64,000 bases of DNA from Diaphorobacter sp. HDW4B (GTDB lineage: Bacteria; Pseudomonadota; Gammaproteobacteria; Burkholderiales; Burkholderiaceae_C): positions 186,001-250,000 of the forward strand of contig NZ_CP049906.1 in NCBI RefSeq assembly GCF_011305535.1, read 5' to 3'. Below, in pieces: positions 1 to 64,000 of this stretch. The first letter of the stretch is position 1. Each line of letters begins with the position of its first letter. The notes under the pieces were generated by a model. It worked only from the letters and a program-made list of their open reading frames with translations, did no database searches and was not told the origin of the DNA. A program made the position numbers and the translations under genes.

Positions 1-641
1 GTGTGGTATCCACCATGTCGGCGCTCACGTCTTTTCTGCCGGAGGATATCGCCGAGTTCAAGAAGAGCCAACCGGACATACAGGTTTGCATCGACGAAAG
101 AATTTCGACCGATGTCGCCAAAAGTGTCGAGGAAGGTCGCGCAGATATCGGCATTTGCTGGGACCTTACAGGAACCCGCCATTTGGAGACCATCCCTTAC
201 CGGCAGGATCGACTTGTCCTGTTGGTACACAAGCATCATCCACTGGCCAATAAAACGAGTGTGACTTTTTTGGACACGTTGCCCTACGAGAGAGCAGCAC
301 TGCAAGGTGGCAGCCTGGTCCATCAGATTCAACAACGGCTCGCCATTGCAGAAGGAAAAGCACTCCAAACGTCGATTTTCGTGCGCACGTATGACGCCGC
401 CTGCCGCATCGTCGCCGCCAATCTGGCATGTGCCATTGTTCCGTCTGAATCAGCGCATGCATGGATCAGAAACTATGGACTGCAGGCCATTGCGCTCGAC
501 GAAAAATGGGCGGCTCGCAACTTTGTCCTCTGTGTCAGGGACAAGCTGACGTTGTCGTTTTCCGCACGCAATCTGCTGGAGCATCTCACCATGGCTGCGC
601 GCGCGGATCGCGTTGCCGCTTCAAACAGGTCCATTCTTTGA
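1..641 (+). CDS. LysR-family transcriptional regulator, C-terminal part (5' end outside window)
   Basis: The reading frame is open from the left edge, so only about 213 residues of the effector-binding half are present. The N-terminal winged helix-turn-helix is missing. The fold pattern fits a LysR substrate-binding domain: a surface rich in short hydrophobic strands, an 'ADIGICW' strand followed by a 'RLVLLVHKHHPLA' segment, which is the usual spot for the 'L.lv...HPLA' motif, and a late 'IVAANLACAIVPS' segment equivalent to the usual G-G-I-A-L-P stretch. The natural start cannot be given. It ends convergently with the giant-protein operon. Its target is probably upstream, outside the window. 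Family is fairly certain; regulon unknown. Confidence 0.85.
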   Translation, partial: VVSTMSALTSFLPEDIAEFKKSQPDIQVCIDERISTDVAKSVEEGRADIGICWDLTGTRHLETIPYRQDRLVLLVHKHHPLANKTSVTFLDTLPYERAALQGGSLVHQIQQRLAIAEGKALQTSIFVRTYDAACRIVAANLACAIVPSESAHAWIRNYGLQAIALDEKWAARNFVLCVRDKLTLSFSARNLLEHLTMAARADRVAASNRSIL

Positions 642-673
642 GCAGGCTTTTTTGAGGCGCATGGGCCTCGGGT

Positions 674-693
674 AAGACCATCCTCCCGGTCTT
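674..693. terminator. Weak hairpin between convergent genes
   Basis: AAGACC and GGTCTT form a six-base-pair stem around an eight-base loop, in the 114-bp gap between the LysR fragment and the end of the first giant gene. There is no clear T-tract after it. It is in the right place for a terminator, but the evidence is thin. Confidence 0.25.
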
Positions 694-755
694 GGACTGC
701 ACGAGTCCCTATTCAGGCGAATTTGACGCGACGCATATGGCATATGCCTTGACGA

Positions 756-3700
756 TCAGAGATCGAAATACTCGGCATAGACCAAGCGCTCTTCCACCAC
801 CCGACGCCGCCGGGGATTTTTCGTGGTCACAAAGCGATTCTCGGGCACGCTGCGGTCGGTGTAGTAGCGCTCGAACTCACGCAGCATGAGGCGGCGAATG
901 CTGCCCTCTGCACCTGCTGGGAGCGTCGCTGCTTGCTCCCAGAATGCAGGGTCGAGCAGTGGTCGCATGCGGTCTGGAATCGGGATGGCTGTCGTCGTGC
1001 TCAGACCTTCCCGCGCCAGAGGTTCCGCACGGTCGAAGCGCAGGCTGCGGCCACTCTTGAGTGCGATGTTCACCGGACCGGATGGTGCCGGGGTGACAGC
1101 GTCGTGCTGCGCATCTTCACCGTTGGAAGAGCCGTCCGCCATGAGCGAGCGCGGGGTCAGAACGAGTCCTGTGCGCGGTTGCGCTGGTCCGCTCGCGAGC
1201 ACTGCTGTATCGTGCCATGCAAGGTCGCTGTCGATGGCCGGGTCGCGTGTCTGCAGCACCAGTTCGACACGGTTGTCGCCCAGTTCGGCCGCCATGCCGG
1301 CTGGTCGACCCAATGGGTCGTTGGCGTAGGGCGAATCGGCCGGTCCACCTTCACGGAAGCGGTTGCGCATGGGTCCACGTGTAGGCACGGGTCCGTGGAG
1401 ACGGGCCGTGACGCGCGCACCGTCGCGCTGCAGGACGGCCTTTCTGCGCGGCAGTACCTGCGCGAAATCGGCCAGCACGATGGCCGACAGCTTGGCATCG
1501 GCCAAAGCGTTGGGCTGGTAGCGCGCCAGCGCCAAGCGCACGAAGGGCATGTAGCTCGCGCCGGTAGAAATTTCGATGTCGCAGTACCAGAGCTGCCGAT
1601 CGTCCGACCAGGCCACCCGGTGCGCGACCGCCATCACCCGACCGCCCCCGTTGGGAAGCGAAACAGCTTCTTCGGTCACGCGCAGCGGGAAGTCACCAGG
1701 TTCGGCGTCCACACTCGGCAGGCGGCTTTCCCACAGTGGGTCCAGGCCCCACTGCGTGATGCGGTCGCTCAGTTTTTCGTCGATGGCACTGAACGGCGTG
1801 GACGCGCCCCGGGTTTGCGGAGCCACGATCACAGCCAGCATTTCCCCGTCGCCCGAGGAGAACCACGGCCGGTCCAGATACACGCGCAGCGCGTTGCCTT
1901 CGCGCAGACTGGTGCGCTGTGCATCGACCTTCGCTCCGGTGCGGCTCCAACGGAAAGTGGGCAGCGTGTAGACGATGCGCGGCGCGTCGGGCGGCGCGCT
2001 GGCAGGCACCGCCAGCCCCCAGGCATCGACATCGGGCAGGCCGCTCTCGCGCAGAAGCGCAGCGCCGGGATCGCCATCGACTCCACCGCTGTGTGCCAGC
2101 ACCCGCCAACGTGTCTGGTTCAACGCCTGGCCGTCGCGGCCAATGTTTTCGGGCTTGGCGTACAGCGCCGGGGGCAGGTATTCGCGGAACCGCGTCACAG
2201 CGCGCAGGCGGTAGCGGATACGCCGAAAGCGCGTGTCGCCGAACTCGTGCAGATTGCCTGGCGCATCGGCGCGCTTGTCCATCTGCGCGGGAGTCGTCGT
2301 GCCAACGACAGTGTCGATGCGGCGCTGCTCCTCTACTGCCGCCTCGATGGGAAACACATTGGCATGGTTGTCAGCCAAGCGGATCGGACCCAGCGCGCCT
2401 TCGCACCGCACCCGACGCGGGCCGGGAAACTTCGGGTCATCGCGCGTCGGGTCGTCCACCCATTCGCTCCACTCCGCCAGCACTTCGAATTGGCCGGTGC
2501 TGGGGCCGTGCAACGCCACGTTGTCGCCCTTGCCGAACAGTTCGGCCGAAGTGGCACCCGGCCTGCGCGCGACATGGGCAGACTTGAACACGGGTTCGCA
2601 TACCGGCTGCTGGGTGGCATGCACCAGCACCAGGCGACGGAAGGGCGTGACCATCCAGTGCGCGCCAGCCAGCGCGGCCGCGCGCACCTGGTCGGCGGCA
2701 CCGGGGTCATCGACCCACTGCGGCAGCCCCAGATGCGCCAGATACTGGTCGTGCACGAAGCTGGCGTACTGCAGCCGTGCGATGCGGCCCTGCGGCAAAA
2801 ACAGGTGCAACGTGCGCTCGCCCGCGTCCCATTTGGGTGGCGCAGCTGGCGTGGCGTCTGCGCCGCAGGCGGGCGACGTCACCTCCTCGGGCTGGTCGTG
2901 CAGTGCAATGCGCAGGCTGCGGCGATCATCGGGCCAGCCAGAGTCGATGGTTCCGGTGGAGCTGGGCTCCGTGTCGAAATCAATCAACAGCACCCAGCGG
3001 AATCTTTCGTTCGGCCGATCGATGTCGATCAGCGACCGGTCGCCAATGGGCACCCGTGCCGCACGCACGCCGCTCTCGATCACCACACCTTCGAGCCCGG
3101 GGGCAAGCGGCTTCACCTCGGCACCGTCGAGCATGCGCGCCAAGCCCGGCACACCGTGCAGAGCGATACCGCCAGCCACAGGATCGGGCAGATAGGGAAT
3201 CGGCACCAGCGGTTCATGGTGCACCACGTATTGGCCCGCTGCGAAGCGGTCGCGACTCGGGTCGGCCTGATCAGGCGGAGCAATGAGCGCGCCGGGGCCT
3301 TCCACCGTCGCCACATCGCGCTTGTTCTGCGGTGTGACCAGTTCGAGCTGCACGTCGTGCCGTGCATCCATCAACGAGCCCGACTCCCGCGCGCTCACGG
3401 CATACGCATGCTTGATGGCCTTGGCATCGCCGCTGCCCAAAGCGGCGTCGAAACAGCCGTGCAGTTCGCACAGGGAATGCGCGGCTTTGGACGGCACCAC
3501 GTGGCGCAAGGGGACCGCCGGGTAGGTGAAATCGGGCAGCCCCGAGCCTTCGGGCGGCGGGGAATAGAAGCTGTGCCAACGGGCGATGTAGTCGGATGCC
3601 GGAGCGTCGAAGTTGCTGCGAATCACCATGCGTTCGAGCGATTCGCCCTCGCTCAAACGATCGGCCAGCACCAACGCGGGTGGACCGATGGGCTCGAAGC

Positions 3701-5708
3701 GGGCGAACTGCACGGGCTCGGTCGCCTGCTCGTACTTCTCGATGTCGCCGTCGTCGCGAGCAAGGCTATTGCCCGCCAGATCCACCACGCGGGCACGAAA
3801 CCGGTACCACTCGCCGAAGCGCAGTTTCGGCAGCGACCCCTTGCGCGCGGTGAAGCGCACGTCCAGTCCATTGCCCTTCTTGGCCACCGCATCCACGTCG
3901 GGATCATCGCCCGGACTGGCGACGCGTTCGGTCTGCATGCCTGCGTCGTTCTCTGCCACCAGCGCACGGCCAGGCCGCTGGGCCACCAGGCTCCAGCCAG
4001 CCCAGCGGAACAGGCTTTCGTGCAGGTAGTGGTCGTCGTCCTTGCCATTGCTGGTGGTGGACGCCGATTTCACATAGCCCTCATCCGACAACTCGCCATC
4101 CCTGCTGCTGCCGGGCAATGCCAGCGGACGACTGTCGCGCAACACGCGATACTGGCCGGTGCGCTCGCACAGCGACAGCCAGCGGTTGGTGGTCGCCAGT
4201 TGAACATCGACGCGGTAGCCGCGCAGCACGTCTTCGGTGAACAGCACCACCTTCGCCGCAGCTTCAGGCGACTGCGCTATGGCGTTGTTTTTCAACGCCG
4301 CGGCGTTCGCGTCGATAGCCACCACTCCGGCGCGACCGTGGCGCGACACCCCCAGCCCCGCCGTGCGCAGCGCAGCCACGGGTTGGGTGTCGCCGGTGGT
4401 GTAGGTCACATCGCCATCGGCACCCGGCTTCTGGCTCTTGCCGATCAGATTTTGCGCGGTGAGCAGATAGTCCACCGTCTTCAGCGCGGTGCCGTCCGGG
4501 TCCACCTGGTAGACGTCGAAGTCGGTATGGGCGTGCTTCGCATCGGCCGGTGCGTGTCGGTCGTTGGACCCGGCCAGAGCCAGCAGGCCGCGCTCGTGAT
4601 CGCTGCTGCGCGCCGCCGTGACGAAGCGCCGCGCTGTGGCCTGAAAGGCAGTCTGCAGGGTGAGATGCTCCAGCCCCTCAGCGCCTCCTTTCAGCAAAGG
4701 CTGCATGCGGCCAGTCAGTGGTTGTTCGTCACTGGCCGCATCGAGCTTTGTGCCCTCGGGCAGCACGCAGTCGATCACCAGACCCAGTGCACGCAGCAGC
4801 GCCGGATGGTCGCCGTACGAGGCCACCATGCGATGGAAATCGAACTCCGGCACCTGCAGAGCGGGCTCGACGTTCTTGAAGTCGGGGCGGCGCATGCGCA
4901 GCGCCTCGGGCGTGGGCGTGCTGCGGCGGTAGAAACGGTCGGCCTGATAGAAGCTGTACTCGTCCGGGGTGGTGAACTGCGACATCACCTCATGCCGTTT
5001 GCCGTCTCCCGCGTGGGTCTGCTCCCAATCAGGCGGCAGCGCCCGCACCGGGAATGGTTGCGCTCCGCCCGCGCCGTCGATGCCGACCCCAGGCCCGAGG
5101 ATGCAACTCGCAGCGCTGAACACATTGCGGTTGGTGGACCTGTCCGCATCACCGGTCACCACCACGTCCTTGCCTTGCACATAGTGGGGCTGATAGCGCT
5201 CAAAGCCCGACGACACCAGCCGACCGCGTTCGTCCAGCCGGGTGCCCAGATCGGCCAACAGAGGGGCTAGCGGGCTGCTTTTGCTGTACGGCAGCAGCAC
5301 GGGGTGCTGCGCCCCCGAGGTCACTGCCAGCTGTCCATAGTGCCGCCGCGCAAAGCTCAGTACGTTGCGCACCGCGAACGAACGCAGATTCACCGTCGAC
5401 ATGTCCTTGAACTGGAAGCCGGACACGGGCGTGGCCGCATCGAACAGGCGCTGCCAGGTCGCGTCATCCGGCAGCGCCAAAGGTTCGAGGCGTACCGTCT
5501 TGCCTTCGACGCGCAGGCCGAAAGCCAAAGCGCGCACGGTCTCGGGCCAGTGCAGCAGCGCTTTGAACGCACCAAGTTGTTGTTCAGTGGGTTTGTCGGG
5601 AGTGAGTCGCGGCGACGCCACCAGACTCACGCGCCAGCGGCCCGCGAACGGGCCTTCGGAGATGCGGCCATGCGGCAGCGCGGTCCAGACGATTGTTTGT
5701 CGAGCCAT
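756..5708 (-). CDS. Giant protein of unknown function (1650 aa), second gene of a two-gene cassette
   Basis: I do not recognise this protein. A GGAG box six bases before ATG 5708 supports the start MARQTIVW rather than the ATG four codons upstream. No signal peptide, hydrophobic membrane segment or nucleotide-binding motif is visible, so it reads as a large soluble protein. It is rich in short beta-type stretches with many W, R, D and P residues and ends in an arginine-rich tail (about residues 1630-1645). A segment near residues 640-690 (SLPKLRFGEWYRFRARVVDL) looks like an Ig- or fibronectin-like strand pair. It lies 42 bp after the 1435-aa gene on the same strand, so the two are probably co-transcribed. 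Third codon positions are strongly GC-biased, which leaves a long antisense frame open; that frame is not taken as a gene. Confidence 0.75.
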   Translation of the reverse strand: MARQTIVWTALPHGRISEGPFAGRWRVSLVASPRLTPDKPTEQQLGAFKALLHWPETVRALAFGLRVEGKTVRLEPLALPDDATWQRLFDAATPVSGFQFKDMSTVNLRSFAVRNVLSFARRHYGQLAVTSGAQHPVLLPYSKSSPLAPLLADLGTRLDERGRLVSSGFERYQPHYVQGKDVVVTGDADRSTNRNVFSAASCILGPGVGIDGAGGAQPFPVRALPPDWEQTHAGDGKRHEVMSQFTTPDEYSFYQADRFYRRSTPTPEALRMRRPDFKNVEPALQVPEFDFHRMVASYGDHPALLRALGLVIDCVLPEGTKLDAASDEQPLTGRMQPLLKGGAEGLEHLTLQTAFQATARRFVTAARSSDHERGLLALAGSNDRHAPADAKHAHTDFDVYQVDPDGTALKTVDYLLTAQNLIGKSQKPGADGDVTYTTGDTQPVAALRTAGLGVSRHGRAGVVAIDANAAALKNNAIAQSPEAAAKVVLFTEDVLRGYRVDVQLATTNRWLSLCERTGQYRVLRDSRPLALPGSSRDGELSDEGYVKSASTTSNGKDDDHYLHESLFRWAGWSLVAQRPGRALVAENDAGMQTERVASPGDDPDVDAVAKKGNGLDVRFTARKGSLPKLRFGEWYRFRARVVDLAGNSLARDDGDIEKYEQATEPVQFARFEPIGPPALVLADRLSEGESLERMVIRSNFDAPASDYIARWHSFYSPPPEGSGLPDFTYPAVPLRHVVPSKAAHSLCELHGCFDAALGSGDAKAIKHAYAVSARESGSLMDARHDVQLELVTPQNKRDVATVEGPGALIAPPDQADPSRDRFAAGQYVVHHEPLVPIPYLPDPVAGGIALHGVPGLARMLDGAEVKPLAPGLEGVVIESGVRAARVPIGDRSLIDIDRPNERFRWVLLIDFDTEPSSTGTIDSGWPDDRRSLRIALHDQPEEVTSPACGADATPAAPPKWDAGERTLHLFLPQGRIARLQYASFVHDQYLAHLGLPQWVDDPGAADQVRAAALAGAHWMVTPFRRLVLVHATQQPVCEPVFKSAHVARRPGATSAELFGKGDNVALHGPSTGQFEVLAEWSEWVDDPTRDDPKFPGPRRVRCEGALGPIRLADNHANVFPIEAAVEEQRRIDTVVGTTTPAQMDKRADAPGNLHEFGDTRFRRIRYRLRAVTRFREYLPPALYAKPENIGRDGQALNQTRWRVLAHSGGVDGDPGAALLRESGLPDVDAWGLAVPASAPPDAPRIVYTLPTFRWSRTGAKVDAQRTSLREGNALRVYLDRPWFSSGDGEMLAVIVAPQTRGASTPFSAIDEKLSDRITQWGLDPLWESRLPSVDAEPGDFPLRVTEEAVSLPNGGGRVMAVAHRVAWSDDRQLWYCDIEISTGASYMPFVRLALARYQPNALADAKLSAIVLADFAQVLPRRKAVLQRDGARVTARLHGPVPTRGPMRNRFREGGPADSPYANDPLGRPAGMAAELGDNRVELVLQTRDPAIDSDLAWHDTAVLASGPAQPRTGLVLTPRSLMADGSSNGEDAQHDAVTPAPSGPVNIALKSGRSLRFDRAEPLAREGLSTTTAIPIPDRMRPLLDPAFWEQAATLPAGAEGSIRRLMLREFERYYTDRSVPENRFVTTKNPRRRRVVEERLVYAEYFDL

Positions 5709-5750
5709 TTTTTTCTCCATCGGGCTGTTCGTTGTTCTTCGCGGCGGCGT

Positions 5751-8700
5751 TCAAGCGAACGCTTCACAGTACTCACGCCATGCGTATTCGGTGTCCTCAC
5801 CGATGACCGCGAGCTCGTCGGCCAGCGCCAGCGCCGGGCGGAAACCGAGTTCCTGGCGGAAGGTCGGGTCGCCATTGGAGCCAGCGAAGGTGCGCTCGCA
5901 GGTGATCGTCACACTGCCCGAGAACAGGAACACCGACACCTCGATGGTGAGCTGCGCCATGCCCCGGCACTTGCCGGTGTCAAACACGTATTCCAGTTCC
6001 AGATACAGCTCGATCGACGCCGAAATCAGCCCCAGCACACTGACATGCCCACCCAGACGGAAATAGCCAGTGAGCGAGGCCTTGTTGGCTTCCATGCGGA
6101 AGTAGATGCCCGCCATGACGTGCACACCGCCCGATGCCACGCCGAAGTTGACCGAAAGACTCGCGCCGAACTCGAACGAGGCTTCCAGAATCTGCACACC
6201 GTGGGGGTCGAGCGTGATGCCGAAGAAGCCCCCGCCGCCGAAAACCATCACGCTCAGATTGAACGGCTGCTCCCGGGTGCAGAAGTTGAACCGCACCGCG
6301 AGCGGTTGCCCAATGAAGGGCACGGTGAAGCCTGCCCCCAGACTCAGATTGCTGAGATTGAACATGCCGACCGAGATGGCCGGCAATGCCACGGAGAAGC
6401 TGGCGTCGATGCCTTTTGCGCTGATGTCCAGCGACGGTGGATCGGAAAACCCATCGAGCGGGATCAGGTCGCGCAGGGTTTCGACGAACGACAGCACGCC
6501 GACGAACTTGATGTCGGTGAGCACCACGTCGACATTGGTCTTGGCGTTGCTGTCCACGGTGAACTCGATCTTCTCGAAATTGAGTTCGATGAAACTTGCA
6601 GGCGCAATCAGCACCAGGTCGAAATGCTTGAGGCTACACAGCACGCCGACCTTGGGCGCACCGCCCGAACGCTTGATCCGCGCCTCCACCGCGATGGTGA
6701 ACCCGTTGGGATCATTGGCGCGAAAAATCGGCACGCTGCTGCCCGGCAACGCCCAACTCTTGAGCGCCGGTGTCCAGTCAAAGCGCACCACCAGTTCTTC
6801 GCCCGTCAGCGCTTCCAGCAGTTGGAGCAGATCACTGGCCAGCCCCAGCGCCGTCAGCACTGCATCCAATGCCTGCAACAGCGATTTCGCGGGCGCACCA
6901 TCGAGCAGCCGCGCACCGGCCACCGCGTTGCGCAGTGCTTGGGTGGCATCGCGTACCGCCTCCAGCCGTGGCTTGAAAAGCGCCGGACTCTCCAGCAGAT
7001 CGGACAGTTGAGGCGTGCTGCCGGGCGGGATGTCGATGACGTCACGCAGCGCCTCGAACAGTTGCTGCCCCGCCGTCAGGATCGGCGTCAGCGTCAGCAC
7101 ATCCAGGATCAGCACGTCCGCTTGGCTTGCAAGCGTTCGCACCGCTTGACGAAAGCCCGCAGGCAGTGCGCTGGCATCGTTCACCGAGGTCGCCAATTGC
7201 GCCAGCGCCGCCTGCAATGCCGGACCAGCCGTCGAAAGATCAGGTGCCTTGGCGTCGGCAATTTTCTGGTTCACAAGTGGTGCGACGGCCTGCGACAGAG
7301 TGTCGAGCGCCGCATCGAGTTGCTGCAACGCCGCGACTGCCGGAGCCGCCTGCGCCGTGGCGAAGGCTGTGGTCTGCGCCAACAGATCGGCGACGGTGGC
7401 GCGGGCCACTGCAATGGCTGCGGAGGCCACACTGCCGGGGTTCGATGCAATGCGCTGAACGAGGTCGTAGACCCGCGCCATTTCGCCCAGAAACGCGTCG
7501 AGCCGATTGCCGGCCTCGGCCACGAACTTCGGCAACTTGCCCGCCCCGCCAGCAAAGTCGCCCACCGCGTCGATCACCTCGCCCAGCGGAATGCAGCCAA
7601 ACAGCAGCGGCAGCGGCAAGTCGCCCAACGCGCCCGCTGCAGACGGAAAGGCATTTGTCGGCTCGAAGCTGCCGGATCGGAATGCCTCCGCGTTGCCCGA
7701 CACCGGCCCCGCCATGCGCGACCACGCGGAAGGTTTGAGGTTGGGCATGGCAAAACCGCCCGAGCGATCGGACTGCTTCGAGAAATCGAGTCCTGCCACA
7801 ACGACGTTGGCCGGTGGCTGCGCCTGCGTGACGGCATCGACCTCCATGAACACTTCGCCCGGGTTGTCGACGTAGCCATGTTGCAGGTAGTGCAGGTGCC
7901 AACTGAGCAGGTTGGTGCCGCGCCCACCGGAGAGTTGCGCGATGGCGGGCAGCCGCACCCGCGCCACGTCCACCGTGGGGAAGAAAATGGGTCGGGTCAG
8001 CTTTTGGCTGTAGCCGCGAAGGTCGAGCCGACTGTCGCTGTCGCTGTTGCTGCTGAGGTTGCCCGCACGCACTCCGAAATCGATGGCCTCGACGGGAGCC
8101 GAGGTATCGCCCGGCGTCAACGATGGCGCGAAGGCCACGGACTGACCCAGCAAGTCTGCACGGCGGCGCGGCACGTCGCGGGCATTCCTGCGGTCGGTGC
8201 GGGCCATCCATTCGTCTGCAGCTTTCTGCGCGGCGGTCTCGGCTGTGGCGTAGTCAGGGGCCAAGTTTTGCCCAATGCGTGGACTGGCCAGACTGTTGCT
8301 CAGAAAGATCAGCGGCAGCGAAAACGCAACCTGTCGGCCTTCCAGATCCTCGCCCACGCAGTCAAACCGAAACGGCTCGCCGCCCACGCAGGGCCAAAAC
8401 ATGCGGCGGTCGTTGAAGGACTTGATGCGACTCTCGGGCGAGTCGGGCGGATCGAGGTCGGGGGTCACCGTGGTCAGAATGCGCACCTTGGTGAACGGGA
8501 ACTGGTTGTGCAAAACGCGGCCACGCGCATCGACCAGACCCGGCTCGACAAAGTCGCGCTCACGCTCGCGAATGACGAGGAACAGGCGTTGACGCAAATA
8601 GGCCGCATTGCCAGGCTGCACCGACGTGCCGTTGCGTCCATTGTGGAATTTGCGCTCGGTGACTTTGACCAGCGAAACCCGATGACCAAAGCAGCAAAGC

Positions 8701-10058
8701 ACGCCGCGATACACCACGCACACATAGTGGTCGCGGCCCATGGTGGCGTGGTTCACCCACTCCTCCACATCCAGCCCCGGCGGCTCCCAGGCACCACGTG
8801 CGTCGAGCCAGCCACCCAGCGGACTCAGCATCAGCCTGTCGGCCTGAATCGGCTGTGGCTGGTAGCTGGAGCGACTGAAGTTCGACGACAGGTGTGCGAT
8901 CTGGAACCGGTCGTTGTCGTCCATCGCCGCCAGAAATGGGATGCTGGATGGCGCGGGCAGATCGCTGCCCTTGGGAAACGCGGGCTTCATCTGCGCCAGC
9001 GTGTCGTCGGTCCGGGCGTATACCGCGCGCACGGTGCGGTTGGCGTCGGGCCGCTGCACAGGCGACACCCAACCATCGGCATCGGGCAGCACCAGACGCG
9101 TGTGCCAAAGTTCGGTGCGCTTCGATGCGTCGGCGGTCACCGGCTGGGTGGCATGGTTGAAACGCTCGCCCGTATGCGGCGACAACACCAGACGCCACGG
9201 CAGTTCGATGGCCGTCTGCCGCGCACTCGGTTCGGCGGGACGAGCACCGCTGAGCAGCCCCCCGATGTCGGGATGGTGATCAATGTGCGGCGAGGGCTCG
9301 CGCCATCCGCCGACACCCAACGGTGCCCGCAACATCCGCAGCGGCGCAGTGCCGTCGGCCTGTTGGGTGGCGCTTTGCAGGTGTGCATTGAACCGATTCA
9401 GCCCAAGACGCAGGCGTGGCGACAGCTGCTCCAACTCGACCTTCGTTACCACCACTTGCCAAAACCCTCCCGGCGGCCGCGCGCCACGCGGCGGTGCATT
9501 GGCCGGAACGCTGAGCGATAACCATTGACATGCGTTGAGCAGCCCCGCCAATGTGTACGGGGCCTCGAATCTGTCGGGCACCTCGAACGCAATACGCGAC
9601 TCGCCAGCCATGCGCGCCAGAATCGGCGGCGGGTCCACCTTGCCGTTGCCTGAAGTGCCGCCAGCGACCGGGCCTTGCGGCGTATCGACCGTTTCATCGG
9701 CTGCGCCACCAGTTCTGGACGGTTGCGCCGCCTGAAAAAACACCTGCTCGCCAATGGCCTGAGGCGGAAAGTGCAACACCAGCCAGGCCGGTCCGCTCGC
9801 CGTCTTGCGCACCACCGGCGGCGGGCCGGGAACGACTTCGAGATTGACCAGCTCGATGCGCAACGCCACCATATCGTCGGACCGCACCACCGGTATCCCC
9901 GGCTTGTCACCATCGAGAAGGCTGCTGGTGAAGTCGCTGAAAACGGGCAACGGAAACGGACGCGGGACAGGTCGCTTGTCGATCTCTACCTTTGCGCCAA
10001 GCACGCGCCCGGCTTTCACAGCCCCTGCTGATGATTGGGATGATTTTTTGCTGGCCAT
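5751..10058 (-). CDS. Giant protein of unknown function (1435 aa), first gene of a two-gene cassette
   Basis: Not recognised. The start ATG 10058 follows a GGGGGGAT purine-rich box. Three regions are visible. The N-terminal ~750 residues are mixed and Trp/Pro-rich. Residues about 800-1090 are a long Ala/Leu/Gln-rich helical stretch that could form coiled coil or a helical bundle. The C-terminal ~300 residues are beta-rich with alternating hydrophobic residues and a glycine run (FGGGGFFGI), suggesting stacked amphipathic strands like a lipid- or surface-binding beta structure. It starts with a Lys/Ser-rich tail and has no signal peptide, so secretion by the general pathway is unlikely. The partner gene follows 42 bp downstream. 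Possible ideas (scaffold, lipid-transfer-like bridge, phage-tail-like component) are guesses; no adjacent gene supports any of them. Confidence 0.75.
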   Translation of the reverse strand: MASKKSSQSSAGAVKAGRVLGAKVEIDKRPVPRPFPLPVFSDFTSSLLDGDKPGIPVVRSDDMVALRIELVNLEVVPGPPPVVRKTASGPAWLVLHFPPQAIGEQVFFQAAQPSRTGGAADETVDTPQGPVAGGTSGNGKVDPPPILARMAGESRIAFEVPDRFEAPYTLAGLLNACQWLSLSVPANAPPRGARPPGGFWQVVVTKVELEQLSPRLRLGLNRFNAHLQSATQQADGTAPLRMLRAPLGVGGWREPSPHIDHHPDIGGLLSGARPAEPSARQTAIELPWRLVLSPHTGERFNHATQPVTADASKRTELWHTRLVLPDADGWVSPVQRPDANRTVRAVYARTDDTLAQMKPAFPKGSDLPAPSSIPFLAAMDDNDRFQIAHLSSNFSRSSYQPQPIQADRLMLSPLGGWLDARGAWEPPGLDVEEWVNHATMGRDHYVCVVYRGVLCCFGHRVSLVKVTERKFHNGRNGTSVQPGNAAYLRQRLFLVIRERERDFVEPGLVDARGRVLHNQFPFTKVRILTTVTPDLDPPDSPESRIKSFNDRRMFWPCVGGEPFRFDCVGEDLEGRQVAFSLPLIFLSNSLASPRIGQNLAPDYATAETAAQKAADEWMARTDRRNARDVPRRRADLLGQSVAFAPSLTPGDTSAPVEAIDFGVRAGNLSSNSDSDSRLDLRGYSQKLTRPIFFPTVDVARVRLPAIAQLSGGRGTNLLSWHLHYLQHGYVDNPGEVFMEVDAVTQAQPPANVVVAGLDFSKQSDRSGGFAMPNLKPSAWSRMAGPVSGNAEAFRSGSFEPTNAFPSAAGALGDLPLPLLFGCIPLGEVIDAVGDFAGGAGKLPKFVAEAGNRLDAFLGEMARVYDLVQRIASNPGSVASAAIAVARATVADLLAQTTAFATAQAAPAVAALQQLDAALDTLSQAVAPLVNQKIADAKAPDLSTAGPALQAALAQLATSVNDASALPAGFRQAVRTLASQADVLILDVLTLTPILTAGQQLFEALRDVIDIPPGSTPQLSDLLESPALFKPRLEAVRDATQALRNAVAGARLLDGAPAKSLLQALDAVLTALGLASDLLQLLEALTGEELVVRFDWTPALKSWALPGSSVPIFRANDPNGFTIAVEARIKRSGGAPKVGVLCSLKHFDLVLIAPASFIELNFEKIEFTVDSNAKTNVDVVLTDIKFVGVLSFVETLRDLIPLDGFSDPPSLDISAKGIDASFSVALPAISVGMFNLSNLSLGAGFTVPFIGQPLAVRFNFCTREQPFNLSVMVFGGGGFFGITLDPHGVQILEASFEFGASLSVNFGVASGGVHVMAGIYFRMEANKASLTGYFRLGGHVSVLGLISASIELYLELEYVFDTGKCRGMAQLTIEVSVFLFSGSVTITCERTFAGSNGDPTFRQELGFRPALALADELAVIGEDTEYAWREYCEAFA

Positions 10059-10562
10059 AGATCCCCCCGACCTTTTAGGTGGCTCCGATAGACAAACCGG
10101 AATGGTCAGCAGAGTAACCGCTCACTTTTGAATCAGTTCCGACAGACTCGCTCCTATTTAGTTAACTTCGGTAAAGCTTATCGACCAGCTGCATCGGCTG
10201 AAAAACGGCTTTCAACTCTCAAAACAGGTGGCTTTGATGTTCGTCTATATTCCGAGTGGATACACATCGAAATACTCTGAATCGATTGAGTTGATCCGGT
10301 GAAAACTCAAAAAAGGGTTGCGTTGAACGTACAGGGCTCAGAGGGCATTCCAGCCATGTCGACATAGCCACCGGCGAGTACCAATGCGGCTGCAAGCGCA
10401 TCCTCAAACACGCCAGCGCGACCCACGTGGGCTCGCATTGCTTTCGGCATCTGTTTCCGGGTAAACAAAGTCGTAAACACCAAATGGGACTTGGGTGACG
10501 CTGGTGGAGCGCACGCTACGCGCGCTCACCATCCTGTCTGCGATGGTGACTACGGGGTTGAA
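10059..10562. other. Gene-poor intergenic stretch, probably degenerate DNA
   Basis: About 500 bp upstream of the giant operon has no convincing gene. The part next to ATG 10058 must carry that operon's promoter, but I see no clear -35/-10 pair. Around 10485-10545 the plus strand encodes a short phrase (TLVERTLRALTILSAM) vaguely like the catalytic core of IS30-type transposases, without any supporting flanks. GC content is lower than in the neighbouring genes. I read it as a scar of past rearrangement. Confidence 0.4.
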
Positions 10563-10673
10563 CTACGAAATTGGTGATGTTTTTTTCTGCGCCTGCTTTC
10601 GCTTGCGCGGCAAGTCAGAGAGGTAGGCGCGCGCCTGAGTGAATGGCATCACATCATTGGCTGAAAAGCCCAT
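10563..10673 (-). pseudogene. Truncated Phd/YefM-type antitoxin remnant
   Basis: A 36-residue frame starting at ATG 10673 contains DVMPFTQARAYLSDL, which matches the conserved N-terminal DNA-binding helix of Phd-type antitoxins (pattern: P-F-x-x-A-R-x-x-L-S-x-L). After that point the sequence turns into a lysine-rich tail and stops, where a complete antitoxin would run to about 75-90 residues. No toxin (RelE, Doc or VapC type) follows. The frame is also open upstream to 10811, but that extension shows nothing recognisable. Best read as a broken toxin-antitoxin locus; the motif is short, so confidence is limited. Confidence 0.4.
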
Positions 10674-10878
10674 GACCTGCACTCCGAAGGTTGAAGACGG
10701 AATTCTGTACTGAATATCTCGGAACCGCTTGCGCAGCCAAGTACTCCCGTCATTCCCCGGATCGGATGGAGGGTGCCAATGCACAGTTACCAACCAACGT
10801 TCACGATCCATCTCCAGCCTTTTCCAGGAATTGCTTCAGTGTTCACATCCGTCGACGCTGCCTACGGATGGAACAGCT

Positions 10879-11805
10879 TCAACGCCCCCAACGCAAGACC
10901 AAGGGGTCGAGTCGGCGCGCGATGTCCAGCAGTTCGCGCCGCGTTTCAGGGTGCATGGGCGGCAGCGGGTGCCTTGGGGCGTCGCACGCGATCACGCCGC
11001 CTTCCTTCATGAGGGCCTTTGCTGCCAGCATGCCTGCTTGCCGGTTTTCATGGTTGATGAGCGGAAGCCATTTTTGATAGTTGGCAAATGCGGCGTCCAT
11101 GTCACCTTGCCTGTGAGCATCGATGATGGTGCGGATGCCGTCCGGGAAGCCGCCTCCGGTCATGGCGCCCGTGGCACCGGCATGCAGGTCGGCCAGAAGT
11201 GTGATCGCCTCTTCCCCATCCCAAGGGCCTTCGATGAATTCGCCACCCAGGCGGATCAACTCGCGCAGTTTGTTGGCCGCGCCAGCCGTCTCCATCTTGA
11301 AATACGACACATGCTCGATGTCGCGGGCCATGCCTGCAAGAAACACGGGCGACAGCGCCGTGCCGCTGGCTGGCGCATCCTGGATCATGATGGGAATGTC
11401 GATGGCATCGGACACGCGGGCATAGAACTCGTGAATCTGCGGCTCGGGCACGCGAAAGGTCGCACCGTGATATGGCGGCATCACCATGACCATCGCCGCA
11501 CCCATATCTTGCGCCCGGCGACTGCGTGCAGCGCAAATCTGGCTGGCGTAGTGCGTGGTGGTGACGATCACCGGCACCCTGCCCGCCACATGCTCGAGCA
11601 CAGTGCGCGTGATGATCTCGCGCTCTTCGTCGGACAAAGAAAACTGTTCGGAGAAATTCGCAAGAATCGCAAGGCCGTCCACTCCGGCGTCGATCATGAA
11701 GTCCACCGCGCGCCGCTGGCTTGCCAGATCGAGGGCTCCGTCCTCTTGAAAGGTCGTTGGAAGGACGGGGAAGATGCCGCCGTAAGGCGTCGCTGGATGG
11801 GTCAT
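10879..11805 (-). CDS. araD: L-2-keto-3-deoxyarabonate dehydratase (DHDPS/NAL superfamily)
   Basis: 308 residues with the DapA/NanA barrel pattern. The Schiff-base lysine is K170 in SYFKMET, and the catalytic tyrosine region (PPYHGATFRVPE) lies near residues 110-121. It closely resembles, from memory, the Azospirillum brasilense enzyme that converts L-2-keto-3-deoxyarabonate to 2-oxoglutarate semialdehyde, including the stretches FSEQF, QDAPASGTALS, EGPWDGEEAITLL and LPLINHENRQ. It is the last gene of a minus-strand operon behind the semialdehyde dehydrogenase that would use its product (gap 109 bp). The symbol follows Azospirillum nomenclature and is not E. coli ribulose-phosphate epimerase AraD. 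The sister function, 5-dehydro-4-deoxyglucarate dehydratase, fits the neighbours less well. Confidence 0.88.
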   Translation of the reverse strand: MTHPATPYGGIFPVLPTTFQEDGALDLASQRRAVDFMIDAGVDGLAILANFSEQFSLSDEEREIITRTVLEHVAGRVPVIVTTTHYASQICAARSRRAQDMGAAMVMVMPPYHGATFRVPEPQIHEFYARVSDAIDIPIMIQDAPASGTALSPVFLAGMARDIEHVSYFKMETAGAANKLRELIRLGGEFIEGPWDGEEAITLLADLHAGATGAMTGGGFPDGIRTIIDAHRQGDMDAAFANYQKWLPLINHENRQAGMLAAKALMKEGGVIACDAPRHPLPPMHPETRRELLDIARRLDPLVLRWGR

Positions 11806-11914
11806 GGCTTGTGTACTCCTGGTGAATGGGGAGGAATCAGTGCATACGATCGCGCAAGGTTTGAACGACGATGGACTGTCCTCCTGTGGTGAGGTTGAAA
11901 CGTGGGTCTGAGAG

Positions 11915-13510
11915 TCAGTGCGGAACCGACTCCGTGGTCGGCCGACCCGCGACGCGACGACGCAGGTGCAAGGGATTGGCTGCCTGCAAGGCTTTGGGCA
12001 GCAGCGCGTCGGGCAAGTTTTGATAACACACGGGTCGCATGAAGCGCTCGATGGCGGCTGTGCCTACCGATGTGCTGCGGCCATCGGAGGTTGCAGGGAA
12101 AGGACCTCCGTGCACCATCGCATCGCAGACTTCGACACCGGTGGGAAATCCGTTGACCAGAATGCGCCCGACCTTGCGCTCCAGAATCGGCAACACGGCC
12201 TGGGCGAGTTCGATGTCTTCCTGGCTGTCGGTGTCGATCTGCAATGTGCCCGTCAGTTGGCCCTCAAGGCGCTCAAGCATGGCGAGCAGTTCAGTCCGAT
12301 CCTGGCACACAACGATGGTGCCCTGCGGGCCAAAAACTTCTTCCGGCATGCGGTCGCCGCGCAGCACATCGGATGCCCGCAAACGGATCAATGTCACCTG
12401 CGCACGTCCTTTCGTTGCGCGGCCACTGGCAATGATTTCAGCGCCCGGCTGCTGGGACTCTCGCTGCACACCTGCATCGAATGCGCGTGCAATACCGGCC
12501 GTCAGCATGACGCCCGGATCGCACTCCGCAATGGCCTTTTTTGCCGCCACAAGGAAGCGATCAAGATCCGGTCCCGCCAATGCCAGAGCCAGTCCGGGAT
12601 TGGTACAGAACTGCCCCACTCCCATCGTCAGGGAGCCAACATAGTCGCGGGCCAATGCTTCGGCACGTTGGGCCAACGCCGAAGGAAAGAAGAGCGTCGG
12701 GTTGATGCTGCTCATCTCTGCAAAGACTGGGATGGGCTGCGCACGTTGGGCAGCGATACGAACCAATGCCATGCCGCCTGATCTCGAACCGGTGAATCCC
12801 ACCGCCTGAATGGCAGGGTGCGCGACCAATGCCGCGCCGATTTCGTATCCGGCTTCGGTGAGCATGGCGAACACGCCGGGCGGCAGTTTCGCAGCAGCCA
12901 CCGCATCCTGGATGACGCGGCCCACCATCTCCGAAGTGCCCGGATGGGCTGGGTGCGCCTTGACCACAACGGGGCATCCCGCAGCCAGTGCCGCCGCCGT
13001 GTCACCACCCGCGACGGAGAACGCCAGTGGGAAGTTGCTCGCCCCAAATACCGCCACAGGCCCCAGTGCGATCCGTTGCATGGCCAGCAGACTGCGTGGC
13101 GGCTGTCGCTCGGGCAATGGAGGTTCGATGCGGGCATCGAGTGCGTCGCCACTGCGCACCAGCGATGCAAACATGCGAAGCTGTCCTGCAGTACGGCTGC
13201 GCTCGCCTTCCAGACGCGCACGGGGCAAGCCCGTTTCTGCCATGGCGCGTGCCACCAGTCCATCGCCCAACGCCTCGATGCGCGCAGCGATATCTTCCAG
13301 AAACGCGGCCCTCACCTCCGCACTGGTGTTGCGGTAAGCGTCGAAATCTCGCTGCGCCGCGCGTGCTGCCTGCTCCACGTCCTCATGCGTGGCGCTGGCG
13401 AACGCGGGTTGCGCAATGGACTGGCCAGTCGTTGCATCCATGGCCTGATACTCTGCCCCGCGCCCACGTCGGGCCTGACCGGAGATGAGCAGATCACCTG
13501 TGATCGTCAT
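11915..13510 (-). CDS. araE: 2-oxoglutarate-semialdehyde dehydrogenase (NADP-type aldehyde dehydrogenase)
   Basis: 531 residues from ATG 13510; this start is chosen because AAGG lies just upstream and the longer frame adds only a non-conserved extension. It is an aldehyde dehydrogenase oxidising the five-carbon semialdehyde to 2-oxoglutarate with NAD(P)+. Visible motifs: FGASNFPLAFSVAG near 155-168 (cofactor and substrate loop), GFTGS at 238-242, general-base Glu265 in FAEMSSINP, and nucleophile Cys302 in GVGQFCTNPG. These spellings are typical of the KGSADH branch found in non-phosphorylating pentose pathways rather than GabD. It lies between araD and the Bug gene, all on one strand, so the operon ends in the TCA cycle. 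Confidence 0.87.
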   Translation of the reverse strand: MTITGDLLISGQARRGRGAEYQAMDATTGQSIAQPAFASATHEDVEQAARAAQRDFDAYRNTSAEVRAAFLEDIAARIEALGDGLVARAMAETGLPRARLEGERSRTAGQLRMFASLVRSGDALDARIEPPLPERQPPRSLLAMQRIALGPVAVFGASNFPLAFSVAGGDTAAALAAGCPVVVKAHPAHPGTSEMVGRVIQDAVAAAKLPPGVFAMLTEAGYEIGAALVAHPAIQAVGFTGSRSGGMALVRIAAQRAQPIPVFAEMSSINPTLFFPSALAQRAEALARDYVGSLTMGVGQFCTNPGLALALAGPDLDRFLVAAKKAIAECDPGVMLTAGIARAFDAGVQRESQQPGAEIIASGRATKGRAQVTLIRLRASDVLRGDRMPEEVFGPQGTIVVCQDRTELLAMLERLEGQLTGTLQIDTDSQEDIELAQAVLPILERKVGRILVNGFPTGVEVCDAMVHGGPFPATSDGRSTSVGTAAIERFMRPVCYQNLPDALLPKALQAANPLHLRRRVAGRPTTESVPH

Positions 13511-13595
13511 ATGAAAGAACCTTGCATTCAGTGGTAGTCGCACCGAGCACGCGATTCGCGGCAAGCTGCTGCGAAGGCGGCACGGTGCATGGTGG

Positions 13596-14603
13596 TCAAC
13601 TCGCCTTGATGCCGTTCTTTTTGCTGATCTCGCCCCACAGCTTGTAGTTGTCGCGGGTCACTTGAGCCAGCCGCTCTGGTGTGCCACCACCGACCATGTC
13701 GCCGTTCTTGACGATGGCATTGGTGACCGCTGGCGCAGCAATGGCCGCGTTCAGCGCGGCATTGGCCTTGCGCACGATTTCCGGGTCCAGATTCGGTGGG
13801 CCCCAGAGGCCCACGAACACGGTCACGTGGAAGTCCTTGAGTCCCGCCTCTGCGGCGGTGGGCACGTTGGGCAGGGCCGGAAGACGCTCGGATCCGGTCA
13901 CCACGATGGGTCGCAGTCGTCCCGCGTTGATGAAGGGGATCAGCAGCGAGGCCGCATCGACGATGCAAGGCACCTGATTGCCCACCACATCCTGAATCGC
14001 CGGAGCACTGCCCTTGTAGGGAATCTGGTTCATGGCAGGCAGATCAGCGCGCTCGCGCAAGTGCTCCATCGCCAGATGGGTGTTGCCGCCGCTCCCGCCC
14101 GTGGCATAGCTGAAGCCCTTGGACTTGACCTCGTTGCGCACCCAGGTGCGGAATTCATCGAGCGTGCGTGCAGGAGATGCCGGGTTGACGCACAGCACGA
14201 GTTGCGACTCCAGAATCATTCCGATGGGCGTGAAGTCCAGCGGGTTGGGCGATGGTGTCGAATAAGTGTGCGGGTTGATCGTGAAGCTCGTGTTGGCAAC
14301 CAGCAGCTTGTAGCTGTCACGCAGACGCAGCGCTTCTGCCGCCGCCAGGTTGCCCGAAGCACCCGGTTTGTTCTCGACCACGAATGGCTGACCGAGCGCT
14401 GCCGCAAGCCCATTGGTGACAAAGCGCGCACCTGCATCGGTCAAGCCGCCCGGCGGATAGCCCACCAGCAACGAAACCGGCTTGGTAGGCCATGTCGTGG
14501 CAGCCATGGCGGAGGTGGTGCCGAAGCCTGTCAGCACTCCTCCCACGGCAGCTGTCGTGGTGGAGAGAAAGGTGCGTCGCGTTGTGGTGGTTGTCTTTGA
14601 CAT
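13596..14603 (-). CDS. Bug/TctC-family periplasmic solute-binding protein
   Basis: 335 residues starting at ATG 14603, preceded by AGGAG. The N-terminus has a Tat-like signal (TRRTFLS followed by an alanine-rich hydrophobic stretch and AMAA cleavage site). The mature part shows Bug hallmarks: VGYPPGGLTDAGAR (ligand loop), VVENKPGASGN and YKGSAPAIQDVVGNQV. It sits between the L-arabonate dehydratase and the semialdehyde dehydrogenase, so it probably captures the sugar acid fed into this operon (for example L-arabonate). No TctA/TctB membrane genes are in the window, so the permease must be encoded elsewhere or the protein acts as a sensor. Ligand is inferred from context only. Confidence 0.9.
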   Translation of the reverse strand: MSKTTTTTRRTFLSTTTAAVGGVLTGFGTTSAMAATTWPTKPVSLLVGYPPGGLTDAGARFVTNGLAAALGQPFVVENKPGASGNLAAAEALRLRDSYKLLVANTSFTINPHTYSTPSPNPLDFTPIGMILESQLVLCVNPASPARTLDEFRTWVRNEVKSKGFSYATGGSGGNTHLAMEHLRERADLPAMNQIPYKGSAPAIQDVVGNQVPCIVDAASLLIPFINAGRLRPIVVTGSERLPALPNVPTAAEAGLKDFHVTVFVGLWGPPNLDPEIVRKANAALNAAIAAPAVTNAIVKNGDMVGGGTPERLAQVTRDNYKLWGEISKKNGIKAS

Positions 14604-14644
14604 AGCGTCTCCTGGTTGTGTTGGCTGTGATGGGATCAATGGGA

Positions 14645-16381
14645 TCAATGGGAGTGGCGGGGCACGGCCGATCCACGGCAGCCCACAAGAAAGTCCAGGT
14701 CGCAGCCCTCGTCGGCCTGCAAGACATGGTTGACATAGAGACGGCGGTAACCACCATCCGCTGGAGCGGGGTCCAACTGAACCTCTGCCATGCGACGCTG
14801 GTATTCGTCCTCGGGAATGTCCAGATGCAGACGGCCTGCGTCGCTGTCCAACTCGATCCAGTCCCCATCGCGCACGATCGCGAGTGGCCCACCGGCCGAA
14901 GCCTCGGGCGCGACGTGCAATACGACCGTGCCGTAAGCGGTGCCGCTCATGCGCGCATCGGAGATGCGCACCATGTCCTTGACGCCCTGACGCAGCAGCT
15001 TGGGAGGCAAACCCATATTGCCCACTTCAGCCATGCCGGGGTACCCACGCGGACCGCAGCGCTTGAGCACCAGTACCGAGCTGGCATCCACATCCAGGCT
15101 CTCGTCGACGATGCGTTCCTTGTAGTGCTCCAGATTCTCGAAGACGACCGCCCGTCCTCGGTGCTTGAGCAGTGCGGGGGTGGCGGCCGAAGGTTTGATG
15201 ACGGCACCTCGTGGCGACAGATTGCCACGCAGGATCCGGATGCTGCCATCCGCAATCAGTGGCTTGTCGAGGGGGCGGATCACCTCATCGTCATAGCTCG
15301 GAGCGTCTTTGACGTTGTCCCAGATGGAGCGACCGTTGACGGTCAGTGCCTGTGGGTGGGGCAGCAAATTCGCCTCGCCCATGCGTCGCAGCACGGCTGG
15401 CAACCCACCTGCGTAGTAGAACTCCTCCATCAGGAAACGTCCCGAAGGCATCAAGTCAACGATGGTCGGCATGCCTTGGCCCACACGGCTCCAGTCTTCC
15501 AGTTCCAGTGGCACGCCGATACGACCTGCAATGGCTTTGAGATGGATGACCGCGTTGGTGGATCCGCCGATGGCAGCATTGACCCGGATGGCGTTCTCGA
15601 AGGCTTCGCGCGTCAGGATTTTGGACAGCGTCAATCCTTCCTTGGCCATCTCGACGATGCGCATGCCTGACATGTGCGCCAGCACATAGCGCCGCGAATC
15701 CACGGCGGGGATCGCCGCGTTGTGCGGCAAGCTGGTGCCAAGCGATTCGGCCATGCAAGCCATGGTGGATGCGGTCCCCATGGTGTTGCAGGTACCGGCA
15801 GAACGCGACATGCCCGCCTCGGCCGAGAGAAATTTGTGCAGATCGATCTCGCCGGCCTTCAGCGATTCATGCAGTTGCCACACCGCCGTGCCGGAGCCGA
15901 TGTTCTTGCCATCGAGCTTGCCATTGAGCATCGGGCCACCTGTCACCACGATGGCGGGCACGTCCACGCTGGCGGCACCCATCAACAAGGCAGGCGTTGT
16001 CTTGTCGCAGCCGCACAGCAGCACCACGGCATCAATCGGGTTGCCGCGAATCGCTTCCTCGACATCCATTGACGCCAGATTGCGGGTCAGCATCGCGGTG
16101 GGTCGCAGGTTGGACTCGCCGCTGGAAAACACCGGAAATTCGACCGGGAAGCCCCCCGCTTCGTAGATGCCGCGCTTGACGTGCTCCGCAATCTTGCGGA
16201 AATGCGCGTTGCAAGGCGTGAGCTCCGACCACGTATTGCAAATGCCGATGACCGGACGGCCATCGAATTCGTGATCCGGCAGCCCCTGATTCTTCATCCA
16301 GCTCCGATACATGAAGCCGTTCTTGTCGTGGGAGCCGAACCATTCGGTAGAGCGAAGTTTGGGCTTTTGCTTGGTGGTCAT
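14645..16381 (-). CDS. araC: L-arabonate dehydratase (IlvD/EDD family)
   Basis: 578 residues from ATG 16381, close to the 579 of the Rhizobium leguminosarum L-arabonate dehydratase. It dehydrates L-arabonate to L-2-keto-3-deoxyarabonate with a [2Fe-2S] cluster and Mg2+. Candidate cluster cysteines are Cys57 (ELTPCNAH), Cys125 (CGCDKTTP) and Cys198 (AGTCNTMG), the same spacing as in characterised sugar-acid dehydratases. The C-terminal YGTVVLHVAPEA and a conserved late Ser-Gly region fit the active site. It is the first gene of the operon, divergent from a LysR gene across 129 bp. A xylonate- or galactonate-preferring homologue cannot be excluded, but the araD/araE partners favour arabonate. 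The symbol follows Azospirillum usage and is not the E. coli AraC regulator. Confidence 0.85.
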   Translation of the reverse strand: MTTKQKPKLRSTEWFGSHDKNGFMYRSWMKNQGLPDHEFDGRPVIGICNTWSELTPCNAHFRKIAEHVKRGIYEAGGFPVEFPVFSSGESNLRPTAMLTRNLASMDVEEAIRGNPIDAVVLLCGCDKTTPALLMGAASVDVPAIVVTGGPMLNGKLDGKNIGSGTAVWQLHESLKAGEIDLHKFLSAEAGMSRSAGTCNTMGTASTMACMAESLGTSLPHNAAIPAVDSRRYVLAHMSGMRIVEMAKEGLTLSKILTREAFENAIRVNAAIGGSTNAVIHLKAIAGRIGVPLELEDWSRVGQGMPTIVDLMPSGRFLMEEFYYAGGLPAVLRRMGEANLLPHPQALTVNGRSIWDNVKDAPSYDDEVIRPLDKPLIADGSIRILRGNLSPRGAVIKPSAATPALLKHRGRAVVFENLEHYKERIVDESLDVDASSVLVLKRCGPRGYPGMAEVGNMGLPPKLLRQGVKDMVRISDARMSGTAYGTVVLHVAPEASAGGPLAIVRDGDWIELDSDAGRLHLDIPEDEYQRRMAEVQLDPAPADGGYRRLYVNHVLQADEGCDLDFLVGCRGSAVPRHSH

Positions 16382-16510
16382 CGTAGGGCCTATTGAGAAA
16401 TTGCCTGCCCGTCGGGGCAAACGCAGGCGCTACTTTAGATATTGTTTTGTTATTCTTCCAATGAAAATACAGCCACTTTGGATATCAATTTTGGCATTGA
16501 TGGAAACCCT

Positions 16511-17461
16511 ATGAGCACCGCTGCCCCCCGATTTATCCGTTCGCGCTTGAAGACAAGACAGCTCACGCTGCTGGTGGCACTGGCCGATGAAGGCAACATC
16601 CACCGAGCTGCCGATGTATTGGCCATGACGCAACCCGCAGCCTCCAAAATGCTGCGTGAACTGGAGCAGCTGCTGGGAGTTCCCTTGTTCGAGCGCCTGT
16701 CCCGCGGTGTGCGCCCCACGGAATACGGACTTGCATTGATCCGCCACGCGCGCCTGCTGATTGAAAGCCTGGACCAGGCCCATGACGAAATTGCCGGGCT
16801 CAAGGAGGGACTGGCAGGTCACGTGCGTGTCGGAAGCATCACGTCGCCCGCCGTGAGCCTGCTTCCCGCAGCCGTCTCCGAAGTCAAGGCACGCTGGCCC
16901 AGCCTGACCGTGACGGTCGAAGTGGAAAGCAGCAACATCCTGTTGGACCGTCTTGCGCAGGAGCGTCTGGATATCGTGGTTGGCCGCTTGTCCATCGAAC
17001 ATGACAAGCTGGGACTTCACTACGAACCATTGGCGGTTGAGCCAGTCAGCGCGGTGGTGCGTCCCCATCACCCATTGATGCAGCACCGTACGCTGAGACT
17101 GTCGCAGTTGGAGGATGTCACCTGGATCGTGCAGCCCATGGGATCGATCCTGCGACACCGCTTCGAGCTGATGTTCCAACGCGCCAGCTTGCGCCCACCC
17201 GTTCGTGTGGTCGAGAGCTCCGCTCCGCTGTTCGTCACCAAACTGATCGAATCCAGCGACATGGTGGCCGTTCTCGCCACCGATGTAGCGAACTACTATG
17301 CAGAGCATGGAATGGTGAAAATCCTGCCACTGGCCATGGATTGCCGCATGGATGACTACGGATTGATCACGCGCGCCGACCGTCTGCTGTCACCTGCTGC
17401 AGAACGCATGTACTCTGCTCTCAAGGATGCGGGGCGATTGATGGGGGAGCAGTCCAAGTAG
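16511..17461 (+). CDS. LysR-family regulator, GbpR-like, of the sugar-acid operon
   Basis: 316 residues from ATG 16511 (MSTAAPRF). The helix-turn-helix spans about residues 15-70 (RQLTLLVALADEGNIHRAAD, then MTQPAASKMLRELEQLLG), followed by the effector-binding domain. The spelling resembles GbpR-type LysR proteins that control sugar uptake in Azospirillum and Agrobacterium. It is divergent from the L-arabonate dehydratase gene, and the 129-bp intergenic region is AT-rich with several TTT/AAA clusters, as expected for a LysR operator. Likely role: induction of the operon by a sugar acid or keto-deoxy acid. No exact operator is claimed. Confidence 0.85.
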   Translation: MSTAAPRFIRSRLKTRQLTLLVALADEGNIHRAADVLAMTQPAASKMLRELEQLLGVPLFERLSRGVRPTEYGLALIRHARLLIESLDQAHDEIAGLKEGLAGHVRVGSITSPAVSLLPAAVSEVKARWPSLTVTVEVESSNILLDRLAQERLDIVVGRLSIEHDKLGLHYEPLAVEPVSAVVRPHHPLMQHRTLRLSQLEDVTWIVQPMGSILRHRFELMFQRASLRPPVRVVESSAPLFVTKLIESSDMVAVLATDVANYYAEHGMVKILPLAMDCRMDDYGLITRADRLLSPAAERMYSALKDAGRLMGEQSK

Positions 17462-17608
17462 GTCGTTGATGGGGCCATCAGTTGATCACGGCAAAAGACA
17501 AACCGCTTCGGCACGTGGCCCATTTGCGAGTCATGGATTCGCGTACTCACCCCGGTGTACTTTCACCATGCATTCGACACGCACACGCGTTGCAGGTGAA
17601 CGCTTGAA

Positions 17609-18070
17609 TCATGCCCCCGCGCGCAACTCGATCGCCAGCATTTCTCCCGTCGCACACACCACGTCACCCGCATGCAGGCTGAGTGCGATGCGCACCTTGC
17701 GTCCGTCCACGCTGATGGGCTCTCCGCGAACCTGCAACTCCGCGCCCTGGGGTGTCGGGTTCTTGAAATCGACTTTGAGTGACGCTGTAACAAAGCGCGG
17801 TGGATCGGCCTGCTCCTCGATCGACAGGCCACGCGCCTGACAGGCGAAGGCTGCGGCGGAAGCCGTACCGTGGCAGTCCATCAGAGACGCAATCATGCCG
17901 CCGTAGACGTGACCCGGCACGCCCCCGCTGTACTGCATGCCGGGCGTGAATCGTGCCTCGGTAGTGCCATCGCGCAAATAGCTCTTGAGTTGATATCCCG
18001 CCGGATTCCCGTGGCCACACCCGTAGCAGTGTGCGTATTTCGACGGGTAGCCATCCTGAATCGCCTTCAT
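17609..18070 (-). CDS. PaaI-type hotdog-fold thioesterase
   Basis: 153 residues. The N-terminal motif C-Y-G-C-G-x-x-N-P-x-G and the central GHVYGGMIASLMDCHGTA are typical of PaaI/YigI-like acyl-CoA thioesterases: helix-borne Gly-Gly followed by the acidic residue Asp65 in the active-site region. It would release free acid and CoA from acyl-CoA. It is divergent from the CoA-transferase gene at 18263, with the palindromic element 18141-18167 in between, so it may clear dead-end CoA esters of the organosulfur pathway. Upstream CAGGAGGATGGAATG gives a strong ribosome-binding site. The substrate is not deducible. Confidence 0.8.
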   Translation of the reverse strand: MKAIQDGYPSKYAHCYGCGHGNPAGYQLKSYLRDGTTEARFTPGMQYSGGVPGHVYGGMIASLMDCHGTASAAAFACQARGLSIEEQADPPRFVTASLKVDFKNPTPQGAELQVRGEPISVDGRKVRIALSLHAGDVVCATGEMLAIELRAGA

Positions 18071-18140
18071 TCCATCCTCCTGTCACTTGTTGAATTGCTG
18101 GCACTCGGATGTGCCCCATGCAGAGCATAGAGCCAAGGGT

Positions 18141-18167
18141 TTGAAAAAAAACTCAATTGAGCATGAA
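18141..18167. promoter_or_regulatory. Palindromic element, copy 1 (CTCAATTGAG core)
   Basis: An eight-A tract followed by the perfect 10-bp palindrome CTCAATTGAG (18152-18161) and then CATGAA. The whole 27-bp block recurs with one mismatch at 29584-29610. It lies between divergent genes: 71 bp before the thioesterase start and 96 bp before the CoA-transferase start. This is direct sequence identity in two promoter regions of CoA-transferase modules, so a shared operator is the simplest reading. The protein that binds it is unknown. Confidence 0.6.
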
Positions 18168-18262
18168 GATGGCCGGAAACATACTTCAACGAGATGACAG
18201 GCAGGTGCATGGACAAATGCCAGTCACACAGCCCATTCTTGAAGTTGGAAGGACGGCAAACG

Positions 18263-19456
18263 ATGCCAGAACAAGCGAACGAGGGAGCGTTGAACGGAAT
18301 CCGGATACTGGATCTCTCGCGTATCCTCGCAGGGCCCAGTGCAACCCAATTGTTGGGGGACTTGGGTGCCGATGTGATCAAGGTCGAGCGCCCTGATGAA
18401 GGGGACGATACCCGCAAATGGGGTCCCCCCTACATTGCTGACCGTGATGGCAGCCCCACAAACGAGAGCGCCTACTACCTTGCGGCAAACCGAAACAAGC
18501 GCTCCATCGCCATCGACATCGCAAGCGAAGAAGGCAAGGAACTCATTCACCGGCTGCTGGCCAAGGCCGACATTCTGGTGGAGAACTACAAGGCCGGTGG
18601 TCTCTCCAAATACGGTCTTTCCTATGAGCAACTGCGCGAGAAATATCCGCGCCTCATCTACTGCTCGATCACCGGGTTTGGTCATACAGGTCCATACGCC
18701 AGCCGCCCCGGCTACGACTTTCTGATTCAGGGAATGGGCGGGATCATGAGCCTTACCGGCGTGCCCGATGGCGAGCCCATGAAGGTAGGCGTGGGCATCG
18801 CCGATGTGATGACCGGCATGTATGCGACGGTCGGCATGCTGGCAGCTCTGCAGCATCGCGACAAGACAGGTCAGGGGCAGCACATCGACATCTCTCTGCT
18901 GGACACGCAGATCGCCTGGTTGGTCAATGCTGGAACCAACTACCTGGCCGAACGAAAGCTGCCGACCCGGTTGGGCAACGGGCATCCCAACATCGTGCCC
19001 TATCAGGTGTTCCCTAGCGCGGACTCGCCGATGATTCTCGCAGTCGGCAACGACGCACAGTTTCGTCGCTTCTGCCAAGTGGCACAAGCCGAAGCACTCG
19101 CTGACGATCCACGCTACGCAACCAACGTGCAACGCATTGCCCATCGCGAGGCACTTGTGGAGCGGGTTGCCGACCTGCTGAAGAAGCATCCACGCAGCCA
19201 TTGGCTGCAGGAGCTCGAAGCTGCGGGCGTGCCTTGTGGGCCTGTGAACGATCTTGACGACGTCTTCAACGATCCCCACGTCATCGCACGCGGCGCCGAG
19301 TTGCGCATGCCTTGTGATTGGGCGGAGGATGGAGAGATCAGCCTGCTGGCGAATCCGCTGAAGATGTCCGTCACCCCTCCCAGCTATCGACGCCCGCCCC
19401 CGCGCCTGAACGAACATGAACGAAGCGTTCTGAGCGATTGGCTCGGCGCGGCTTGA
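18263..19456 (+). CDS. act: CaiB/BaiF (class III) CoA-transferase, probable 3-sulfinopropionate CoA-transferase
   Basis: 397 residues from ATG 18263, with GGAAGGA 15 bases upstream. It is a family III CoA-transferase. The catalytic Asp is D181 in VGVGIADVMTGM, and the N-terminal LDLSRILAGPSATQ and GADVIKVERP motifs are intact. In Variovorax paradoxus TBEA6 an enzyme of this family (Act) moves CoA from succinyl-CoA to 3-sulfinopropionate, and its gene is linked to the desulfinase. Here the desulfinase homologue starts 43 bp downstream and a thiol dioxygenase follows. That context, not the sequence alone, supports the specific function. It opens a plus-strand gene set reaching 25701. Generic succinyl-CoA:dicarboxylate transferase activity is the alternative. 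Confidence 0.8.
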   Translation: MPEQANEGALNGIRILDLSRILAGPSATQLLGDLGADVIKVERPDEGDDTRKWGPPYIADRDGSPTNESAYYLAANRNKRSIAIDIASEEGKELIHRLLAKADILVENYKAGGLSKYGLSYEQLREKYPRLIYCSITGFGHTGPYASRPGYDFLIQGMGGIMSLTGVPDGEPMKVGVGIADVMTGMYATVGMLAALQHRDKTGQGQHIDISLLDTQIAWLVNAGTNYLAERKLPTRLGNGHPNIVPYQVFPSADSPMILAVGNDAQFRRFCQVAQAEALADDPRYATNVQRIAHREALVERVADLLKKHPRSHWLQELEAAGVPCGPVNDLDDVFNDPHVIARGAELRMPCDWAEDGEISLLANPLKMSVTPPSYRRPPPRLNEHERSVLSDWLGAA

Positions 19457-19499
19457 ACATTACAGAAAACTCCAACCATTCTTCTTCCGGAGACTCCTC

Positions 19500-20696
19500 A
19501 TGTACGAACTTACCAAAGAACAATTCGACCTCCAGGCACGCGCACGAGAGCTTGCGCAGACTGCCTTCGCACCGACCGCCGCCGAGACCGATCGCACCGA
19601 GCAATATCCCTGGGACAACATTGCCAAGCTGCGCGATGCCGGCTTCATGGGCATGACGCTTCCCAAGCGTGCGGGCGGCCAGGGCCGGAGCTATCTGGAC
19701 GCAGTCATCGTCGTGGAGGAAATGGCCAAGTCCTGCGCGACCATGGGACGCATCACGGTGGAAGCCAACATGGGGGCGATCGGCGCGATCGCCACTTACG
19801 GCACTCCGGAGCAATTGAACATGGCGGCCGAGCTGGTGCTCGGTGGCGACAAGCCCGCCATCTGCATCTCCGAGCCCAATGCCGGAAGCGCTGCGAGCGA
19901 GATGACCACACGCGCCGATCGCAAGGGTGACGAATACATTCTCAACGGCGAAAAGTACTGGATCACCGGCGGCGGCGTATCCAATCTGCATCTCATCTTT
20001 GCACGTGTTTTCGATGACGGCGTGGATCAGGGCGTAGGCGCGTTCATCTGCGTGCGTGACCGCACTCCTGCCGACCAGTTGGTGGTGGGACGCCGCCTCT
20101 ACGCCATGGGTGTGCGGGGCATCCCCGAGACCCATCTGGAGTTCCGCAATCTGCGCGTGCACAAGTCCATGCTGGTCGTTCCGCCTGGTGGACTCAAGCG
20201 CGGCTTTGCATCGCTGATGAATGCCTACAATGCGCAGCGCGTTGGTGCCGGCACGGTAGCTCTGGGCATTGCGCAAGGAGCGTTCGAGGAAGGCATGGCA
20301 TATCTGAAGACACGTGAGCAGTTCGGTCGCCCCATCGCCGAATTCCAGGGTCTGCAGTGGATGCTGGCCGATATGTCCACCCAGTTGGAAGCGGCACGCC
20401 TGATGCTGCGTCATGCAGCGGCCAGCGGTGAGCATTTCCCGGACATCGACAAAGCCGCTCGTGCCAAGATCATGGCCGCCGAGACCGCCAACAAGGTCAC
20501 CAACGACGCACTGCAGTTCTACGGCTCTTCAGGCTACGGACGCCACAACCCGATGGAGCGTCATGTGCGCGACGCCCGCATGTTCACCATCGCTGGCGGC
20601 ACCGCGCAGATTCTGCGCACACAGGTGGCATCCAAGCTGCTGAACATGAAGCTGCCGCAGACCCGCGATGGCTACGCTGCGCAGACCAAATCCTGA
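19500..20696 (+). CDS. acd: 3-sulfinopropionyl-CoA desulfinase (acyl-CoA dehydrogenase fold)
   Basis: 398 residues, full-length acyl-CoA dehydrogenase architecture (helical N domain, beta domain near 118-230, helical C domain), RBS GGAGA just before the ATG. It lacks the catalytic base at both usual places: position 246 is Gln (YNAQRVGAG) and position 366 is Gly (IAGGTAQI), where dehydrogenases carry Glu. Position 84 is Arg (TMGR). Arg84, Gln246 and Gly366 are exactly the residues that define AcdDPN7 of Advenella mimigardefordensis, an FAD enzyme that removes sulfite from 3-sulfinopropionyl-CoA and has no dehydrogenase activity. The identical numbering strongly supports orthology. Neighbours supply the CoA-transferase upstream and the thiol dioxygenase 49 bp downstream. 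Confidence 0.92.
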   Translation: MYELTKEQFDLQARARELAQTAFAPTAAETDRTEQYPWDNIAKLRDAGFMGMTLPKRAGGQGRSYLDAVIVVEEMAKSCATMGRITVEANMGAIGAIATYGTPEQLNMAAELVLGGDKPAICISEPNAGSAASEMTTRADRKGDEYILNGEKYWITGGGVSNLHLIFARVFDDGVDQGVGAFICVRDRTPADQLVVGRRLYAMGVRGIPETHLEFRNLRVHKSMLVVPPGGLKRGFASLMNAYNAQRVGAGTVALGIAQGAFEEGMAYLKTREQFGRPIAEFQGLQWMLADMSTQLEAARLMLRHAAASGEHFPDIDKAARAKIMAAETANKVTNDALQFYGSSGYGRHNPMERHVRDARMFTIAGGTAQILRTQVASKLLNMKLPQTRDGYAAQTKS

Positions 20697-20745
20697 CAAG
20701 ACCAGCATCGCGCATTTCATACTCGAACAATACGGAGACCCACCC

Positions 20746-21327
20746 ATGATTGACATGCCAGCCACATTTCAGAAATTCGTCACCGACTTCACCAAGGTGA
20801 TCGACCAGCACCAAGGCGATGAACCCGCCATTCTGGAGAAAGGCGGGGCGGTGCTCAAGCAACTGATCGAGCAGGACGACTGGCTTCCTGAACGTTATGC
20901 CAAGCCCGACCCTCAGTACTACCAACAGTACCTGCTGCACGCAGACCCGCAGGACCGCTTCTCCGTAGTGAGCTTCGTCTGGGGACCGGGTCAGAAAACG
21001 CCGGTGCACAACCATACCGTCTGGGCACTGATAGGCATGATGCGTGGCTGCGAAGTCGGCGAATTGTTCGAGTATGCGGAAGACGGCAAGAGCATGCGTT
21101 CGCTGGGCTCGGAGCAGCTCAATCCGGGCGATGTGGACTGCGTGTCGCCCACCATCGGTGACATCCACCGCGTCTCCAATCTCTACGATGATCGTGTGTC
21201 CATCAGCATCCACGTCTACGGCGGAAACATCGGCCGCATCTCGCGACATGTGTTCGTCGTGGAAACGGGCGAACGCAAACCCTTCATTTCCGGCTACTCC
21301 AACGAAGCGGAATTGAAAGCCGCCTGA
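20746..21327 (+). CDS. mdo: 3-mercaptopropionate dioxygenase-type cupin (thiol dioxygenase)
   Basis: 193 residues from ATG 20746 (GGAGA ten bases upstream). It belongs to the cysteine-dioxygenase superfamily. The three-His iron site is His88 and His90 (PVHNH) plus His141 (DIHRV), and Ser154-His156-Tyr158 (SIHVY) matches the second-sphere Ser-His-Tyr triad of bacterial thiol dioxygenases. Gly101 occupies the region where mammalian CDO has the Cys of the Cys-Tyr crosslink, which is the bacterial 3-MPA-type arrangement. It would oxidise 3-mercaptopropionate with O2 to 3-sulfinopropionate, the substrate for the two upstream enzymes. Alternatives are cysteine or mercaptosuccinate as thiol; the adjacent desulfinase favours 3-mercaptopropionate. 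Confidence 0.82.
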   Translation: MIDMPATFQKFVTDFTKVIDQHQGDEPAILEKGGAVLKQLIEQDDWLPERYAKPDPQYYQQYLLHADPQDRFSVVSFVWGPGQKTPVHNHTVWALIGMMRGCEVGELFEYAEDGKSMRSLGSEQLNPGDVDCVSPTIGDIHRVSNLYDDRVSISIHVYGGNIGRISRHVFVVETGERKPFISGYSNEAELKAA

Positions 21328-21491
21328 GGCAAGCAGCCTCCCGGCAATCGACCGCGTCCTGCTGGCTCTTCGCCGTTGCCTGCCATGTGATCGTGTACCA
21401 TCCAAGCGCTTCCATGAAGGTATGGAAGCGCTTGGAGACAGACGCGAAGCACGCAGTGCTGCATCGGTGAACGCAAAGGGAGACAGACGCT

Positions 21492-22382
21492 GTGAATCTG
21501 GGTGGCAAGCACGACTATCCGACCCTCAAACAACTCGAGCTGCTGCTCGCTCTGGTGCAGTCGGATGGCATCTCCAGCGCAGGTGCCAAGCTTGGCCTGT
21601 CACCATCGGCCACCAGCCACGCCCTGCGTGCCTTGGAGTCGGCGCTTGGTGCCCAACTCATCGACCGCAGTGCACCCGGAGCACCGCTGACCTACGCAGG
21701 TGAACGCATTCTTCCTTTGGCCAAGGAAGTCTTCGCGTCGATGCAACTGATGAAGTCGATCGCTCGCTCGGATGCAGACCTCAAGACCGGGCAGCTCTAC
21801 ATAGGCTCGTTCGGTGCCAGTGGCACGCTCAGAGCGCTTCCTCCGATTCTCAAGTCCTTTCGTCAGAAGCATCCCGGCGTGGATGTTCACATCATCGAAA
21901 AGCCCGAGGAGCAGACCAGTCTCGACCTGATGGAACACCGCATCGAACTGGCGGTCGTCCCACTGCCCAAACTCGAACTCGAGACCCAGACACTCGCCAT
22001 GGATGAGCTCGTCGCCGTGCTGCCTGACGGGCACCCGCTTGCGCTGCAGGACGTGGTCCAGCTGAGCGAACTGATGGAGTACCCGTTCCTGCTCACCCGC
22101 GCAGGATCCAAGCCACTGATCTACCGACTGCTGCTCAAGCACGATCTCAAGCCGCGCATCGCGCACGAGTTGCACCAGATCACCTCGATACTGCAGTATG
22201 TCGCGGACGGTCACGGCGTATCGATCCTGGCCCGCCTCGCCTTGCCCGATGCCATTCCCGGCATCGTCTACAAGCCGCTCACACCCACCACGCAGCGCTA
22301 TATCGCGCTGGCCTGCCAGAACTCCAATCGGCTCTCTCCAGTGGCCCGTGCGTTCTGGAACGAAGCCGCCCGAGGCAACTGA
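21492..22382 (+). CDS. LysR-family regulator within the organosulfur cluster
   Basis: 296 residues with a GTG start at 21492 (MNLGGKHDYPTL). The helix-turn-helix is at about residues 10-65 (LKQLELLLALVQSDGISSAG, LGLSPSATSHALRALESALG), followed by a LysR ligand-binding domain. It sits 164 bp after the thiol dioxygenase and ahead of the Bug gene, on the same strand. LysR genes also accompany act/acd loci in Variovorax and Advenella. It probably controls this catabolic set in response to 3-mercaptopropionate, 3-sulfinopropionate or the disulfide; the ligand is inferred from context. Confidence 0.87.
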   Translation: MNLGGKHDYPTLKQLELLLALVQSDGISSAGAKLGLSPSATSHALRALESALGAQLIDRSAPGAPLTYAGERILPLAKEVFASMQLMKSIARSDADLKTGQLYIGSFGASGTLRALPPILKSFRQKHPGVDVHIIEKPEEQTSLDLMEHRIELAVVPLPKLELETQTLAMDELVAVLPDGHPLALQDVVQLSELMEYPFLLTRAGSKPLIYRLLLKHDLKPRIAHELHQITSILQYVADGHGVSILARLALPDAIPGIVYKPLTPTTQRYIALACQNSNRLSPVARAFWNEAARGN

Positions 22383-22634
22383 CTGCCAAGCGCTTCTCGC
22401 ATCGTTCTGTGGGACATTCGAGTCCTTCAGGTTCACGAAGACCGAGGCTCGACTCCGCCACATTCATCGCGAGCATCGACTCTTTAAAAATATCCAGTTT
22501 CAGCCTCGAGAAAAGCTAGCCAACGATCGCACTGCATTCAATACATTTTGATCTCGGAACGACTTCGCGCACCTCACAGGAAAAGAACGCGGAGCACCGG
22601 ATTCAACATGCATTCAGAATCAAAGGAGACATTG

Positions 22635-23612
22635 GTGAAGCGCACTCTTCTGTCAACAGCCGTCATCGCGGCAAGCATTCTCTCCATCGGCACACAAGTC
22701 GCCGCACAGGACTATCCCAAGAAGGGCAAGGCGATCAACCTGATCGTGCCATTCGCACCAGGCGGCGCTTCGGACATCCTTGCGCGTCTGATCGGTCAAA
22801 AGCTGACCGAGCAATGGGAGACACCCGTCATCGTGCAGAACAAGCCCGGCGGTGACATGGTGATTGCACTGCAATCGGTCGCACGCTCGGAAAAGGACGG
22901 CTACACCATCGGCCTCACCACCAGCAGCTTCGCGCTCAACAAGGTGGTCAAGAAGGACTTCCCGCTTGATCCCATCACGGACTTCTCGTTCATCGGAACG
23001 ATCGGCCAGTCCCCATATTTGCTGGCTGTCGGCGCAGACTCGAAGATCACCAACTTCAAGGAACTGGAAGCCGCGTCGCGCGTGAAAAACAGCAACTTCA
23101 GCTATGCCTCCTGCTGCTTCGGTACCTACTTCTCGGCAGAGATGATCAAGAATGCGACCAAGCTCGACGGCGTGCATGTGCCTTACAAGGGCAGCTCGCC
23201 CGCACTCAATGCGATCCTGTCCAAGGAAGTGGAATACATCATCGATACGACGACAGCGACCAAGCCCTTTGTCACTTCCGGAAAGCTGCGTCCGCTCATG
23301 GTGACGGGCCGCAAGCGCTCTGCCTCATTCCCCAATGTGCCGAACATGACGGAAGCCGGCGTGCCTGGCGACTTCGAAGTAGGCGTCTGGTATGGATTCG
23401 CTTTCCCTGCGGGCACCCCGGCGGACATCGTCAAGAAGACCAACCTGGCCTTGAACAAGATTCTTGCCATGCCTGATGTGAAGGCCAAGATCGAGAGCTT
23501 CGACATTGAAGTCATGCCCTCCACGCCCGAGCAGATGACAGCGCGTGTGACCAGCGATCTGCAGTCCTACATCTCGGCACTGAAAACCGCCAAGCTGGAT
23601 TTCGGCAGCTGA
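22635..23612 (+). CDS. Bug/TctC-family solute-binding protein of the organosulfur cluster
   Basis: 325 residues from GTG 22635. AAAGGAGAC sits five bases upstream, so this start beats ATG 22608. The Sec signal peptide is residues 1-25 (KRTLL, hydrophobic run, VAAQ). Bug motifs are present: VPFAPGGASDILAR near 38-51, VQNKPGGDM and VPYKGSSPALNAI. Unusually, the ligand-loop motif that normally reads Y-x-S-x-G-x-G is YASCCFGTY here, with adjacent Cys160 and Cys161. Placed between genes for thiol and disulfide metabolism, it likely captures 3,3'-dithiodipropionate, 3-mercaptopropionate or 3-sulfinopropionate in the periplasm. A Bug gene is likewise linked to 3-sulfinopropionate catabolism in V. 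paradoxus. Confidence 0.9.
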   Translation: MKRTLLSTAVIAASILSIGTQVAAQDYPKKGKAINLIVPFAPGGASDILARLIGQKLTEQWETPVIVQNKPGGDMVIALQSVARSEKDGYTIGLTTSSFALNKVVKKDFPLDPITDFSFIGTIGQSPYLLAVGADSKITNFKELEAASRVKNSNFSYASCCFGTYFSAEMIKNATKLDGVHVPYKGSSPALNAILSKEVEYIIDTTTATKPFVTSGKLRPLMVTGRKRSASFPNVPNMTEAGVPGDFEVGVWYGFAFPAGTPADIVKKTNLALNKILAMPDVKAKIESFDIEVMPSTPEQMTARVTSDLQSYISALKTAKLDFGS

Positions 23613-23623
23613 GGATGACGATA

Positions 23624-23646
23624 ACGGGGTGCCTCGTGCACCCCGT
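23624..23646. terminator. Perfect 9-bp hairpin between bug and GST genes
   Basis: ACGGGGTGC and GCACCCCGT pair perfectly around a five-base loop, twelve bases after the bug stop codon. There is no T-tract downstream, so it may stabilise the 3' end or attenuate read-through rather than stop transcription fully. A lower level of the downstream reductase genes could result. Confidence 0.5.
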
Positions 23647-23683
23647 CAGCGTCACTTGCCTTCTCTCTCTTCACCGATTTCAG

Positions 23684-24343
23684 ATGCTGGATTTATATAC
23701 CTGGGGCACTCCCAACGGGCACAAGGTGCACATCATGTTGGAGGAATGCGATGCGACCTACCGCATCCATCCGGCCGACATCAACGACAAGGAGACCTTC
23801 TCCGCCATGATGGCGCCGCTCGGTGTCAATCGCAAGATTCCGCTGCTGATCGACAGTGATCCGCAGGATGGCAAACCGGTCACGATCTTCGAATCCGGTG
23901 CCATCCTCATTCATCTGGCCGAAAAGTTCCGCCGCTTTCTGTCGCAGGACATCGCCGAGCGCTCCTCCGCCATGCAGTGGCTGATGTTCCAGATGAGCGC
24001 TGTCGGCCCCATGATGGGACAGCTCAGTCACTTCCGAGGACGCTCCCGTTCGGCACCTTCTGCGGAGCAATCGGATGGGTATGCGCTCGAACGTTTCGCA
24101 GCCGAAGTGCAGCGCATCCATTCGGTGATGGAGCAACATCTGCAGAACAGCGCCTACTTCGCAGGCACGCAATACTCCATCGCGGACATGGCGATCTTTC
24201 CCTGGCTACGATTGTCGGAGAAGATGGGCATCGATGTCGTCGCATATCCTCGTCTCAACGAGTGGCGCGAGCGCATCGCATCGCGACCCGCCGTGCAACG
24301 CGCACTGGCCCTTCCCGAACTCACTCAGACGGCCAAAACATGA
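23684..24343 (+). CDS. YfcG/YghU-like glutathione S-transferase (disulfide-bond oxidoreductase class)
   Basis: 219 residues from ATG 23684. The N-terminal thioredoxin-like domain carries GTPNGHKVHI, matching the T-x-N glutathione-binding signature of Nu-class GSTs such as E. coli YfcG, which reduce disulfides using two bound glutathiones. FESGAILIHLAEK near 64-80 is the usual Glu-Ser glutathione anchor, and the C-terminal domain ends with a YSIADMAIFPW helix. The stop overlaps the start of a glutathione-reductase-like gene (ATGA), so the two are translationally coupled. In this cluster it plausibly splits 3,3'-dithiodipropionate or a mixed glutathione disulfide into free 3-mercaptopropionate. 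Confidence 0.83.
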   Translation: MLDLYTWGTPNGHKVHIMLEECDATYRIHPADINDKETFSAMMAPLGVNRKIPLLIDSDPQDGKPVTIFESGAILIHLAEKFRRFLSQDIAERSSAMQWLMFQMSAVGPMMGQLSHFRGRSRSAPSAEQSDGYALERFAAEVQRIHSVMEQHLQNSAYFAGTQYSIADMAIFPWLRLSEKMGIDVVAYPRLNEWRERIASRPAVQRALALPELTQTAKT

Positions 24344-25701
24344 CAGCAGCCAACACATTCGATCTCATCGTCATCGGCGCAGGCTCCGGCGGCATCGCGG
24401 CATCCCGGCGCGCGGCCAGTCACGGAGCCAAAGTGCTGCTGATCGAGGGCACCCGCGTGGGCGGCACCTGCGTGCTGCGCGGCTGCATTCCCAAGAAGCT
24501 CATGATGTATGCGTCGGAGATGGGCAGCGCTTTCAGCGAGGCCAGCGCCTTCGGCTGGAGTGAAGTTGCCACGCAATTCGACGTTGCCCGCTGGACGCGA
24601 GCCAAGGACAACGAACTCAACCGGCTCGAAGGCGTGTATCGCCAGATGCTCGCGAACTCCGGTGTACAGACACTGCTCGCTCATGCACGCATCACCGGAG
24701 AACGTACGGTCGAGGCGAACGGAGAGACCTATCATGCCGATCGGATTCTGATCGCCACCGGCGGTGCACCTTCCACCGATGGAATTGCAGGGCTTGAGCA
24801 GGCATGGACTTCCGACGACATCCTGCAATTGAATGCGCTGCCCAAGTCGCTTCTGGTGATCGGTGCGGGATACATTGCCGCCGAGTTCGCATCCATTCTC
24901 GCGAGACTGGGCGTGCAAGTGTCGATGGCTTATCGCGCCGATCTGCCACTGCGCGGCTTCGATGAGGATCTGCGTGCGCAGGCCGCACAGGCGCTCGAAT
25001 CACTGGGTGTGAAGCTGCATGCGGGCATGCGCGCCCAGGCCTTGTCGAAGGACGCCAGCGGATTCACACTTCGTCTCGAAGACGGCTCGGTGCTGCAAGC
25101 CGAAGCAGTGCTCAACGCCACAGGTCGAAAGCCCAACATCTGGGGTCTGGGTCTCGATAGCGTGGGTATCCGGACCGATGCGTCAGGCGCCATTCCTGTG
25201 GATGCCGACAGCCGCACCGTCGTGCCCGGCATCTGGGCCATTGGAGACGTCACCAACCGAGTGAACCTCACACCAGTGGCCATTGCCGAGGGCCGGGCCT
25301 TTGCGGACACGGAATTCGGAGGTAGGCACATTCAGGCCAATCACACCAACGTGGCCAGCGCCGTCTTCTGTTCCCCGCCGATCGCGACCATCGGGCTGAC
25401 TGAAGCGCAAGCCATCGAGCGCGGACCGACCGACGTCTATGTGAGTCAGTTCCGCCCCATGAAGAAGGCCTTCGTCGGCAGTCAGGAGCGCACCTACATG
25501 AAGCTCATCGTGGATCGCACGACCGATCGCGTGACCGGCATTCACATGCTCGGAGCCGATGCTCCCGAGATCATTCAGGGATTGGCCATCGCGATCAGCG
25601 CGGGAGCCACCAAACGTGATTTCGACAACACCATGGCGATGCACCCGACATCGGCAGAAGAGTTCGTGCTGATGCGCGAGCCCACACGCCGCCACGGTTG
25701 A
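24340..25701 (+). CDS. Glutathione-reductase-like FAD/NAD(P)H disulfide reductase
   Basis: 453 residues from ATG 24340, overlapping the GST stop by four bases. It is a class I pyridine nucleotide-disulfide oxidoreductase. FAD motif GAGSGG is at 13-18, redox pair Cys44-x4-Cys49 (GGTCVLRGCIPKK), NAD(P) motif VIGAGYIAAEFA near 170, second FAD motif (WAIGDVTNRVNLTP) near 305, and C-terminal His-Pro...Glu-Glu (HPTSAEEF). The partner GST suggests glutathione regeneration or direct cleavage of an organic disulfide. In Advenella the disulfide 3,3'-dithiodipropionate is cleaved by a related flavoprotein (LpdA). It completes the plus-strand gene set that starts at 18263. Confidence 0.85.
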   Translation: MTAANTFDLIVIGAGSGGIAASRRAASHGAKVLLIEGTRVGGTCVLRGCIPKKLMMYASEMGSAFSEASAFGWSEVATQFDVARWTRAKDNELNRLEGVYRQMLANSGVQTLLAHARITGERTVEANGETYHADRILIATGGAPSTDGIAGLEQAWTSDDILQLNALPKSLLVIGAGYIAAEFASILARLGVQVSMAYRADLPLRGFDEDLRAQAAQALESLGVKLHAGMRAQALSKDASGFTLRLEDGSVLQAEAVLNATGRKPNIWGLGLDSVGIRTDASGAIPVDADSRTVVPGIWAIGDVTNRVNLTPVAIAEGRAFADTEFGGRHIQANHTNVASAVFCSPPIATIGLTEAQAIERGPTDVYVSQFRPMKKAFVGSQERTYMKLIVDRTTDRVTGIHMLGADAPEIIQGLAIAISAGATKRDFDNTMAMHPTSAEEFVLMREPTRRHG

Positions 25702-25759
25702 AGCGATCAGGGAATGCTGTGGCACGGGAGCATGAATCCCTCCTGCGCCACATGCAACG

Positions 25760-26635
25760 TCAGTTGGTCCAGTCCACCGTGCTGAACGACGACAGCAGCA
25801 GCGCTGTGAGAGCGTCGTGCTCGTGGGATGCTCGCGTGATCAACGATACCGGTCGCTCGAAATTAGGCAGGCGCACCACATGCAGATTGGGACTGGCGTG
25901 CCAGGCCGCGCCACGGATCAGTGGCACGATGGAAATGCCCAAGCCCTGACTGACCAGCGCCGCAATCGCGTCCAGCGAATTGAGCTCCATCGATGGCTTG
26001 GTCATCACGCCGCGCTTCATCAAGAACTCGTCAATGAGCTGTCCCGCCCAGGTGCTGCGTTCAAACGCGATGTACGGCGTGGACGACTTGAAGGCCTGAA
26101 CCAGATCCTGGTAGGGGACCTCGGCTGGAGTGAGCAGCGCGAAAGGTTCACTGTAGAGATAGTGGACGCTGAGGTTGGTGGGAAAACGCTGCGGCGGCTC
26201 GGTCACGATGGCCATGTCCAGCGTGCCACGGTTTACCTGCGTCACCAGCTCGCCCGAAATGCCGGCCATGATCTTCACCTCCAACCCCGGGTTCGTCTGC
26301 GTCATCTCCTTGAGCAACTGTGGAAGCACACCGCCCAGCGCGCTGTTGATCACACCCAGCGACAGAAAGCCCCCGATGGGCCCGCCCCCCTTGATCGCCT
26401 TCATCTCCTCGTAGATCGAGACCATCTTCTCGGCCAGCGGCACCATTTGCCGCCCTGCCGAGGTGAACTCCAGCGAGCGCTTGGTGCGCACGAACAAAGC
26501 AATGCCCAGCTCGTCCTCCATGTTCTTGAGCTGAACGCTCACGGCCGCCTGAGAAAGATGCACTTTCTCGGCGGCGGCGACAATGGTTCCAAAACGATGC
26601 AGCGCCAGAAAAGAGCGCAGCGATCTGATCAGCAT
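25760..26635 (-). CDS. LysR-family regulator behind the CoA-transferase operon
   Basis: 291 residues. The helix-turn-helix is residues 1-60 (SLRSFLALHRFGTIVAAAEK, LSQAAVSVQLKNMEDELG), followed by a typical effector domain (GPIGGFLSLGV, TLDMAIVTEPP). GGAG lies seven bases before ATG 26635. It begins 69 bp after the CaiB gene stop on the same strand, so it could be the last gene of that operon. It converges with the disulfide reductase gene. It is a candidate to bind the CTCAATTGAG elements, but so are the other LysR proteins of the window. Confidence 0.88.
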   Translation of the reverse strand: MLIRSLRSFLALHRFGTIVAAAEKVHLSQAAVSVQLKNMEDELGIALFVRTKRSLEFTSAGRQMVPLAEKMVSIYEEMKAIKGGGPIGGFLSLGVINSALGGVLPQLLKEMTQTNPGLEVKIMAGISGELVTQVNRGTLDMAIVTEPPQRFPTNLSVHYLYSEPFALLTPAEVPYQDLVQAFKSSTPYIAFERSTWAGQLIDEFLMKRGVMTKPSMELNSLDAIAALVSQGLGISIVPLIRGAAWHASPNLHVVRLPNFERPVSLITRASHEHDALTALLLSSFSTVDWTN

Positions 26636-26704
26636 GACAAGACTCCGGATAGGGGTTCGTCCCCGAACGCGGCACGGCCCGGGGAAGTCACGCCGTGCAG
26701 GTAA

Positions 26705-27895
26705 TCACACGGCAGGCTTGCGCGGCAGCACGCTGGCGTAGGCTGCAGGATCGATACCCTGCTCCTTGAGCACCTCCTCGGTATGCTGCGCGAACGCTGG
26801 CGGACGGATGCGGTAGGTGGCTGGCGTGCGCGAAAGCTTCACCGGAGCGCCCGTACCACGGTAGTCGTCGATGTCGACGATCATGCCGCGATGGTGCGTG
26901 TGCGGATCGGCCACCACCTGGTCAATGGTTCGCACCGGTCCGCAGGGAACACCCGCGGACACCAGTTCCTGAGACACCTGCTGGCCATCGCGCTGAGAGA
27001 GCAGCGACACCAGCTCATCACGCAGCGCATCACGGTGCATGTTGCGGGAAGCGTTGGTCAGGAAGCGTTCATCCGTGCCCAGCTCGGGCTTTCCGAGTAC
27101 CTTGCAAAGCGTCACGAACTGGCGATTGTTGCCCACGGCAAGGAACAATGGAACGGTGCTGGTCTCGAACGCGTCATAGGGACAGATGTTCGGGTGACGG
27201 TTGCCCGAGCGCTGCGGCACCTTGGCGTTGAGATAGTAATTGGGCAAATGCGGATGCAGCATGGACACACCGGAGTCGTAGAGCGTCGCCTCGACGAATT
27301 GCCCTTCTCCGCTGCGGTTGCGCTCTTGCAGTGCCAGCAGAATGCCGATCACGCCATTCATGCCGGTGACCATGTCGATGATCGGAACGCCCATGCGCAG
27401 CGGCTCGCCCTGCGGTTCACCATTCACGCTCATCAGGCCCGTCATCGCCTGCACCGCAGCATCGTAGCCAGGTTGCCCGCCATAAGGACCATCGGCACCG
27501 AAACCCGAGATGCGGCAATGCACCAGACGCGGAAAGCGCTTGCGCAGCTCATCACCGCCGAGTCCCCACTTTTCGAGCGTGCCGATCTTGAAGTTCTCGA
27601 TGAACACGTCCGCATCTTCCAGCAAACGCAGCAGCAGTTCCTGCCCGAGCGGCTGCGTCACGTCGATGGGCACATCGCGCTTGTTGCGGTTCACGCCGAT
27701 GAAGTAGCTCGCGGCATCGCCCACGAATGGAGGGCCCCAGGCACGGGTCTCGTCACCCATCGGGGGCTCCACCTTGATCACATCGGCGCCATGGTCGCCC
27801 AGAATCTGGCCGCAGAAGGGCCCGCCCAGCACGCGGCTGGCGTCGATCACGCGGATGCCCGCCAACGCGCCGGCTTTCGTCTTTTCATTCTGCAT
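26705..27895 (-). CDS. CaiB/BaiF (class III) CoA-transferase
   Basis: 396 residues, family III fold: IDASRVLGGPFCGQ and GADVIKVEPP at the N-terminus, catalytic Asp174 in VPIIDMVTGM. It transfers CoA between an acyl-CoA donor and a carboxylic acid. Its start overlaps the end of the preceding two-subunit CoA-transferase gene by eleven bases, so translation is coupled. Having a class III enzyme and a class I type A/B pair in one operon suggests successive CoA activation of two acids, or activation of an acid followed by CoA return. The substrate is not evident. Confidence 0.88.
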   Translation of the reverse strand: MQNEKTKAGALAGIRVIDASRVLGGPFCGQILGDHGADVIKVEPPMGDETRAWGPPFVGDAASYFIGVNRNKRDVPIDVTQPLGQELLLRLLEDADVFIENFKIGTLEKWGLGGDELRKRFPRLVHCRISGFGADGPYGGQPGYDAAVQAMTGLMSVNGEPQGEPLRMGVPIIDMVTGMNGVIGILLALQERNRSGEGQFVEATLYDSGVSMLHPHLPNYYLNAKVPQRSGNRHPNICPYDAFETSTVPLFLAVGNNRQFVTLCKVLGKPELGTDERFLTNASRNMHRDALRDELVSLLSQRDGQQVSQELVSAGVPCGPVRTIDQVVADPHTHHRGMIVDIDDYRGTGAPVKLSRTPATYRIRPPAFAQHTEEVLKEQGIDPAAYASVLPRKPAV

Positions 27896-28643
27896 GTGCA
27901 GCTATCTCCTTGGTCAGTTGTTGTGCGAAGTCCGGATAGGTTTCGCGAAGCTCATCGAGCACACGGCCACGCAGCAGTTCCAGCGTCGCTGCGTCAGGCG
28001 ATGGAGTCACGCTCAGTTGCGGGTCCACATCGAACGCAAAGCCCGTTGCGGATTGGATCTCTTCAAGCGTATGTCCCGGATGCATATGCACCAGTCGAAA
28101 ACGCGCCTTGGACGGATCGAACATGAACAACGCCATCCCGGTCAGCAGGGCATACGGACCCCCTTTGCGATACACGCCGGGCTCGCTGGTACCCGGTGCG
28201 CTGATGAAATCCACCTTGTCGACAAACACACGCGGTGAATGTTCCTCGCGAAACAGGATCACCTTGGGAATGGTGAAATACAGATAGGCGGAACCGAACG
28301 ATCCGGGCCAGCGGACCTTGGTGTGCGGATAGTCGCCTACGCCGACCAGGTTGATGTTGCCCTGTCCATCAATCTGGCCACCGCCCAGAAAGAACGCATC
28401 GATGCGGCCCTGCCCAGCGCAGTCGAACAGTTCGGCCGAGCCATTGGTGAACAGGTTGTGTTTGACCGAGCCCAGAATGGACAGCCGTACCGCCGGTTCA
28501 TTGACTGCTTCCTTCTGCGCACGCAACAACATGGCCGCCGCAGCGGGAATCGGGGACGAGGCACCGACCGCCACATGGCGCGCACCGTCGAGCAGCGAGG
28601 CGATCGTGACGATCAGACGTTCACGCAAAGTCAGTTCGTTCAT
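27885..28643 (-). CDS. Class I CoA-transferase, beta subunit (glutaconate/IpdB-like)
   Basis: 252 residues from ATG 28643 (MNELTLRERL), which overlaps the alpha-subunit stop as ATGA. The pattern ELFDCAGQGRIDAFFLGGGQIDGQGNINLV near 73-100 (shown here in parts) is typical of the GctB/IpdB branch, with a conserved Gly-Gly-Gln-x-Asp loop at the active-site edge. It is usually an alpha2beta2 partner. The longer upstream frame is not conserved and lies inside the alpha gene. The operon order is alpha, beta, CaiB, LysR. IpdAB homologues can also act as hydrolases on ring-derived CoA thioesters, so the true reaction is open. Confidence 0.82.
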   Translation of the reverse strand: MNELTLRERLIVTIASLLDGARHVAVGASSPIPAAAAMLLRAQKEAVNEPAVRLSILGSVKHNLFTNGSAELFDCAGQGRIDAFFLGGGQIDGQGNINLVGVGDYPHTKVRWPGSFGSAYLYFTIPKVILFREEHSPRVFVDKVDFISAPGTSEPGVYRKGGPYALLTGMALFMFDPSKARFRLVHMHPGHTLEEIQSATGFAFDVDPQLSVTPSPDAATLELLRGRVLDELRETYPDFAQQLTKEIAAHAE

Positions 28644-29452
28644 GCATACACCTCTGCAATCCATTGCTGAAAGCCTTCTTCCGTTTTGGCCATCTGGGCG
28701 TAGCGCTGCAACTGCGCGGTATCCGGCGCGTACTCTCCCCAAAGACCGTACGGCCATGCACCTTTCTCCGCCACGGCAATGCCATCGACGTAGATGGCGG
28801 GGAGCACACCGGCTGCCGTCGTCTCGTCGTCCAGCAGACGATGCTCCACGATGCGCTCCACGGTCACGAAATTCCTGCGACTGGCATAGGCCATGGCCGC
28901 CAGCTCACGTCTGCGGCCGATCCAGACATTGCCTTCCCGATCGGCCATCGGTGCATGGAAGACCGACACGTCGGGATGCAACGCCGGAATCGCGACCACA
29001 GGATCGGGCTCCACAGAAAACAGGTTCTGCATGACACGCCAATCCTGGCGATGCAGCAGCACATCGGTGCCGATCAGGCCGCGCAAGGTGGTGAAGGGAG
29101 AACCCTTCTGCGCCGCCATCAGGCCTGCGTGGATTGCGGGACAGGTGCTGTCCTTCATTTGAATCGACCTGTTGGCAATCGCGCGCATGAAGCACGGTGC
29201 TCCGCCCGCCTCCCCCAGACTGACCGCGCTGGTCTCCAGACTGCGTACCAGCCCCGCGCCGATCAGAATGTCGAAGGACAGCCCGGCCGTCGGCACGCCC
29301 ACCAGATCCAGATTGCGCGGCGCACGCTGCAGCAGCGCGGGAACGATGGCCATGGGCACGCCCGCGTAATCGACGGGCATGGCAAGCCGGCAGCCATCGC
29401 TGATCTGCGCAGCGATGTCGTCCACGCTCATCGGTGCCATTGTCTGTGGCAT
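28640..29452 (-). CDS. Class I CoA-transferase, alpha subunit (glutaconate/IpdA-like)
   Basis: 270 residues. The family pattern is visible: the N-terminal glycine-poor sheet with NLDLVGVPTAGLSFDILIGA near 48-67, then EAGGAPCFMRA and HAPMADREGNVWIG, where D-x-x-G-N is the usual signature of subunit A. GAGACAACATGCC gives a ribosome-binding site just before ATG 29452. It is the first gene of a four-gene minus-strand operon, divergent from a Bug gene; the 310-bp gap holds the 27-bp shared element. Likely acts on a dicarboxylic or ring-cleavage acid delivered by the Bug system, but this is inference. Confidence 0.82.
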   Translation of the reverse strand: MPQTMAPMSVDDIAAQISDGCRLAMPVDYAGVPMAIVPALLQRAPRNLDLVGVPTAGLSFDILIGAGLVRSLETSAVSLGEAGGAPCFMRAIANRSIQMKDSTCPAIHAGLMAAQKGSPFTTLRGLIGTDVLLHRQDWRVMQNLFSVEPDPVVAIPALHPDVSVFHAPMADREGNVWIGRRRELAAMAYASRRNFVTVERIVEHRLLDDETTAAGVLPAIYVDGIAVAEKGAWPYGLWGEYAPDTAQLQRYAQMAKTEEGFQQWIAEVYA

Positions 29453-29762
29453 GTTGTCTCCTTTACCTTTGCGTCAAATGATTCGAGTTTCGCCACGAGA
29501 ACCGGGTGGCATCCTGCTCATCGAGATTTGATGGCGACGATGCCGAACGCTCGTATCAAGGTCGATACGTTACCAAGCAAGCGTTGAAAAAAAACTCAAT
29601 TGAGGATGAATTACCGACATCCCAGAATCAGTCACGCAGATCCAGCCCCACTCAGCTCTCAGGGATCGACTGCCGATCGCACGGAAGCGAAGTGCCATGC
29701 CCAAAAGCCAGCGCTGTTTCCTCAGCGATCGACATCAACGAGCAATGCAAGGAGACAAAAAC
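29453..29762. promoter_or_regulatory. Divergent promoter region between the CoA-transferase operon and bug
   Basis: 310 bp without a gene. Besides the 27-bp element at 29584-29610 it contains CAAGGAGAC, the ribosome-binding site for the Bug start 29763. I see no other clear structured element. Confidence 0.5.
29584..29610. promoter_or_regulatory. Palindromic element, copy 2 (CTCAATTGAG core)
   Basis: The same 27-bp block as at 18141-18167 with a single C-to-G change right after the palindrome (core 29595-29604). It lies 132 bp upstream of the alpha subunit start on one side and 153 bp from the Bug start on the other. The conservation of the A-tract and flanks as well as the core argues against chance. 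Confidence 0.6.
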
Positions 29763-30731
29763 ATGGAACGCAGACAACTTCTGGCAATGGCCGCATTGGC
29801 CACAGTGGCTCCCACGAGCCTGCTCCAGGCCCAGCAGCGCTACCCCGCACAACCCATCAAACTCGTCGCCCCCTTCCCTCCGGGCGGCACAGTGGACATC
29901 CTCTCGCGCACGATTGCCGATCAATTGACGCAGGAGTTGGGACGCTCCACCATCGTGGACAACCGCGGCGGAGCGGGAGGCACCATCGGCGCAGACCTTG
30001 TCGCCAAGGCCCAGCCGGACGGCTACACCGCACTGTTCGGTGCAGTCCACCATGCCATTGCACAATCCGTCTATCCCAAGCTGGGCTACGACATCCGCCA
30101 GATGACACCGGCCGCGTTTCTCGGACGCGTGAACCATGCCGTGATCATCAACAATGCCTTGCCGGTCAAGAACATTGCCGAACTGATCGCCTTGTTGAAG
30201 GCCCATCCGGACAAGTACAGCTACGCGACTCCCGGGGCCGGCACCATGCAGCACATGATGACCGAGTACTTCAAAAGCGTCACCGGTACCGAGATGCTGC
30301 ATGTGCCCTACCGAGGCTCCGGACCCGCCATTGTCGATCTCATTGCGGGCAACGTGCATGTGATGTTCGAGACCATGCCCTCCGCGCTGCAGCACATCAA
30401 GGCCGGCAGCGTCCGCGCGCTGGCCGTCACCTCTTCCAAGCGTGCACCTTACCTGGCGCAGATTCCCACAGTGTCCGAAAGCGGAGCACCCAACTACGAC
30501 GCGACCAGTTGGTACGGCATCTATCTGCCACAGAACACCCCCGCCCCTGTCATCCAGACCATCAATGCCGCCGTCAACTCGGCATTTCAGAAGTCGTCCT
30601 TTGTTGACCGCTGGACAGGCCTCGGCGCAGATACCGGAGGAGGAACACCGGAAACGCTGGCGCAACTGACGACCTCGGAAGTAGCCCGCTGGGCTGCCGT
30701 GGCCAAGAGTGCTGGCATCAGTGTGGGCTGA
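29763..30731 (+). CDS. Bug/TctC-family solute-binding protein
   Basis: 322 residues from ATG 29763 (AAGGAGAC eleven bases upstream). Short signal peptide MERRQLLAMAALATVAPTSL followed by LQAQ. Bug motifs: APFPPGGTVDILSRTI, VVDN-type IVDNRGGAGGTIGAD, YATPGAGTMQHM and VPYRGSGPAIVDLIAG. It is divergent from the class I CoA-transferase operon and shares its control region, so its ligand is probably the acid activated there. It ends convergently with another Bug gene across a strong hairpin. Confidence 0.92.
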   Translation: MERRQLLAMAALATVAPTSLLQAQQRYPAQPIKLVAPFPPGGTVDILSRTIADQLTQELGRSTIVDNRGGAGGTIGADLVAKAQPDGYTALFGAVHHAIAQSVYPKLGYDIRQMTPAAFLGRVNHAVIINNALPVKNIAELIALLKAHPDKYSYATPGAGTMQHMMTEYFKSVTGTEMLHVPYRGSGPAIVDLIAGNVHVMFETMPSALQHIKAGSVRALAVTSSKRAPYLAQIPTVSESGAPNYDATSWYGIYLPQNTPAPVIQTINAAVNSAFQKSSFVDRWTGLGADTGGGTPETLAQLTTSEVARWAAVAKSAGISVG

Positions 30732-30790
30732 ATCGATTTCCTGCACCCCAACCCAGTCCGCCTCATCATCTTGGGCATCAAGACCAGCGA

Positions 30791-30823
30791 AAGAGGTTTG
30801 AAGCATGCCGCCTCAAACCTCTT
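30791..30823. terminator. Bidirectional terminator-like hairpin between convergent bug genes
   Basis: AAGAGGTTTGA and TCAAACCTCTT pair perfectly (11 bp) around an 11-base loop, 59 bp after the stop of the plus-strand bug and 12 bp after the stop of the minus-strand one. T-runs on either side are short. Position between two converging genes makes a shared terminator likely. Confidence 0.65.
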
Positions 30824-30835
30824 GCACCGTGAACT

Positions 30836-31798
30836 TCAGTTCTGCACCAATCCCGAGTTCACGATGAGTGGCGTCCAGGTGGCGAAGTCCGCTGTCATCA
30901 CCTTGCTGAAATCAGCGCTGGCCTTGTATTCAATATCGATGAGCTTGGCCATCTTCTCCCGGACCACCGGCGACTCCAGCGTCTTTTTCACAGCCTCCTG
31001 AAAGCGTGCATTGAAGGCCGCACTGGACTTGCTGGAACCCAGAAAGCCCAGCCACATTTCCGCCTCCACATTGGCAACGCCCTGTTCCGCCATCGTGGGC
31101 ACATCGGGGAGCAGCGAGAATCGTTTGCTGCCCATCACACCCAGCACTTTGAGCTTCTTGCCTTTGTGTCGTTCCACGAAGTCACCCACGGTGTCCAGAC
31201 CCGCATCGATCTGTGCTCCCATCAGATCGTTCGCCATGGGCGCCCCGCCCTGATATGCAATGGGGTTGGCTTTGAGGTGCGTCGCCGCTGCAAAGCGAAG
31301 CCCCGCAAGATGCGTGAGCGAGCCCGGCCCCATGTTGCCGTAGACGAAGTCGCCCTCCTGCTTGCGGATGTCGATGAACTCCTTGAGGTTGTTGGCCTTG
31401 TGCTGCCAAGGCACGGCCAGCCCTGCAGGCATGGTGCCCACTTGTGCGAGTCCGACGAAGTCGTCCTTGAAGCTGAAGTCCTTCGCGTTCTGAAAGACAA
31501 TGGAATTCACCAGCACGCCAGTGAAAGCCAGCACCACGGCTGAGCCATCACCGGGCGCACCCTTCAACGCCGACAGCGCAATCCGACCACCTGCTCCGGG
31601 CCGATTCTCGACGATCGCCATGCGCCCCATATGTTCCTTCAGCCCATCCGTCAACATGCGGGCAATGACGTCGGCACTGCCTCCTGCGGAATACGGAACG
31701 ATCACTCTCAGAGCTATTTCCTGTGCTCTGGACGTCATGGGCAATGCGGCCATGAGGGCAGCCAGAGAAAGGGCCAGTCGAAAACTGCGTTTGTTCAT
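30836..31798 (-). CDS. Bug/TctC-family solute-binding protein
   Basis: 320 residues. Signal peptide MNKRSFRLALSLAALMAALP ending at SRAQ. Bug motifs VPYSAGGSADVIARML, VENRPGAGGRIAL, YGNMGPGSLTHLAG and QGGAPMANDLMG are present. AAGGAGAC precedes the ATG. It follows another Bug gene by 152 bp on the same strand and may be the last gene of the amino-acid degradation operon starting at 38555. Two receptors in one operon suggest related ligands (for example acylated and free forms) or duplication. Confidence 0.9.
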   Translation of the reverse strand: MNKRSFRLALSLAALMAALPMTSRAQEIALRVIVPYSAGGSADVIARMLTDGLKEHMGRMAIVENRPGAGGRIALSALKGAPGDGSAVVLAFTGVLVNSIVFQNAKDFSFKDDFVGLAQVGTMPAGLAVPWQHKANNLKEFIDIRKQEGDFVYGNMGPGSLTHLAGLRFAAATHLKANPIAYQGGAPMANDLMGAQIDAGLDTVGDFVERHKGKKLKVLGVMGSKRFSLLPDVPTMAEQGVANVEAEMWLGFLGSSKSSAAFNARFQEAVKKTLESPVVREKMAKLIDIEYKASADFSKVMTADFATWTPLIVNSGLVQN

Positions 31799-31950
31799 TG
31801 TTTGTCTCCTTGTACTCGCGTTCTTGTTGCGCGAATGAATGTTGTGGATAGGGTTGTACGAAAACCTCCAGATGGCGGCGGTATTCCTCCTGGCTGCCGA
31901 AGAACAGGAAAGCTCGGATGCGTCGCGGCCCAGGCGACGCTAAGTCCTGC

Positions 31951-32943
31951 TCACTCGGCTTTGATGTTGGCTTGCTTGACGATCTTTCCGTTTTGCTCGA
32001 AAGCCGAACGCAGAGACGCACCGAACTCCAATGCGGATTGGGAAAGCGCCACGTTGTCCAGTTTCTGAACCCGTTCACGCAGCTCAGGTTGCATCAACAA
32101 GCGGTTGACTTCCGCATTCAGGCGCTGGACCGCCTCGGGTGAAATGGAAGCGGGAGCGACAAAGCCAAACAGGGATGTCATGATGGCTTCCGCATGTCCC
32201 AGTTCTGCCAGCGTCGGGACACTTGGCAATGCCTGCAGACGCTCGGGCGAGCCCACCGCAATGACGCGCAGTTTTCCTCGCTGAATCAATGCGTTCACGG
32301 GCTCCGAGGGATTGATCATCAGGATGTCGAATTGCGCTCCCACCGCGTCTGGAAGCAATTGCGAATCGCCTTTGTATGGAACTGGCACCAGATTGCTTGC
32401 CGTCTGACGACGAAGCTGCTCGATCATGATGTGTCCGACCGACCCGAACCCAAGGCAGGCCATGGTCACGCTGCCGGACTTCGCTTGGGCGATGGCGTCA
32501 CCAAGCGTCTTGCCTTTGAACGCTTCAGTGGCACATACGTAGACTGGCGAGTACATCACCGGAGCCACAGGGGCAATATCCTTCATCGGATCGAAGCCGA
32601 CTTTCATGAGGTGCGGACTGAGCGTGATCGGACTGATGGGTGTGAATGCAAACGTGTTGCCATCGCCGCCCGTCTTGACCATCGTATCGATGCCCATCGT
32701 TCCCGCGGCACCAGGCCGGTTGTCCACCACGATGGATTGTCCAAGCGCCGAGGCAAGCCGCTGCGCCATCAATCGGGCGATGATGTCGGAGACCCCACTT
32801 GCCGGATAGGGAACAATGAGGCGCAACATCTTTTGAGGCCAGTTCGTGGCAGCGTATGCGTTGCCACCCGTTGCCCAGACTGCACCTGCTGAGGCGAGCA
32901 GACTCAATGCCATACGTCGCTCCTGGCTGAAGCGGTTCTTCAT
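31951..32943 (-). CDS. Bug/TctC-family solute-binding protein
   Basis: 330 residues; the ATG at 32943 overlaps the amidohydrolase stop (ATGA). The N-terminus NRFSQERRMALSLLASAGAV is a Sec/Tat-like signal with an ARG pair, ending near AYAAT. Bug motifs: VPYPASGVSDIIARLMA, VVDNRPGAAGTMGID, CLGFGSVGHIMIEQ and VPYKGDSQLLPDAVG. Translational coupling to the amidohydrolase suggests that it binds the amide substrate of that enzyme. No membrane partner is present. Confidence 0.9.
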   Translation of the reverse strand: MKNRFSQERRMALSLLASAGAVWATGGNAYAATNWPQKMLRLIVPYPASGVSDIIARLMAQRLASALGQSIVVDNRPGAAGTMGIDTMVKTGGDGNTFAFTPISPITLSPHLMKVGFDPMKDIAPVAPVMYSPVYVCATEAFKGKTLGDAIAQAKSGSVTMACLGFGSVGHIMIEQLRRQTASNLVPVPYKGDSQLLPDAVGAQFDILMINPSEPVNALIQRGKLRVIAVGSPERLQALPSVPTLAELGHAEAIMTSLFGFVAPASISPEAVQRLNAEVNRLLMQPELRERVQKLDNVALSQSALEFGASLRSAFEQNGKIVKQANIKAE

Positions 32944-34169
32944 GGGGTCTCCTTATGAGAAGTTGCAAACCAGCGGTGCACCAGACGCTCCCAGAAGCGA
33001 GCCCCCAATGCGATGTTGTCGTCGTTGAAGTCGTAAGAAGGACTGTGCAAGGTGACCCCCGGTTTTCCATTGGCACCGTTGCCAATGAAACCGTAGGCCC
33101 CGGGGATCTGCTCCAGCATGAAGCCAAAGTCCTCCGCCGTCATGGCTGGCATCACATCCGGGTGAGCATGCTTCTCACCCACCAGCTCCCGCATGACCTC
33201 GCCCATGAAGCGTGCTTCATGGTGTGAATTGCAGGTGCTGGGATAGCCAGGCTTCCACAGGATGGTGACTCTGGCCTCATGCGCTGCAGCCACATGGGTT
33301 GCAACGCGTTCGATACCCTCGAGCATGCGCTTGAGGGTCTGTGGTGAAAGCGTGCGGCAAGTGCCATAGATGGCAGCCTCGTCTGGAATGATGTTCTCAA
33401 TGGTCCCGGCCTCGATTTTTCCGACCGTAAGTACCGCACTGTCCAGCGGATCGGTGCCACGAGAGACCAACGATTGCAGTTGCCCCACGATGGCACAAGC
33501 CACAGGAATGGGATCCACCGTCGTATGAGGAAGCGCTGCGTGCCCTCCTCGTCCATGCACACGGATCTCAAAGCGATTCGCAGACGCCATGATCGGCCCC
33601 ACACGCACGCCCATTTCTCCCGCAGGCAAGGCTGGCCAGTTATGCAGTGCGAACACAGCCTCGCAGGGGAACATAGTGAACAGCCCCTCCTCCATCATCA
33701 GCCGCGCGCCTGCACCACCTTCTTCGCCTGGCTGGAATATCAGGTGCACCGTGCCATCGAACTCCGGCCGCTGGGCCAGCAGCGTGGCCGCGCCAAGCAG
33801 CATGGCTGTGTGCCCGTCGTGTCCACATGCGTGCATCCGGCCGTCGCTTTGGCTGCGGTGATCAAAGACGTTCATTTCCTGGATTGGCAACGCATCCATG
33901 TCGGCGCGAATCCCGATCGCCCGGGAGCTGGAGCCAAAAGCCGAGCCTTTTCCTGCAATGGTGGCGACGATGCCCGTGCCGCCAAGCCCCCTGTGAATCG
34001 GCACACCGAGCGCCTTCAAGTAGGCTGCAATCCTGTCGGCCGTTCGATGCTCTTCGAACTTCAATTCGGGATGGGCATGCAAGTCGCGTCGCAATGCAAC
34101 CAACGGTCCAAGGTAGGCAGACAATGGGGATGCATCGAGCTCGGTTCGGAGGGCGGGAATGTGGGACAT
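32940..34169 (-). CDS. M20-family amidohydrolase (hippurate hydrolase / N-acyl amino acid amidohydrolase-like)
   Basis: 409 residues from ATG 34169 (GAGGA eight bases upstream; the ATG six codons earlier overlaps the previous stop and lacks an RBS). Metal-ligand motifs of the M20 family are clear: HACGHDGHTAML near 100-111 and FQPGEEGGAGARLM near 132-145, with the Glu-Glu pair acting in catalysis. A late H-E-A-R and MTAEDFG motif completes the site. It would hydrolyse an N-acyl or N-carbamoyl-type amide to an amino acid, feeding the aminotransferase of the same operon. The exact acyl group is unknown. Confidence 0.87.
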   Translation of the reverse strand: MSHIPALRTELDASPLSAYLGPLVALRRDLHAHPELKFEEHRTADRIAAYLKALGVPIHRGLGGTGIVATIAGKGSAFGSSSRAIGIRADMDALPIQEMNVFDHRSQSDGRMHACGHDGHTAMLLGAATLLAQRPEFDGTVHLIFQPGEEGGAGARLMMEEGLFTMFPCEAVFALHNWPALPAGEMGVRVGPIMASANRFEIRVHGRGGHAALPHTTVDPIPVACAIVGQLQSLVSRGTDPLDSAVLTVGKIEAGTIENIIPDEAAIYGTCRTLSPQTLKRMLEGIERVATHVAAAHEARVTILWKPGYPSTCNSHHEARFMGEVMRELVGEKHAHPDVMPAMTAEDFGFMLEQIPGAYGFIGNGANGKPGVTLHSPSYDFNDDNIALGARFWERLVHRWFATSHKETP

Positions 34170-34179
34170 GACACGGTCC

Positions 34180-35619
34180 TCAAGCATTGCGCACCACCAC
34201 CGAGCGAACGCTCAGGTACGCCTCGAGTGCTTCCGGCCCACCTTCGGATCCGTATCCCGAGTCTTTCATGCCGCCGAATGGCAGTTCCGGGCTGGTGGAG
34301 GCGGGCATGTTCAGCCACATCATTCCCACCTCGACCTTGCGTCCAAGCAGATCGGCATTCTTCAGCGACTCGGTGAAACCGTAGCCCGCAAGCCCGTATG
34401 GCAGGCGATTGGCTTCGGCGATGGCGTCATCCAGATAGTTGAAGCTGCGGATGGCGGCAATCGGCCCGAAGGGCTCTTCATTGAAGACCCTCGCGTTGAG
34501 TGGTACGTCCGTCAGCACCGTGGGCGACCAAAAATTGCCAACGTCTCCGATGCGCTTGCCGCCCGTGAGCAACTTGGCTCCGGCTCGTTCGGCGTCGCCT
34601 ACCAGCTCGGCCATGGCAGAAACGCGTCGAGGATTGGCGAGAGGACCCATTTCTGTTTGCGGCTCCAGTCCATTGCCGACCTTCACCGCCTGTGCGTGAC
34701 GCGCGAGTGCTTCCGAGAAGGGGCGCACGAGACTCTCGTGGACCAGAAACCGCGTCGGAGAAATGCAGACCTGTCCTGCGTTGCGGAACTTGGCAAACCC
34801 GGCCGACTTCACTGCCAGTTCAAGGTTCGCATCCTCACAAACGATCACCGGCGCATGGCCTCCCAATTCCATGGTCACGCGCTTCATGTGCGCACCTGCC
34901 AGCGCCGCCAACTGCTTGCCCACGCTGGTCGATCCGGTGAACGTGACTTTGCGAATCACGGGATGCACGATGAGATGGCTGGATATCTCGGCCGGATCGC
35001 CGTAGACCAGCCCCAGCACGCCTTTCGGCAACCCGGCGTCTGCCAGTGCGGCCACCAGAGCTGCTGGCGCCGCGGGCGTTTCCTCCGCAGCCTTGGCAAT
35101 CACGGAGCACCCCGCAGCTAGTGCCGGCGCCAGCTTGAGAACCAGCTGGTTGATCGGGAAATTCCAGGGTGTGAACGCTGCCACCGGTCCCAGCGGATCG
35201 CGGACCACCGTCTGCCGGATGGCCGGATCGCGCCGTGACGGAACAACCCGTCCATAGACGCGCATGCCTTCGTCTGCAAACCAGTCAAGGATGTCGGCTG
35301 CCGCCAGTGTTTCGCCTTTGGCTTCCGCCATGGGCTTGCCCTGCTCCTGCGTCAGTATGAGTGCAATTCGGTCCGCACGTTCACGCACCAGGATCGCCGC
35401 CTGTCGCAGGATTCGGCCCCGCTCCACAGCAGTCATGCTGCGCCACGTTTCGAAGCCACGTTGGGCCGCCGCCAGCGCGCCTTCGAGATCAGCCAGACTG
35501 GCCCGTGCCACGCGGCCGATCTGGGTGCCGGTGGCAGGGTTGGCGACCGGCAGCGTCGCACCGTCGGATGCCGCTCGCCATACGCCGTCGATGAAGAGTT
35601 CTGTATCTGGATAGGTCAT
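34180..35619 (-). CDS. NAD(P)-dependent aldehyde dehydrogenase (succinate-semialdehyde-dehydrogenase-like)
   Basis: 479 residues from ATG 35619 (MTYPDTEL; the longer frame adds an unconserved basic extension). Catalytic residues are Asn153 (PWNFP), Glu251 (TMELGGHAP) and Cys285 (AGQVCISPT); the glycine motif GFTGSTSVG is near 227-235. The spelling is of the GabD branch. It sits 11 bp before the amidohydrolase and 105 bp after the ThDP decarboxylase, so it most likely oxidises the aldehyde released by that decarboxylase to a carboxylic acid. Substrate may be an aromatic or branched aldehyde rather than succinate semialdehyde. Confidence 0.87.
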
Positions 35620-35724
35620 GGGTTCACCACGGTCCCGACGTGCAACCGCGCCGGGAACCTGAGTCACAAATGGGAATTGCGAAGCGTCGTGAAGGTCGAT
35701 GGCAGTCGCCTGCCATCGCGCCGT

Positions 35725-37266
35725 TCAGATCATCAGTTCGATGAGGAACGGCGTCTGTCTTCCGAAACTGCTCACCATGAGATCGGCACATGCCTCGAGC
35801 GTGGTCGCGCGTGCGGCCTCGACCCCCATGCCGTTCGCGAGTCGAACCCAGTCCAGCGACGGGTTGCCCAAATCCAGCATGCTCATTGCCGTCTCGCCGG
35901 GGGTTGCGCCGACGTTGGCATACTCGCCAATGAGGATGTTGTACTTGCTGTTGTTGAGGATGATGGTCGTCACCGGCAATTGCTCGCGCGCCTGTGTCCA
36001 CAAGGACTGCAGCGAGTACATGGCCGAGCCGTCCGCCTGCAGGTTGATCACTCGGCGCTGCTTTCCCGCACCCATTGCTGCTCCGGTTGCCACGGGCATG
36101 CCGTCGCCAATCGCACCACCGGCAAGATGGAGCCAGTCGTGGGCGGGTGCGGCGTGCGTGAACTTGTAGAAGCCTCGACCATAGGAGACGCTTTCATCGG
36201 AAACGATGGCGTTGTCGGGCATCAGGGCCGCAAGCGTCTGTGCCAGACCTTCCGGTGTGGGTGCCCCGCGCACGACCTCGGGGCGTGGTCCGGGATCCGG
36301 CATGCGCACATCCGGAGCGCCCAATGCGTGTGCCAGCGCTGCCAAGGCCTCGACAGGATCCTGATCGGGGCGTGAAAGCGTATGAAACACCGCGTCGCTG
36401 CGATGCTGGACCGAAGGCATGCCCGGGTATCCGAAGAACCCAACGGGCGGCGCAGCGTTCACCAGAATGATGTGGCCAAATGGCTTGAGCGCCTGAATGG
36501 CCGCCTCCATGTTGTAGGGCACGCGCTCCAGTTGCATGTTGCCTTGCCCACGCACCAGATGCGATGTCACATAGCTCGCCATCACCTTTGCACCGGTGGC
36601 CTGCGCAATGCGCCATGCGAGCTTCTGGCCATCAGCCATCACGGCCGGTCCCGCCATCAGCAGCAAGACATCGTCCTTGTCGCGCAGAATCTTGGCCGCA
36701 CGATCCACCGCGCCCAGATCAATCGACGGCGGCCGGGTCGCTGCCATAGGGTTGCCGACCTTGCCACCTTCCTGCCAGGACACATCGGCCGGCAGAATCA
36801 GGGTGGCGATCTGACCCGGATAAGTCGAGGCAGCATGCACCGCCTCGACGGCATCGCGGCCAAGCTCTTCCGTGCTGGTACTGGTGCGCACCCAGGCCGA
36901 GACCGTCTGCGCCATGCCTGCGGTGTCTCCCGTCAGAGGTGCATCGAAGGGACGGTGATAGATCGCCTGATCCCCGACGATGTTGACCATGCCACTGCGC
37001 GCTCGGCGTGCGTTGTGCAGATTGCCCATGCCGTTGGCCAGCCCCGGTGCACAGTGCAGCAGCGTACACGCGGGCTTGCGCGCCATCCGGTAGTAGCCAT
37101 CAGCCATGCCCGTGACCACGTTTTCCTGCAAGCCCAGCACGCACTTCATGCCGGGCACTTGATCCAGCGCCGCGACGAAATGCATTTCGCTGGTGCCGGG
37201 ATTGGCGAAGCAGGTGTCAATGCCTGCTGCGAGCAATGTCTGAACCAGACTCTTGGCTCCGTTCAT
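35725..37266 (-). CDS. Thiamine-diphosphate-dependent decarboxylase (benzoylformate decarboxylase / acetolactate-synthase-like)
   Basis: 513 residues in the three-domain ThDP enzyme layout. The N-terminal pyrimidine-binding domain has Glu48 (GLQENVV), which protonates the cofactor. The C-terminal domain has the metal and diphosphate motif ADGSAMYSLQ...LNNSKY (G-D/A-D-G through N-N), near residues 415-445. At 513 residues it lacks the extra length of most acetolactate synthases. Flanked by a PLP aminotransferase and an aldehyde dehydrogenase on the same strand, it most plausibly decarboxylates the 2-oxo acid formed by transamination. A carboligase role is the alternative. Confidence 0.85.
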   Translation of the reverse strand: MNGAKSLVQTLLAAGIDTCFANPGTSEMHFVAALDQVPGMKCVLGLQENVVTGMADGYYRMARKPACTLLHCAPGLANGMGNLHNARRARSGMVNIVGDQAIYHRPFDAPLTGDTAGMAQTVSAWVRTSTSTEELGRDAVEAVHAASTYPGQIATLILPADVSWQEGGKVGNPMAATRPPSIDLGAVDRAAKILRDKDDVLLLMAGPAVMADGQKLAWRIAQATGAKVMASYVTSHLVRGQGNMQLERVPYNMEAAIQALKPFGHIILVNAAPPVGFFGYPGMPSVQHRSDAVFHTLSRPDQDPVEALAALAHALGAPDVRMPDPGPRPEVVRGAPTPEGLAQTLAALMPDNAIVSDESVSYGRGFYKFTHAAPAHDWLHLAGGAIGDGMPVATGAAMGAGKQRRVINLQADGSAMYSLQSLWTQAREQLPVTTIILNNSKYNILIGEYANVGATPGETAMSMLDLGNPSLDWVRLANGMGVEAARATTLEACADLMVSSFGRQTPFLIELMI

Positions 37267-37316
37267 TTGTCAGTCTCCTTGATGGTGTGGAATGTGTACG
37301 GGATAGATCTTCGCGC

Positions 37317-38555
37317 TCAGGCAAGCAACGTCTGCGGGCTTTTGCGAGCCTGTGTATCTGCCAGCGCTTCGCCCAATCGGCGGGTTCCCGTTGCGACCTC
37401 ATCGAGCGTCGGCGTGGCAAACGACAGACGCAAACTGAAAGGGTCTGCCGCATCCACCTGAAAGCCTTCGCCAGGGACAAACATCACGCCGCGTGCGATG
37501 GCCTGCTGCAGCAATTCGGATGCGGTGACGGCCCCTGTCAGACGGGCCCAGATGAACATGCCTCCCGAAGGTTCGTGAAACGCCAACTCCTCGCCCAACT
37601 CTCGCCGCAGGCCATCGGCCAATGCGCGGCACTTGGCACCGTAGGCCGCGCAAATATGCGACAGATGCTTTTCCAGTCGCCCGCCGGACAGATACTCCGC
37701 AGCAATGTTCTGCGTCCAAGGGGAACTGCCCACATCGGCGCTCTGCTTGGCCACCGAGCAGCGTCTGAGGATTTCAACGGGAGCAACGGCCCATCCCACT
37801 CGCAGGCCTGGAGCAACGATCTTCGACAGACTGGACAGGTGCACCACCCAATCCTGCGCGCCGGGCACTTCGCTGGCCAGCGCCATCAACGAAGGCACGG
37901 CGTCGCCCTTGAAGCGCAGACCACCATACGGGTCGTCTTCCACAAGCAGGAGCTGGTACTGAACGGCCAACTGCAGCAAGCGAATGCGCCGCTCGCGCGT
38001 CATGGTCGCTCCCGAGGGGTTGCTGAAATTGGGGATCGTGTAGAGCAGCTTCGGCAACTGCCCCGAGACGCTCGCGCTTGAAAGCAGGCGTTCCAGCTCC
38101 AGTACATCCAGACCATCCGCAGTCACGGGAACCGATTGAACGCTGGCCTGATACGCATGGACTGCCTGGATGTTGGTCGAATAGGTCGGTTGCTCGACGA
38201 GGACCCTGTCGCCCTTCTCCACCATCACCCGCAAAATCAGATCAAAGGCCTGTTGAGATCCCGTCGTCACGATGATGTTCTCTGGCTGGGCGCTCACGCC
38301 CCTCGCATGCATCAGCCGCACGATCTCGTCTTTCAGTCGCGGCGTGCCGTCTGTCGCACCGTATTCGAGGCAGGCCTTGCTGTTATCGAACGCTCGCTCT
38401 GAAGCCTGACGCAGCCCTTCCACATCGAAGAGTTGCGGGTCAGGGTAGCCGCCGGCAAACGAGATCATGCCGGGCTCGCTGAGATGTTTGTAGAGCGCAC
38501 GAATAGGCGATCCCTTGGGGTTGGAGTAAACGGAAGAGAAGTTGTAGAAGGCCAT
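37317..38555 (-). CDS. PLP-dependent aminotransferase, class I/II (2-aminoadipate/aromatic type)
   Basis: 412 residues from ATG 38555 (MAFYNFSSVY); the longer frame starts inside the regulatory gap. Fold-type I: VTTGSQQAFDLI near 97-108, IPNFSNPSGATM near 174-185, and the cofactor lysine Lys245 in SSLSKIVAPGLRVGW. The spelling is of the LysN/2-aminoadipate branch, which accepts aromatic, branched and long amino acids. It is the first gene of the operon that continues with decarboxylase, aldehyde dehydrogenase, amidohydrolase and two Bug genes. It is divergent from a GcvA-like LysR regulator. Confidence 0.88.
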   Translation of the reverse strand: MAFYNFSSVYSNPKGSPIRALYKHLSEPGMISFAGGYPDPQLFDVEGLRQASERAFDNSKACLEYGATDGTPRLKDEIVRLMHARGVSAQPENIIVTTGSQQAFDLILRVMVEKGDRVLVEQPTYSTNIQAVHAYQASVQSVPVTADGLDVLELERLLSSASVSGQLPKLLYTIPNFSNPSGATMTRERRIRLLQLAVQYQLLLVEDDPYGGLRFKGDAVPSLMALASEVPGAQDWVVHLSSLSKIVAPGLRVGWAVAPVEILRRCSVAKQSADVGSSPWTQNIAAEYLSGGRLEKHLSHICAAYGAKCRALADGLRRELGEELAFHEPSGGMFIWARLTGAVTASELLQQAIARGVMFVPGEGFQVDAADPFSLRLSFATPTLDEVATGTRRLGEALADTQARKSPQTLLA

Positions 38556-38623
38556 GGGGGTATCTGATTGGTTCCGTCGTTCAATCAAGGGAAATCCCTT
38601 GGTCGAAAGCAAGGTGGTCTTTC

Positions 38624-38644
38624 TGAAAACTCATTCTTGAGCAT
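38624..38644. promoter_or_regulatory. Degenerate copy of the CTCA...TGAG element
   Basis: TGAAAACTCATTCTTGAGCAT resembles the 27-bp elements at 18141 and 29584 (A-tract, CTCA, TTGAGCAT) but has two extra bases inside the palindrome. It lies in the 203-bp divergent region between the aminotransferase operon and a LysR gene. Suggestive only. Confidence 0.3.
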
Positions 38645-38758
38645 TGCTTCGATATGCATTGATTTCGAATTCGATGCTGTTTTGAAGTGATTTTTCTACC
38701 AACGGACCAGACCGTAAAGCGATATAAAATTGCCATGTGATGACTTTTATGAATCAAC

Positions 38759-39688
38759 ATGCTTCGCAATCGAATTCCACCAATGGCCGCATTGATCGCA
38801 TTCGAGGCCGCTGCACGCCATGAAAGCTTCACGCTTGCTGCACGGGAACTCTTTCTGACGGAAAGCGCGATCTCACGGCAGATCAATGCACTGGAGTCCA
38901 ACCTCAACATCCGTTTGTTCGTGCGCGTCAAGCAGCGCGTAGTGCTGACCAGAGCCGGGCGCCTGTACAGCGAACAGATCAGAGCATCACTGCGTGCCAT
39001 CGAACGCGACACGCTGTCCATCTCGGCGCACGGCAGTGGCGACGGCAGCCTGGAGCTGGCCGTGCTGCCCACGTTTGCGCTGGAATGGTTGATTCCTCGC
39101 CTGCCGGGCTTCTACGAGAAGCATCCGCAGATCCGCGTGAACATGGGCGTGCGGTCCAACCCGTTCTCGTTCAACGAGGAGCATTTCGAAGCCGCCATTC
39201 ACCACGGCAAACCCGTCTGGCCCTGGGCGACCTCGGAGTTGCTGTTCGGCGAGGAAATGGTGGTGATTGCACGCAAGGACCTGATCGGAAACAGCATCCG
39301 CAAGGCATCTGACCTGCTCAAGTTTCCACTGCTGTTTTCGACCACACGTCAAGAGTCTTGGCGGCAATGGTTCGACGCGGCCAAACTTCCGCAGGACACG
39401 GTGCCCGAGCGCAGTGTTGGCTTCGAGCAGCACTCCATGATGATCCGCGCTGCGGAATCAGGACTCGGCATCGCGCTGGTGCCAGAGTTCTTCGTGCCCA
39501 AGACAGCCTGGGACAACGGCGTAGTGCGGGCACATCCGCTGTCCATACCCGCAGAAGATTCGTATTACCTCGTCTACCCCAACAACATGCGCCACAGCGG
39601 GCCGTTGGAGGCCTTCCGTGCATGGATTCTCGACGAGGCCCAGCGCTTTGCGCAGACCCTGCCACCACGCTCGCAGGGCATCTCCTGA
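38759..39688 (+). CDS. LysR-family regulator, GcvA-like
   Basis: 309 residues. HTH about residues 8-65 (MAALIAFEAAARHESFTLAA, LTESAISRQINALESNLN), in the spelling of the GcvA/AmpR subgroup, which often controls amino-acid metabolism. It is divergent from the aminotransferase operon and convergent with the class IV transaminase gene. Likely activator of the neighbouring amino-acid degradation genes. Confidence 0.88.
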   Translation: MLRNRIPPMAALIAFEAAARHESFTLAARELFLTESAISRQINALESNLNIRLFVRVKQRVVLTRAGRLYSEQIRASLRAIERDTLSISAHGSGDGSLELAVLPTFALEWLIPRLPGFYEKHPQIRVNMGVRSNPFSFNEEHFEAAIHHGKPVWPWATSELLFGEEMVVIARKDLIGNSIRKASDLLKFPLLFSTTRQESWRQWFDAAKLPQDTVPERSVGFEQHSMMIRAAESGLGIALVPEFFVPKTAWDNGVVRAHPLSIPAEDSYYLVYPNNMRHSGPLEAFRAWILDEAQRFAQTLPPRSQGIS

Positions 39689-39709
39689 CGCGCAATCGAC
39701 AAGCAATCC

Positions 39710-40591
39710 TCAGCTCACACGCACACCACTTTTGAGCTTCTGATCGATATAAAGGTGCAGCAAGTGTTGCGCCACTGGCCCGGGTACGCCCTCTCCAATA
39801 GGAACCCTGTCGATGGATACCACCGGAGTCACCATGCCGACGGAATCCGTGATGAAAGCCTCCGTCGCCCGCTGCGCCTCGACCACGGAAAACGCTCGTT
39901 GTTCCGTTGGAATGCCCGCTTCAGCGGCGATATCAAGAATGCTGGCACGCGTCACGCCGTGCAACAGAGCATCGGACAGGCCACGCGTGACCAATGTCCC
40001 GTCGCTTTGCACCATATGGAAATTGGCAGAGCATGTCTCCGTGATCAACCCGTCCTCGACGAACAAGGCATCGTCAAAGCCATCACGCACGGCCTGCGTC
40101 TTGGCCATGGACGAGTACAGCAGCTGCACTGTCTTGACGTGGCGATTGGCCCATCGCCCATCGGGAACCGTGCGCACGGAAATACCGCTCTTCCACTTCG
40201 GATTCGCCAGCACGTTTCTGAACTGCGTGAACAACACCACCGTGGGCCGCAGCCCATCAGCGATCACAAAATTTCGATCCTGCGCACCGCGCGTGATCTG
40301 CATGTAGATCAGCCCATCCACAATCCCATTGCGCACACAGATCTGCTTGTGCAGCTCCAGACATTCACCTGCCGTCAAAGACATCGGAATGCCCAGAGCA
40401 GACAGAGATCGCTCCAATCGTGCCATATGGAAATCAAAATCGATCAGCTTGCCATCGGCCACAGCCGTCACTTCATAGATCGCATCGGCAAACACAAAAC
40501 CCCGATCGAAGATGGACACCTTGGCCTGATCCTCCGGCAACCACTCGCCATCCAGATACACCGTTCTGCATTGCACACTGCCATCGCTCAT
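39710..40591 (-). CDS. Class IV aminotransferase, D-amino-acid transaminase type
   Basis: 293 residues, start 40591 with AAGGAGCG upstream. Fold-type IV PLP enzyme: DRGFVFADAIYEVTAV near 29-44, PLP lysine Lys153 in RHVKTVQLLYS, Glu about residue 186 in DGLITETCSAN, and a late GMVTPVVSIDR stretch. The R-G-x-x-x-R segment of D-alanine transaminases is represented by TRGAQDRNF. It would interconvert D-amino acids and 2-oxo acids. With the neighbouring L-type aminotransferase operon, it could let the cell use both enantiomers. A branched-chain or 4-amino-4-deoxychorismate lyase-like role is less likely given the sequence. Confidence 0.85.
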   Translation of the reverse strand: MSDGSVQCRTVYLDGEWLPEDQAKVSIFDRGFVFADAIYEVTAVADGKLIDFDFHMARLERSLSALGIPMSLTAGECLELHKQICVRNGIVDGLIYMQITRGAQDRNFVIADGLRPTVVLFTQFRNVLANPKWKSGISVRTVPDGRWANRHVKTVQLLYSSMAKTQAVRDGFDDALFVEDGLITETCSANFHMVQSDGTLVTRGLSDALLHGVTRASILDIAAEAGIPTEQRAFSVVEAQRATEAFITDSVGMVTPVVSIDRVPIGEGVPGPVAQHLLHLYIDQKLKSGVRVS

Positions 40592-41018
40592 ACACCGCTC
40601 CTTGTTCAGGTCGCCATTCTTTCAATCCATGCGGCAGCGGTAAAGTGACTAGTTCGAATCACCTTGTGAGTTTTTTGAATCAACTGGTCTGATGACTAAT
40701 CCAAGCATTGGTCCCCCAAATCATCCGTTGGCCAAAAAGCCAGGAAGGCATCGTGATGCATCAGAGCGTTGTGATGTTGGGCTCCGCGTCGGGAACCGTG
40801 GACTGCCCCAAGTCAGGTAGACGAACTCCGTCTATCTGAATAGGGGCCGTCCACTTTGGCGAACACAGACCATCGAGGCATGGAAACTGACACTCCAGCA
40901 TTGCGACTCTGCCTGTCTCATCGGGATTCTGAATGGAGGCGCATTTCCAGCTGGCGATTGCTCGATGAACATTTGAAAATGCGCAGAGCTTCATCGGAAG
41001 GCCTGCGCACTTTCCAGT
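40592..41018. other. 427-bp intergenic region with a possible operator and a MITE-like hairpin
   Basis: No convincing gene. Near 40662-40679 the minus strand reads ATTCAAAAAACTCACAAGG, again with an A-tract plus CTCA as in the shared element. The 55-bp inverted repeat at 40799-40853 is listed separately. The 3' part (40860-41018) holds nothing I can identify. Confidence 0.5.
40799..40853. repeat. 55-bp imperfect inverted repeat (TGGACTGCCCC ends)
   Basis: TGGACTGCCCC at the left and GGGGCCGTCCA at the right are inverted copies with one mismatch; inside, TAGACG and CGTCTA pair around AACTC. The unit could fold into one long hairpin. The TGGACTGCCCC end also appears in the IS-like remnant at 51131-51141, so it may be a miniature mobile element or a solo terminal repeat. 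It could alternatively terminate transcription. Confidence 0.45.
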
Positions 41019-42002
41019 TCATTCGGCCACGAAGCCCGACTCATCAATGATGGGCTTCCAGACTTTTCGCTGTTGCAGAATCTGTTGCCGCAACTCTTCT
41101 TTGCTGAGTCCCGTTCCTTCCACGCCCAATTTCGTCAGTTTCTCTTGAACGTCTTTGCTGTTGACCACGCTGATCAATGCCTTTTCCAGCTTGATAACAA
41201 CATCACTGGGTGTTCCAGCAGGTACAAATGCCGCATACCAACTGGAGGCCATTTCGAATCCGGGGGCACCGGATTCCGCCAAGGTCGGCACTTCGGGAGC
41301 GACAGTACTGCGCTTTCTTCCGCTCACTCCAAGGAAGCGGATACGACCTGCTTTATACAGTTCCAGCTTGCTCGCGACCGCGTCAATTCCGGCCGGGAGT
41401 ACTCCACCGATTTCATCGGTGAGCATGGGGGCAGCTCCTTTGTAGGCTGTGGGAATCAGGTCAATCCCCGCGGCCTTGTTCAGTGACATGATGCCGAATT
41501 GGGTAGGCCCACCCAGCGTCACCAATCCAATGCCTGAGTCCTTTGGTGTCTTCCTCACCCACTCCAGATAGTCTTTCGTTGTTTTGTAGGGCTGTTGCGT
41601 GCCAACCGACAGGACCAACGGAATGTCAGCAAGATGGGCCACGGGTACCACATCCTTGTCCGCGTCGTATCCCACGTTTTTGTAGGTATACGGGAAGACC
41701 GTGAACAATGGCGCTGAGGAGATCAGGATGGTTTTCCCATCTGGCGGTTGCCGTTTGACATGATTGAGCGCCAGCCTGGCTGATGCTCCAGGCTTGTTTT
41801 CGACGAGTATGGGGCCGTCGATATGCTTCTTCAGCCCGTCCGCCACGATTCTTGTGAACGCATCCATCGCACCTCCCGGCGCATAGCCAAGAACGATACG
41901 GGTGGGATTCTTGCCATCGTCCGCTTGAGCGCTCGGTACGGACATGAAAGCCAGCGCAATCAACGCGGACGAGAATGCCAGGCGATGGTGATACTTTTTC
42001 AT
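41019..42002 (-). CDS. Bug/TctC-family solute-binding protein
   Basis: 327 residues; its start (42002) overlaps the stop of the MlrC gene. Signal peptide: KKYHHRLAFSSALIALAFMS ending near AQAD. Bug motifs: LGYAPGGAMDAFTRI, LVENKPGASARLALNH and AYKGAAPMLTDEIGG. Coupled translation with an MlrC-family metallopeptidase suggests that it supplies a peptide-like or lactone/amide compound to that enzyme. Ligand unknown. Confidence 0.9.
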   Translation of the reverse strand: MKKYHHRLAFSSALIALAFMSVPSAQADDGKNPTRIVLGYAPGGAMDAFTRIVADGLKKHIDGPILVENKPGASARLALNHVKRQPPDGKTILISSAPLFTVFPYTYKNVGYDADKDVVPVAHLADIPLVLSVGTQQPYKTTKDYLEWVRKTPKDSGIGLVTLGGPTQFGIMSLNKAAGIDLIPTAYKGAAPMLTDEIGGVLPAGIDAVASKLELYKAGRIRFLGVSGRKRSTVAPEVPTLAESGAPGFEMASSWYAAFVPAGTPSDVVIKLEKALISVVNSKDVQEKLTKLGVEGTGLSKEELRQQILQQRKVWKPIIDESGFVAE

Positions 42003-43504
42003 TGGTTGTCTCCAGTGTTATAGGTGAATGAGGAATCAAGCGGAAAAATGGGACGCCTGACCTTCCGATAGTTGAACTTCGTGTAATCCGATCCAGTCAC
42101 GCCAATACCGTCGGCCTCAACAACAGTCCGGGCAAGGTCCCCAAAGCCTGCGCGCCAATGCACTCGGCTCTTGAGAATCAGGAATTTCATCTGAAGCACA
42201 TCGAAGCCCAAGGTCGAGAAATAGCTTCGATCGGATGGCTCCACATGGTTTGAAACCACCACGATGTCAACATCGTCGCATTGCAGGACGACCGTAGGCC
42301 CCATGTTGACCGCCATGCCGGCCATCATCGGACCATGCAGAATTACCTTGCCATCCGAGATCGTCTTGACACGTGCTCGTACCTCAAGCGGCGGATTGGG
42401 CTCCCCCGTTGCCAAGTTTTGATGCTTGCCTCCCAGAGAGAAGACCGCAACGCTCCCCTTGCCCGTCGCAATGGCTTGCTGAACCACATCCGGATCGTGA
42501 ATCGCAAAGAACACCGCCCGGTCCAGGTTGCGTTTCAATACTTCAGCCAAAACGACCGTCGTATCCATGGTCCCGCCGGAAGATGCGTTATCACAATGGT
42601 CAAGGACGACAACCGGAAACTCCTTTGCGGCTGCGGCCTGATCCAGAGAATGAACCAACGGCGTTCCCTCGAACACGAAGTCATGCCGCAGCTCCCATGC
42701 CTGCAGACACAAATGTTCGGCCAATTGACCGGCTTGGAGTGGGTCATCATCGCAACAGACCACCACGCTCAATCCCGCGCCCTCAATGTCCGCATGTGGA
42801 AACCCAGTGAAGACGGATGCCGCCAGCGCAACTCCTTGTTGCTCCAGCCGGATACATGCACTTTGAAGTATCTGGTTTGGCCCGCTGTACGTCCCTTGCC
42901 TCATGACGTGGGGGAGCATCGGTGCATTGCACCATGCAAGTCGTGGCTTGGTTGTTCCTTGTACTGCACTGACGAGAAGTCGTGCTGCTCTGGCTCCCGC
43001 ATCCTTAGCATCGACATGCGGATAGGTGTGATAGCCCGTCAACACCGTTGCCAGTTTGACGGTTTCCACGGACACGTTGGCATGCATGTCCAATGTCATG
43101 CCAATCGGAATATTCGGCACAACTGAGCGAATACGTTGAAGTAATTCCGTTTCTGCATCATCGAACTGCACGGTCACCATTGCACCGTGCAAATCCAACA
43201 GTACGGCGGAGTAGCAACCAGCGCTGAGTGCTGCAATGACAGGGTCCGTTATGGCATCGAATGCTTGTTGTTGCACGGGGCCACTTGGCCTCGCTTCGGC
43301 GACAACAGCCACATCGAATTCGATGCCATATGCCTCCAACACCTCGATATATCCTCCCATTGCTGTTCCGGTTCCTCTTCGCAGTGCCGCGGCTCTCTCG
43401 CCTTGTATCGGAACATCCTCCCCCAATGAAAATCGGGCTACGTCAGTAGGAACCGGAGAAAAAGTATTGGTTTCGTGTTTGATGGTGGCAAGCAGGAATT
43501 TCAT
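41999..43504 (-). CDS. M81-family metallopeptidase (MlrC/microcystinase C-like)
   Basis: 501 residues. The N-terminus KFLLATIKHETNTFSPVPT and the later LDLHGAMVTVQFDDAE and LDMHANVS segments are the family's metal-site hallmarks (E, D-x-H, D-x-H); C-terminal HGPMMAGMAVNMGPTVVLQC is the usual MlrC C-domain start. MlrC breaks linear microcystin fragments in Sphingopyxis, but most homologues are of unknown substrate and occur beside transporters. Pairing with a Bug receptor (overlapping stop and start) points to hydrolysis of an imported small molecule. Promoter region upstream, 43505-43796, shows nothing distinct. Confidence 0.85.
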   Translation of the reverse strand: MKFLLATIKHETNTFSPVPTDVARFSLGEDVPIQGERAAALRRGTGTAMGGYIEVLEAYGIEFDVAVVAEARPSGPVQQQAFDAITDPVIAALSAGCYSAVLLDLHGAMVTVQFDDAETELLQRIRSVVPNIPIGMTLDMHANVSVETVKLATVLTGYHTYPHVDAKDAGARAARLLVSAVQGTTKPRLAWCNAPMLPHVMRQGTYSGPNQILQSACIRLEQQGVALAASVFTGFPHADIEGAGLSVVVCCDDDPLQAGQLAEHLCLQAWELRHDFVFEGTPLVHSLDQAAAAKEFPVVVLDHCDNASSGGTMDTTVVLAEVLKRNLDRAVFFAIHDPDVVQQAIATGKGSVAVFSLGGKHQNLATGEPNPPLEVRARVKTISDGKVILHGPMMAGMAVNMGPTVVLQCDDVDIVVVSNHVEPSDRSYFSTLGFDVLQMKFLILKSRVHWRAGFGDLARTVVEADGIGVTGSDYTKFNYRKVRRPIFPLDSSFTYNTGDNQ

Positions 43505-43796
43505 TCGTCAACGACTCCACGCACAGAGGAATCCAACTCGAAGAGATGGGTATGCCCTTGATGCTATTGCGTTGCTCCCGCCACTTCAAACCAATTGGCG
43601 ACATCTGACATGATCCAATTCACGACACCGGAGAGTGTCATGAACGCAAGCTCGTCCCATACTCACTGCAGGACAGTGAGTAACATGAGCAGAACAACGA
43701 TCAGGAATTGCAATCCAACCCACATCCTGCTATTCGCTCCTGCCGACGCGCCATTCTGCGCAAGGCCTCGAATAACATCAGCAAGCGACGTCCATC

Positions 43797-44450
43797 ATGG
43801 CCACCAAGAAACTGTTCTATTACCCCAGCAACGCCAGCATGGCGCCCCACATTGTTCTGGAAGAAATCGGGCGGCCTTTCGAGTTGATGCTCGTGGACCG
43901 AACACAGCAGGCGCACAAATCGGCAGACTATCTACGACTCAACCCCAACGGTTTGATTCCTGTGTTCGTGGACGGCGACATGGTCCTGTACGAAGCGGCT
44001 GCGATATGCCTGCATTTGGCAGACACGCACCCCGACAGTGGATTGGCACCCGTTGTGGCGACGCCCGAACGCGCGGAGTTCTACAAGTGGCTCATGTGGT
44101 TGACGAATACGCTGCAAACCGCATTGATCATCTATTTCTACCCCGAGCGTTGGGTAGACCCAGACAACACACAGGGTGCCGCGCAGGTACGTGCCCATGC
44201 CGAATCAAAGATCGGCACGTTGCTCGATCAGTTGGAATTGCAACTGCAAAATAGCAATGGCCCGTGGCTGCTTGGGGACCATTACACGATCCTGGACCCG
44301 TACACCTTCATGCTCTGCCGCTGGACACGTGGCTTCACACAACCCGCGCGCGAAAGGCCGCAGTTGGGTCCTTATTTGCAGCAGATGCTGGCGCGCCCCG
44401 CCGTTCAGCGCGCCATCCAGTCGGAACGTCTTGGCGCTCCCTTGGTGTAG
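43797..44450 (+). CDS. Glutathione S-transferase family protein
   Basis: 217 residues. Thioredoxin-like domain residues 1-80 with YYPSNASMAPHIVLEEIG (Ser about 11-14 at the usual catalytic spot), NPNGLIPVFVDGD and YEAAAICLHLAD, the Glu-Ala version of the Glu-Ser glutathione anchor. Helical C-domain includes LGDHYTILDPYTFMLCRW. It resembles the beta-class or maleylacetoacetate-isomerase-like branch, but the sequence does not decide. It stands alone between the MlrC gene (divergent, 292-bp gap) and a convergent small unknown. Confidence 0.82.
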   Translation: MATKKLFYYPSNASMAPHIVLEEIGRPFELMLVDRTQQAHKSADYLRLNPNGLIPVFVDGDMVLYEAAAICLHLADTHPDSGLAPVVATPERAEFYKWLMWLTNTLQTALIIYFYPERWVDPDNTQGAAQVRAHAESKIGTLLDQLELQLQNSNGPWLLGDHYTILDPYTFMLCRWTRGFTQPARERPQLGPYLQQMLARPAVQRAIQSERLGAPLV

Positions 44451-44480
44451 ACCGGTGTGACGTCGGCCCCCAACGCCTGG

Positions 44481-44945
44481 TCAGACAGCCCGTTGCTTGA
44501 GAACCGTGGGTTCCGTCATGGACCCCGGCCAGAGCTGCACCCGATAGTGGTCCTCGCCGTCCAGACCGTCCTCCGACAGTGAGTCCAGCCCAAAGCATGA
44601 CAGCCTGACCCTGTACGTGCCAGGTTCCAGCGGAAAACGAGCAGCACCGGGAAAGTAGTCCGTGCATCCTGCCACCACGAGCGGACCTGTAGACACAAGC
44701 AACGAGCCCTCAACAACAAGGTCGCAGTTGAAAAAGTCTTCTGGCGGCGCTGCGTCGAGAAACTCCAGCGAGACGGGCACGTCCATGTTTCGCGCTGTGC
44801 CGATACCGACGATTCCCGTTGAGACTGCAAACATGCGCTTGACGGCGTCATCGTCCCACGCGTCACTCAAGTCTCCCTCGGCAGATTCGTCCTGAAGGTA
44901 GAACTGAAAATAGTCCGCGAAAATCTCAAGCTTGTGCGATTGCAT
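44481..44945 (-). CDS. Conserved hypothetical protein (154 aa)
   Basis: 154 residues, acidic, no signal peptide or membrane segment. Begins MQSHKLEIFADYFQFYLQDE and contains GIVGIGTARNMDVPVSLEFL, VVAGCTDYFPGAARFPLEPG and a late GLDGEDHYRVQLWPG. I recall similar stand-alone proteins in many bacteria, without a known function. It is convergent with the GST gene. The beta-rich outline could be a small binding or immunity-type protein, but nothing nearby tests this. Confidence 0.65.
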   Translation of the reverse strand: MQSHKLEIFADYFQFYLQDESAEGDLSDAWDDDAVKRMFAVSTGIVGIGTARNMDVPVSLEFLDAAPPEDFFNCDLVVEGSLLVSTGPLVVAGCTDYFPGAARFPLEPGTYRVRLSCFGLDSLSEDGLDGEDHYRVQLWPGSMTEPTVLKQRAV

Positions 44946-45295
44946 AGGGCTCCTGCGAAGTTATCTTGTGGTGCGTTTGAGCGCATTGTGCACGCTTCGC
45001 GGCAGGCTGCATCGGACTAGCAGCGCAGGCTCCAGACGATCCGATTCCGCAGTCTGAACTTCGTCTGCCATGTCGGCAGAGCAGCGATTACTGCCGTGAA
45101 GTGGCAACCAGCTTCCTGATGCTCTTGGCCAAGAAGCGGGCTCTAGATTCTGCAGTCACAATGTCCGGGGAGCAGCAGATTGCTGTCATTCATCACAAAA
45201 CCCTGAGCTTCAATATCCACCGATGGTGTTGCATTTCAAGTTTGAAATCACCGTGTTAAGACATGGTGATAAACGCGCGACTATTCTCTCAGGGT
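44946..45295. other. 350-bp intergenic region, nothing identified
   Basis: Between the small hypothetical gene and the TIGR03032 gene (both minus strand). It must hold the promoter of the hypothetical gene; I see no RNA gene, strong hairpin or repeat. Confidence 0.5.
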
Positions 45296-46393
45296 TCAGA
45301 GAATGGACAGATCTTTCAAGCGTGCATCGGGCAGCACATACGTCGTGCGCAGCAATTCATGATCACTGCGAAGTACATCCGGATACTGAACATTCGCAAG
45401 TAGCTGCACCGCAAAGATTTCCTGCACAGCATTGTTGAATTTGAGCAATGCGACGGTCTTGCCGGTCTCGGTGTTCACGACCCAGACGCCGCTCATGCGG
45501 TCCGAGTTTTCGTCCGTGACAGGAATGTCGGTGAACGCATTGGTCTCTCGCAACTGAGACAGGCCAATAAAAGCCAGCGGTCCGGCGAAATCGAGCCCGC
45601 GAGCGAAGCCTGGTACCCGAGCGATGGTCTCCACCCGTCCGCTCTGCGCGTCGAGGCGGGCCAACGTTCCGGTACCGGATTCAAGCAGCCACAATGCACC
45701 GCGGTGCCAACGTGGGCTGTGCGGCATGGAAAGGCCGCTCGCGATGAGCTCGCCACTTGGCACGTCCAGCAGCACGCCCCCATTTTTCTTGTTGGCGCCC
45801 CAACCACGAGGTGTGTCCGTCGCGCCAAGCGCGGTGACATAACGCGGAGCACCATCGACCATCGCCAGACCATTCAGATGGCACCGATCTTCCGGCGCCA
45901 AGGAAGACACGAAGGATGGCCACCAACGTGGCACAAAACTATGGGCTGCATCAAGCGTGCAAAGACATGAAAAGCGAGTGTTGATGAACCAGCACCGGCC
46001 TTCGCGATCAATCCCCATCTCGTGGATGTCGATGTCGCCGGTGATGTGGTAGTGACGCTCGGCGTAGACCGCGTCATGTCGTCCATGAGGGGCAAGGCGC
46101 TCCGCCAGACTTGGCACGTTGCGGAACACATGAATGCCAGTGGCGCTGCCCACCATGATCCGGCCCGAGTCAGTAGCGACACCCATAGGTTTGGGGAAGT
46201 GCACGAAATGGGTGTTGAGCGTCGATTGATCGGCTCGCGCCAATATGAGTTTTCCCGCCTGGTACGTAGTGATCAGCAAAGTCGCACGCAGCCGCTTCAA
46301 GATCAACGGCAGGTTGCTGGAGTGCACGCTGGACAAGGCTTCCGCTGCCATCTCAACTGGATCATCCGTTGCGTATCGAGAGACTTCACTCAT
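45296..46393 (-). CDS. TIGR03032-family conserved protein
   Basis: 365 residues matching, from memory, the TIGR03032 family: ATLLITTYQAGKLILAR near 40-56, then repeated W-rich strands such as IHEMGIDREGRCWFINTRFSCLCTL (quoted in part) and PHSPRWHRGALWLLESGTG, suggesting a beta-propeller-like fold. No signal peptide. Its start overlaps the end of the hydroxylase-sulfotransferase gene (ATGA), so the two proteins are made together. Members of this family often neighbour sulfotransferases or large repeat proteins; function unknown. It could be a chaperone or a scaffold for modification of the beta-helix protein, which is speculation. Confidence 0.8.
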   Translation of the reverse strand: MSEVSRYATDDPVEMAAEALSSVHSSNLPLILKRLRATLLITTYQAGKLILARADQSTLNTHFVHFPKPMGVATDSGRIMVGSATGIHVFRNVPSLAERLAPHGRHDAVYAERHYHITGDIDIHEMGIDREGRCWFINTRFSCLCTLDAAHSFVPRWWPSFVSSLAPEDRCHLNGLAMVDGAPRYVTALGATDTPRGWGANKKNGGVLLDVPSGELIASGLSMPHSPRWHRGALWLLESGTGTLARLDAQSGRVETIARVPGFARGLDFAGPLAFIGLSQLRETNAFTDIPVTDENSDRMSGVWVVNTETGKTVALLKFNNAVQEIFAVQLLANVQYPDVLRSDHELLRTTYVLPDARLKDLSIL

Positions 46394-48282
46394 GGTTTGA
46401 ATCCTGCGAGGTGCAGAGCCTGACAGTCATGTACAAATTGGCGTGCACGTGCTTCCAATGGCATCAACGCTGGCCAGAGGTCCTCCAGCGCATCCGCATG
46501 CCGGCGCCATTTTCCGGTGATCGGCGGTGTGAGTGTGTGGCGAGCCAAGGGCAATGGTGACGGCACAGGTTGGTCGCAATCTAGCCCTGCGAACCTGGCG
46601 ATGGCAGCGACGTGTTTCTGAGGATCTTGAACAAAAGACTCATATTCCAGCGCATATACCCTGCTTGCAGGCAATGCCGCCAGATCCTCCAGCAAGGTAC
46701 TGTTCGCTTGCGACCACTGAGCGGCAGCGATGTGGGCGAGGGGACTACCGATGAGTTGACGCCAGCCCTCGATCAACAAAAATGACCAGGCAGGCCCGGA
46801 CCATCCGGGCAGACCAGGATAGGTCACAAAGCGCCCAGATTGCCATGCGTCCATCAGGCTGCCGATGTTGGCGCGAGGTTCACGCAGCAGATAGACAAAG
46901 CAGGCCTCTGGAAAAACGGCATCGAGAAATGGAACACGCAATGCGTTCTTGGGTGTCTTCTCCAGCCAGCGCACCTCGTGCTGGCCAGCCGGTGGCGGCA
47001 GCCCCGCACGATCACGCAGGCTGTCGAGAAATGCCCGTCGCAGCGCGTCTGCAATCGCGCCTTGTGCGTCTTCATGTACCAGCCTGTTCGACGCGTGATT
47101 GCGCGATTGCGGACGCAGTTCCTGAAAGCGTTCGATCTGTTGATGGCTCTCACCTTGCACCGTGTGAACTGGCAGACAGTGCGCCAGAGTCTCGAACAAC
47201 AATGTGCTGCCGGAGCGAGGCGCCCCCACGATGATGACCGGACGCCGCAGACGATCCGTATCCGACACCGTGTGTTGGATTCGCTCCGAGCCACGCAAGC
47301 GAGACATCGATGTGGGCACCACTGATGGAGTCGAGTGGGTCACAGTCTTGAGTTTTGTGAGCTCTGCTTCGGGCGGTTGACACAGTACAGGGACCAGCCC
47401 CACTTGCAGCAACCGACCAAGGTCAACTCCATTGGGCAAGGTCAGTTTGCCCTTCAAGGAATGGCCCAAAGCCGAGATTCGATCTCGCAATTGCAAGAAG
47501 TCATTCCAGCCCGATGGTTGGTCGCCATGCTCTGCCCACAGCGCACGCCAGTCGCGAAGCGTTGGCTGCAGCAACTCATTGATGGCCAATGCAGACTCTG
47601 GTCCTTGCGGCGACCCGCAAGCGTCTGCGAGCCAGTCAGCCCAAAGTGCGTCAAGTTCCCAAGGACTCATGACGATCGGAATGTTGGTGCGCTCGAACCT
47701 CAACATAGGCGTGGCTGACTGGGGAGGAGCGTTTCGGGGGGCCTGCCCCGCCACCGCATCCCAAAGAGAGGCGCTCCCCACCGTATCAACGACCAGATGG
47801 ATGCGTTCCTTGTCAGTTGGGTTCAATACGTTGTGCAATCTCCAAGTGTCGAACACCCAACTTTCACCAGGAGCCATGTGAACTTGGGCGTCGCCACATT
47901 CAAAACGCACGTCGGGTGTTGTCAGTACTGGCACGTGAATGCGCATGCGCTGCTGCCAGTAATAGTGAATATCGACATGCGGCGTCGCATCGGCTCCCGG
48001 CGCAAGCCGCATGAGTCGTGTACGCCCGACAGGCGTGTCGAAGCTGGCCAACACTTCTTGCAGATAGGGCGAGCGTTCAAGCAGCGGGGTCGCGGTCATG
48101 GGACCAGCTACACCATCATCTTGAGGATTCCCATGCACTGCCACGAGAGACAATGCCGTGTTGCCTGCGTGATTCTGCGGATGAGCGCGCCAATCAGCCT
48201 CGCTGAATTCAGCGCAGGCTGCGGCCAGTCTCGCGGCATCGAACTGCCAGGGTAGGCGAACAAAAGCTTTTGGCAAACGCAT
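46390..48282 (-). CDS. Fusion of Asp/Asn beta-hydroxylase-like domain and sulfotransferase
   Basis: 630 residues. Residues 1-170 match the aspartyl/asparaginyl beta-hydroxylase domain (Fe(II), 2-oxoglutarate): His102-x-Asp104, His150 in TWRLHNVLN and Arg160 for the co-substrate. Residues about 200-330 are a linker. From 348 on it is a PAPS-dependent sulfotransferase: P-loop-like IIVGAPRSGSTLLFETL (350-366), a catalytic-type Glu/His region (GESHQQIERF) and RWLEKTPKNALRVPF for 3'-phosphate binding. So one polypeptide could hydroxylate and then sulfate a target. Its stop overlaps the TIGR03032 start, and 134 bp separate it from the divergent secreted beta-helix gene. Confidence 0.85.
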   Translation of the reverse strand: MRLPKAFVRLPWQFDAARLAAACAEFSEADWRAHPQNHAGNTALSLVAVHGNPQDDGVAGPMTATPLLERSPYLQEVLASFDTPVGRTRLMRLAPGADATPHVDIHYYWQQRMRIHVPVLTTPDVRFECGDAQVHMAPGESWVFDTWRLHNVLNPTDKERIHLVVDTVGSASLWDAVAGQAPRNAPPQSATPMLRFERTNIPIVMSPWELDALWADWLADACGSPQGPESALAINELLQPTLRDWRALWAEHGDQPSGWNDFLQLRDRISALGHSLKGKLTLPNGVDLGRLLQVGLVPVLCQPPEAELTKLKTVTHSTPSVVPTSMSRLRGSERIQHTVSDTDRLRRPVIIVGAPRSGSTLLFETLAHCLPVHTVQGESHQQIERFQELRPQSRNHASNRLVHEDAQGAIADALRRAFLDSLRDRAGLPPPAGQHEVRWLEKTPKNALRVPFLDAVFPEACFVYLLREPRANIGSLMDAWQSGRFVTYPGLPGWSGPAWSFLLIEGWRQLIGSPLAHIAAAQWSQANSTLLEDLAALPASRVYALEYESFVQDPQKHVAAIARFAGLDCDQPVPSPLPLARHTLTPPITGKWRRHADALEDLWPALMPLEARARQFVHDCQALHLAGFKP

Positions 48283-48416
48283 GGGCTGGTGCTACTCCGT
48301 TCGGCACAGGAACCCACGTCACCGGAACTGAGAGTGATTGTGAGTTGGCAGGACAACAACCAACCAGTATCATTCAAATTGACATTTGTTGCAATTTGAA
48401 CGACTCAATTCAAATC

Positions 48417-50903
48417 ATGGACCGAGCCCTGCATTTCACCCCAGCCGCAGCCCCATATTCGCTGGGCTTGAAGCCCATGGTCGTGGCGTTGGCCATGACG
48501 TTCGGGATGACTGTCGGCGGCGCGGCCCAAGCAGCGAATTACACCGTCACCAACCTGAATGACGCGGGACCCGGATCGCTGCGCCAAGCCCTTGCGGACG
48601 CCAATGCCAACAGCGGAGCCGACACCATCGACTTTGCTGCTGGACTGACCGGAACCATCACGCTGACTTCTGGCGAGCTGAATGTCAGCGATTCCGTGAC
48701 CCTTCAAGGTCCAGGCCCCAATCTGTTGACCATCAGCGGAAACAATGCGTCGCGCGTGCTCTATCTGTACAACGGGGCTTCTTTGCTGGACGTGACCATC
48801 AGCGGCCTCACCATCTCGCAAGGTGCCGCAAACAATGGCGCCGGAATTTTCGACAATGATGAAAATCTGACACTGGACAACGTTGTGCTGAGCGGCAACA
48901 AAGCCACTGTGGACGGCGGCGGCCTCTGGGCGGATGGCTTCAGCATGACACTGACAGTGCGCAACAGCACGATCACCGGGAATACGTCTGGTCAAAATGG
49001 CGGAGGCATCTACGTTGAAGATACCGGTGGCCTGCTGCTGATTCGGAATTCCACCATCAGCAACAATCAGGCTGCGAAGCATGGCGGTGGCATCTATTTC
49101 TACGACCCGGATCACGATGTCACCATTGAAGGCAGCACGATTTCGGGGAACGTGGCCGGACAGCGCGGTGGCGGCATTTATTTCTACAGTGCGGACAACG
49201 GCAACTTCACCATTCGCGATTCAGCCATCACGGGCAACCGCGCTCAGCACGGTGGCGGTATCTTCTTGTACGAAGTAGACCAGCCCACCACCATCGAGAA
49301 CACCACGATTTCTGGCAATGTCGCCACCGGGGATGGCGGTGGACTGAATGTGGGTCTCAGCTACGCCAACAACCTGAAGCTGGTAAACGTCACCATCGCC
49401 GAGAATGTGGCGGCAGGCAAAGGCGGTGGCATCCTCCATCACGAAGGGGAGTCCACACTTGCCAATGTCCTCGTGGCTGGCAACAGCGCCGCATCACAAG
49501 CGGACGGAAACGACATCTTCAACGATACCGGACAGCCTGCCGTGCTCAATGCCACGAACAGTCTGATTCAGGATGCCCCATCTGGCACGATCAACGGCAG
49601 CAGTGCCAACAACCTGCTCAACGTGAGTCCGATGCTCGGTCCGTTGCAGAACAACGGCGGTTCAACCCAAACACATGCCTTGTTGGATGGCAGTCCAGCC
49701 ATTGATGCCGGTGCAAGCCCCAGCTCGCTCAGCACGGACCAGCGCGGCACCGGGTTTGCGCGCACCGTGGGCTCAAGCCCCGACATCGGAGCATTCGAGT
49801 GGCGGCCCACACTGTCCATCGCCGGTACAGCAACTGTCACGGAAGGGCAAGCGGCAAGTTTCACCATCACGCTGAGTGCTGCATCATCGGGTCCATCCAG
49901 CATCGTGGTGACGCCAACCGGATCCGGTTCGTCTCCGGCCGTGGCAGGTACGCATTTCGACGCGACGCCCATCACGGTTGTCGTTCCCGCAGGCAGCACC
50001 ACGGCAACCGTGCTCATACCCACATTCGCGGCGACACCGTCAGGTGCCGGCCGCAGCCTCACAGCGACCATGACCAGCGCAGTCGATGGGGCCATTGGTT
50101 CTGCAGACAATGCCAGCACGATGCTGGTGGCAGTTCCATCAGAACTCTCCATCACCGGCCCATCCACTGTCACGGCTGGACAAGCAGCCACTTTCAACAT
50201 CCAGCTCAACACGGTCTCTGCCAACCCCATCACTGTGACAGTCACCCCCACAGGGACTGGGCCCACACCAGCCGTGGCCGGAACTGACTTTGATGCGATA
50301 CCGCAGACAATCACCATTGCAGCGGGGAGCCAGAGTTTCGCGGTATCTATACCCACCTTCGCTGCCACCCCATCAGGAGGTGGGCGCAGTTTTTCTGTCG
50401 CTCTCAGCAATGCGACGGGAGGCAGCATTGGCGCAGCATCAACAGCCAGCGTCACCCTGGTTGCCATAGCGCAGCCCGTGCTCTCGATCTCAGGACCATC
50501 CACCGTCGAGGCAGGACAAGCGGGAAGCTTCAACGTGCTGCTGAGTCAAGCTCCCTCAAGCCCAGTGACGGTGACGGTAACGCCTGCCGGTACAGGAACA
50601 TCACCTGCACTCGCAGGCACCGACTTCGATGCGAGCCCAATCACCATTACCATTCCGGCAGGGACCATCTCCTTCGTGGTGAAGGTTCCCACGTTGGTGG
50701 CCACGCCTTCGGGAGCCGGTCGTACCTTCTCGGTCACGCTCGGAAATGCGACTGGTGCAACCATTGGCAGTGTGGCCAGCGCAAATGTCACGCTGACCGC
50801 TTCAGCGTCCAATCCCACACCGGTCCCGACGCTGTCGCAATGGGCTCTCGCACTGTTGACAGGTATGCTGGGATTCGCTGCTCGTCGCCGACGCAAACCG
50901 TAA
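48417..50903 (+). CDS. Secreted beta-helix protein with three Ig-like repeats and an IPTL-type C-terminal sorting signal
   Basis: 828 residues from ATG 48417; no strong RBS is visible, and a start at 48477 is possible. Signal peptide up to AAQAANY (about residue 41). Residues 45-460 form a right-handed beta helix of choice-of-anchor type: repeated T-I-S-G-N and N-G-G-G-I/G-G-G-I-Y/F turns. Residues 466-800 are three tandem ~111-aa Calx-beta/Ig-like repeats. The C-terminus PTPVPTLSQWALALL, a short hydrophobic span and RRRRKP is the IPTL-CTERM signal, used by exosortase-type sorting to the outer surface. No exosortase gene is in the window. The divergent hydroxylase-sulfotransferase gene hints at post-translational modification. 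Confidence 0.85.
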   Translation: MDRALHFTPAAAPYSLGLKPMVVALAMTFGMTVGGAAQAANYTVTNLNDAGPGSLRQALADANANSGADTIDFAAGLTGTITLTSGELNVSDSVTLQGPGPNLLTISGNNASRVLYLYNGASLLDVTISGLTISQGAANNGAGIFDNDENLTLDNVVLSGNKATVDGGGLWADGFSMTLTVRNSTITGNTSGQNGGGIYVEDTGGLLLIRNSTISNNQAAKHGGGIYFYDPDHDVTIEGSTISGNVAGQRGGGIYFYSADNGNFTIRDSAITGNRAQHGGGIFLYEVDQPTTIENTTISGNVATGDGGGLNVGLSYANNLKLVNVTIAENVAAGKGGGILHHEGESTLANVLVAGNSAASQADGNDIFNDTGQPAVLNATNSLIQDAPSGTINGSSANNLLNVSPMLGPLQNNGGSTQTHALLDGSPAIDAGASPSSLSTDQRGTGFARTVGSSPDIGAFEWRPTLSIAGTATVTEGQAASFTITLSAASSGPSSIVVTPTGSGSSPAVAGTHFDATPITVVVPAGSTTATVLIPTFAATPSGAGRSLTATMTSAVDGAIGSADNASTMLVAVPSELSITGPSTVTAGQAATFNIQLNTVSANPITVTVTPTGTGPTPAVAGTDFDAIPQTITIAAGSQSFAVSIPTFAATPSGGGRSFSVALSNATGGSIGAASTASVTLVAIAQPVLSISGPSTVEAGQAGSFNVLLSQAPSSPVTVTVTPAGTGTSPALAGTDFDASPITITIPAGTISFVVKVPTLVATPSGAGRTFSVTLGNATGATIGSVASANVTLTASASNPTPVPTLSQWALALLTGMLGFAARRRRKP
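49812..50810 (+). repeat. Three tandem ~333-bp repeats coding Calx-beta/Ig-like domains
   Basis: Units begin at 49812, 50145 and 50481 (L-S-I-x-G-x-x-T-V-x-x-G-Q-A). Each has a T-P-x-G-x-G core, a D-F-D-A segment, and P-T-F/L-A/V-A-T-P-S-G. Unit lengths of 333 and 336 bp and clear protein-level similarity show internal duplication. The end of unit three is approximate. Confidence 0.75.
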
Positions 50904-50929
50904 TCTCAACGACCCAGGGATCACAACCC

Positions 50930-51091
50930 GGCACTACGCATTGGCACATCTCCAACCGCCCACAACCTTGTCGCGGTCCCCATAGCGTCAGCACTGCAGA
51001 ATGCGTCCTGCGCTTCGGACATGCAGGCGGCGTGATTTGGCTCACCGGGCTATCAGCGTCGGGCAAGTCGCCCTTGAATTCACTCCCGCAG
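50930..51091 (+). pseudogene. cysC: APS kinase (cysC) N-terminal remnant
   Basis: The plus-strand frame carries THWH, then AECVLRFGHAGG and VIWLTGLSASGKSPL, which is the start of adenylylsulfate kinase: the conserved T-W-H opening, the R-F-G-H-x-G segment and the P-loop G-L-S-A-S-G-K-S. Only about 50 residues remain, and the frame stops at TGA 51092, exactly where the IS-like terminus begins. The Thr after the P-loop Ser is Pro here, so it is dead. No start codon of its own is convincing. APS kinase makes PAPS, the cofactor of the sulfotransferase 2.7 kb away, so a complete cysC may once have belonged to that locus. Confidence 0.6.
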
Positions 51092-51147
51092 TGAATCGCC
51101 CCGGGTTTAAACTGCCCCAAAAAGAATTTGGACTGGACTGCCCCTGG
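51092..51147. mobile_element. IS3/IS51-like terminal remnant
   Basis: TGAATCGCCCCGGGTTT at 51092-51108 resembles the terminal inverted repeat of IS51-group IS3 elements (TGAACCGCCCCGGG type). It is followed by AAACTGCCCC and by GGACTGGACTGCCCC at 51131-51145-type sequence, another IS-end look-alike shared in part with 40799-40809. No transposase is left. It abuts and truncates cysC. The identity of the element is from memory of end consensus only. Confidence 0.4.
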
Positions 51148-52074
51148 TCAGTGGACTGCTTCGTCCTGTTGAACGCAGGCTGATGTCTTCAATAACGTAT
51201 CGCCTCGCACAGCGACCTTCAGATAGGTCTTTCCGTTGGCCTCGGGCGGCGGAAAATTTCCCGCTCTGATATTGACTTGCACCGACGGCTGCATCAGCAA
51301 TGGAGCGCCCAGCTGCGCGTCGCGCGTGGAGCGGAGTGCCACAAACTCGGCTTCGCTGATGCCCTCTCCGACATGGATATTGTGTGTCCGCTGTGCACCC
51401 ACCGTGGTGATGCAGCACGGCTCTCGGCCGTTGGCGGGGTAATCGTGGCACAGGTAAAGTTTGGTGTCTGGCTCGAACGCCAACAGCCGCTGTATGGATC
51501 GATACAAGGTGCCTGCATCGCCACCTGGAAAATCACAACGGGCCGTTCCCACATCCGGCATGAACAAGGTATCGCCCACAAACACCGAAGACGAACCATC
51601 CTGCTCTGCAACGACGTAGGCCATATCGGCAGGGGTATGTCCCGGCAGATGAATGGCCTGGAACTGCAGCCGCCCGACATGAAACTTTTCTCGGTCTTCC
51701 CAGAGCCGATCGAACGCCGACCCATCGGCAATCACATCGCATGCATTGAAGACATCGCGAAAAATCGCCTGCACCTCCGTCACGCCGCGCCCAATGCCCA
51801 TCTGACCGCCAAGCCGACGTTGGAGCAACGCACTTGCAGACAGATGGTCCGCATGCACATGCGTCTCCAACAACCATTGCAGCCGAAGACCACGGCGCGC
51901 GATTTCCTGCGCCACGATGTCGGCAGGGCCCGTGTCGATGGTGCCACTGGCCTGATCGAAACCCAACACGGGATCGATGACCGCGCAATCCACGCCGTCA
52001 TCCACCAGATGCGTGAACGTGGACGTGCTGGGGTCAAAGAAGGACTGGATGTTGGGCTTCGATTTCATAGCCAA
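51148..52074 (-). CDS. MBL-fold hydrolase, persulfide-dioxygenase (ETHE1/Blh)-like
   Basis: 308 residues (ATG 52074; ATG 52068 is equally possible). Metallo-beta-lactamase fold with the metal motif THVHADH (H72-x-H74-x-D76-H77), HLPGHTP, GDTLFMPDVGTARCDFPGG and LCHDYP. The D-x-G-x-A-R-x-D-F spelling is the ETHE1/Blh signature: one-iron enzymes oxidising glutathione persulfide to sulfite. It is the last gene of the eight-gene operon and follows the FAD hydroxylase by 18 bp, with a rhodanese just upstream. Rhodanese and persulfide dioxygenase pairs normally detoxify or mineralise sulfane sulfur. Confidence 0.85.
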   Translation of the reverse strand: MAMKSKPNIQSFFDPSTSTFTHLVDDGVDCAVIDPVLGFDQASGTIDTGPADIVAQEIARRGLRLQWLLETHVHADHLSASALLQRRLGGQMGIGRGVTEVQAIFRDVFNACDVIADGSAFDRLWEDREKFHVGRLQFQAIHLPGHTPADMAYVVAEQDGSSSVFVGDTLFMPDVGTARCDFPGGDAGTLYRSIQRLLAFEPDTKLYLCHDYPANGREPCCITTVGAQRTHNIHVGEGISEAEFVALRSTRDAQLGAPLLMQPSVQVNIRAGNFPPPEANGKTYLKVAVRGDTLLKTSACVQQDEAVH

Positions 52075-52092
52075 TCAGTGTACCCACGCAGT

Positions 52093-53844
52093 TCAGGCAA
52101 CTGCTTCCACGAGCGGCTCCATCGCGACTTCTCTGACGCCAAGAATCGTGCACAGAATCCGCTGCAACTGATGGCTTGCTGATGCAACCTCCGAAGCTCC
52201 CAGCTTCGCTGCGACAAAGCCGTCCGGGCGTACCAGGACCACATCGCCGATGTTCACTTCGTACAAACGCGCGAACTTCGAATCCAATGCGCGATAAGCC
52301 TCGGATTCCCCAACGGAAACCGCAGTCAGCTCGATCCCCAAATTGCTGTAAACATCAGACGCGGCGGCGGCCCAGCGTTGATCCATATGGTGTCCGATAA
52401 ACACGAATCGTCCTCCCCAAAGGTCGATGGTCGACAAGCGCTTTCCTTGCGCATCAAGCAACCACGCATGAGGTGCCCGCACACCCGGCACGGTCGTCTC
52501 CACATACTCGACCAATTCGGGCACCGGGGCCACTTCTTCATTCGATACCACCGCCTGCGAACGATATACCGTGCCCAATTGGTAGCCGGTATGCAGCACC
52601 GCGTTGTCTCCATGAGGTGCTGTTCGCTGCTGAAGAAACAACTGCGCTTCGGCTGAAATCTTTCCTTGGGCAAACAGTTCGCCCTCGCCTACCCGCGCCG
52701 CCTCCGCAATGGCCTGGTAGTGCAGCGAGTTGTACGTTGCAGATTTCACGGTAATGCGCGCCTTGGACTTGCGTTCAATCTCGAAAGTGTCGAGCAACGA
52801 ATCGCCCGCTTTTCCCTTGAGAACCAGCGCCAGCTTCCAGGCCAGATTGTTGGCATCCTGAATACCGGAGTTCATGCCAAATCCACCCCAAGGTGAATGC
52901 CAATGTGCCGCATCGCCTGCAAAGATGACGTTCTTTTCTCGCCAGTGCCGCAGCAGTCCGGTGCTGTAGTCAAAGCGGTAGATCTGGAATAGTTCGATCG
53001 GCAAGTCCGGCATGCCCAGCGCTCCGCGAATGCGCTCCAGAAGCACTTCATGCACAGGAGGTGTTTCTTCATCATGACGGAAGCTGTAGCGCCACAGACC
53101 GTTGTCTGGATGCTTGCTGCCGAACCAGCCTGCATAACGTGGGTTCAGGATGAAGGAATGAAAGAAGCCATCCTTGCCCAGCGTTGCATCCAGATCAGCC
53201 CTGAACTCCACGAGCACCTGATTGCCGAAAGTCGGTCCATGATCCTGCCCTCGTCCAAGGCGTGAGCGCACAAAGCTGTGTGCTCCATCACAAGCCACGA
53301 CATAGCGCGCCGTGACATCTTTGACGGTATGCGATTGCATGTCCTCCACCGTCAGTCGCACGCCATCGTTCGTCTGTTCGATGTCGGTGACGCGCGCATT
53401 GAAATGCAAAGACGTGTTGGGCCAGGATTCCGCCCGGCGGCAGATCGCTGCCTCATAGTCCGATGCCGGGATCTTGCGAGGAAAGACCGGGCTGTAATCG
53501 GCCCATTTTTTTTCATACTCCTCATGCGTCCCGTCGATGGCACGTATGGCTGCGACGGGGCCGTTGGCCACATTCACATAAAAGCCCTGACCATTGGCAT
53601 CTTCCGTTTCCCAGCCTGCATCCTCAAGCAGATCCCAGACACCCCATTGCCGGAAAAACTCTGCGGTGGATGCATGCAGATACTGGCCTTTGGGCAACGT
53701 CGTCGTGCTCGGACGCTTTTCGAACAATGCCACGCTCAGGCCTTCACGCCCCAAAAGAAAGGCGGTTGCCAGGCCCACTGGACCACCTCCGCATACAACC
53801 ACATCGAAATGGTCGGCCGTGTGATGTCTGGAGTGCGGTGTCAT
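52093..53844 (-). CDS. FAD-dependent aromatic hydroxylase (MhpA/PHBH type)
   Basis: 583 residues from ATG 53844, overlapping the rhodanese stop (ATGA). Flavoprotein hydroxylase: GGGPVGLATAFLLGREG near 18-34 (FAD ADP part), DGAHSFVRSRLG near 185 (DG motif for NAD(P)H), GDAAHWHSPWGGFGMNSGIQDANNLAWKL (quoted in parts) near 305 (second FAD motif). A C-terminal thioredoxin-like domain (about 430-580) matches MhpA-like hydroxylases. It hydroxylates a phenolic or heteroaromatic ring. Placed between sulfur-transfer and persulfide-oxidation genes, it may labilise a C-S bond by ipso-hydroxylation; that step is my inference. Confidence 0.85.
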   Translation of the reverse strand: MTPHSRHHTADHFDVVVCGGGPVGLATAFLLGREGLSVALFEKRPSTTTLPKGQYLHASTAEFFRQWGVWDLLEDAGWETEDANGQGFYVNVANGPVAAIRAIDGTHEEYEKKWADYSPVFPRKIPASDYEAAICRRAESWPNTSLHFNARVTDIEQTNDGVRLTVEDMQSHTVKDVTARYVVACDGAHSFVRSRLGRGQDHGPTFGNQVLVEFRADLDATLGKDGFFHSFILNPRYAGWFGSKHPDNGLWRYSFRHDEETPPVHEVLLERIRGALGMPDLPIELFQIYRFDYSTGLLRHWREKNVIFAGDAAHWHSPWGGFGMNSGIQDANNLAWKLALVLKGKAGDSLLDTFEIERKSKARITVKSATYNSLHYQAIAEAARVGEGELFAQGKISAEAQLFLQQRTAPHGDNAVLHTGYQLGTVYRSQAVVSNEEVAPVPELVEYVETTVPGVRAPHAWLLDAQGKRLSTIDLWGGRFVFIGHHMDQRWAAAASDVYSNLGIELTAVSVGESEAYRALDSKFARLYEVNIGDVVLVRPDGFVAAKLGASEVASASHQLQRILCTILGVREVAMEPLVEAVA

Positions 53845-54683
53845 TGCGAAACCCTTTCTGCGGCGCTGCGGGCCATGCGTTCTGGACTCTTGTTCCATTC
53901 GGACCATGAGCCCACATAGAGCTGCGGGTTGTGCCCCAGCGCACGCAGCGTGAGCACCTCCAATGCAGACAACACGCCGCCTCCGCAATAGACGACCACG
54001 TCGTCGCCATCACGAACACCCACCGCGCTGTACAACTCCTCCACTTCCCCACTGGTTCGCAAATTGCCTGCCGGAGTCCACTGTTCTGCGGCAGGGAGAT
54101 TGCGGGCCCGTGGAATGCTGCCGGCCAAAAACGAGTTTTCGTCACGGGCGTCGATGAGCAAAGTGTCGGGACTGAGCGTTTCCACATCCGCAACCAGAAT
54201 CTGAGGCATGCTGCCTGAAAGCAGATTCAATCGCTGCGCTTCACTTCTGGGATCGCGCTGCGTTTCCCCTTGCGCGACAGGACCTCCCTGATTGATCCAT
54301 GCCTTGATCCCGCCGTCGAGCACCTTCACGTTCTTGAGCCCTGCCCAGCGCAGTACCCACCAACCACGCGCGGCCAGTGCCATGGAAGGTCCATAGGTCA
54401 CGATTTCCGTATCGTCATCCACCCCCCAGGCAGTGAGCTGCCGCTCCAGCGCATCAATGGAGGGAAGTGGCAGATTCCCCGATTGCGGCGATGGTGGCGC
54501 CGCAAAGACATCACGAATCTGCGCATGCACCGCGCCGAGAATGTGGGCGTCGCGGTAGTCTTTGAACTCGTCGGATGGTTCACCCAACCGCACGTCGATG
54601 AACAGCCGATTGGCGCTGGGCTGATTGAGCAACTGTTCCGGCTGAACGATGTCAGCAGACAGTGAAGAAAGCTTGTGCTCCAT
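53841..54683 (-). CDS. Two-domain sulfurtransferase (rhodanese, SseA-like)
   Basis: 280 residues from ATG 54683. Two rhodanese domains: N-terminal DGGIKAWINQGGP at the domain junction, C-terminal active-site loop with Cys233 (VVYCGGGVLSAL). The canonical loop is C-G-S-G-V-T in thiosulfate and mercaptopyruvate sulfurtransferases; here C-G-G-G-V-L-S differs, so the sulfur donor may not be the usual one. It passes sulfane sulfur to a thiol acceptor, and the persulfide would be the substrate of the MBL protein two genes on. Translationally coupled to the FAD hydroxylase, which suggests a functional link. Confidence 0.85.
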   Translation of the reverse strand: MEHKLSSLSADIVQPEQLLNQPSANRLFIDVRLGEPSDEFKDYRDAHILGAVHAQIRDVFAAPPSPQSGNLPLPSIDALERQLTAWGVDDDTEIVTYGPSMALAARGWWVLRWAGLKNVKVLDGGIKAWINQGGPVAQGETQRDPRSEAQRLNLLSGSMPQILVADVETLSPDTLLIDARDENSFLAGSIPRARNLPAAEQWTPAGNLRTSGEVEELYSAVGVRDGDDVVVYCGGGVLSALEVLTLRALGHNPQLYVGSWSEWNKSPERMARSAAERVSQ

Positions 54684-54719
54684 GTCTCGTCCTTGTCTTT
54701 GTATCTGCAACCGCTTCGT

Positions 54720-55694
54720 TCAATCGGCAACCGGCAAGTTGCGCTCTTTGATCAGCTTTTTCCAGAAGCTGGTCTCCGTGCGCAGCACACCCGCCAACGC
54801 TGCCGTGCTGGTGTCTGGCAGCTCGGCTGCCCACCCCTTGACTGTCTCCTGAGTCGTCTGGCTCTTCGCGATTTCGGTGATTTTTTCGGAAAGACTCTTG
54901 ACGATGGCAGGGTCGAGATTCTTCGGGCCAAACACCGCGATCCAGGCCCCGATTGCCGGCACATCCTTGAGCCCCAACTCATGCAAAGTAGGCACATTGG
55001 TTGCCACCGCACTGCGCTCGGCCGAGCTGACTGCGAGCGCCTCCATGGTCCCTGCGGTGATGTGAGGCCAGGCGGTGACCAGCGAAATGATCGCGATGTC
55101 CACATCGCCTCCCATCACCGCAGCCAACTGCTTGGAGCCCGTGTTGTAGGGCACGTGCATCATCTGCACACCGGCACTGAGGTTGATGAGCTCGCCCAGA
55201 TAGTGCATGCCGGTGCCCACGCCAGCGGACGCGAAGTTGATGCGGCTCTGACTGCCTTTGGCTTGCGCCAACAAGTTCTTGAAGGTCTTGAATTTTCCTG
55301 CCTTCGCCACGATGACATAAGGAGTGGTCGTGATCTGGGCAATGGGCTGCAGGTCTCTCAGACCATCCGCATTCTTCTCGTCCGTGGCCGCGCGGATGGT
55401 GATGGAAGAGCCCGTGACCAACAGCGTGTAGCCATCCGCAGGGGCTCCAATCACCTGCTTGGCTGCGACTTCTCCGCCAGCACCGGGTTTGGGCTCCACC
55501 ACGAATGCCTGCTTGTAGTGGGCCGCCAACTCTTGCGAGAAAAGACGCGTCGAATTGGCCGGAAAACCGTCGTTCCAAGGCATGACGACCTTGACCGGCT
55601 TGTGCGGATAGCTCTGTGCAAATCCCGCGGTCGTGGCACAAAGCGCGAATCCGCCCAACGCCAACATCAGCCGTCTCGATATCGATTTCATCAT
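54720..55694 (-). CDS. Bug/TctC-family solute-binding protein with an atypical ligand loop
   Basis: 324 residues from ATG 55694 (GGAG nine bases upstream; a second ATG follows at once). Signal peptide KSISRRLMLALGGFALCATT (Tat-like RR) ending near GFAQ. The first Bug loop, usually P-F-x-P-G-G-x-x-D, reads VVMPWNDGFPANSTRLF here, so the Gly-Gly-x-x-D core that binds the carboxylate is altered. Later motifs VEPKPGAGGEVAAK, ASAGVGTGMHYLGEL and VPYNTGSKQLAAVMGG are normal. The ligand might be different (for example an aromatic or heteroaromatic acid). It lies inside the eight-gene operon. Confidence 0.87.
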   Translation of the reverse strand: MMKSISRRLMLALGGFALCATTAGFAQSYPHKPVKVVMPWNDGFPANSTRLFSQELAAHYKQAFVVEPKPGAGGEVAAKQVIGAPADGYTLLVTGSSITIRAATDEKNADGLRDLQPIAQITTTPYVIVAKAGKFKTFKNLLAQAKGSQSRINFASAGVGTGMHYLGELINLSAGVQMMHVPYNTGSKQLAAVMGGDVDIAIISLVTAWPHITAGTMEALAVSSAERSAVATNVPTLHELGLKDVPAIGAWIAVFGPKNLDPAIVKSLSEKITEIAKSQTTQETVKGWAAELPDTSTAALAGVLRTETSFWKKLIKERNLPVAD

Positions 55695-55791
55695 TTGTGT
55701 TTGCTCCATATGGTTGAATCCGCAGCCAGCGACATCCCGGCTCTCGCGTGCCATGTCCCCTGCCCTTGCCGCACGCATCGAGCGACAGCGT

Positions 55792-57033
55792 TCAGATCAC
55801 ATTCGCCTTTCGATACGCCGAGATGTCTTCGTCCGATTTGTGCAAAAGCTGTTTGAGCAGTTGCTCCGTACTGCTGCCAAGCTTCGGGGGAGCAAGCTTG
55901 TATTGCACAGGCGTTCCCATGAGCCGCAGCGGACTCGCGATGGTGGACACCGTGCCTCCGTCTTCTGTCGGTAGGTCCACCCTCAATCCGCGATGAACAA
56001 CCTGCGGGTCTTCGAAGACTTGCTGGTAGTTGTTGATGCGCCCGCAAGGCACGCCCAAGGATTCGAGACGCGCAATCCATTGTTCGGAACCACGGGTTCG
56101 CATGGTTTTGGCCAACTCGGGAATCAGCGTTTCGCGCCCAACGATGCGCCCGGTCACCTTGGTCCACCGTTCGTCTGCGGCGAGGTCCGGGCGCTCGATG
56201 GCTTCACAGTACTTCTGCCATTGCATGTCGTTGCCGACCGCCACCACCATATCGCTGTCCGCTGTCTGGAACACCTGATATGGAACCAGGCTGGCATGCG
56301 CATTGCCATACCGATGCGGTACCTTGCCGCTCGAAAAATACCCAGTCACCTGATTGCCACCGAGCGCCACCAGACAGTCGAGCAACGCCATGTCGATGTA
56401 CTGCCCGTGCCCGGAAACATCCCGATGATTGAGTGCCGCCAAAATGGCGATGGACGAGTACATGCCGGTGATGACGTCGGCGATGGCGATGCCGACTTTC
56501 TGTGGGCCACCGCCGGGCAGATCGTCACGTTCGCCGGTGATGCTCATGAGACCACCTTGCGCCTGAAAGACGAAGTCGTATCCGGGCTTGTGCGCACTCG
56601 GTCCGGTCTGTCCATAACCTGTGATCGAGCAGTAGACCAGTCTTGGGTTGATCGCGCTGAGACTTTCGTAATCCAGTCCATAGCGCTTGAGATCACCGAT
56701 CTTGTAGTTCTCGACCACCACGTCCGAAACCGCCGCAAGCTCCCAGACAATCTTCTGCCCTTCGGCACTTGCGATATCCACGGTAATGGATTTCTTGCCT
56801 CGGTTGGCGGCTGCGTAGTAGGTCGAGTCATGCGTGTACTCGCCCTGATCGTCGCGTATCCATGGCGGGCCCCAACCGCGTGTGTCGTCACCGACTCGGG
56901 GACGCTCCACCTTGATGACCTCGGCACCGAGGTCTGCCAGATTCTGCGTGGCCCATGGTCCTGCCAACACACGAGAGAGATCGAGCACGCGGATATGCGA
57001 CAGCGCACCTGTCGTCTGATTCGTTGAAGTCAT
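55792..57033 (-). CDS. CaiB/BaiF (class III) CoA-transferase
   Basis: 413 residues. Conserved LDLSRVLAGPWATQ, GAEVIKVERP, and catalytic Asp186 in VGIAIADVITGM. A three-Gly insertion (DDLPGGGPQKV) precedes the catalytic strand. It lies 9 bp after a Bug gene and 97 bp before another in the eight-gene operon. Likely activates the imported acid or a downstream acid with succinyl-CoA or acetyl-CoA as donor; the MaoC-type hydratase pair encoded upstream would then act on the enoyl-CoA. Confidence 0.88.
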   Translation of the reverse strand: MTSTNQTTGALSHIRVLDLSRVLAGPWATQNLADLGAEVIKVERPRVGDDTRGWGPPWIRDDQGEYTHDSTYYAAANRGKKSITVDIASAEGQKIVWELAAVSDVVVENYKIGDLKRYGLDYESLSAINPRLVYCSITGYGQTGPSAHKPGYDFVFQAQGGLMSITGERDDLPGGGPQKVGIAIADVITGMYSSIAILAALNHRDVSGHGQYIDMALLDCLVALGGNQVTGYFSSGKVPHRYGNAHASLVPYQVFQTADSDMVVAVGNDMQWQKYCEAIERPDLAADERWTKVTGRIVGRETLIPELAKTMRTRGSEQWIARLESLGVPCGRINNYQQVFEDPQVVHRGLRVDLPTEDGGTVSTIASPLRLMGTPVQYKLAPPKLGSSTEQLLKQLLHKSDEDISAYRKANVI

Positions 57034-57042
57034 GCGGTCTCC

Positions 57043-58017
57043 TCAATCCAGCTTCACATTGGCAGTGCTGATGACCTTGGACCACTTGTCGATCTCTGTA
57101 TTCACGAATGCCGCAAACGCAGGTTGCGTCATGGTGCCTGGTTCAGCCCCCTGCTCGCTGAAGAGAGACTTCATCTTTGGCGTGCTCAGCACCTCACGCA
57201 CATCGGCATTGATCTTGTCGACCACCTCGGGCTTCATGTGCGCTGGCCCGTACAGACCGAACCATGAATTCGCTTCGAAGCCTTTCACTCCAGCTTCGTC
57301 GAGCGTGGGAATGTCCGGAACGGCCACTGATCGTTTGAGCGACGTGACGCCGAGTGCTTTCAGCTTCCCGGCTTTGACATGCTGGATGACGCCGGTGATC
57401 GAATCGAACATCACCGGAATCGTGCCACCCAACAAATCGTTGAGAGCAGGTGCCGCGCCCTTATAGGGCACATGCACCATCTGCACTCCTGTCATGGACT
57501 TGAAGAGTTCACCCGCGAGATGATTTCCTCCGCCAGTGCCTGCAGAGCCGAAGCTCAGCTTGCCGGGGTTGTCCTTGCCGTACTGAATCAGCTCCTGAAC
57601 ATTCTTGACCGGCACTGCTGGATTGACCAGCAACAGACTGGGAACCACCGCCACCTGCGCCAATGGTGTGAATGATGTTTTCGTGTCGTATCGGAGGTTC
57701 TTGTAGAGACCTGGGTTGATCACATGGTGCGTGGCCGTCAGCATCAACGTGTAGCCGTCCGGTGCTGTGCGGGCAAGTTGCTCGGAAAAAATGGTTCCGC
57801 TCGCACCAGCCTTGTTGTCCACGATCACTGGCACAGACCATTTTTGCCCGAGCTCTGCCGCCAGTTGTCTTGCCAGGATGTCCGTGGTCCCTCCGGCGGG
57901 GAACGGAACCACGATCTTCACTGCCTGTGTCGGAAAGGATTGCGCAAACGTCGCCCCAATGGACAGCGCAGCCACGAATCCTATCGACCATTTCACGAAT
58001 CCAGATTTCATTCCCAT
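57043..58017 (-). CDS. Bug/TctC-family solute-binding protein
   Basis: 324 residues from ATG 58017 (TAGGAG nine bases upstream). Signal: KSGFVKWSIGFVAALSIGAT then FAQS. Standard Bug motifs: VPFPAGGTTDILARQLA, VDNKAGASGTIFSE, FGSAGTGGGNHLAG, VPYKGAAPALNDLLGG. It is the third gene of the IclR-controlled operon. With the atypical Bug at 54720, this operon has two receptors. Confidence 0.92.
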   Translation of the reverse strand: MGMKSGFVKWSIGFVAALSIGATFAQSFPTQAVKIVVPFPAGGTTDILARQLAAELGQKWSVPVIVDNKAGASGTIFSEQLARTAPDGYTLMLTATHHVINPGLYKNLRYDTKTSFTPLAQVAVVPSLLLVNPAVPVKNVQELIQYGKDNPGKLSFGSAGTGGGNHLAGELFKSMTGVQMVHVPYKGAAPALNDLLGGTIPVMFDSITGVIQHVKAGKLKALGVTSLKRSVAVPDIPTLDEAGVKGFEANSWFGLYGPAHMKPEVVDKINADVREVLSTPKMKSLFSEQGAEPGTMTQPAFAAFVNTEIDKWSKVISTANVKLD

Positions 58018-58070
58018 CACCGAAGTCTCCTATATCGTTAGTTCTATTTTTCGAATATCGATTCGCGTTT

Positions 58071-58499
58071 TCAGTGCGGAAACTCCGCCATCGCCTCGCC
58101 CACAGCCACTACCTCGTCACGCTGATTGCGAACCTCCACTTCGAGACAGACCCAACGACTCTTGGGCGTGGTCTTGAGCTGAGTGATGCGGCCTTTGGGA
58201 GTGATGGTGTCGCCGGGTTTGACCGGGCTTTTCCAGCGAGTCTCCAAGCGACGCTGCACGGCGTTCTGCTCATACAACCAGTCTGTGAGCATGCGGGTGA
58301 TGACTCCGAAGTTGTTCATGCCATGCATGATGATTCCGCCGAAATTGGTCTTCCCAAAGTCGCCCTTCATGTAGTTGTCATCCAGATGCAGAGGATTGAA
58401 ATCCAACGATGCCTCGCAGAACTCGCGAATCGTTTCGCGGGTGGGAGAGAAGGACTTGCCGACGATTTCGTGGCCGATGCTCAGTTGTTCAAAGCTCAT
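58071..58499 (-). CDS. MaoC-like enoyl-CoA hydratase, catalytic-type subunit
   Basis: 142 residues, single hotdog domain. The hydratase motif is present as SLDFNPLHLDD, with catalytic Asp33 and His38, followed by GGIIMHGMNNFG (normally F-x-x-x-I-x-H-G). It adds water to a 2-enoyl-CoA. It is 21 bp downstream of a second MaoC-type gene lacking the His, a pattern of heteromeric MaoC enzymes such as ChsH1-ChsH2. Substrate presumably comes from the CaiB reaction of the same operon. Confidence 0.83.
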   Translation of the reverse strand: MSFEQLSIGHEIVGKSFSPTRETIREFCEASLDFNPLHLDDNYMKGDFGKTNFGGIIMHGMNNFGVITRMLTDWLYEQNAVQRRLETRWKSPVKPGDTITPKGRITQLKTTPKSRWVCLEVEVRNQRDEVVAVGEAMAEFPH

Positions 58500-58520
58500 G
58501 CGTGTCTCCTGATGTCTGGA

Positions 58521-58994
58521 TTACTGCGGGCGAATGGTCTGGCCGCGGCCAGAGCAGATCACTTCGTTGTTCTGGTTGAAGAACACGTTGTCGTGCACCA
58601 CAAACAGACGATCCTTCTTGATGAACTTGTCCAGAGCGCGCGCTTCAAGGCGAATCACATCGCCTGGACGCGCCGGGATGTTGTAGCTCCACGACTGGCC
58701 GGCGTTGACCGTGCCTGGACTGCGCATCCAGTCGTCCGTCGGTGTGCACGCGAACATGAGCAGGATGTGGATGGCAGGAGGAGCGATCAATCCGCCATAC
58801 ACAGATTTCTTGGCGAAATCCTCGTCAAAGTACAGCGGATGCATGTCACCCACCACACGGCAGTATTTCTGGATGGCTTCCAGCGTCAGCGTGTAGGGAA
58901 TGGTCTTGCGTGGCTCGCCGGGAACGATGTCGTCCCAGATCTTGCGGAGGTTCTCGTCTTTCCAGAAATCCGTTTCGAACGTTGTCTCTTTCAT
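58521..58994 (-). CDS. MaoC N-terminal-domain-like protein, probably non-catalytic subunit
   Basis: 157 residues from ATG 58994 (AGGAAAGC upstream); the longer frame reaches into the divergent promoter and is not conserved. Hotdog domain with VVGDMHPLYFDE: Asp50 is kept, but the catalytic His position is Tyr55, so activity on its own is doubtful. GGLIAPPAIHILLM follows, as in FAS1-like MaoC_dehydrat_N proteins. Likely forms a heteromer with the 142-aa protein made next. First gene of the eight-gene operon. Confidence 0.82.
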   Translation of the reverse strand: MKETTFETDFWKDENLRKIWDDIVPGEPRKTIPYTLTLEAIQKYCRVVGDMHPLYFDEDFAKKSVYGGLIAPPAIHILLMFACTPTDDWMRSPGTVNAGQSWSYNIPARPGDVIRLEARALDKFIKKDRLFVVHDNVFFNQNNEVICSGRGQTIRPQ

Positions 58995-59021
58995 GCTTTC
59001 CTGCCTTGTTGAAATTGCGAA

Positions 59022-59065
59022 GGACATGTTGTAGAATGTCCGCTTAGCGGTCATATTGATCCGCT
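59022..59065. promoter_or_regulatory. Inverted repeats in the IclR/MaoC divergent promoter
   Basis: GGACAT-N8-ATGTCC (59022-59041) and AGCGG-N10-CCGCT (59046-59065, a 20-bp imperfect palindrome) lie in tandem in the 128-bp gap between the IclR gene and the eight-gene operon. Either fits an IclR-type operator; the second, with an AT-rich centre, looks closer to known ones. Confidence 0.5.
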
Positions 59066-59122
59066 CTACGTTCATTTTTCGCATTTTTTAACCTACGTCA
59101 ACCTCGGCGCGGGAAATCCCTT

Positions 59123-59881
59123 ATGGCCACTCCAGAGAGCGAATCGTTTGTCAGAACCTTTGCACGCGGACTGAGCGTCATCGAAGTGATGGGGCAATCC
59201 ACGGGGCGACAGAACATGGCCCAGATCAGCGAAGCCGCACAGTTGCCACGAACCGTGGTCCGGCGTCTGCTGCTGACGTTGATCGATCTGGGATTTGTGG
59301 GCACGGATGACAAGGACTATTGGCTCACGCCCAAGGTGCTGCGGCTTGGGATGACCTACCTCTACACGCTGCCGTTCTGGCGGCAGTCGCAGATGGTTCT
59401 GGAAGAGCTGGGGACACGCATCAAGCAATCGTGCGCCGTGTCCGTTCTGGACGATGAAGACATCGTCTATATCCAGCGCTTTCACACCAAACGCATCCTC
59501 GCGTTCAGCCCATCCATCGGCAGTCGCCTGCCGGCCTATTCGGTATCCATGGGACGTGTGCTCCTCAGCGGTTTGTCCGCGGAGCGATTCGACACCTATC
59601 TGGACGCGACCGAATTCACCGCACTCACCCCACGCACAGTCACGGACAAAGAGCGCTTGCGCACGATCATCTCGAACGTTCGCGAGCAAGGCTATTCATG
59701 GTCGGATGCTGAATATGACGAGTCCATTTGCGGACTGGCAGTACCCATCCGCGGGCATGGCGGGAGCATCGTTGCGGCCATCAATGTGAGCCTGATTTCC
59801 GGTGAATACACGCGAGAGCAAGCACGCACGGAGTTTCTGCCACTGTTGAAGCTGGCTGCCTCGAGATTGAAGGAGGCGTAG
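59123..59881 (+). CDS. IclR-family regulator (PcaR/PcaU-like)
   Basis: 252 residues. N-terminal winged helix (FARGLSVIEVMGQSTGRQNM, AQLPRTVVRRLLLTLIDLGF) then the ligand-binding GAF-like domain with AVSVLDDEDIVYIQR and SVSMGRVLLSGLS. The spelling is of the beta-ketoadipate (PcaR/PcaU/PobR) subgroup, whose members sense aromatic acids. It is divergent from the MaoC-to-MBL operon, so that operon probably degrades an aromatic or ring-derived acid, in line with the FAD hydroxylase. Likely activator in presence of the substrate. Confidence 0.87.
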   Translation: MATPESESFVRTFARGLSVIEVMGQSTGRQNMAQISEAAQLPRTVVRRLLLTLIDLGFVGTDDKDYWLTPKVLRLGMTYLYTLPFWRQSQMVLEELGTRIKQSCAVSVLDDEDIVYIQRFHTKRILAFSPSIGSRLPAYSVSMGRVLLSGLSAERFDTYLDATEFTALTPRTVTDKERLRTIISNVREQGYSWSDAEYDESICGLAVPIRGHGGSIVAAINVSLISGEYTREQARTEFLPLLKLAASRLKEA

Positions 59882-59913
59882 AGGAGCAGCCCGAATCTCA
59901 GATCACAGATCTG

Positions 59914-61314
59914 TCAACGCGCAACGACACCGAACAAGTCCGCATCCGGCTTGTTCCAGTCCGGCCCCAAAAGCACTTTGGCGTAGTGATTGACGCAATG
60001 AACGCCAAGCGCTCCGTGCATCATGTCGCCCTGCGCGGCGCGGCGCTTGAGCACTGGTGTCATCAGGCCCTTCTCCGTCAATTCATGGGCGACTGCCTTG
60101 AACAGTTGCTCCTTCTGAAAGCTGTCGAGCTTTTGAATTTCGTCCGTCACGAAACGTCGTCGGTCGGCGATCCATTCATCGAAGGCCTTGTTCTGCACTT
60201 GCGATGGTGACAAGGCTTGCGGTTCGGCTTTTGCGCTTTGCAGAACCCGATCAACGTGGGGAATGGCGTTTGTCTCGGTGCTCGTGCGAGGCTTGGCGAT
60301 CTCATCATCGTCCCCGGGAGAACGGAGCAGTGAGCGAAGGTAGGCAAAGCTGTTCTCGACCTTCTTGAGTCCATCGTTTTCGAGTCGCTGCTTCAGAACC
60401 ACCAACTTCTCGTTGACCGCTTTTTCGCCGAACTCCTTGATCAGGCCTTCGATCTTCATTTCGCTGATGCCAAGCGCCTGTGCCGACAGAACCAGATCCG
60501 CATCCACGGGACCCAGCTGTTCCTGTTCCACGAGTTTGACGGCAACCCGCTTCTTGCGCACAGCGAATTGAACTTCGAACACGCTGCGACCTTGCTTGTG
60601 TTCGATCATCTCGATCTGAAGATCCGTCTCCGCATTGATTTCTTCGACGGCTGCCTTGACCTTCTCGTTCTTGAACTTGCGCCACTCCCGGCGCTCCGAG
60701 CCCGCGGGGGCAGGACTCAGTGCGTCGGCCCACCAGGCCACCGGCTTTCTGCTGGTCAACCCGCCGGGGTTGTCTCTATAGCGAGCGCAGATCTCGTACA
60801 GCGCAACGGATGTGTAGGTGCTCAGCGTTGCCAGCACCCCCAGATCGATCCGCGCCCAGCGCATGGGATCTTTCAACGCTGTGATCAATGTGGGAGGAAA
60901 CGTCCACAGGACCCAGTTTTCGCCGTTGCGAACCTCGATCGCAGCCTCTGCGAGCATGGAGAAGTCTTTCCACTTCACCCCATCTCCGGGAGCGGTCGTT
61001 TCCCAATCGACAGCCAAGCCGCGCATTTCACGCAGATAACGTTTCGCCACGGTGCGTGTTTCGCTGCTCGATCCGGAGACTTTCAGGATAGATTGCAGGG
61101 GCGCGGAAAACATGAAGTCCGCCGTTGGCATTCCTTCCATGGACACAAGGCGATCCTGAGAGAAATGCAATAGCGCGTTGTAGATCTTGCGCCCGGTGAG
61201 CGTGACCCGCTTGGTGCGTGGAATCATGACGATCATCTCGTGCGGCTTGCGCAACTCGGCACCCTCCCCCGACATGGAGGGAAAGAGCTGTAGAGATGAT
61301 TCGGTCGTATCCAT
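59914..61314 (-). CDS. rep: Plasmid replication initiator protein (Rep_3/RepB type)
   Basis: 466 residues starting at ATG 61314. N-terminal winged-helix initiator region: KRVTLTGRKIYNALLHFSQD near 34-53, ARIDLGVLATLSTYTSVALYEICARYRD (in parts) near 150-180, and WWADAL, typical of iteron-binding Rep proteins; the C-terminal 180 residues are charged and Lys/Glu-rich. It is transcribed away from oriV. A perfect inverted repeat of the iteron half-site sits 16 bp before the start, which indicates autorepression by Rep dimers. It identifies this DNA as an iteron-controlled secondary replicon. Confidence 0.85.
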   Translation of the reverse strand: MDTTESSLQLFPSMSGEGAELRKPHEMIVMIPRTKRVTLTGRKIYNALLHFSQDRLVSMEGMPTADFMFSAPLQSILKVSGSSSETRTVAKRYLREMRGLAVDWETTAPGDGVKWKDFSMLAEAAIEVRNGENWVLWTFPPTLITALKDPMRWARIDLGVLATLSTYTSVALYEICARYRDNPGGLTSRKPVAWWADALSPAPAGSERREWRKFKNEKVKAAVEEINAETDLQIEMIEHKQGRSVFEVQFAVRKKRVAVKLVEQEQLGPVDADLVLSAQALGISEMKIEGLIKEFGEKAVNEKLVVLKQRLENDGLKKVENSFAYLRSLLRSPGDDDEIAKPRTSTETNAIPHVDRVLQSAKAEPQALSPSQVQNKAFDEWIADRRRFVTDEIQKLDSFQKEQLFKAVAHELTEKGLMTPVLKRRAAQGDMMHGALGVHCVNHYAKVLLGPDWNKPDADLFGVVAR

Positions 61315-61329
61315 TTAATTGCATCCAAC

Positions 61330-61349
61330 TGTCCAATCTGTATTGGACA
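61330..61349. promoter_or_regulatory. Rep autoregulation operator (perfect inverted repeat)
   Basis: TGTCCAAT-CTGT-ATTGGACA, eight-base perfect arms around four bases, directly upstream of rep. The arm ATTGGACA equals the conserved right half of the iterons (TTGGACA), as in plasmids where Rep dimers repress rep and monomers bind iterons. Confidence 0.75.
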
Positions 61350-61433
61350 CTGAAAACCGTGTAGTTAGCGAGCACTTTTTGCACTGAATTTGCAAGGCAA
61401 GGTAGCAATTTCAATGTCTTGCGCTCACCCAGG

Positions 61434-61710
61434 CGGTTCAAAGCTGGACAATTCGAAGACTGAGCTTCTTTGAGTCTATCTGCGATGACGGTTCAAAGTT
61501 GGACGCTCAGCACAGTGATCGACCACACGGATCATTTGCAAACGGTTTGAAGCTGGACGCTTCCAAATATTGCTCGGTTTCCGGCACGCGGGACATCGGT
61601 TCAATGTTAGACATTGGGTGATTTCAGATCTTCAGATGGTCGGTTCGATGCTGGACAGACAAGGAAAGCGCCCTGACTTGATCAAAAATGAGGCGGTTCA
61701 GGACTGGACG
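61434..61710 (+). repeat. oriV iteron array I (six widely spaced 17-bp iterons)
   Basis: Copies of CGGTTCAAAGCTGGACA-type start at 61434, 61489, 61543, 61597, 61641 and 61694. Spacing is 55, 54, 54, 44 and 53 bp, i.e. about four to five helical turns, so all lie on one face of the DNA. Consensus: CGGTTCAA-x-x-T/C-TGGACR. All are in the same orientation. Confidence 0.85.
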
Positions 61711-61747
61711 CTTGCAAATGCGCTCAATTCCTCGCCCGCCAGATGAG

Positions 61748-61756
61748 TTATCCACA
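61748..61756 (+). promoter_or_regulatory. DnaA box
   Basis: TTATCCACA, a perfect match to the strongest DnaA-binding sequence, between the two iteron arrays. The host DnaA likely helps to open this origin. Confidence 0.8.
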
Positions 61757-61802
61757 GATGACAACCCAGTCCCAAATGCTGCGGTGCAAAAACGGACGAT
61801 TT

Positions 61803-61861
61803 CGGGTGAAGTCTGGACACTTCCGGGCTGAAGTTGGACAGTTTCGGTTCAATACCGGACA
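61803..61861 (+). repeat. oriV iteron array II (three iterons with 21-bp period)
   Basis: Three copies (61803, 61824, 61845) of CGG-x-x-x-x-A-x-x-x-x-GGACA repeat at exactly 21 bp, two helical turns, in the same orientation as array I. Tight phasing next to an AT-rich stretch is the usual geometry of the replication-active iterons. Confidence 0.85.
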
Positions 61862-61961
61862 AGTCACATCTCAAAATCAACGTAATATATTGATTTATAT
61901 GGAAAATTTGACTTATTCACAGAATCCAAATCTCTTTAATTACTTTGAATATATTTAATCT
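61862..61961. other. AT-rich DNA unwinding element of oriV with a second DnaA box
   Basis: About 100 bp with markedly high A+T (AATATATTGATTTATATGG, TTGAATATATTTAATC), the most AT-rich stretch of the window, right after array II. TTATTCACA at 61913-61921 is another DnaA box (fits TTWTNCACA). Likely where strands first open. Confidence 0.75.
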
Positions 61962-62105
61962 CGTGACCTTTGAAGTCTTCAGTTAGTCAGTGGAACGACT
62001 TTTTAACGAGTGTTTCCTCAAAACTTCCATTCGGAGGCAGGAATTCTTCGATTTTTCGTGGAAGCGCTGCATAATTGAATCTATTTCAATCAGCGGAAGG
62101 TAACC

Positions 62106-63287
62106 ATGAATCTCACACAAGCCATCAGGCGACAGAACCTGGAAGACATCGAGGTACAGGCTACTCGTGTGGCAGGCATGATGGCGGCAATCCGCTCTGC
62201 GATGCTGCCACCCACTGCCGCCAAGTCTGCTCCTAGTATGAGCATCTCGCAACTGGCACAGCTGTGCCAAGTAGATAAGACGAAGATCACCTATCGAGTG
62301 AAGCGCGGCGATCTGCCAGCCGGGACCATGGTTGGCAACAAGAGAGTCTGGTCAATGGAGGAAACTCAGGAATGGGTCCGCGCCTTCAGAGCAGATCATC
62401 TGCGTCCCAATGATGCGGTCGGTACCACCATCACCGTGGCCAACTTCAAGGGCGGCGTGGCCAAAACGACGACGGCAGTGGCCCTTTCTCAAGGCTTGTC
62501 CCTGCGTGGACACAAGGTGCTGCTGCTGGATCTGGACCCTCAAGGTTCGGCAACCACTCTGTTCGGGGTTCTTCCCGATGCGGAAGTCGAAGTCGAAAAC
62601 ACAGCCATGCCGCTGTTCTCCGGAGAGCATGCCGACCTGAGCTACGCGATTCGCAAGACTTACTGGCCCTCCGTCGATCTGATCTGTGCGGCCCCTCTTC
62701 TCTTTGGTGCTGAATTTGTCCTCCCCGCACGGCAATCATCCGACCCAGGCTTCGAGTTCTGGCGGGTTCTTGACCGTGGTCTTGACCAAGCGAGAGCGGA
62801 ATACGATGTGATCGTGATCGACACCCCCCCTGCCCTGTCTTACGTGACCATCAATGCGTTGATGGCGGCCGACGGTGTGATCATGCCTGTTCCTCCCTCG
62901 GCTCTGGACTTTGCATCCAGCGCTCAATTCTGGGATCTGTTCTCCGACTTGTGCAACCAGCTCATTCGTGCTCGCGGACAGGACAAGACTTTTGAGTTCA
63001 TCGACGTGCTGCTGTCTCGTGTCGAATCGTCCGACGCGGCCAGTTCGGTCGTTCGTCAATGGGTGATTGAGGCTTATGGCGACAAGGTTCTGCCGATCGA
63101 GATTCCCAAGACAGCAGTCACATCTTCTGCGAGCGCCGAGTTCGGAACCGTCTATGACGTTCCCAAGGGCTCGATGAATGCGAAGACGTTCAGCCGTGCT
63201 CGCGATGCATACGATCGGATGGTGGAACTTGTCGAACAGCAAGTCGAAGCTGTCTGGGCCTCTCAGCTTGAAAATGGAGATGAATGA
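62106..63287 (+). CDS. parA: ParA-type partition ATPase (with N-terminal HTH)
   Basis: 393 residues, ribosome-binding site GGAAGG. Residues about 45-95 form a MerR-like HTH (SMSISQLAQLCQVDKTKITY, then VGNKRVW), so it is a large, P1-type ParA (type Ia) that can repress its own operon. Deviant Walker A FKGGVAKTTT at 114-123, Walker A' LLDLDPQGSATT near 142-153 and Walker B VIVIDTPPAL near 240. It moves ParB-parS complexes along the nucleoid. parB follows with a one-base overlap. Origin side upstream, 61962-62105, contains its promoter. Confidence 0.93.
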   Translation: MNLTQAIRRQNLEDIEVQATRVAGMMAAIRSAMLPPTAAKSAPSMSISQLAQLCQVDKTKITYRVKRGDLPAGTMVGNKRVWSMEETQEWVRAFRADHLRPNDAVGTTITVANFKGGVAKTTTAVALSQGLSLRGHKVLLLDLDPQGSATTLFGVLPDAEVEVENTAMPLFSGEHADLSYAIRKTYWPSVDLICAAPLLFGAEFVLPARQSSDPGFEFWRVLDRGLDQARAEYDVIVIDTPPALSYVTINALMAADGVIMPVPPSALDFASSAQFWDLFSDLCNQLIRARGQDKTFEFIDVLLSRVESSDAASSVVRQWVIEAYGDKVLPIEIPKTAVTSSASAEFGTVYDVPKGSMNAKTFSRARDAYDRMVELVEQQVEAVWASQLENGDE

Positions 63288-64000
63288 TGAGCATTCGGGA
63301 CAAAGCCTCCAAGATCAATTTTGGGCAGTTGCCAGGCATGGCTCCTACCGAGCCAGCCGACAAGCCTGAATTGAAGCCCAAGACGGCTCCTGGATTCTTG
63401 ATGGCACATGCGGCCAATCAGAAATCCGATTTGCTTCGTGAGAACGAAACGCTGAAGGAGCAGGTTCAAGATCTGACGGTTGCAGCTTCGCGAGTCAAGG
63501 AGCTTCAGGAAGAGGCGAAGGTCTGGGAGAACGCGAAGGTCACCCGTCAGATCGACACAGCCCTCATCGTTCGGAGCCCCTGGGCAAACCGTGATCCCAA
63601 GCACTTTGAGACGGCCCAGTTTCAGCAACTGAAGCTGGAAATTGAGAATGCCGGTGGAAACGTTGTGCCGATCAAGGTACGACCCATAGCCAATGGCAAG
63701 TATGAGATTGTCTATGGCCACCGTCGTTATGAGGCTTGCAAACAGTTGGGCTTGCCAGTGCTGGCGCTGGTCGACAACCTGGACGATGTCGGACTCTTCG
63801 TGGAGATGGAGCGCGAGAACAGAAACCGTGACGATCTTTCTCCTTGGGAGAAGGGCGTCTGGTACCAGTCGATCCTGAAGCGCGGACTGTTCCCATCCCA
63901 CAGAAAACTCGCGGATGCCATTGGCTTGGATCAGTCTACCGTCAGCCGTGCGATCACCATTGCTGAATTGCCGCCTCAAGTGGTTGAGGCTTTTTCTTCG
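63287..64000 (+). CDS. parB: ParB partition protein, N-terminal 238 residues (3' end outside window)
   Basis: Start ATG 63287 is chosen because GGAG ends eight bases upstream; the ATG at 63284 overlaps the parA stop. Order: a Lys/Pro-rich arm that normally stimulates ParA, a coiled-coil-like stretch (about 45-80), the CTP-binding ParB/Srx core with YGHRRYEACKQLG near 145 and VEMERENRNRDDLSPWEKG near 175-193, and an HTH (LADAIGLDQSTVSRAI) near 212-227. The gene runs off the right edge at LPPQVVEAFSS. No parS site was located in the window. Confidence 0.93.
   Translation, partial: MSIRDKASKINFGQLPGMAPTEPADKPELKPKTAPGFLMAHAANQKSDLLRENETLKEQVQDLTVAASRVKELQEEAKVWENAKVTRQIDTALIVRSPWANRDPKHFETAQFQQLKLEIENAGGNVVPIKVRPIANGKYEIVYGHRRYEACKQLGLPVLALVDNLDDVGLFVEMERENRNRDDLSPWEKGVWYQSILKRGLFPSHRKLADAIGLDQSTVSRAITIAELPPQVVEAFSS

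Follow-up and report, generated by a model that had tools for sequence, protein, structure and literature searches.

A gene cluster on the second contig of Diaphorobacter sp. HDW4B (NZ_CP049906.1) very probably breaks down 3-mercaptopropionate (3MP), and perhaps acts on the disulfide of 3MP as well. We put the probability that the whole module serves this one function, including its glutathione-dependent front end, a Bug protein, two LysR regulators, and a CaiB2-GctAB set, at roughly three in four. What looks new is that a known core is joined here with glutathione enzymes and with a CoA-dependent GctAB-CaiB2 set that is still uncharacterised.

In the proposed pathway, the dioxygenase Mdo would oxidize 3MP with O2 to 3-sulfinopropionate, the CoA-transferase Act would load this acid with CoA taken from succinyl-CoA or a similar donor, and the desulfinase Acd would release sulfite, leaving propionyl-CoA. 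A glutathione transferase (GST) and a glutathione reductase (GR) would form the front end, which would most likely reduce 3,3'-dithiodipropionate (DTDP) or mixed 3MP disulfides to 3MP while spending NADPH. The Bug protein would bind the substrate in the periplasm, and LysR1 and LysR2 would act as regulators. CaiB2-GctAB would belong to the same function, probably bringing a further acid in via its CoA ester; the reaction would be of the lyase or hydrolase type and not a CoA transfer. Families and residues are read directly from the sequence, whereas catalytic steps, substrates, and regulation are inferred.

The gene cluster and its replicon

The window is the whole stretch of 64,000 nucleotides analysed here. 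An earlier note on this DNA had described seven co-directional genes at 18263-25701, and their place and strand agree with ours; their identities, assigned through NCBIfam, Pfam, and PDB searches, give the order Act, Acd, Mdo, LysR, Bug, YfcG-like GST, and glutathione reductase. The conserved neighbourhood extends beyond that interval and reaches 29452 on the opposite strand, with a divergent GctA-GctB-CaiB2-LysR2 block at 25760-29452 that the note's interval did not include. A thioesterase upstream (17609-18070) probably belongs to it too. The features are as follows:

17609..18070, minus strand: PaaI/4HBT hotdog thioesterase (PF03061)
18263..19456, plus strand: Act, CaiB/class III CoA-transferase (PF02515, 440 bits; Asp181 at the conserved position)
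19500..20696, plus strand: Acd, predicted 3-sulfinopropionyl-CoA desulfinase, acyl-CoA dehydrogenase fold (NF042439; best PDB match 5af7; R84/Q246/G366)
20668..21327, plus strand: Mdo, predicted 3-mercaptopropionate dioxygenase, cysteine-dioxygenase fold (PDB 4qma, 6xb9, 4wvz; residues)
21492..22382, plus strand: LysR1 transcriptional regulator (profile search; relatives near acd)
22608..23612, plus strand: Bug/TctC periplasmic binding protein, orphan (PF03401)
23684..24343, plus strand: YfcG-like glutathione transferase/GSH-dependent disulfide oxidoreductase (best PDB match 3gx0, YfcG)
24340..25701, plus strand: glutathione reductase (PRK06116; CVLRGC at 44-49, HPTSAEE at 435)
25760..26635, minus strand: LysR2 regulator (profile search; relatives near acd)
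26705..27895, minus strand: CaiB2, second class III CoA-transferase (PF02515; Asp174)
27885..28643, minus strand: GctB, CoA-transferase-fold beta subunit (PF01144)
28640..29452, minus strand: GctA, CoA-transferase-fold alpha subunit (PF01144; invariant Cys104)
59914..61314, minus strand: replication initiator of the replicon (Rep3_C, PF21205)
62106..63287, plus strand: ParA-type partition ATPase (AAA_31/CbiA)

The last two features bear out the claim that the cluster sits on a replicon with its own partition system. This second contig (C2) comprises 761,384 bases and is without a detected tRNA, all 60 tRNA matches of the genome lying on contig C1. A promoter and terminator scan gave none above shuffles (1 vs. 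3.3; 8 vs. 8.3).

Recurrence was assessed in 89 acd loci, made up of 5 plasmid matches (1977 plasmid records had any match), 80 loci kept from at least 574 candidates, and 4 further genome loci; L143, L144, L146, and L149 were left out as apparent duplicates of L044, L070, L051, and L077, whose contigs have equal lengths. The identity thresholds for the neighbourhood counts are our own choice. Flanks of at least 8.5 kb on both sides are present in 47/89 loci, and absences in the rest should be read as partly due to short flanks. Thioesterase homologues (at least 50% identity) lie near acd in 13 of the 89, and LysR2 relatives (at least 60%) in 8.

The desulfination core

Acd is the best-supported member of the cluster. 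It scores 659.3 bits against the NCBI desulfinase model NF042439 (cut-off 600; E = 1.4e-198), and its best PDB match is 5af7 (AcdDPN7), to which it is 79.9% identical. Arg84, Gln246, and Gly366, the residues that we take to define AcdDPN7, carry identical numbering in the ungapped alignment with 5af7, as had been claimed from the sequence. The triad occurs in all 98 homologues of at least 60% identity (a count that includes apparent duplicate loci; hence 86 distinct) and is absent from all 22 lower-scoring relatives: a Glu stands at 246 or 366 in 20 of them, and the other two carry Asp and Tyr at these sites. L012 (58%) and L013 (56%) are among the 89 loci and, being below the 60% threshold, fall outside this count.

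That Acd is an ordinary acyl-CoA dehydrogenase is thus a reading one can set almost entirely aside: its fold and superfamily would fit, but both Glu positions of the relatives are replaced, with Gln at 246 and Gly at 366, which by the earlier note's own criterion of a Glu at either site speaks against it, and Acd scores above the cut-off of the curated desulfinase model. The model score, the 5af7 match, and the triad together rule out chance or mis-assignment. The predicted activity, 3-sulfinopropionyl-CoA desulfination, is supported by sequence.

The 3MP oxidation step predicted for Mdo is supported as well. The three-His and Ser-His-Tyr pattern noted earlier was recovered by alignment with 4wvz as H114, H116, and H167 and as S180, H182, and Y184, and R193 is the equivalent of R168 in 4wvz; we take the three His to be metal ligands, and the triad and Arg168 to be 3-mercaptopropionate dioxygenase sites. 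The true start of Mdo is likely ATG 20746, because homologue lengths fit it better than 20668. A second dioxygenase, 53% identical to Mdo, is encoded on C1, and C2 may therefore not be the sole route for 3MP.

Act adjoins Acd and is predicted to activate 3-sulfinopropionate with CoA. No NCBIfam CoA-transferase model reached its cut-off; Asp181 is presumably the catalytic Asp of class III CoA-transferases. Recurrence supports the core: relatives of Act, of Mdo, and, at 45% identity or more, of LysR1 lie near acd in 33, 16, and 20 of the 89 loci, respectively. Two results on the onward fate of the products count against the proposed pathway: no PrpB match in the genome reached its cut-off (best 283.5 vs. 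354.4), and no sulfite-handling gene was seen among the genes of the cluster.

Glutathione enzymes and uptake

The earlier note held that the set covers every step from uptake to desulfination. Oxidation, CoA activation, and desulfination stand by sequence. Two steps are plausible only: uptake by the Bug protein, an orphan with no TctA/B seen on reading through the ORFs around it, and cleavage of the disulfide by GST and GR.

The GST scores 183.9 bits against PRK13972, below the cut-off of 332. The GR passes PRK06116 (548.5; cut-off 480), has the CxxxxC and His-Glu motifs, and falls below the cut-off of TIGR01424 (568.3; cut-off 606.05). Among 17 matches in the genome it is the only one over the GR cut-off, and it may therefore be a general glutathione reductase. 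Across 299 genomes of the family, a GR was over cut-off in 151 and a desulfinase in 7.

It is accordingly possible, though we lean against it, that the core is a 3MP pathway while GST and GR keep glutathione reduced against a reactive thiol, and that any DTDP is opened by an enzyme of the lipoamide-dehydrogenase type encoded on C1, as by LpdA in Advenella. LpdA is of the dihydrolipoamide-dehydrogenase type. The sole over-cut-off GR would suit such an arrangement, as would the two genes on C1 that exceed the lipoamide-dehydrogenase cut-off and the precedent of Advenella, where the accessible part of the report gives LpdA as the DTDP reductase (PMC5373536); moreover, at our thresholds GST and GR are both missing from 82/89 acd loci, many of these with short flanks. 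Against it, GST adjoins GR here, and 7 of the 89 loci have at least one of the two near acd (both in 5), including Comamonas, Lampropedia, Bordetella, Burkholderia, and Trinickia records. Two genomes in which the module is present (G147, G188) have a second GR elsewhere, from which one may argue that the GR of the module is a dedicated copy. In favour of the module as a whole, all 7 of these loci also carry GctA (Fisher p = 5e-8, without a correction for kinship). Glutathione pathways of the isoprene type were set aside; acd and mdo are not known to have a place in them.

The divergent GctA-GctB-CaiB2-LysR2 block

Glu54 is given as the catalytic Glu of the Gct beta subunit in the part of PMC5380842 consulted. 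Across 16 aligned GctB sequences, residues 36-70 hold no invariant Glu or Cys; Glu71 is invariant and still present. Position 56, likely catalytic, is Ile in the window and Ile or Val in 16/16, and it is paired with Cys56 of AibB by hhalign, where MAFFT (three modes) and HMMER leave a gap. Residues 1-74 of the window's GctB contain no Cys, so the Cys56 of AibB has no counterpart there. Nor did GctB show the catalytic Glu of a glutaconate-type beta subunit, an equivalence drawn via AibB only, the Gct Glu lying outside the aligned stretch. In GctA, Cys104 is invariant in 16/16 and stands opposite the Glu of IpdA (Ala in 6coj), in place of the Glu of IpdAB.

The structure model of GctB (mean pLDDT 73.9) matched AibB (top), Gct, and IpdB in Foldseek; that of GctA was poor (mean pLDDT 51.4). 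A plain CoA-transferase is not supported for GctAB, since the expected site lacks an invariant Glu, though the AibB alignment is uncertain. The pair resembles AibAB/IpdAB-type enzymes more closely than true CoA-transferases: the AibA/AibB decarboxylase (5mzw) and the IpdAB hydrolase (6co6) likewise have the CoA-transferase fold and, in the portions of their accounts consulted, are reported without the transferase Glu.

A GctA-GctB-CaiB cassette on Rhodobacterales plasmids keeps this order of the three proteins, at 61-72% identity, and agrees with the window at those GctA residues that were compared. Unlike in the window, neither acd nor mdo is annotated next to it, and in 4/5 cases it precedes a 2-hydroxyacid dehydrogenase, an aldolase, an FGGY kinase, an 'acetolactate synthase', and a molybdoenzyme.

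Could the block be a neighbour without any link to the pathway, kept there by synteny? We consider this unlikely. In its favour, none of the five alphaproteobacterial cassettes examined (from 222 plasmid records) has an adjoining acd, that of pTHAF37_b being ~46 kb away, and GctAB homologues elsewhere in the order have no desulfinase nearby (0/13 regions at 47-59% identity; 0/2 at 38-39%). These 15 regions, taken from 52 matching genomes and four of them shorter than asked, have varied neighbours, and one (L190) contains a single acyl-CoA dehydrogenase match of 32%. Set against this, GctAB accompanies acd in 11/89 loci, in differing gene orders and orientations and across two proteobacterial classes, and GctA of at least 75% identity was found in 5/299 family genomes, all five among the 7 with an over-cut-off desulfinase (three being of one genus).

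A shared function with the core is therefore our preferred reading, and within it the part of CaiB2 may be asked about. CaiB2, and not Act, might be the 3-sulfinopropionate CoA-transferase of this lineage, or the two might be redundant; L056, L057, and L145 do have CaiB2 and no Act (at least 55% identity, DNA compared). This too seems improbable to us, as CaiB2 is 64-66% identical to the CaiB of cassettes without an adjoining acd and only 45% to Act, and Act-type genes lie near acd in 33/89 loci against 9/89 for CaiB2.

More speculative still, and rather a long shot, is a CoA-dependent C-S lyase: CaiB2 would load a thioether carboxylate, for example 3,3'-thiodipropionate (TDP), on CoA, and GctAB, with Cys104 and acidic residues replacing the transferase Glu, would take the alpha proton and expel 3MP toward Mdo, Act, and Acd. 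If true, the CoA-transferase fold would gain a new activity, and the hydratase route proposed in Variovorax would have an alternative.

Comparison with known systems

Polythioester plastics are the reason why the desulfinase pathway has been studied with DTDP and TDP, as far as the published excerpts used here go, and in Advenella and Variovorax TBEA6 these cite proteomic, deletion, or enzyme work that backs it (PMC5373536, PMC6370202). In Advenella mimigardefordensis DPN7T, the Fig. 6A legend lists LysR (MIM_c31370), a family III acyl-CoA transferase (31380), Acd (31390), Mdo (31400), AhpD, and two TctC (PMC5373536). The DTDP cluster (MIM_c31360-31430) thus groups LysR, family III CoA-transferase, acd, mdo, and TctC as here, with shared chemistry after 3MP; it adds Xre, methylcitrate genes, and AhpD, and its legend is without GST, GR, or GctAB-CaiB2. 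The TDP cluster of V. paradoxus TBEA6 (VPARA_05440-05600) shares the grouping of mdo, act, and acdA, but there thioether cleavage is assigned to enoyl-CoA hydratases and a crotonase, with no GST, GR, or GctAB named in the part of the report consulted (PMC6370202).

Two further statements of the earlier note do not survive this comparison. The Advenella steps are not spread over the genome: going by the same legend, acd, mdo, CaiB, LysR, and TctC are clustered, and it is LpdA and SucCD that are encoded elsewhere (PMC5373536). Nor is clustering undescribed, given the LysR-CaiB-acd-mdo-TctC row of Advenella (PMC5373536) and the mdo-act-acdA of TBEA6 (PMC6370202), as seen in the accessible text; we reject it as a novelty because these published legends and the plasmid records of pSYMBR3459 (Acd 86.5% identical) and pBB1 (81.6%) precede it. 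Location on a plasmid is likewise not new, and acd next to a CoA-transferase is present on other plasmids.

The symbiosis plasmid pSYMBR3459 of Paraburkholderia phenoliruptrix BR3459a resembles the window in having a CoA-transferase, acdA, an mdo-type dioxygenase, LysR, and a thioesterase within 10 kb on a plasmid. Its front end, however, pairs a PatB C-S lyase with a transporter that resembles amino-acid permeases, where the window has GST, GR, and GctAB.

Two front ends

One core (mdo-act-acd) is thus seen with at least two front ends. PatB and an amino-acid permease lie near acd in another 7/89 loci, and the GctAB type (usually with CaiB2, GST, and GR) never occurs together with them in the 89 loci compared. 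The PatB type suggests a plant amino acid as natural substrate and points to S-(2-carboxyethyl)cysteine of legumes, and the GctAB type points to an uncharacterised enzyme of the CoA-transferase fold; both give direct predictions for ordinary soil and root-nodule bacteria.

Gene set and replicon

The host genome (6.2 Mb) consists of two contigs, with all 60 tRNA matches of the whole genome on C1; C2, the secondary replicon, has 761,384 bases. The window covers bases 186001-250000 of C2 and encodes a protein with a Rep3_C domain as well as a ParA-like ATPase. All seven genes described in the earlier note are present at their place, which confirms its observation, and their core function is very likely the breakdown of 3-mercaptopropionate (3MP), as predicted from sequence.

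17609-18070 (-), PaaI, thioesterase
18263-25701 (+), seven-gene cluster: Act, Acd, Mdo, LysR1, Bug, GST, GR
25760-29452 (-), divergent block: LysR2, CaiB2, GctB, GctA

Acd scores 659.3 bits against the NCBIfam 3-sulfinopropanoyl-CoA desulfinase model (cut-off 600), and its best solved relative is 5af7 (79.9% identity over 394 ungapped positions), which is labelled just acyl-CoA dehydrogenase in the PDB listing and which we take to be AcdDPN7. The triad R84, Q246 and G366 lies in Acd where it had been claimed and is the same in 5af7 by alignment; it occurs in 98/98 homologous sequences with at least 60% identity (86 distinct) and in none of the 22 relatives that scored lower in the family search. 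Among 299 genomes of the family, seven encode a desulfinase over the cut-off. The nearest named relative among the matches listed is Diaphorobacter caeni, whose Acd is 98% identical, which suggests that the host is probably of Comamonadaceae type.

The PDB matches of Mdo include 4qma, 6xb9 and 4wvz, the last a 3-mercaptopropionate dioxygenase, and the expected residues of its active-site pattern are kept, as proposed earlier. Act belongs to the class III CoA-transferases and has Asp181; no specific NCBIfam CoA-transferase model reached its cut-off for it. No PrpB over the cut-off was found in the host genome. A second Mdo-like gene, a thiol dioxygenase at 53% to Mdo, lies on C1 (L191:8000-12035), where its neighbours are a CoA-transferase of CaiB type and a TPP enzyme of the PRK07586 family; this TPP family is also represented at 35725-37266 of the window.

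Relation to described clusters

Both the clustering and the plasmid location, which the earlier note had considered undescribed, are already known from published clusters and plasmid copies. The Fig 6A legend of PMC5373536 has LysR, a family III acyl-CoA transferase, Acd, Mdo, AhpD and two TctC adjoining in Advenella, so the steps are not "spread over the genome" for LysR, CoA-transferase, Acd, Mdo and TctC; LpdA and SucCD are encoded elsewhere according to the same source. PMC6370202 describes a TBEA6 cluster containing mdo, act and acdA, and TctC-based uptake of 3,3'-thiodipropionate is the stated subject of PMC8102459. On pSYMBR3459, the CoA-transferase and acdA adjoin, with dioxygenase, LysR and thioesterase close by, as in the window, and pBB1 has LysR- and Act-type matches directly beside Acd. 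For the form of the cluster with GST, GR and GctAB, no description was found in the open-access literature.

Neighbourhoods of acd

We compared 89 acd loci by tblastn with the window proteins, at thresholds of our own choosing; just 47 have at least 8.5 kb on both sides. Act is near acd in 33/89 loci, followed by LysR1 (20), Mdo (16), PaaI (13), GctA and GctB (11), CaiB2 (9), LysR2 (8) and Bug1 (5); three loci have CaiB2 without Act in the DNA compared. GST and GR were each found in six loci (one or both in seven, both in five), all seven with GctA. Restricting the count to the 47 longer loci leaves GctA in eight. Its block takes several positions.

Position of GctAB relative to acd
D. caeni (L044) and Lampropedia (L070): downstream of acd cluster, divergent
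Comamonas composti (L053) and Bordetella trematum (L052): after mdo, co-directional
Burkholderia OK233 (L056) and Trinickia (L057): upstream of GST-GR-Mdo-Acd
Alphaproteobacterial MAG (L074) and Bradyrhizobium (L107): GctA and GctB matches downstream of acd, without CaiB2, GST or GR at the thresholds used

GctA at 75% identity or more occurs in 5/299 family genomes, all five with the desulfinase. For independent genomes the chance of this co-occurrence would be about 1e-9, but independence does not hold, since three of them belong to one genus.

A possible disulfide step

The closest match of GST is YfcG, which has disulfide-reductase activity, and GR is the sole protein among 17 matches in the genome to exceed the PRK06116 cut-off. 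The chances that GST and GR cleave the disulfide, their predicted role, are about even: a GR over the cut-off is widespread in the family (151/299 genomes), which we count as evidence against, and two lipoamide dehydrogenases encoded on C1 could do this step instead.

A PatB-type front end

Seven acd loci (L009, L046, L047, L049, L050, L054, L059) carry a PatB-type C-S lyase and a permease, and all seven are without GctA, GST and GR. On the plasmid L009, these genes and the acd cluster span 4774-10206; its PatB exceeds the TIGR04350 cut-off (412.8 vs 340), the amino-acid-permease-like, serine/threonine-transporter-like protein stays under that of TIGR00814 (356.6 vs 525.8), and in the other six loci both were called by similarity to L009. 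The source field of the L009 strain reads Mimosa flocculosa, and some of the other six strains are presumably from Mimosa nodules. A beta-lyase would convert S-(2-carboxyethyl)cysteine to 3MP, pyruvate and ammonia, and the gene content suggests this legume compound as a natural 3MP source for PatB-type clusters. In Calliandra this amino acid can account for as much as 3% of dry weight, and it is also present in Acacia (PMC9414067); in the available text of that source the word Mimosa was not found, and its references name mimosoid legumes. Our literature search found no publication on the combination.

What kind of enzyme is GctAB?

GctA and GctB show similarity to Gct, AibAB and IpdAB, and the GctB model (pLDDT 73.9) has AibB chains as top fold matches, then Gct and IpdB. 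Across 16 aligned sequences, GctB residues 36-70 hold no invariant Glu or Cys; position 56 carries either Ile or Val in all 16, and Glu71, beyond this stretch, is invariant. Since hhalign places residue 56 opposite the AibB catalytic position whereas with MAFFT and HMMER that position faces a gap, the exact residue equivalence is tentative. GctA has Glu73, Glu81, Asp101, Cys104 and His166 in 16/16, with Cys104 aligned to the residue that distinguishes 6co6 from 6coj. A lyase or hydrolase reaction seems more likely than CoA transfer.

GctA, GctB and CaiB stand together in all five alphaproteobacterial plasmid records opened, which makes them a conserved cassette that neighbours the sulfinate pathway in this host and lacks it in other settings; the CaiB of these plasmids is at 64-66% to CaiB2 and 39-43% to Act. 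The five are the Rhodobacterales plasmids L192-L196, and in four of them the cassette is followed by genes annotated as 2-hydroxyacid dehydrogenase, aldolase, FGGY kinase, acetolactate synthase and molybdoenzyme; the "acetolactate synthase" of L192, the one tested, belongs to PRK07586.

Other genes in the window

Two adjacent, very large ORFs (756-5720 and 5751-10058; 1654 and 1435 aa) gave no Pfam match at 1e-3. A single ORF at 46390-48282 joins aspartyl/asparaginyl hydroxylase and sulfotransferase domains, and about eight Bug/TctC-like binding proteins were recognized by eye between 13596 and 58020, Pfam being applied solely to 22608-23612. An IlvD/sugar-acid dehydratase at 14645-16384 (PRK06131, 953.8 bits vs 539) has genes for an aldehyde dehydrogenase and the DHDPS family in its vicinity and seems to be part of a separate sugar-acid-type cluster.
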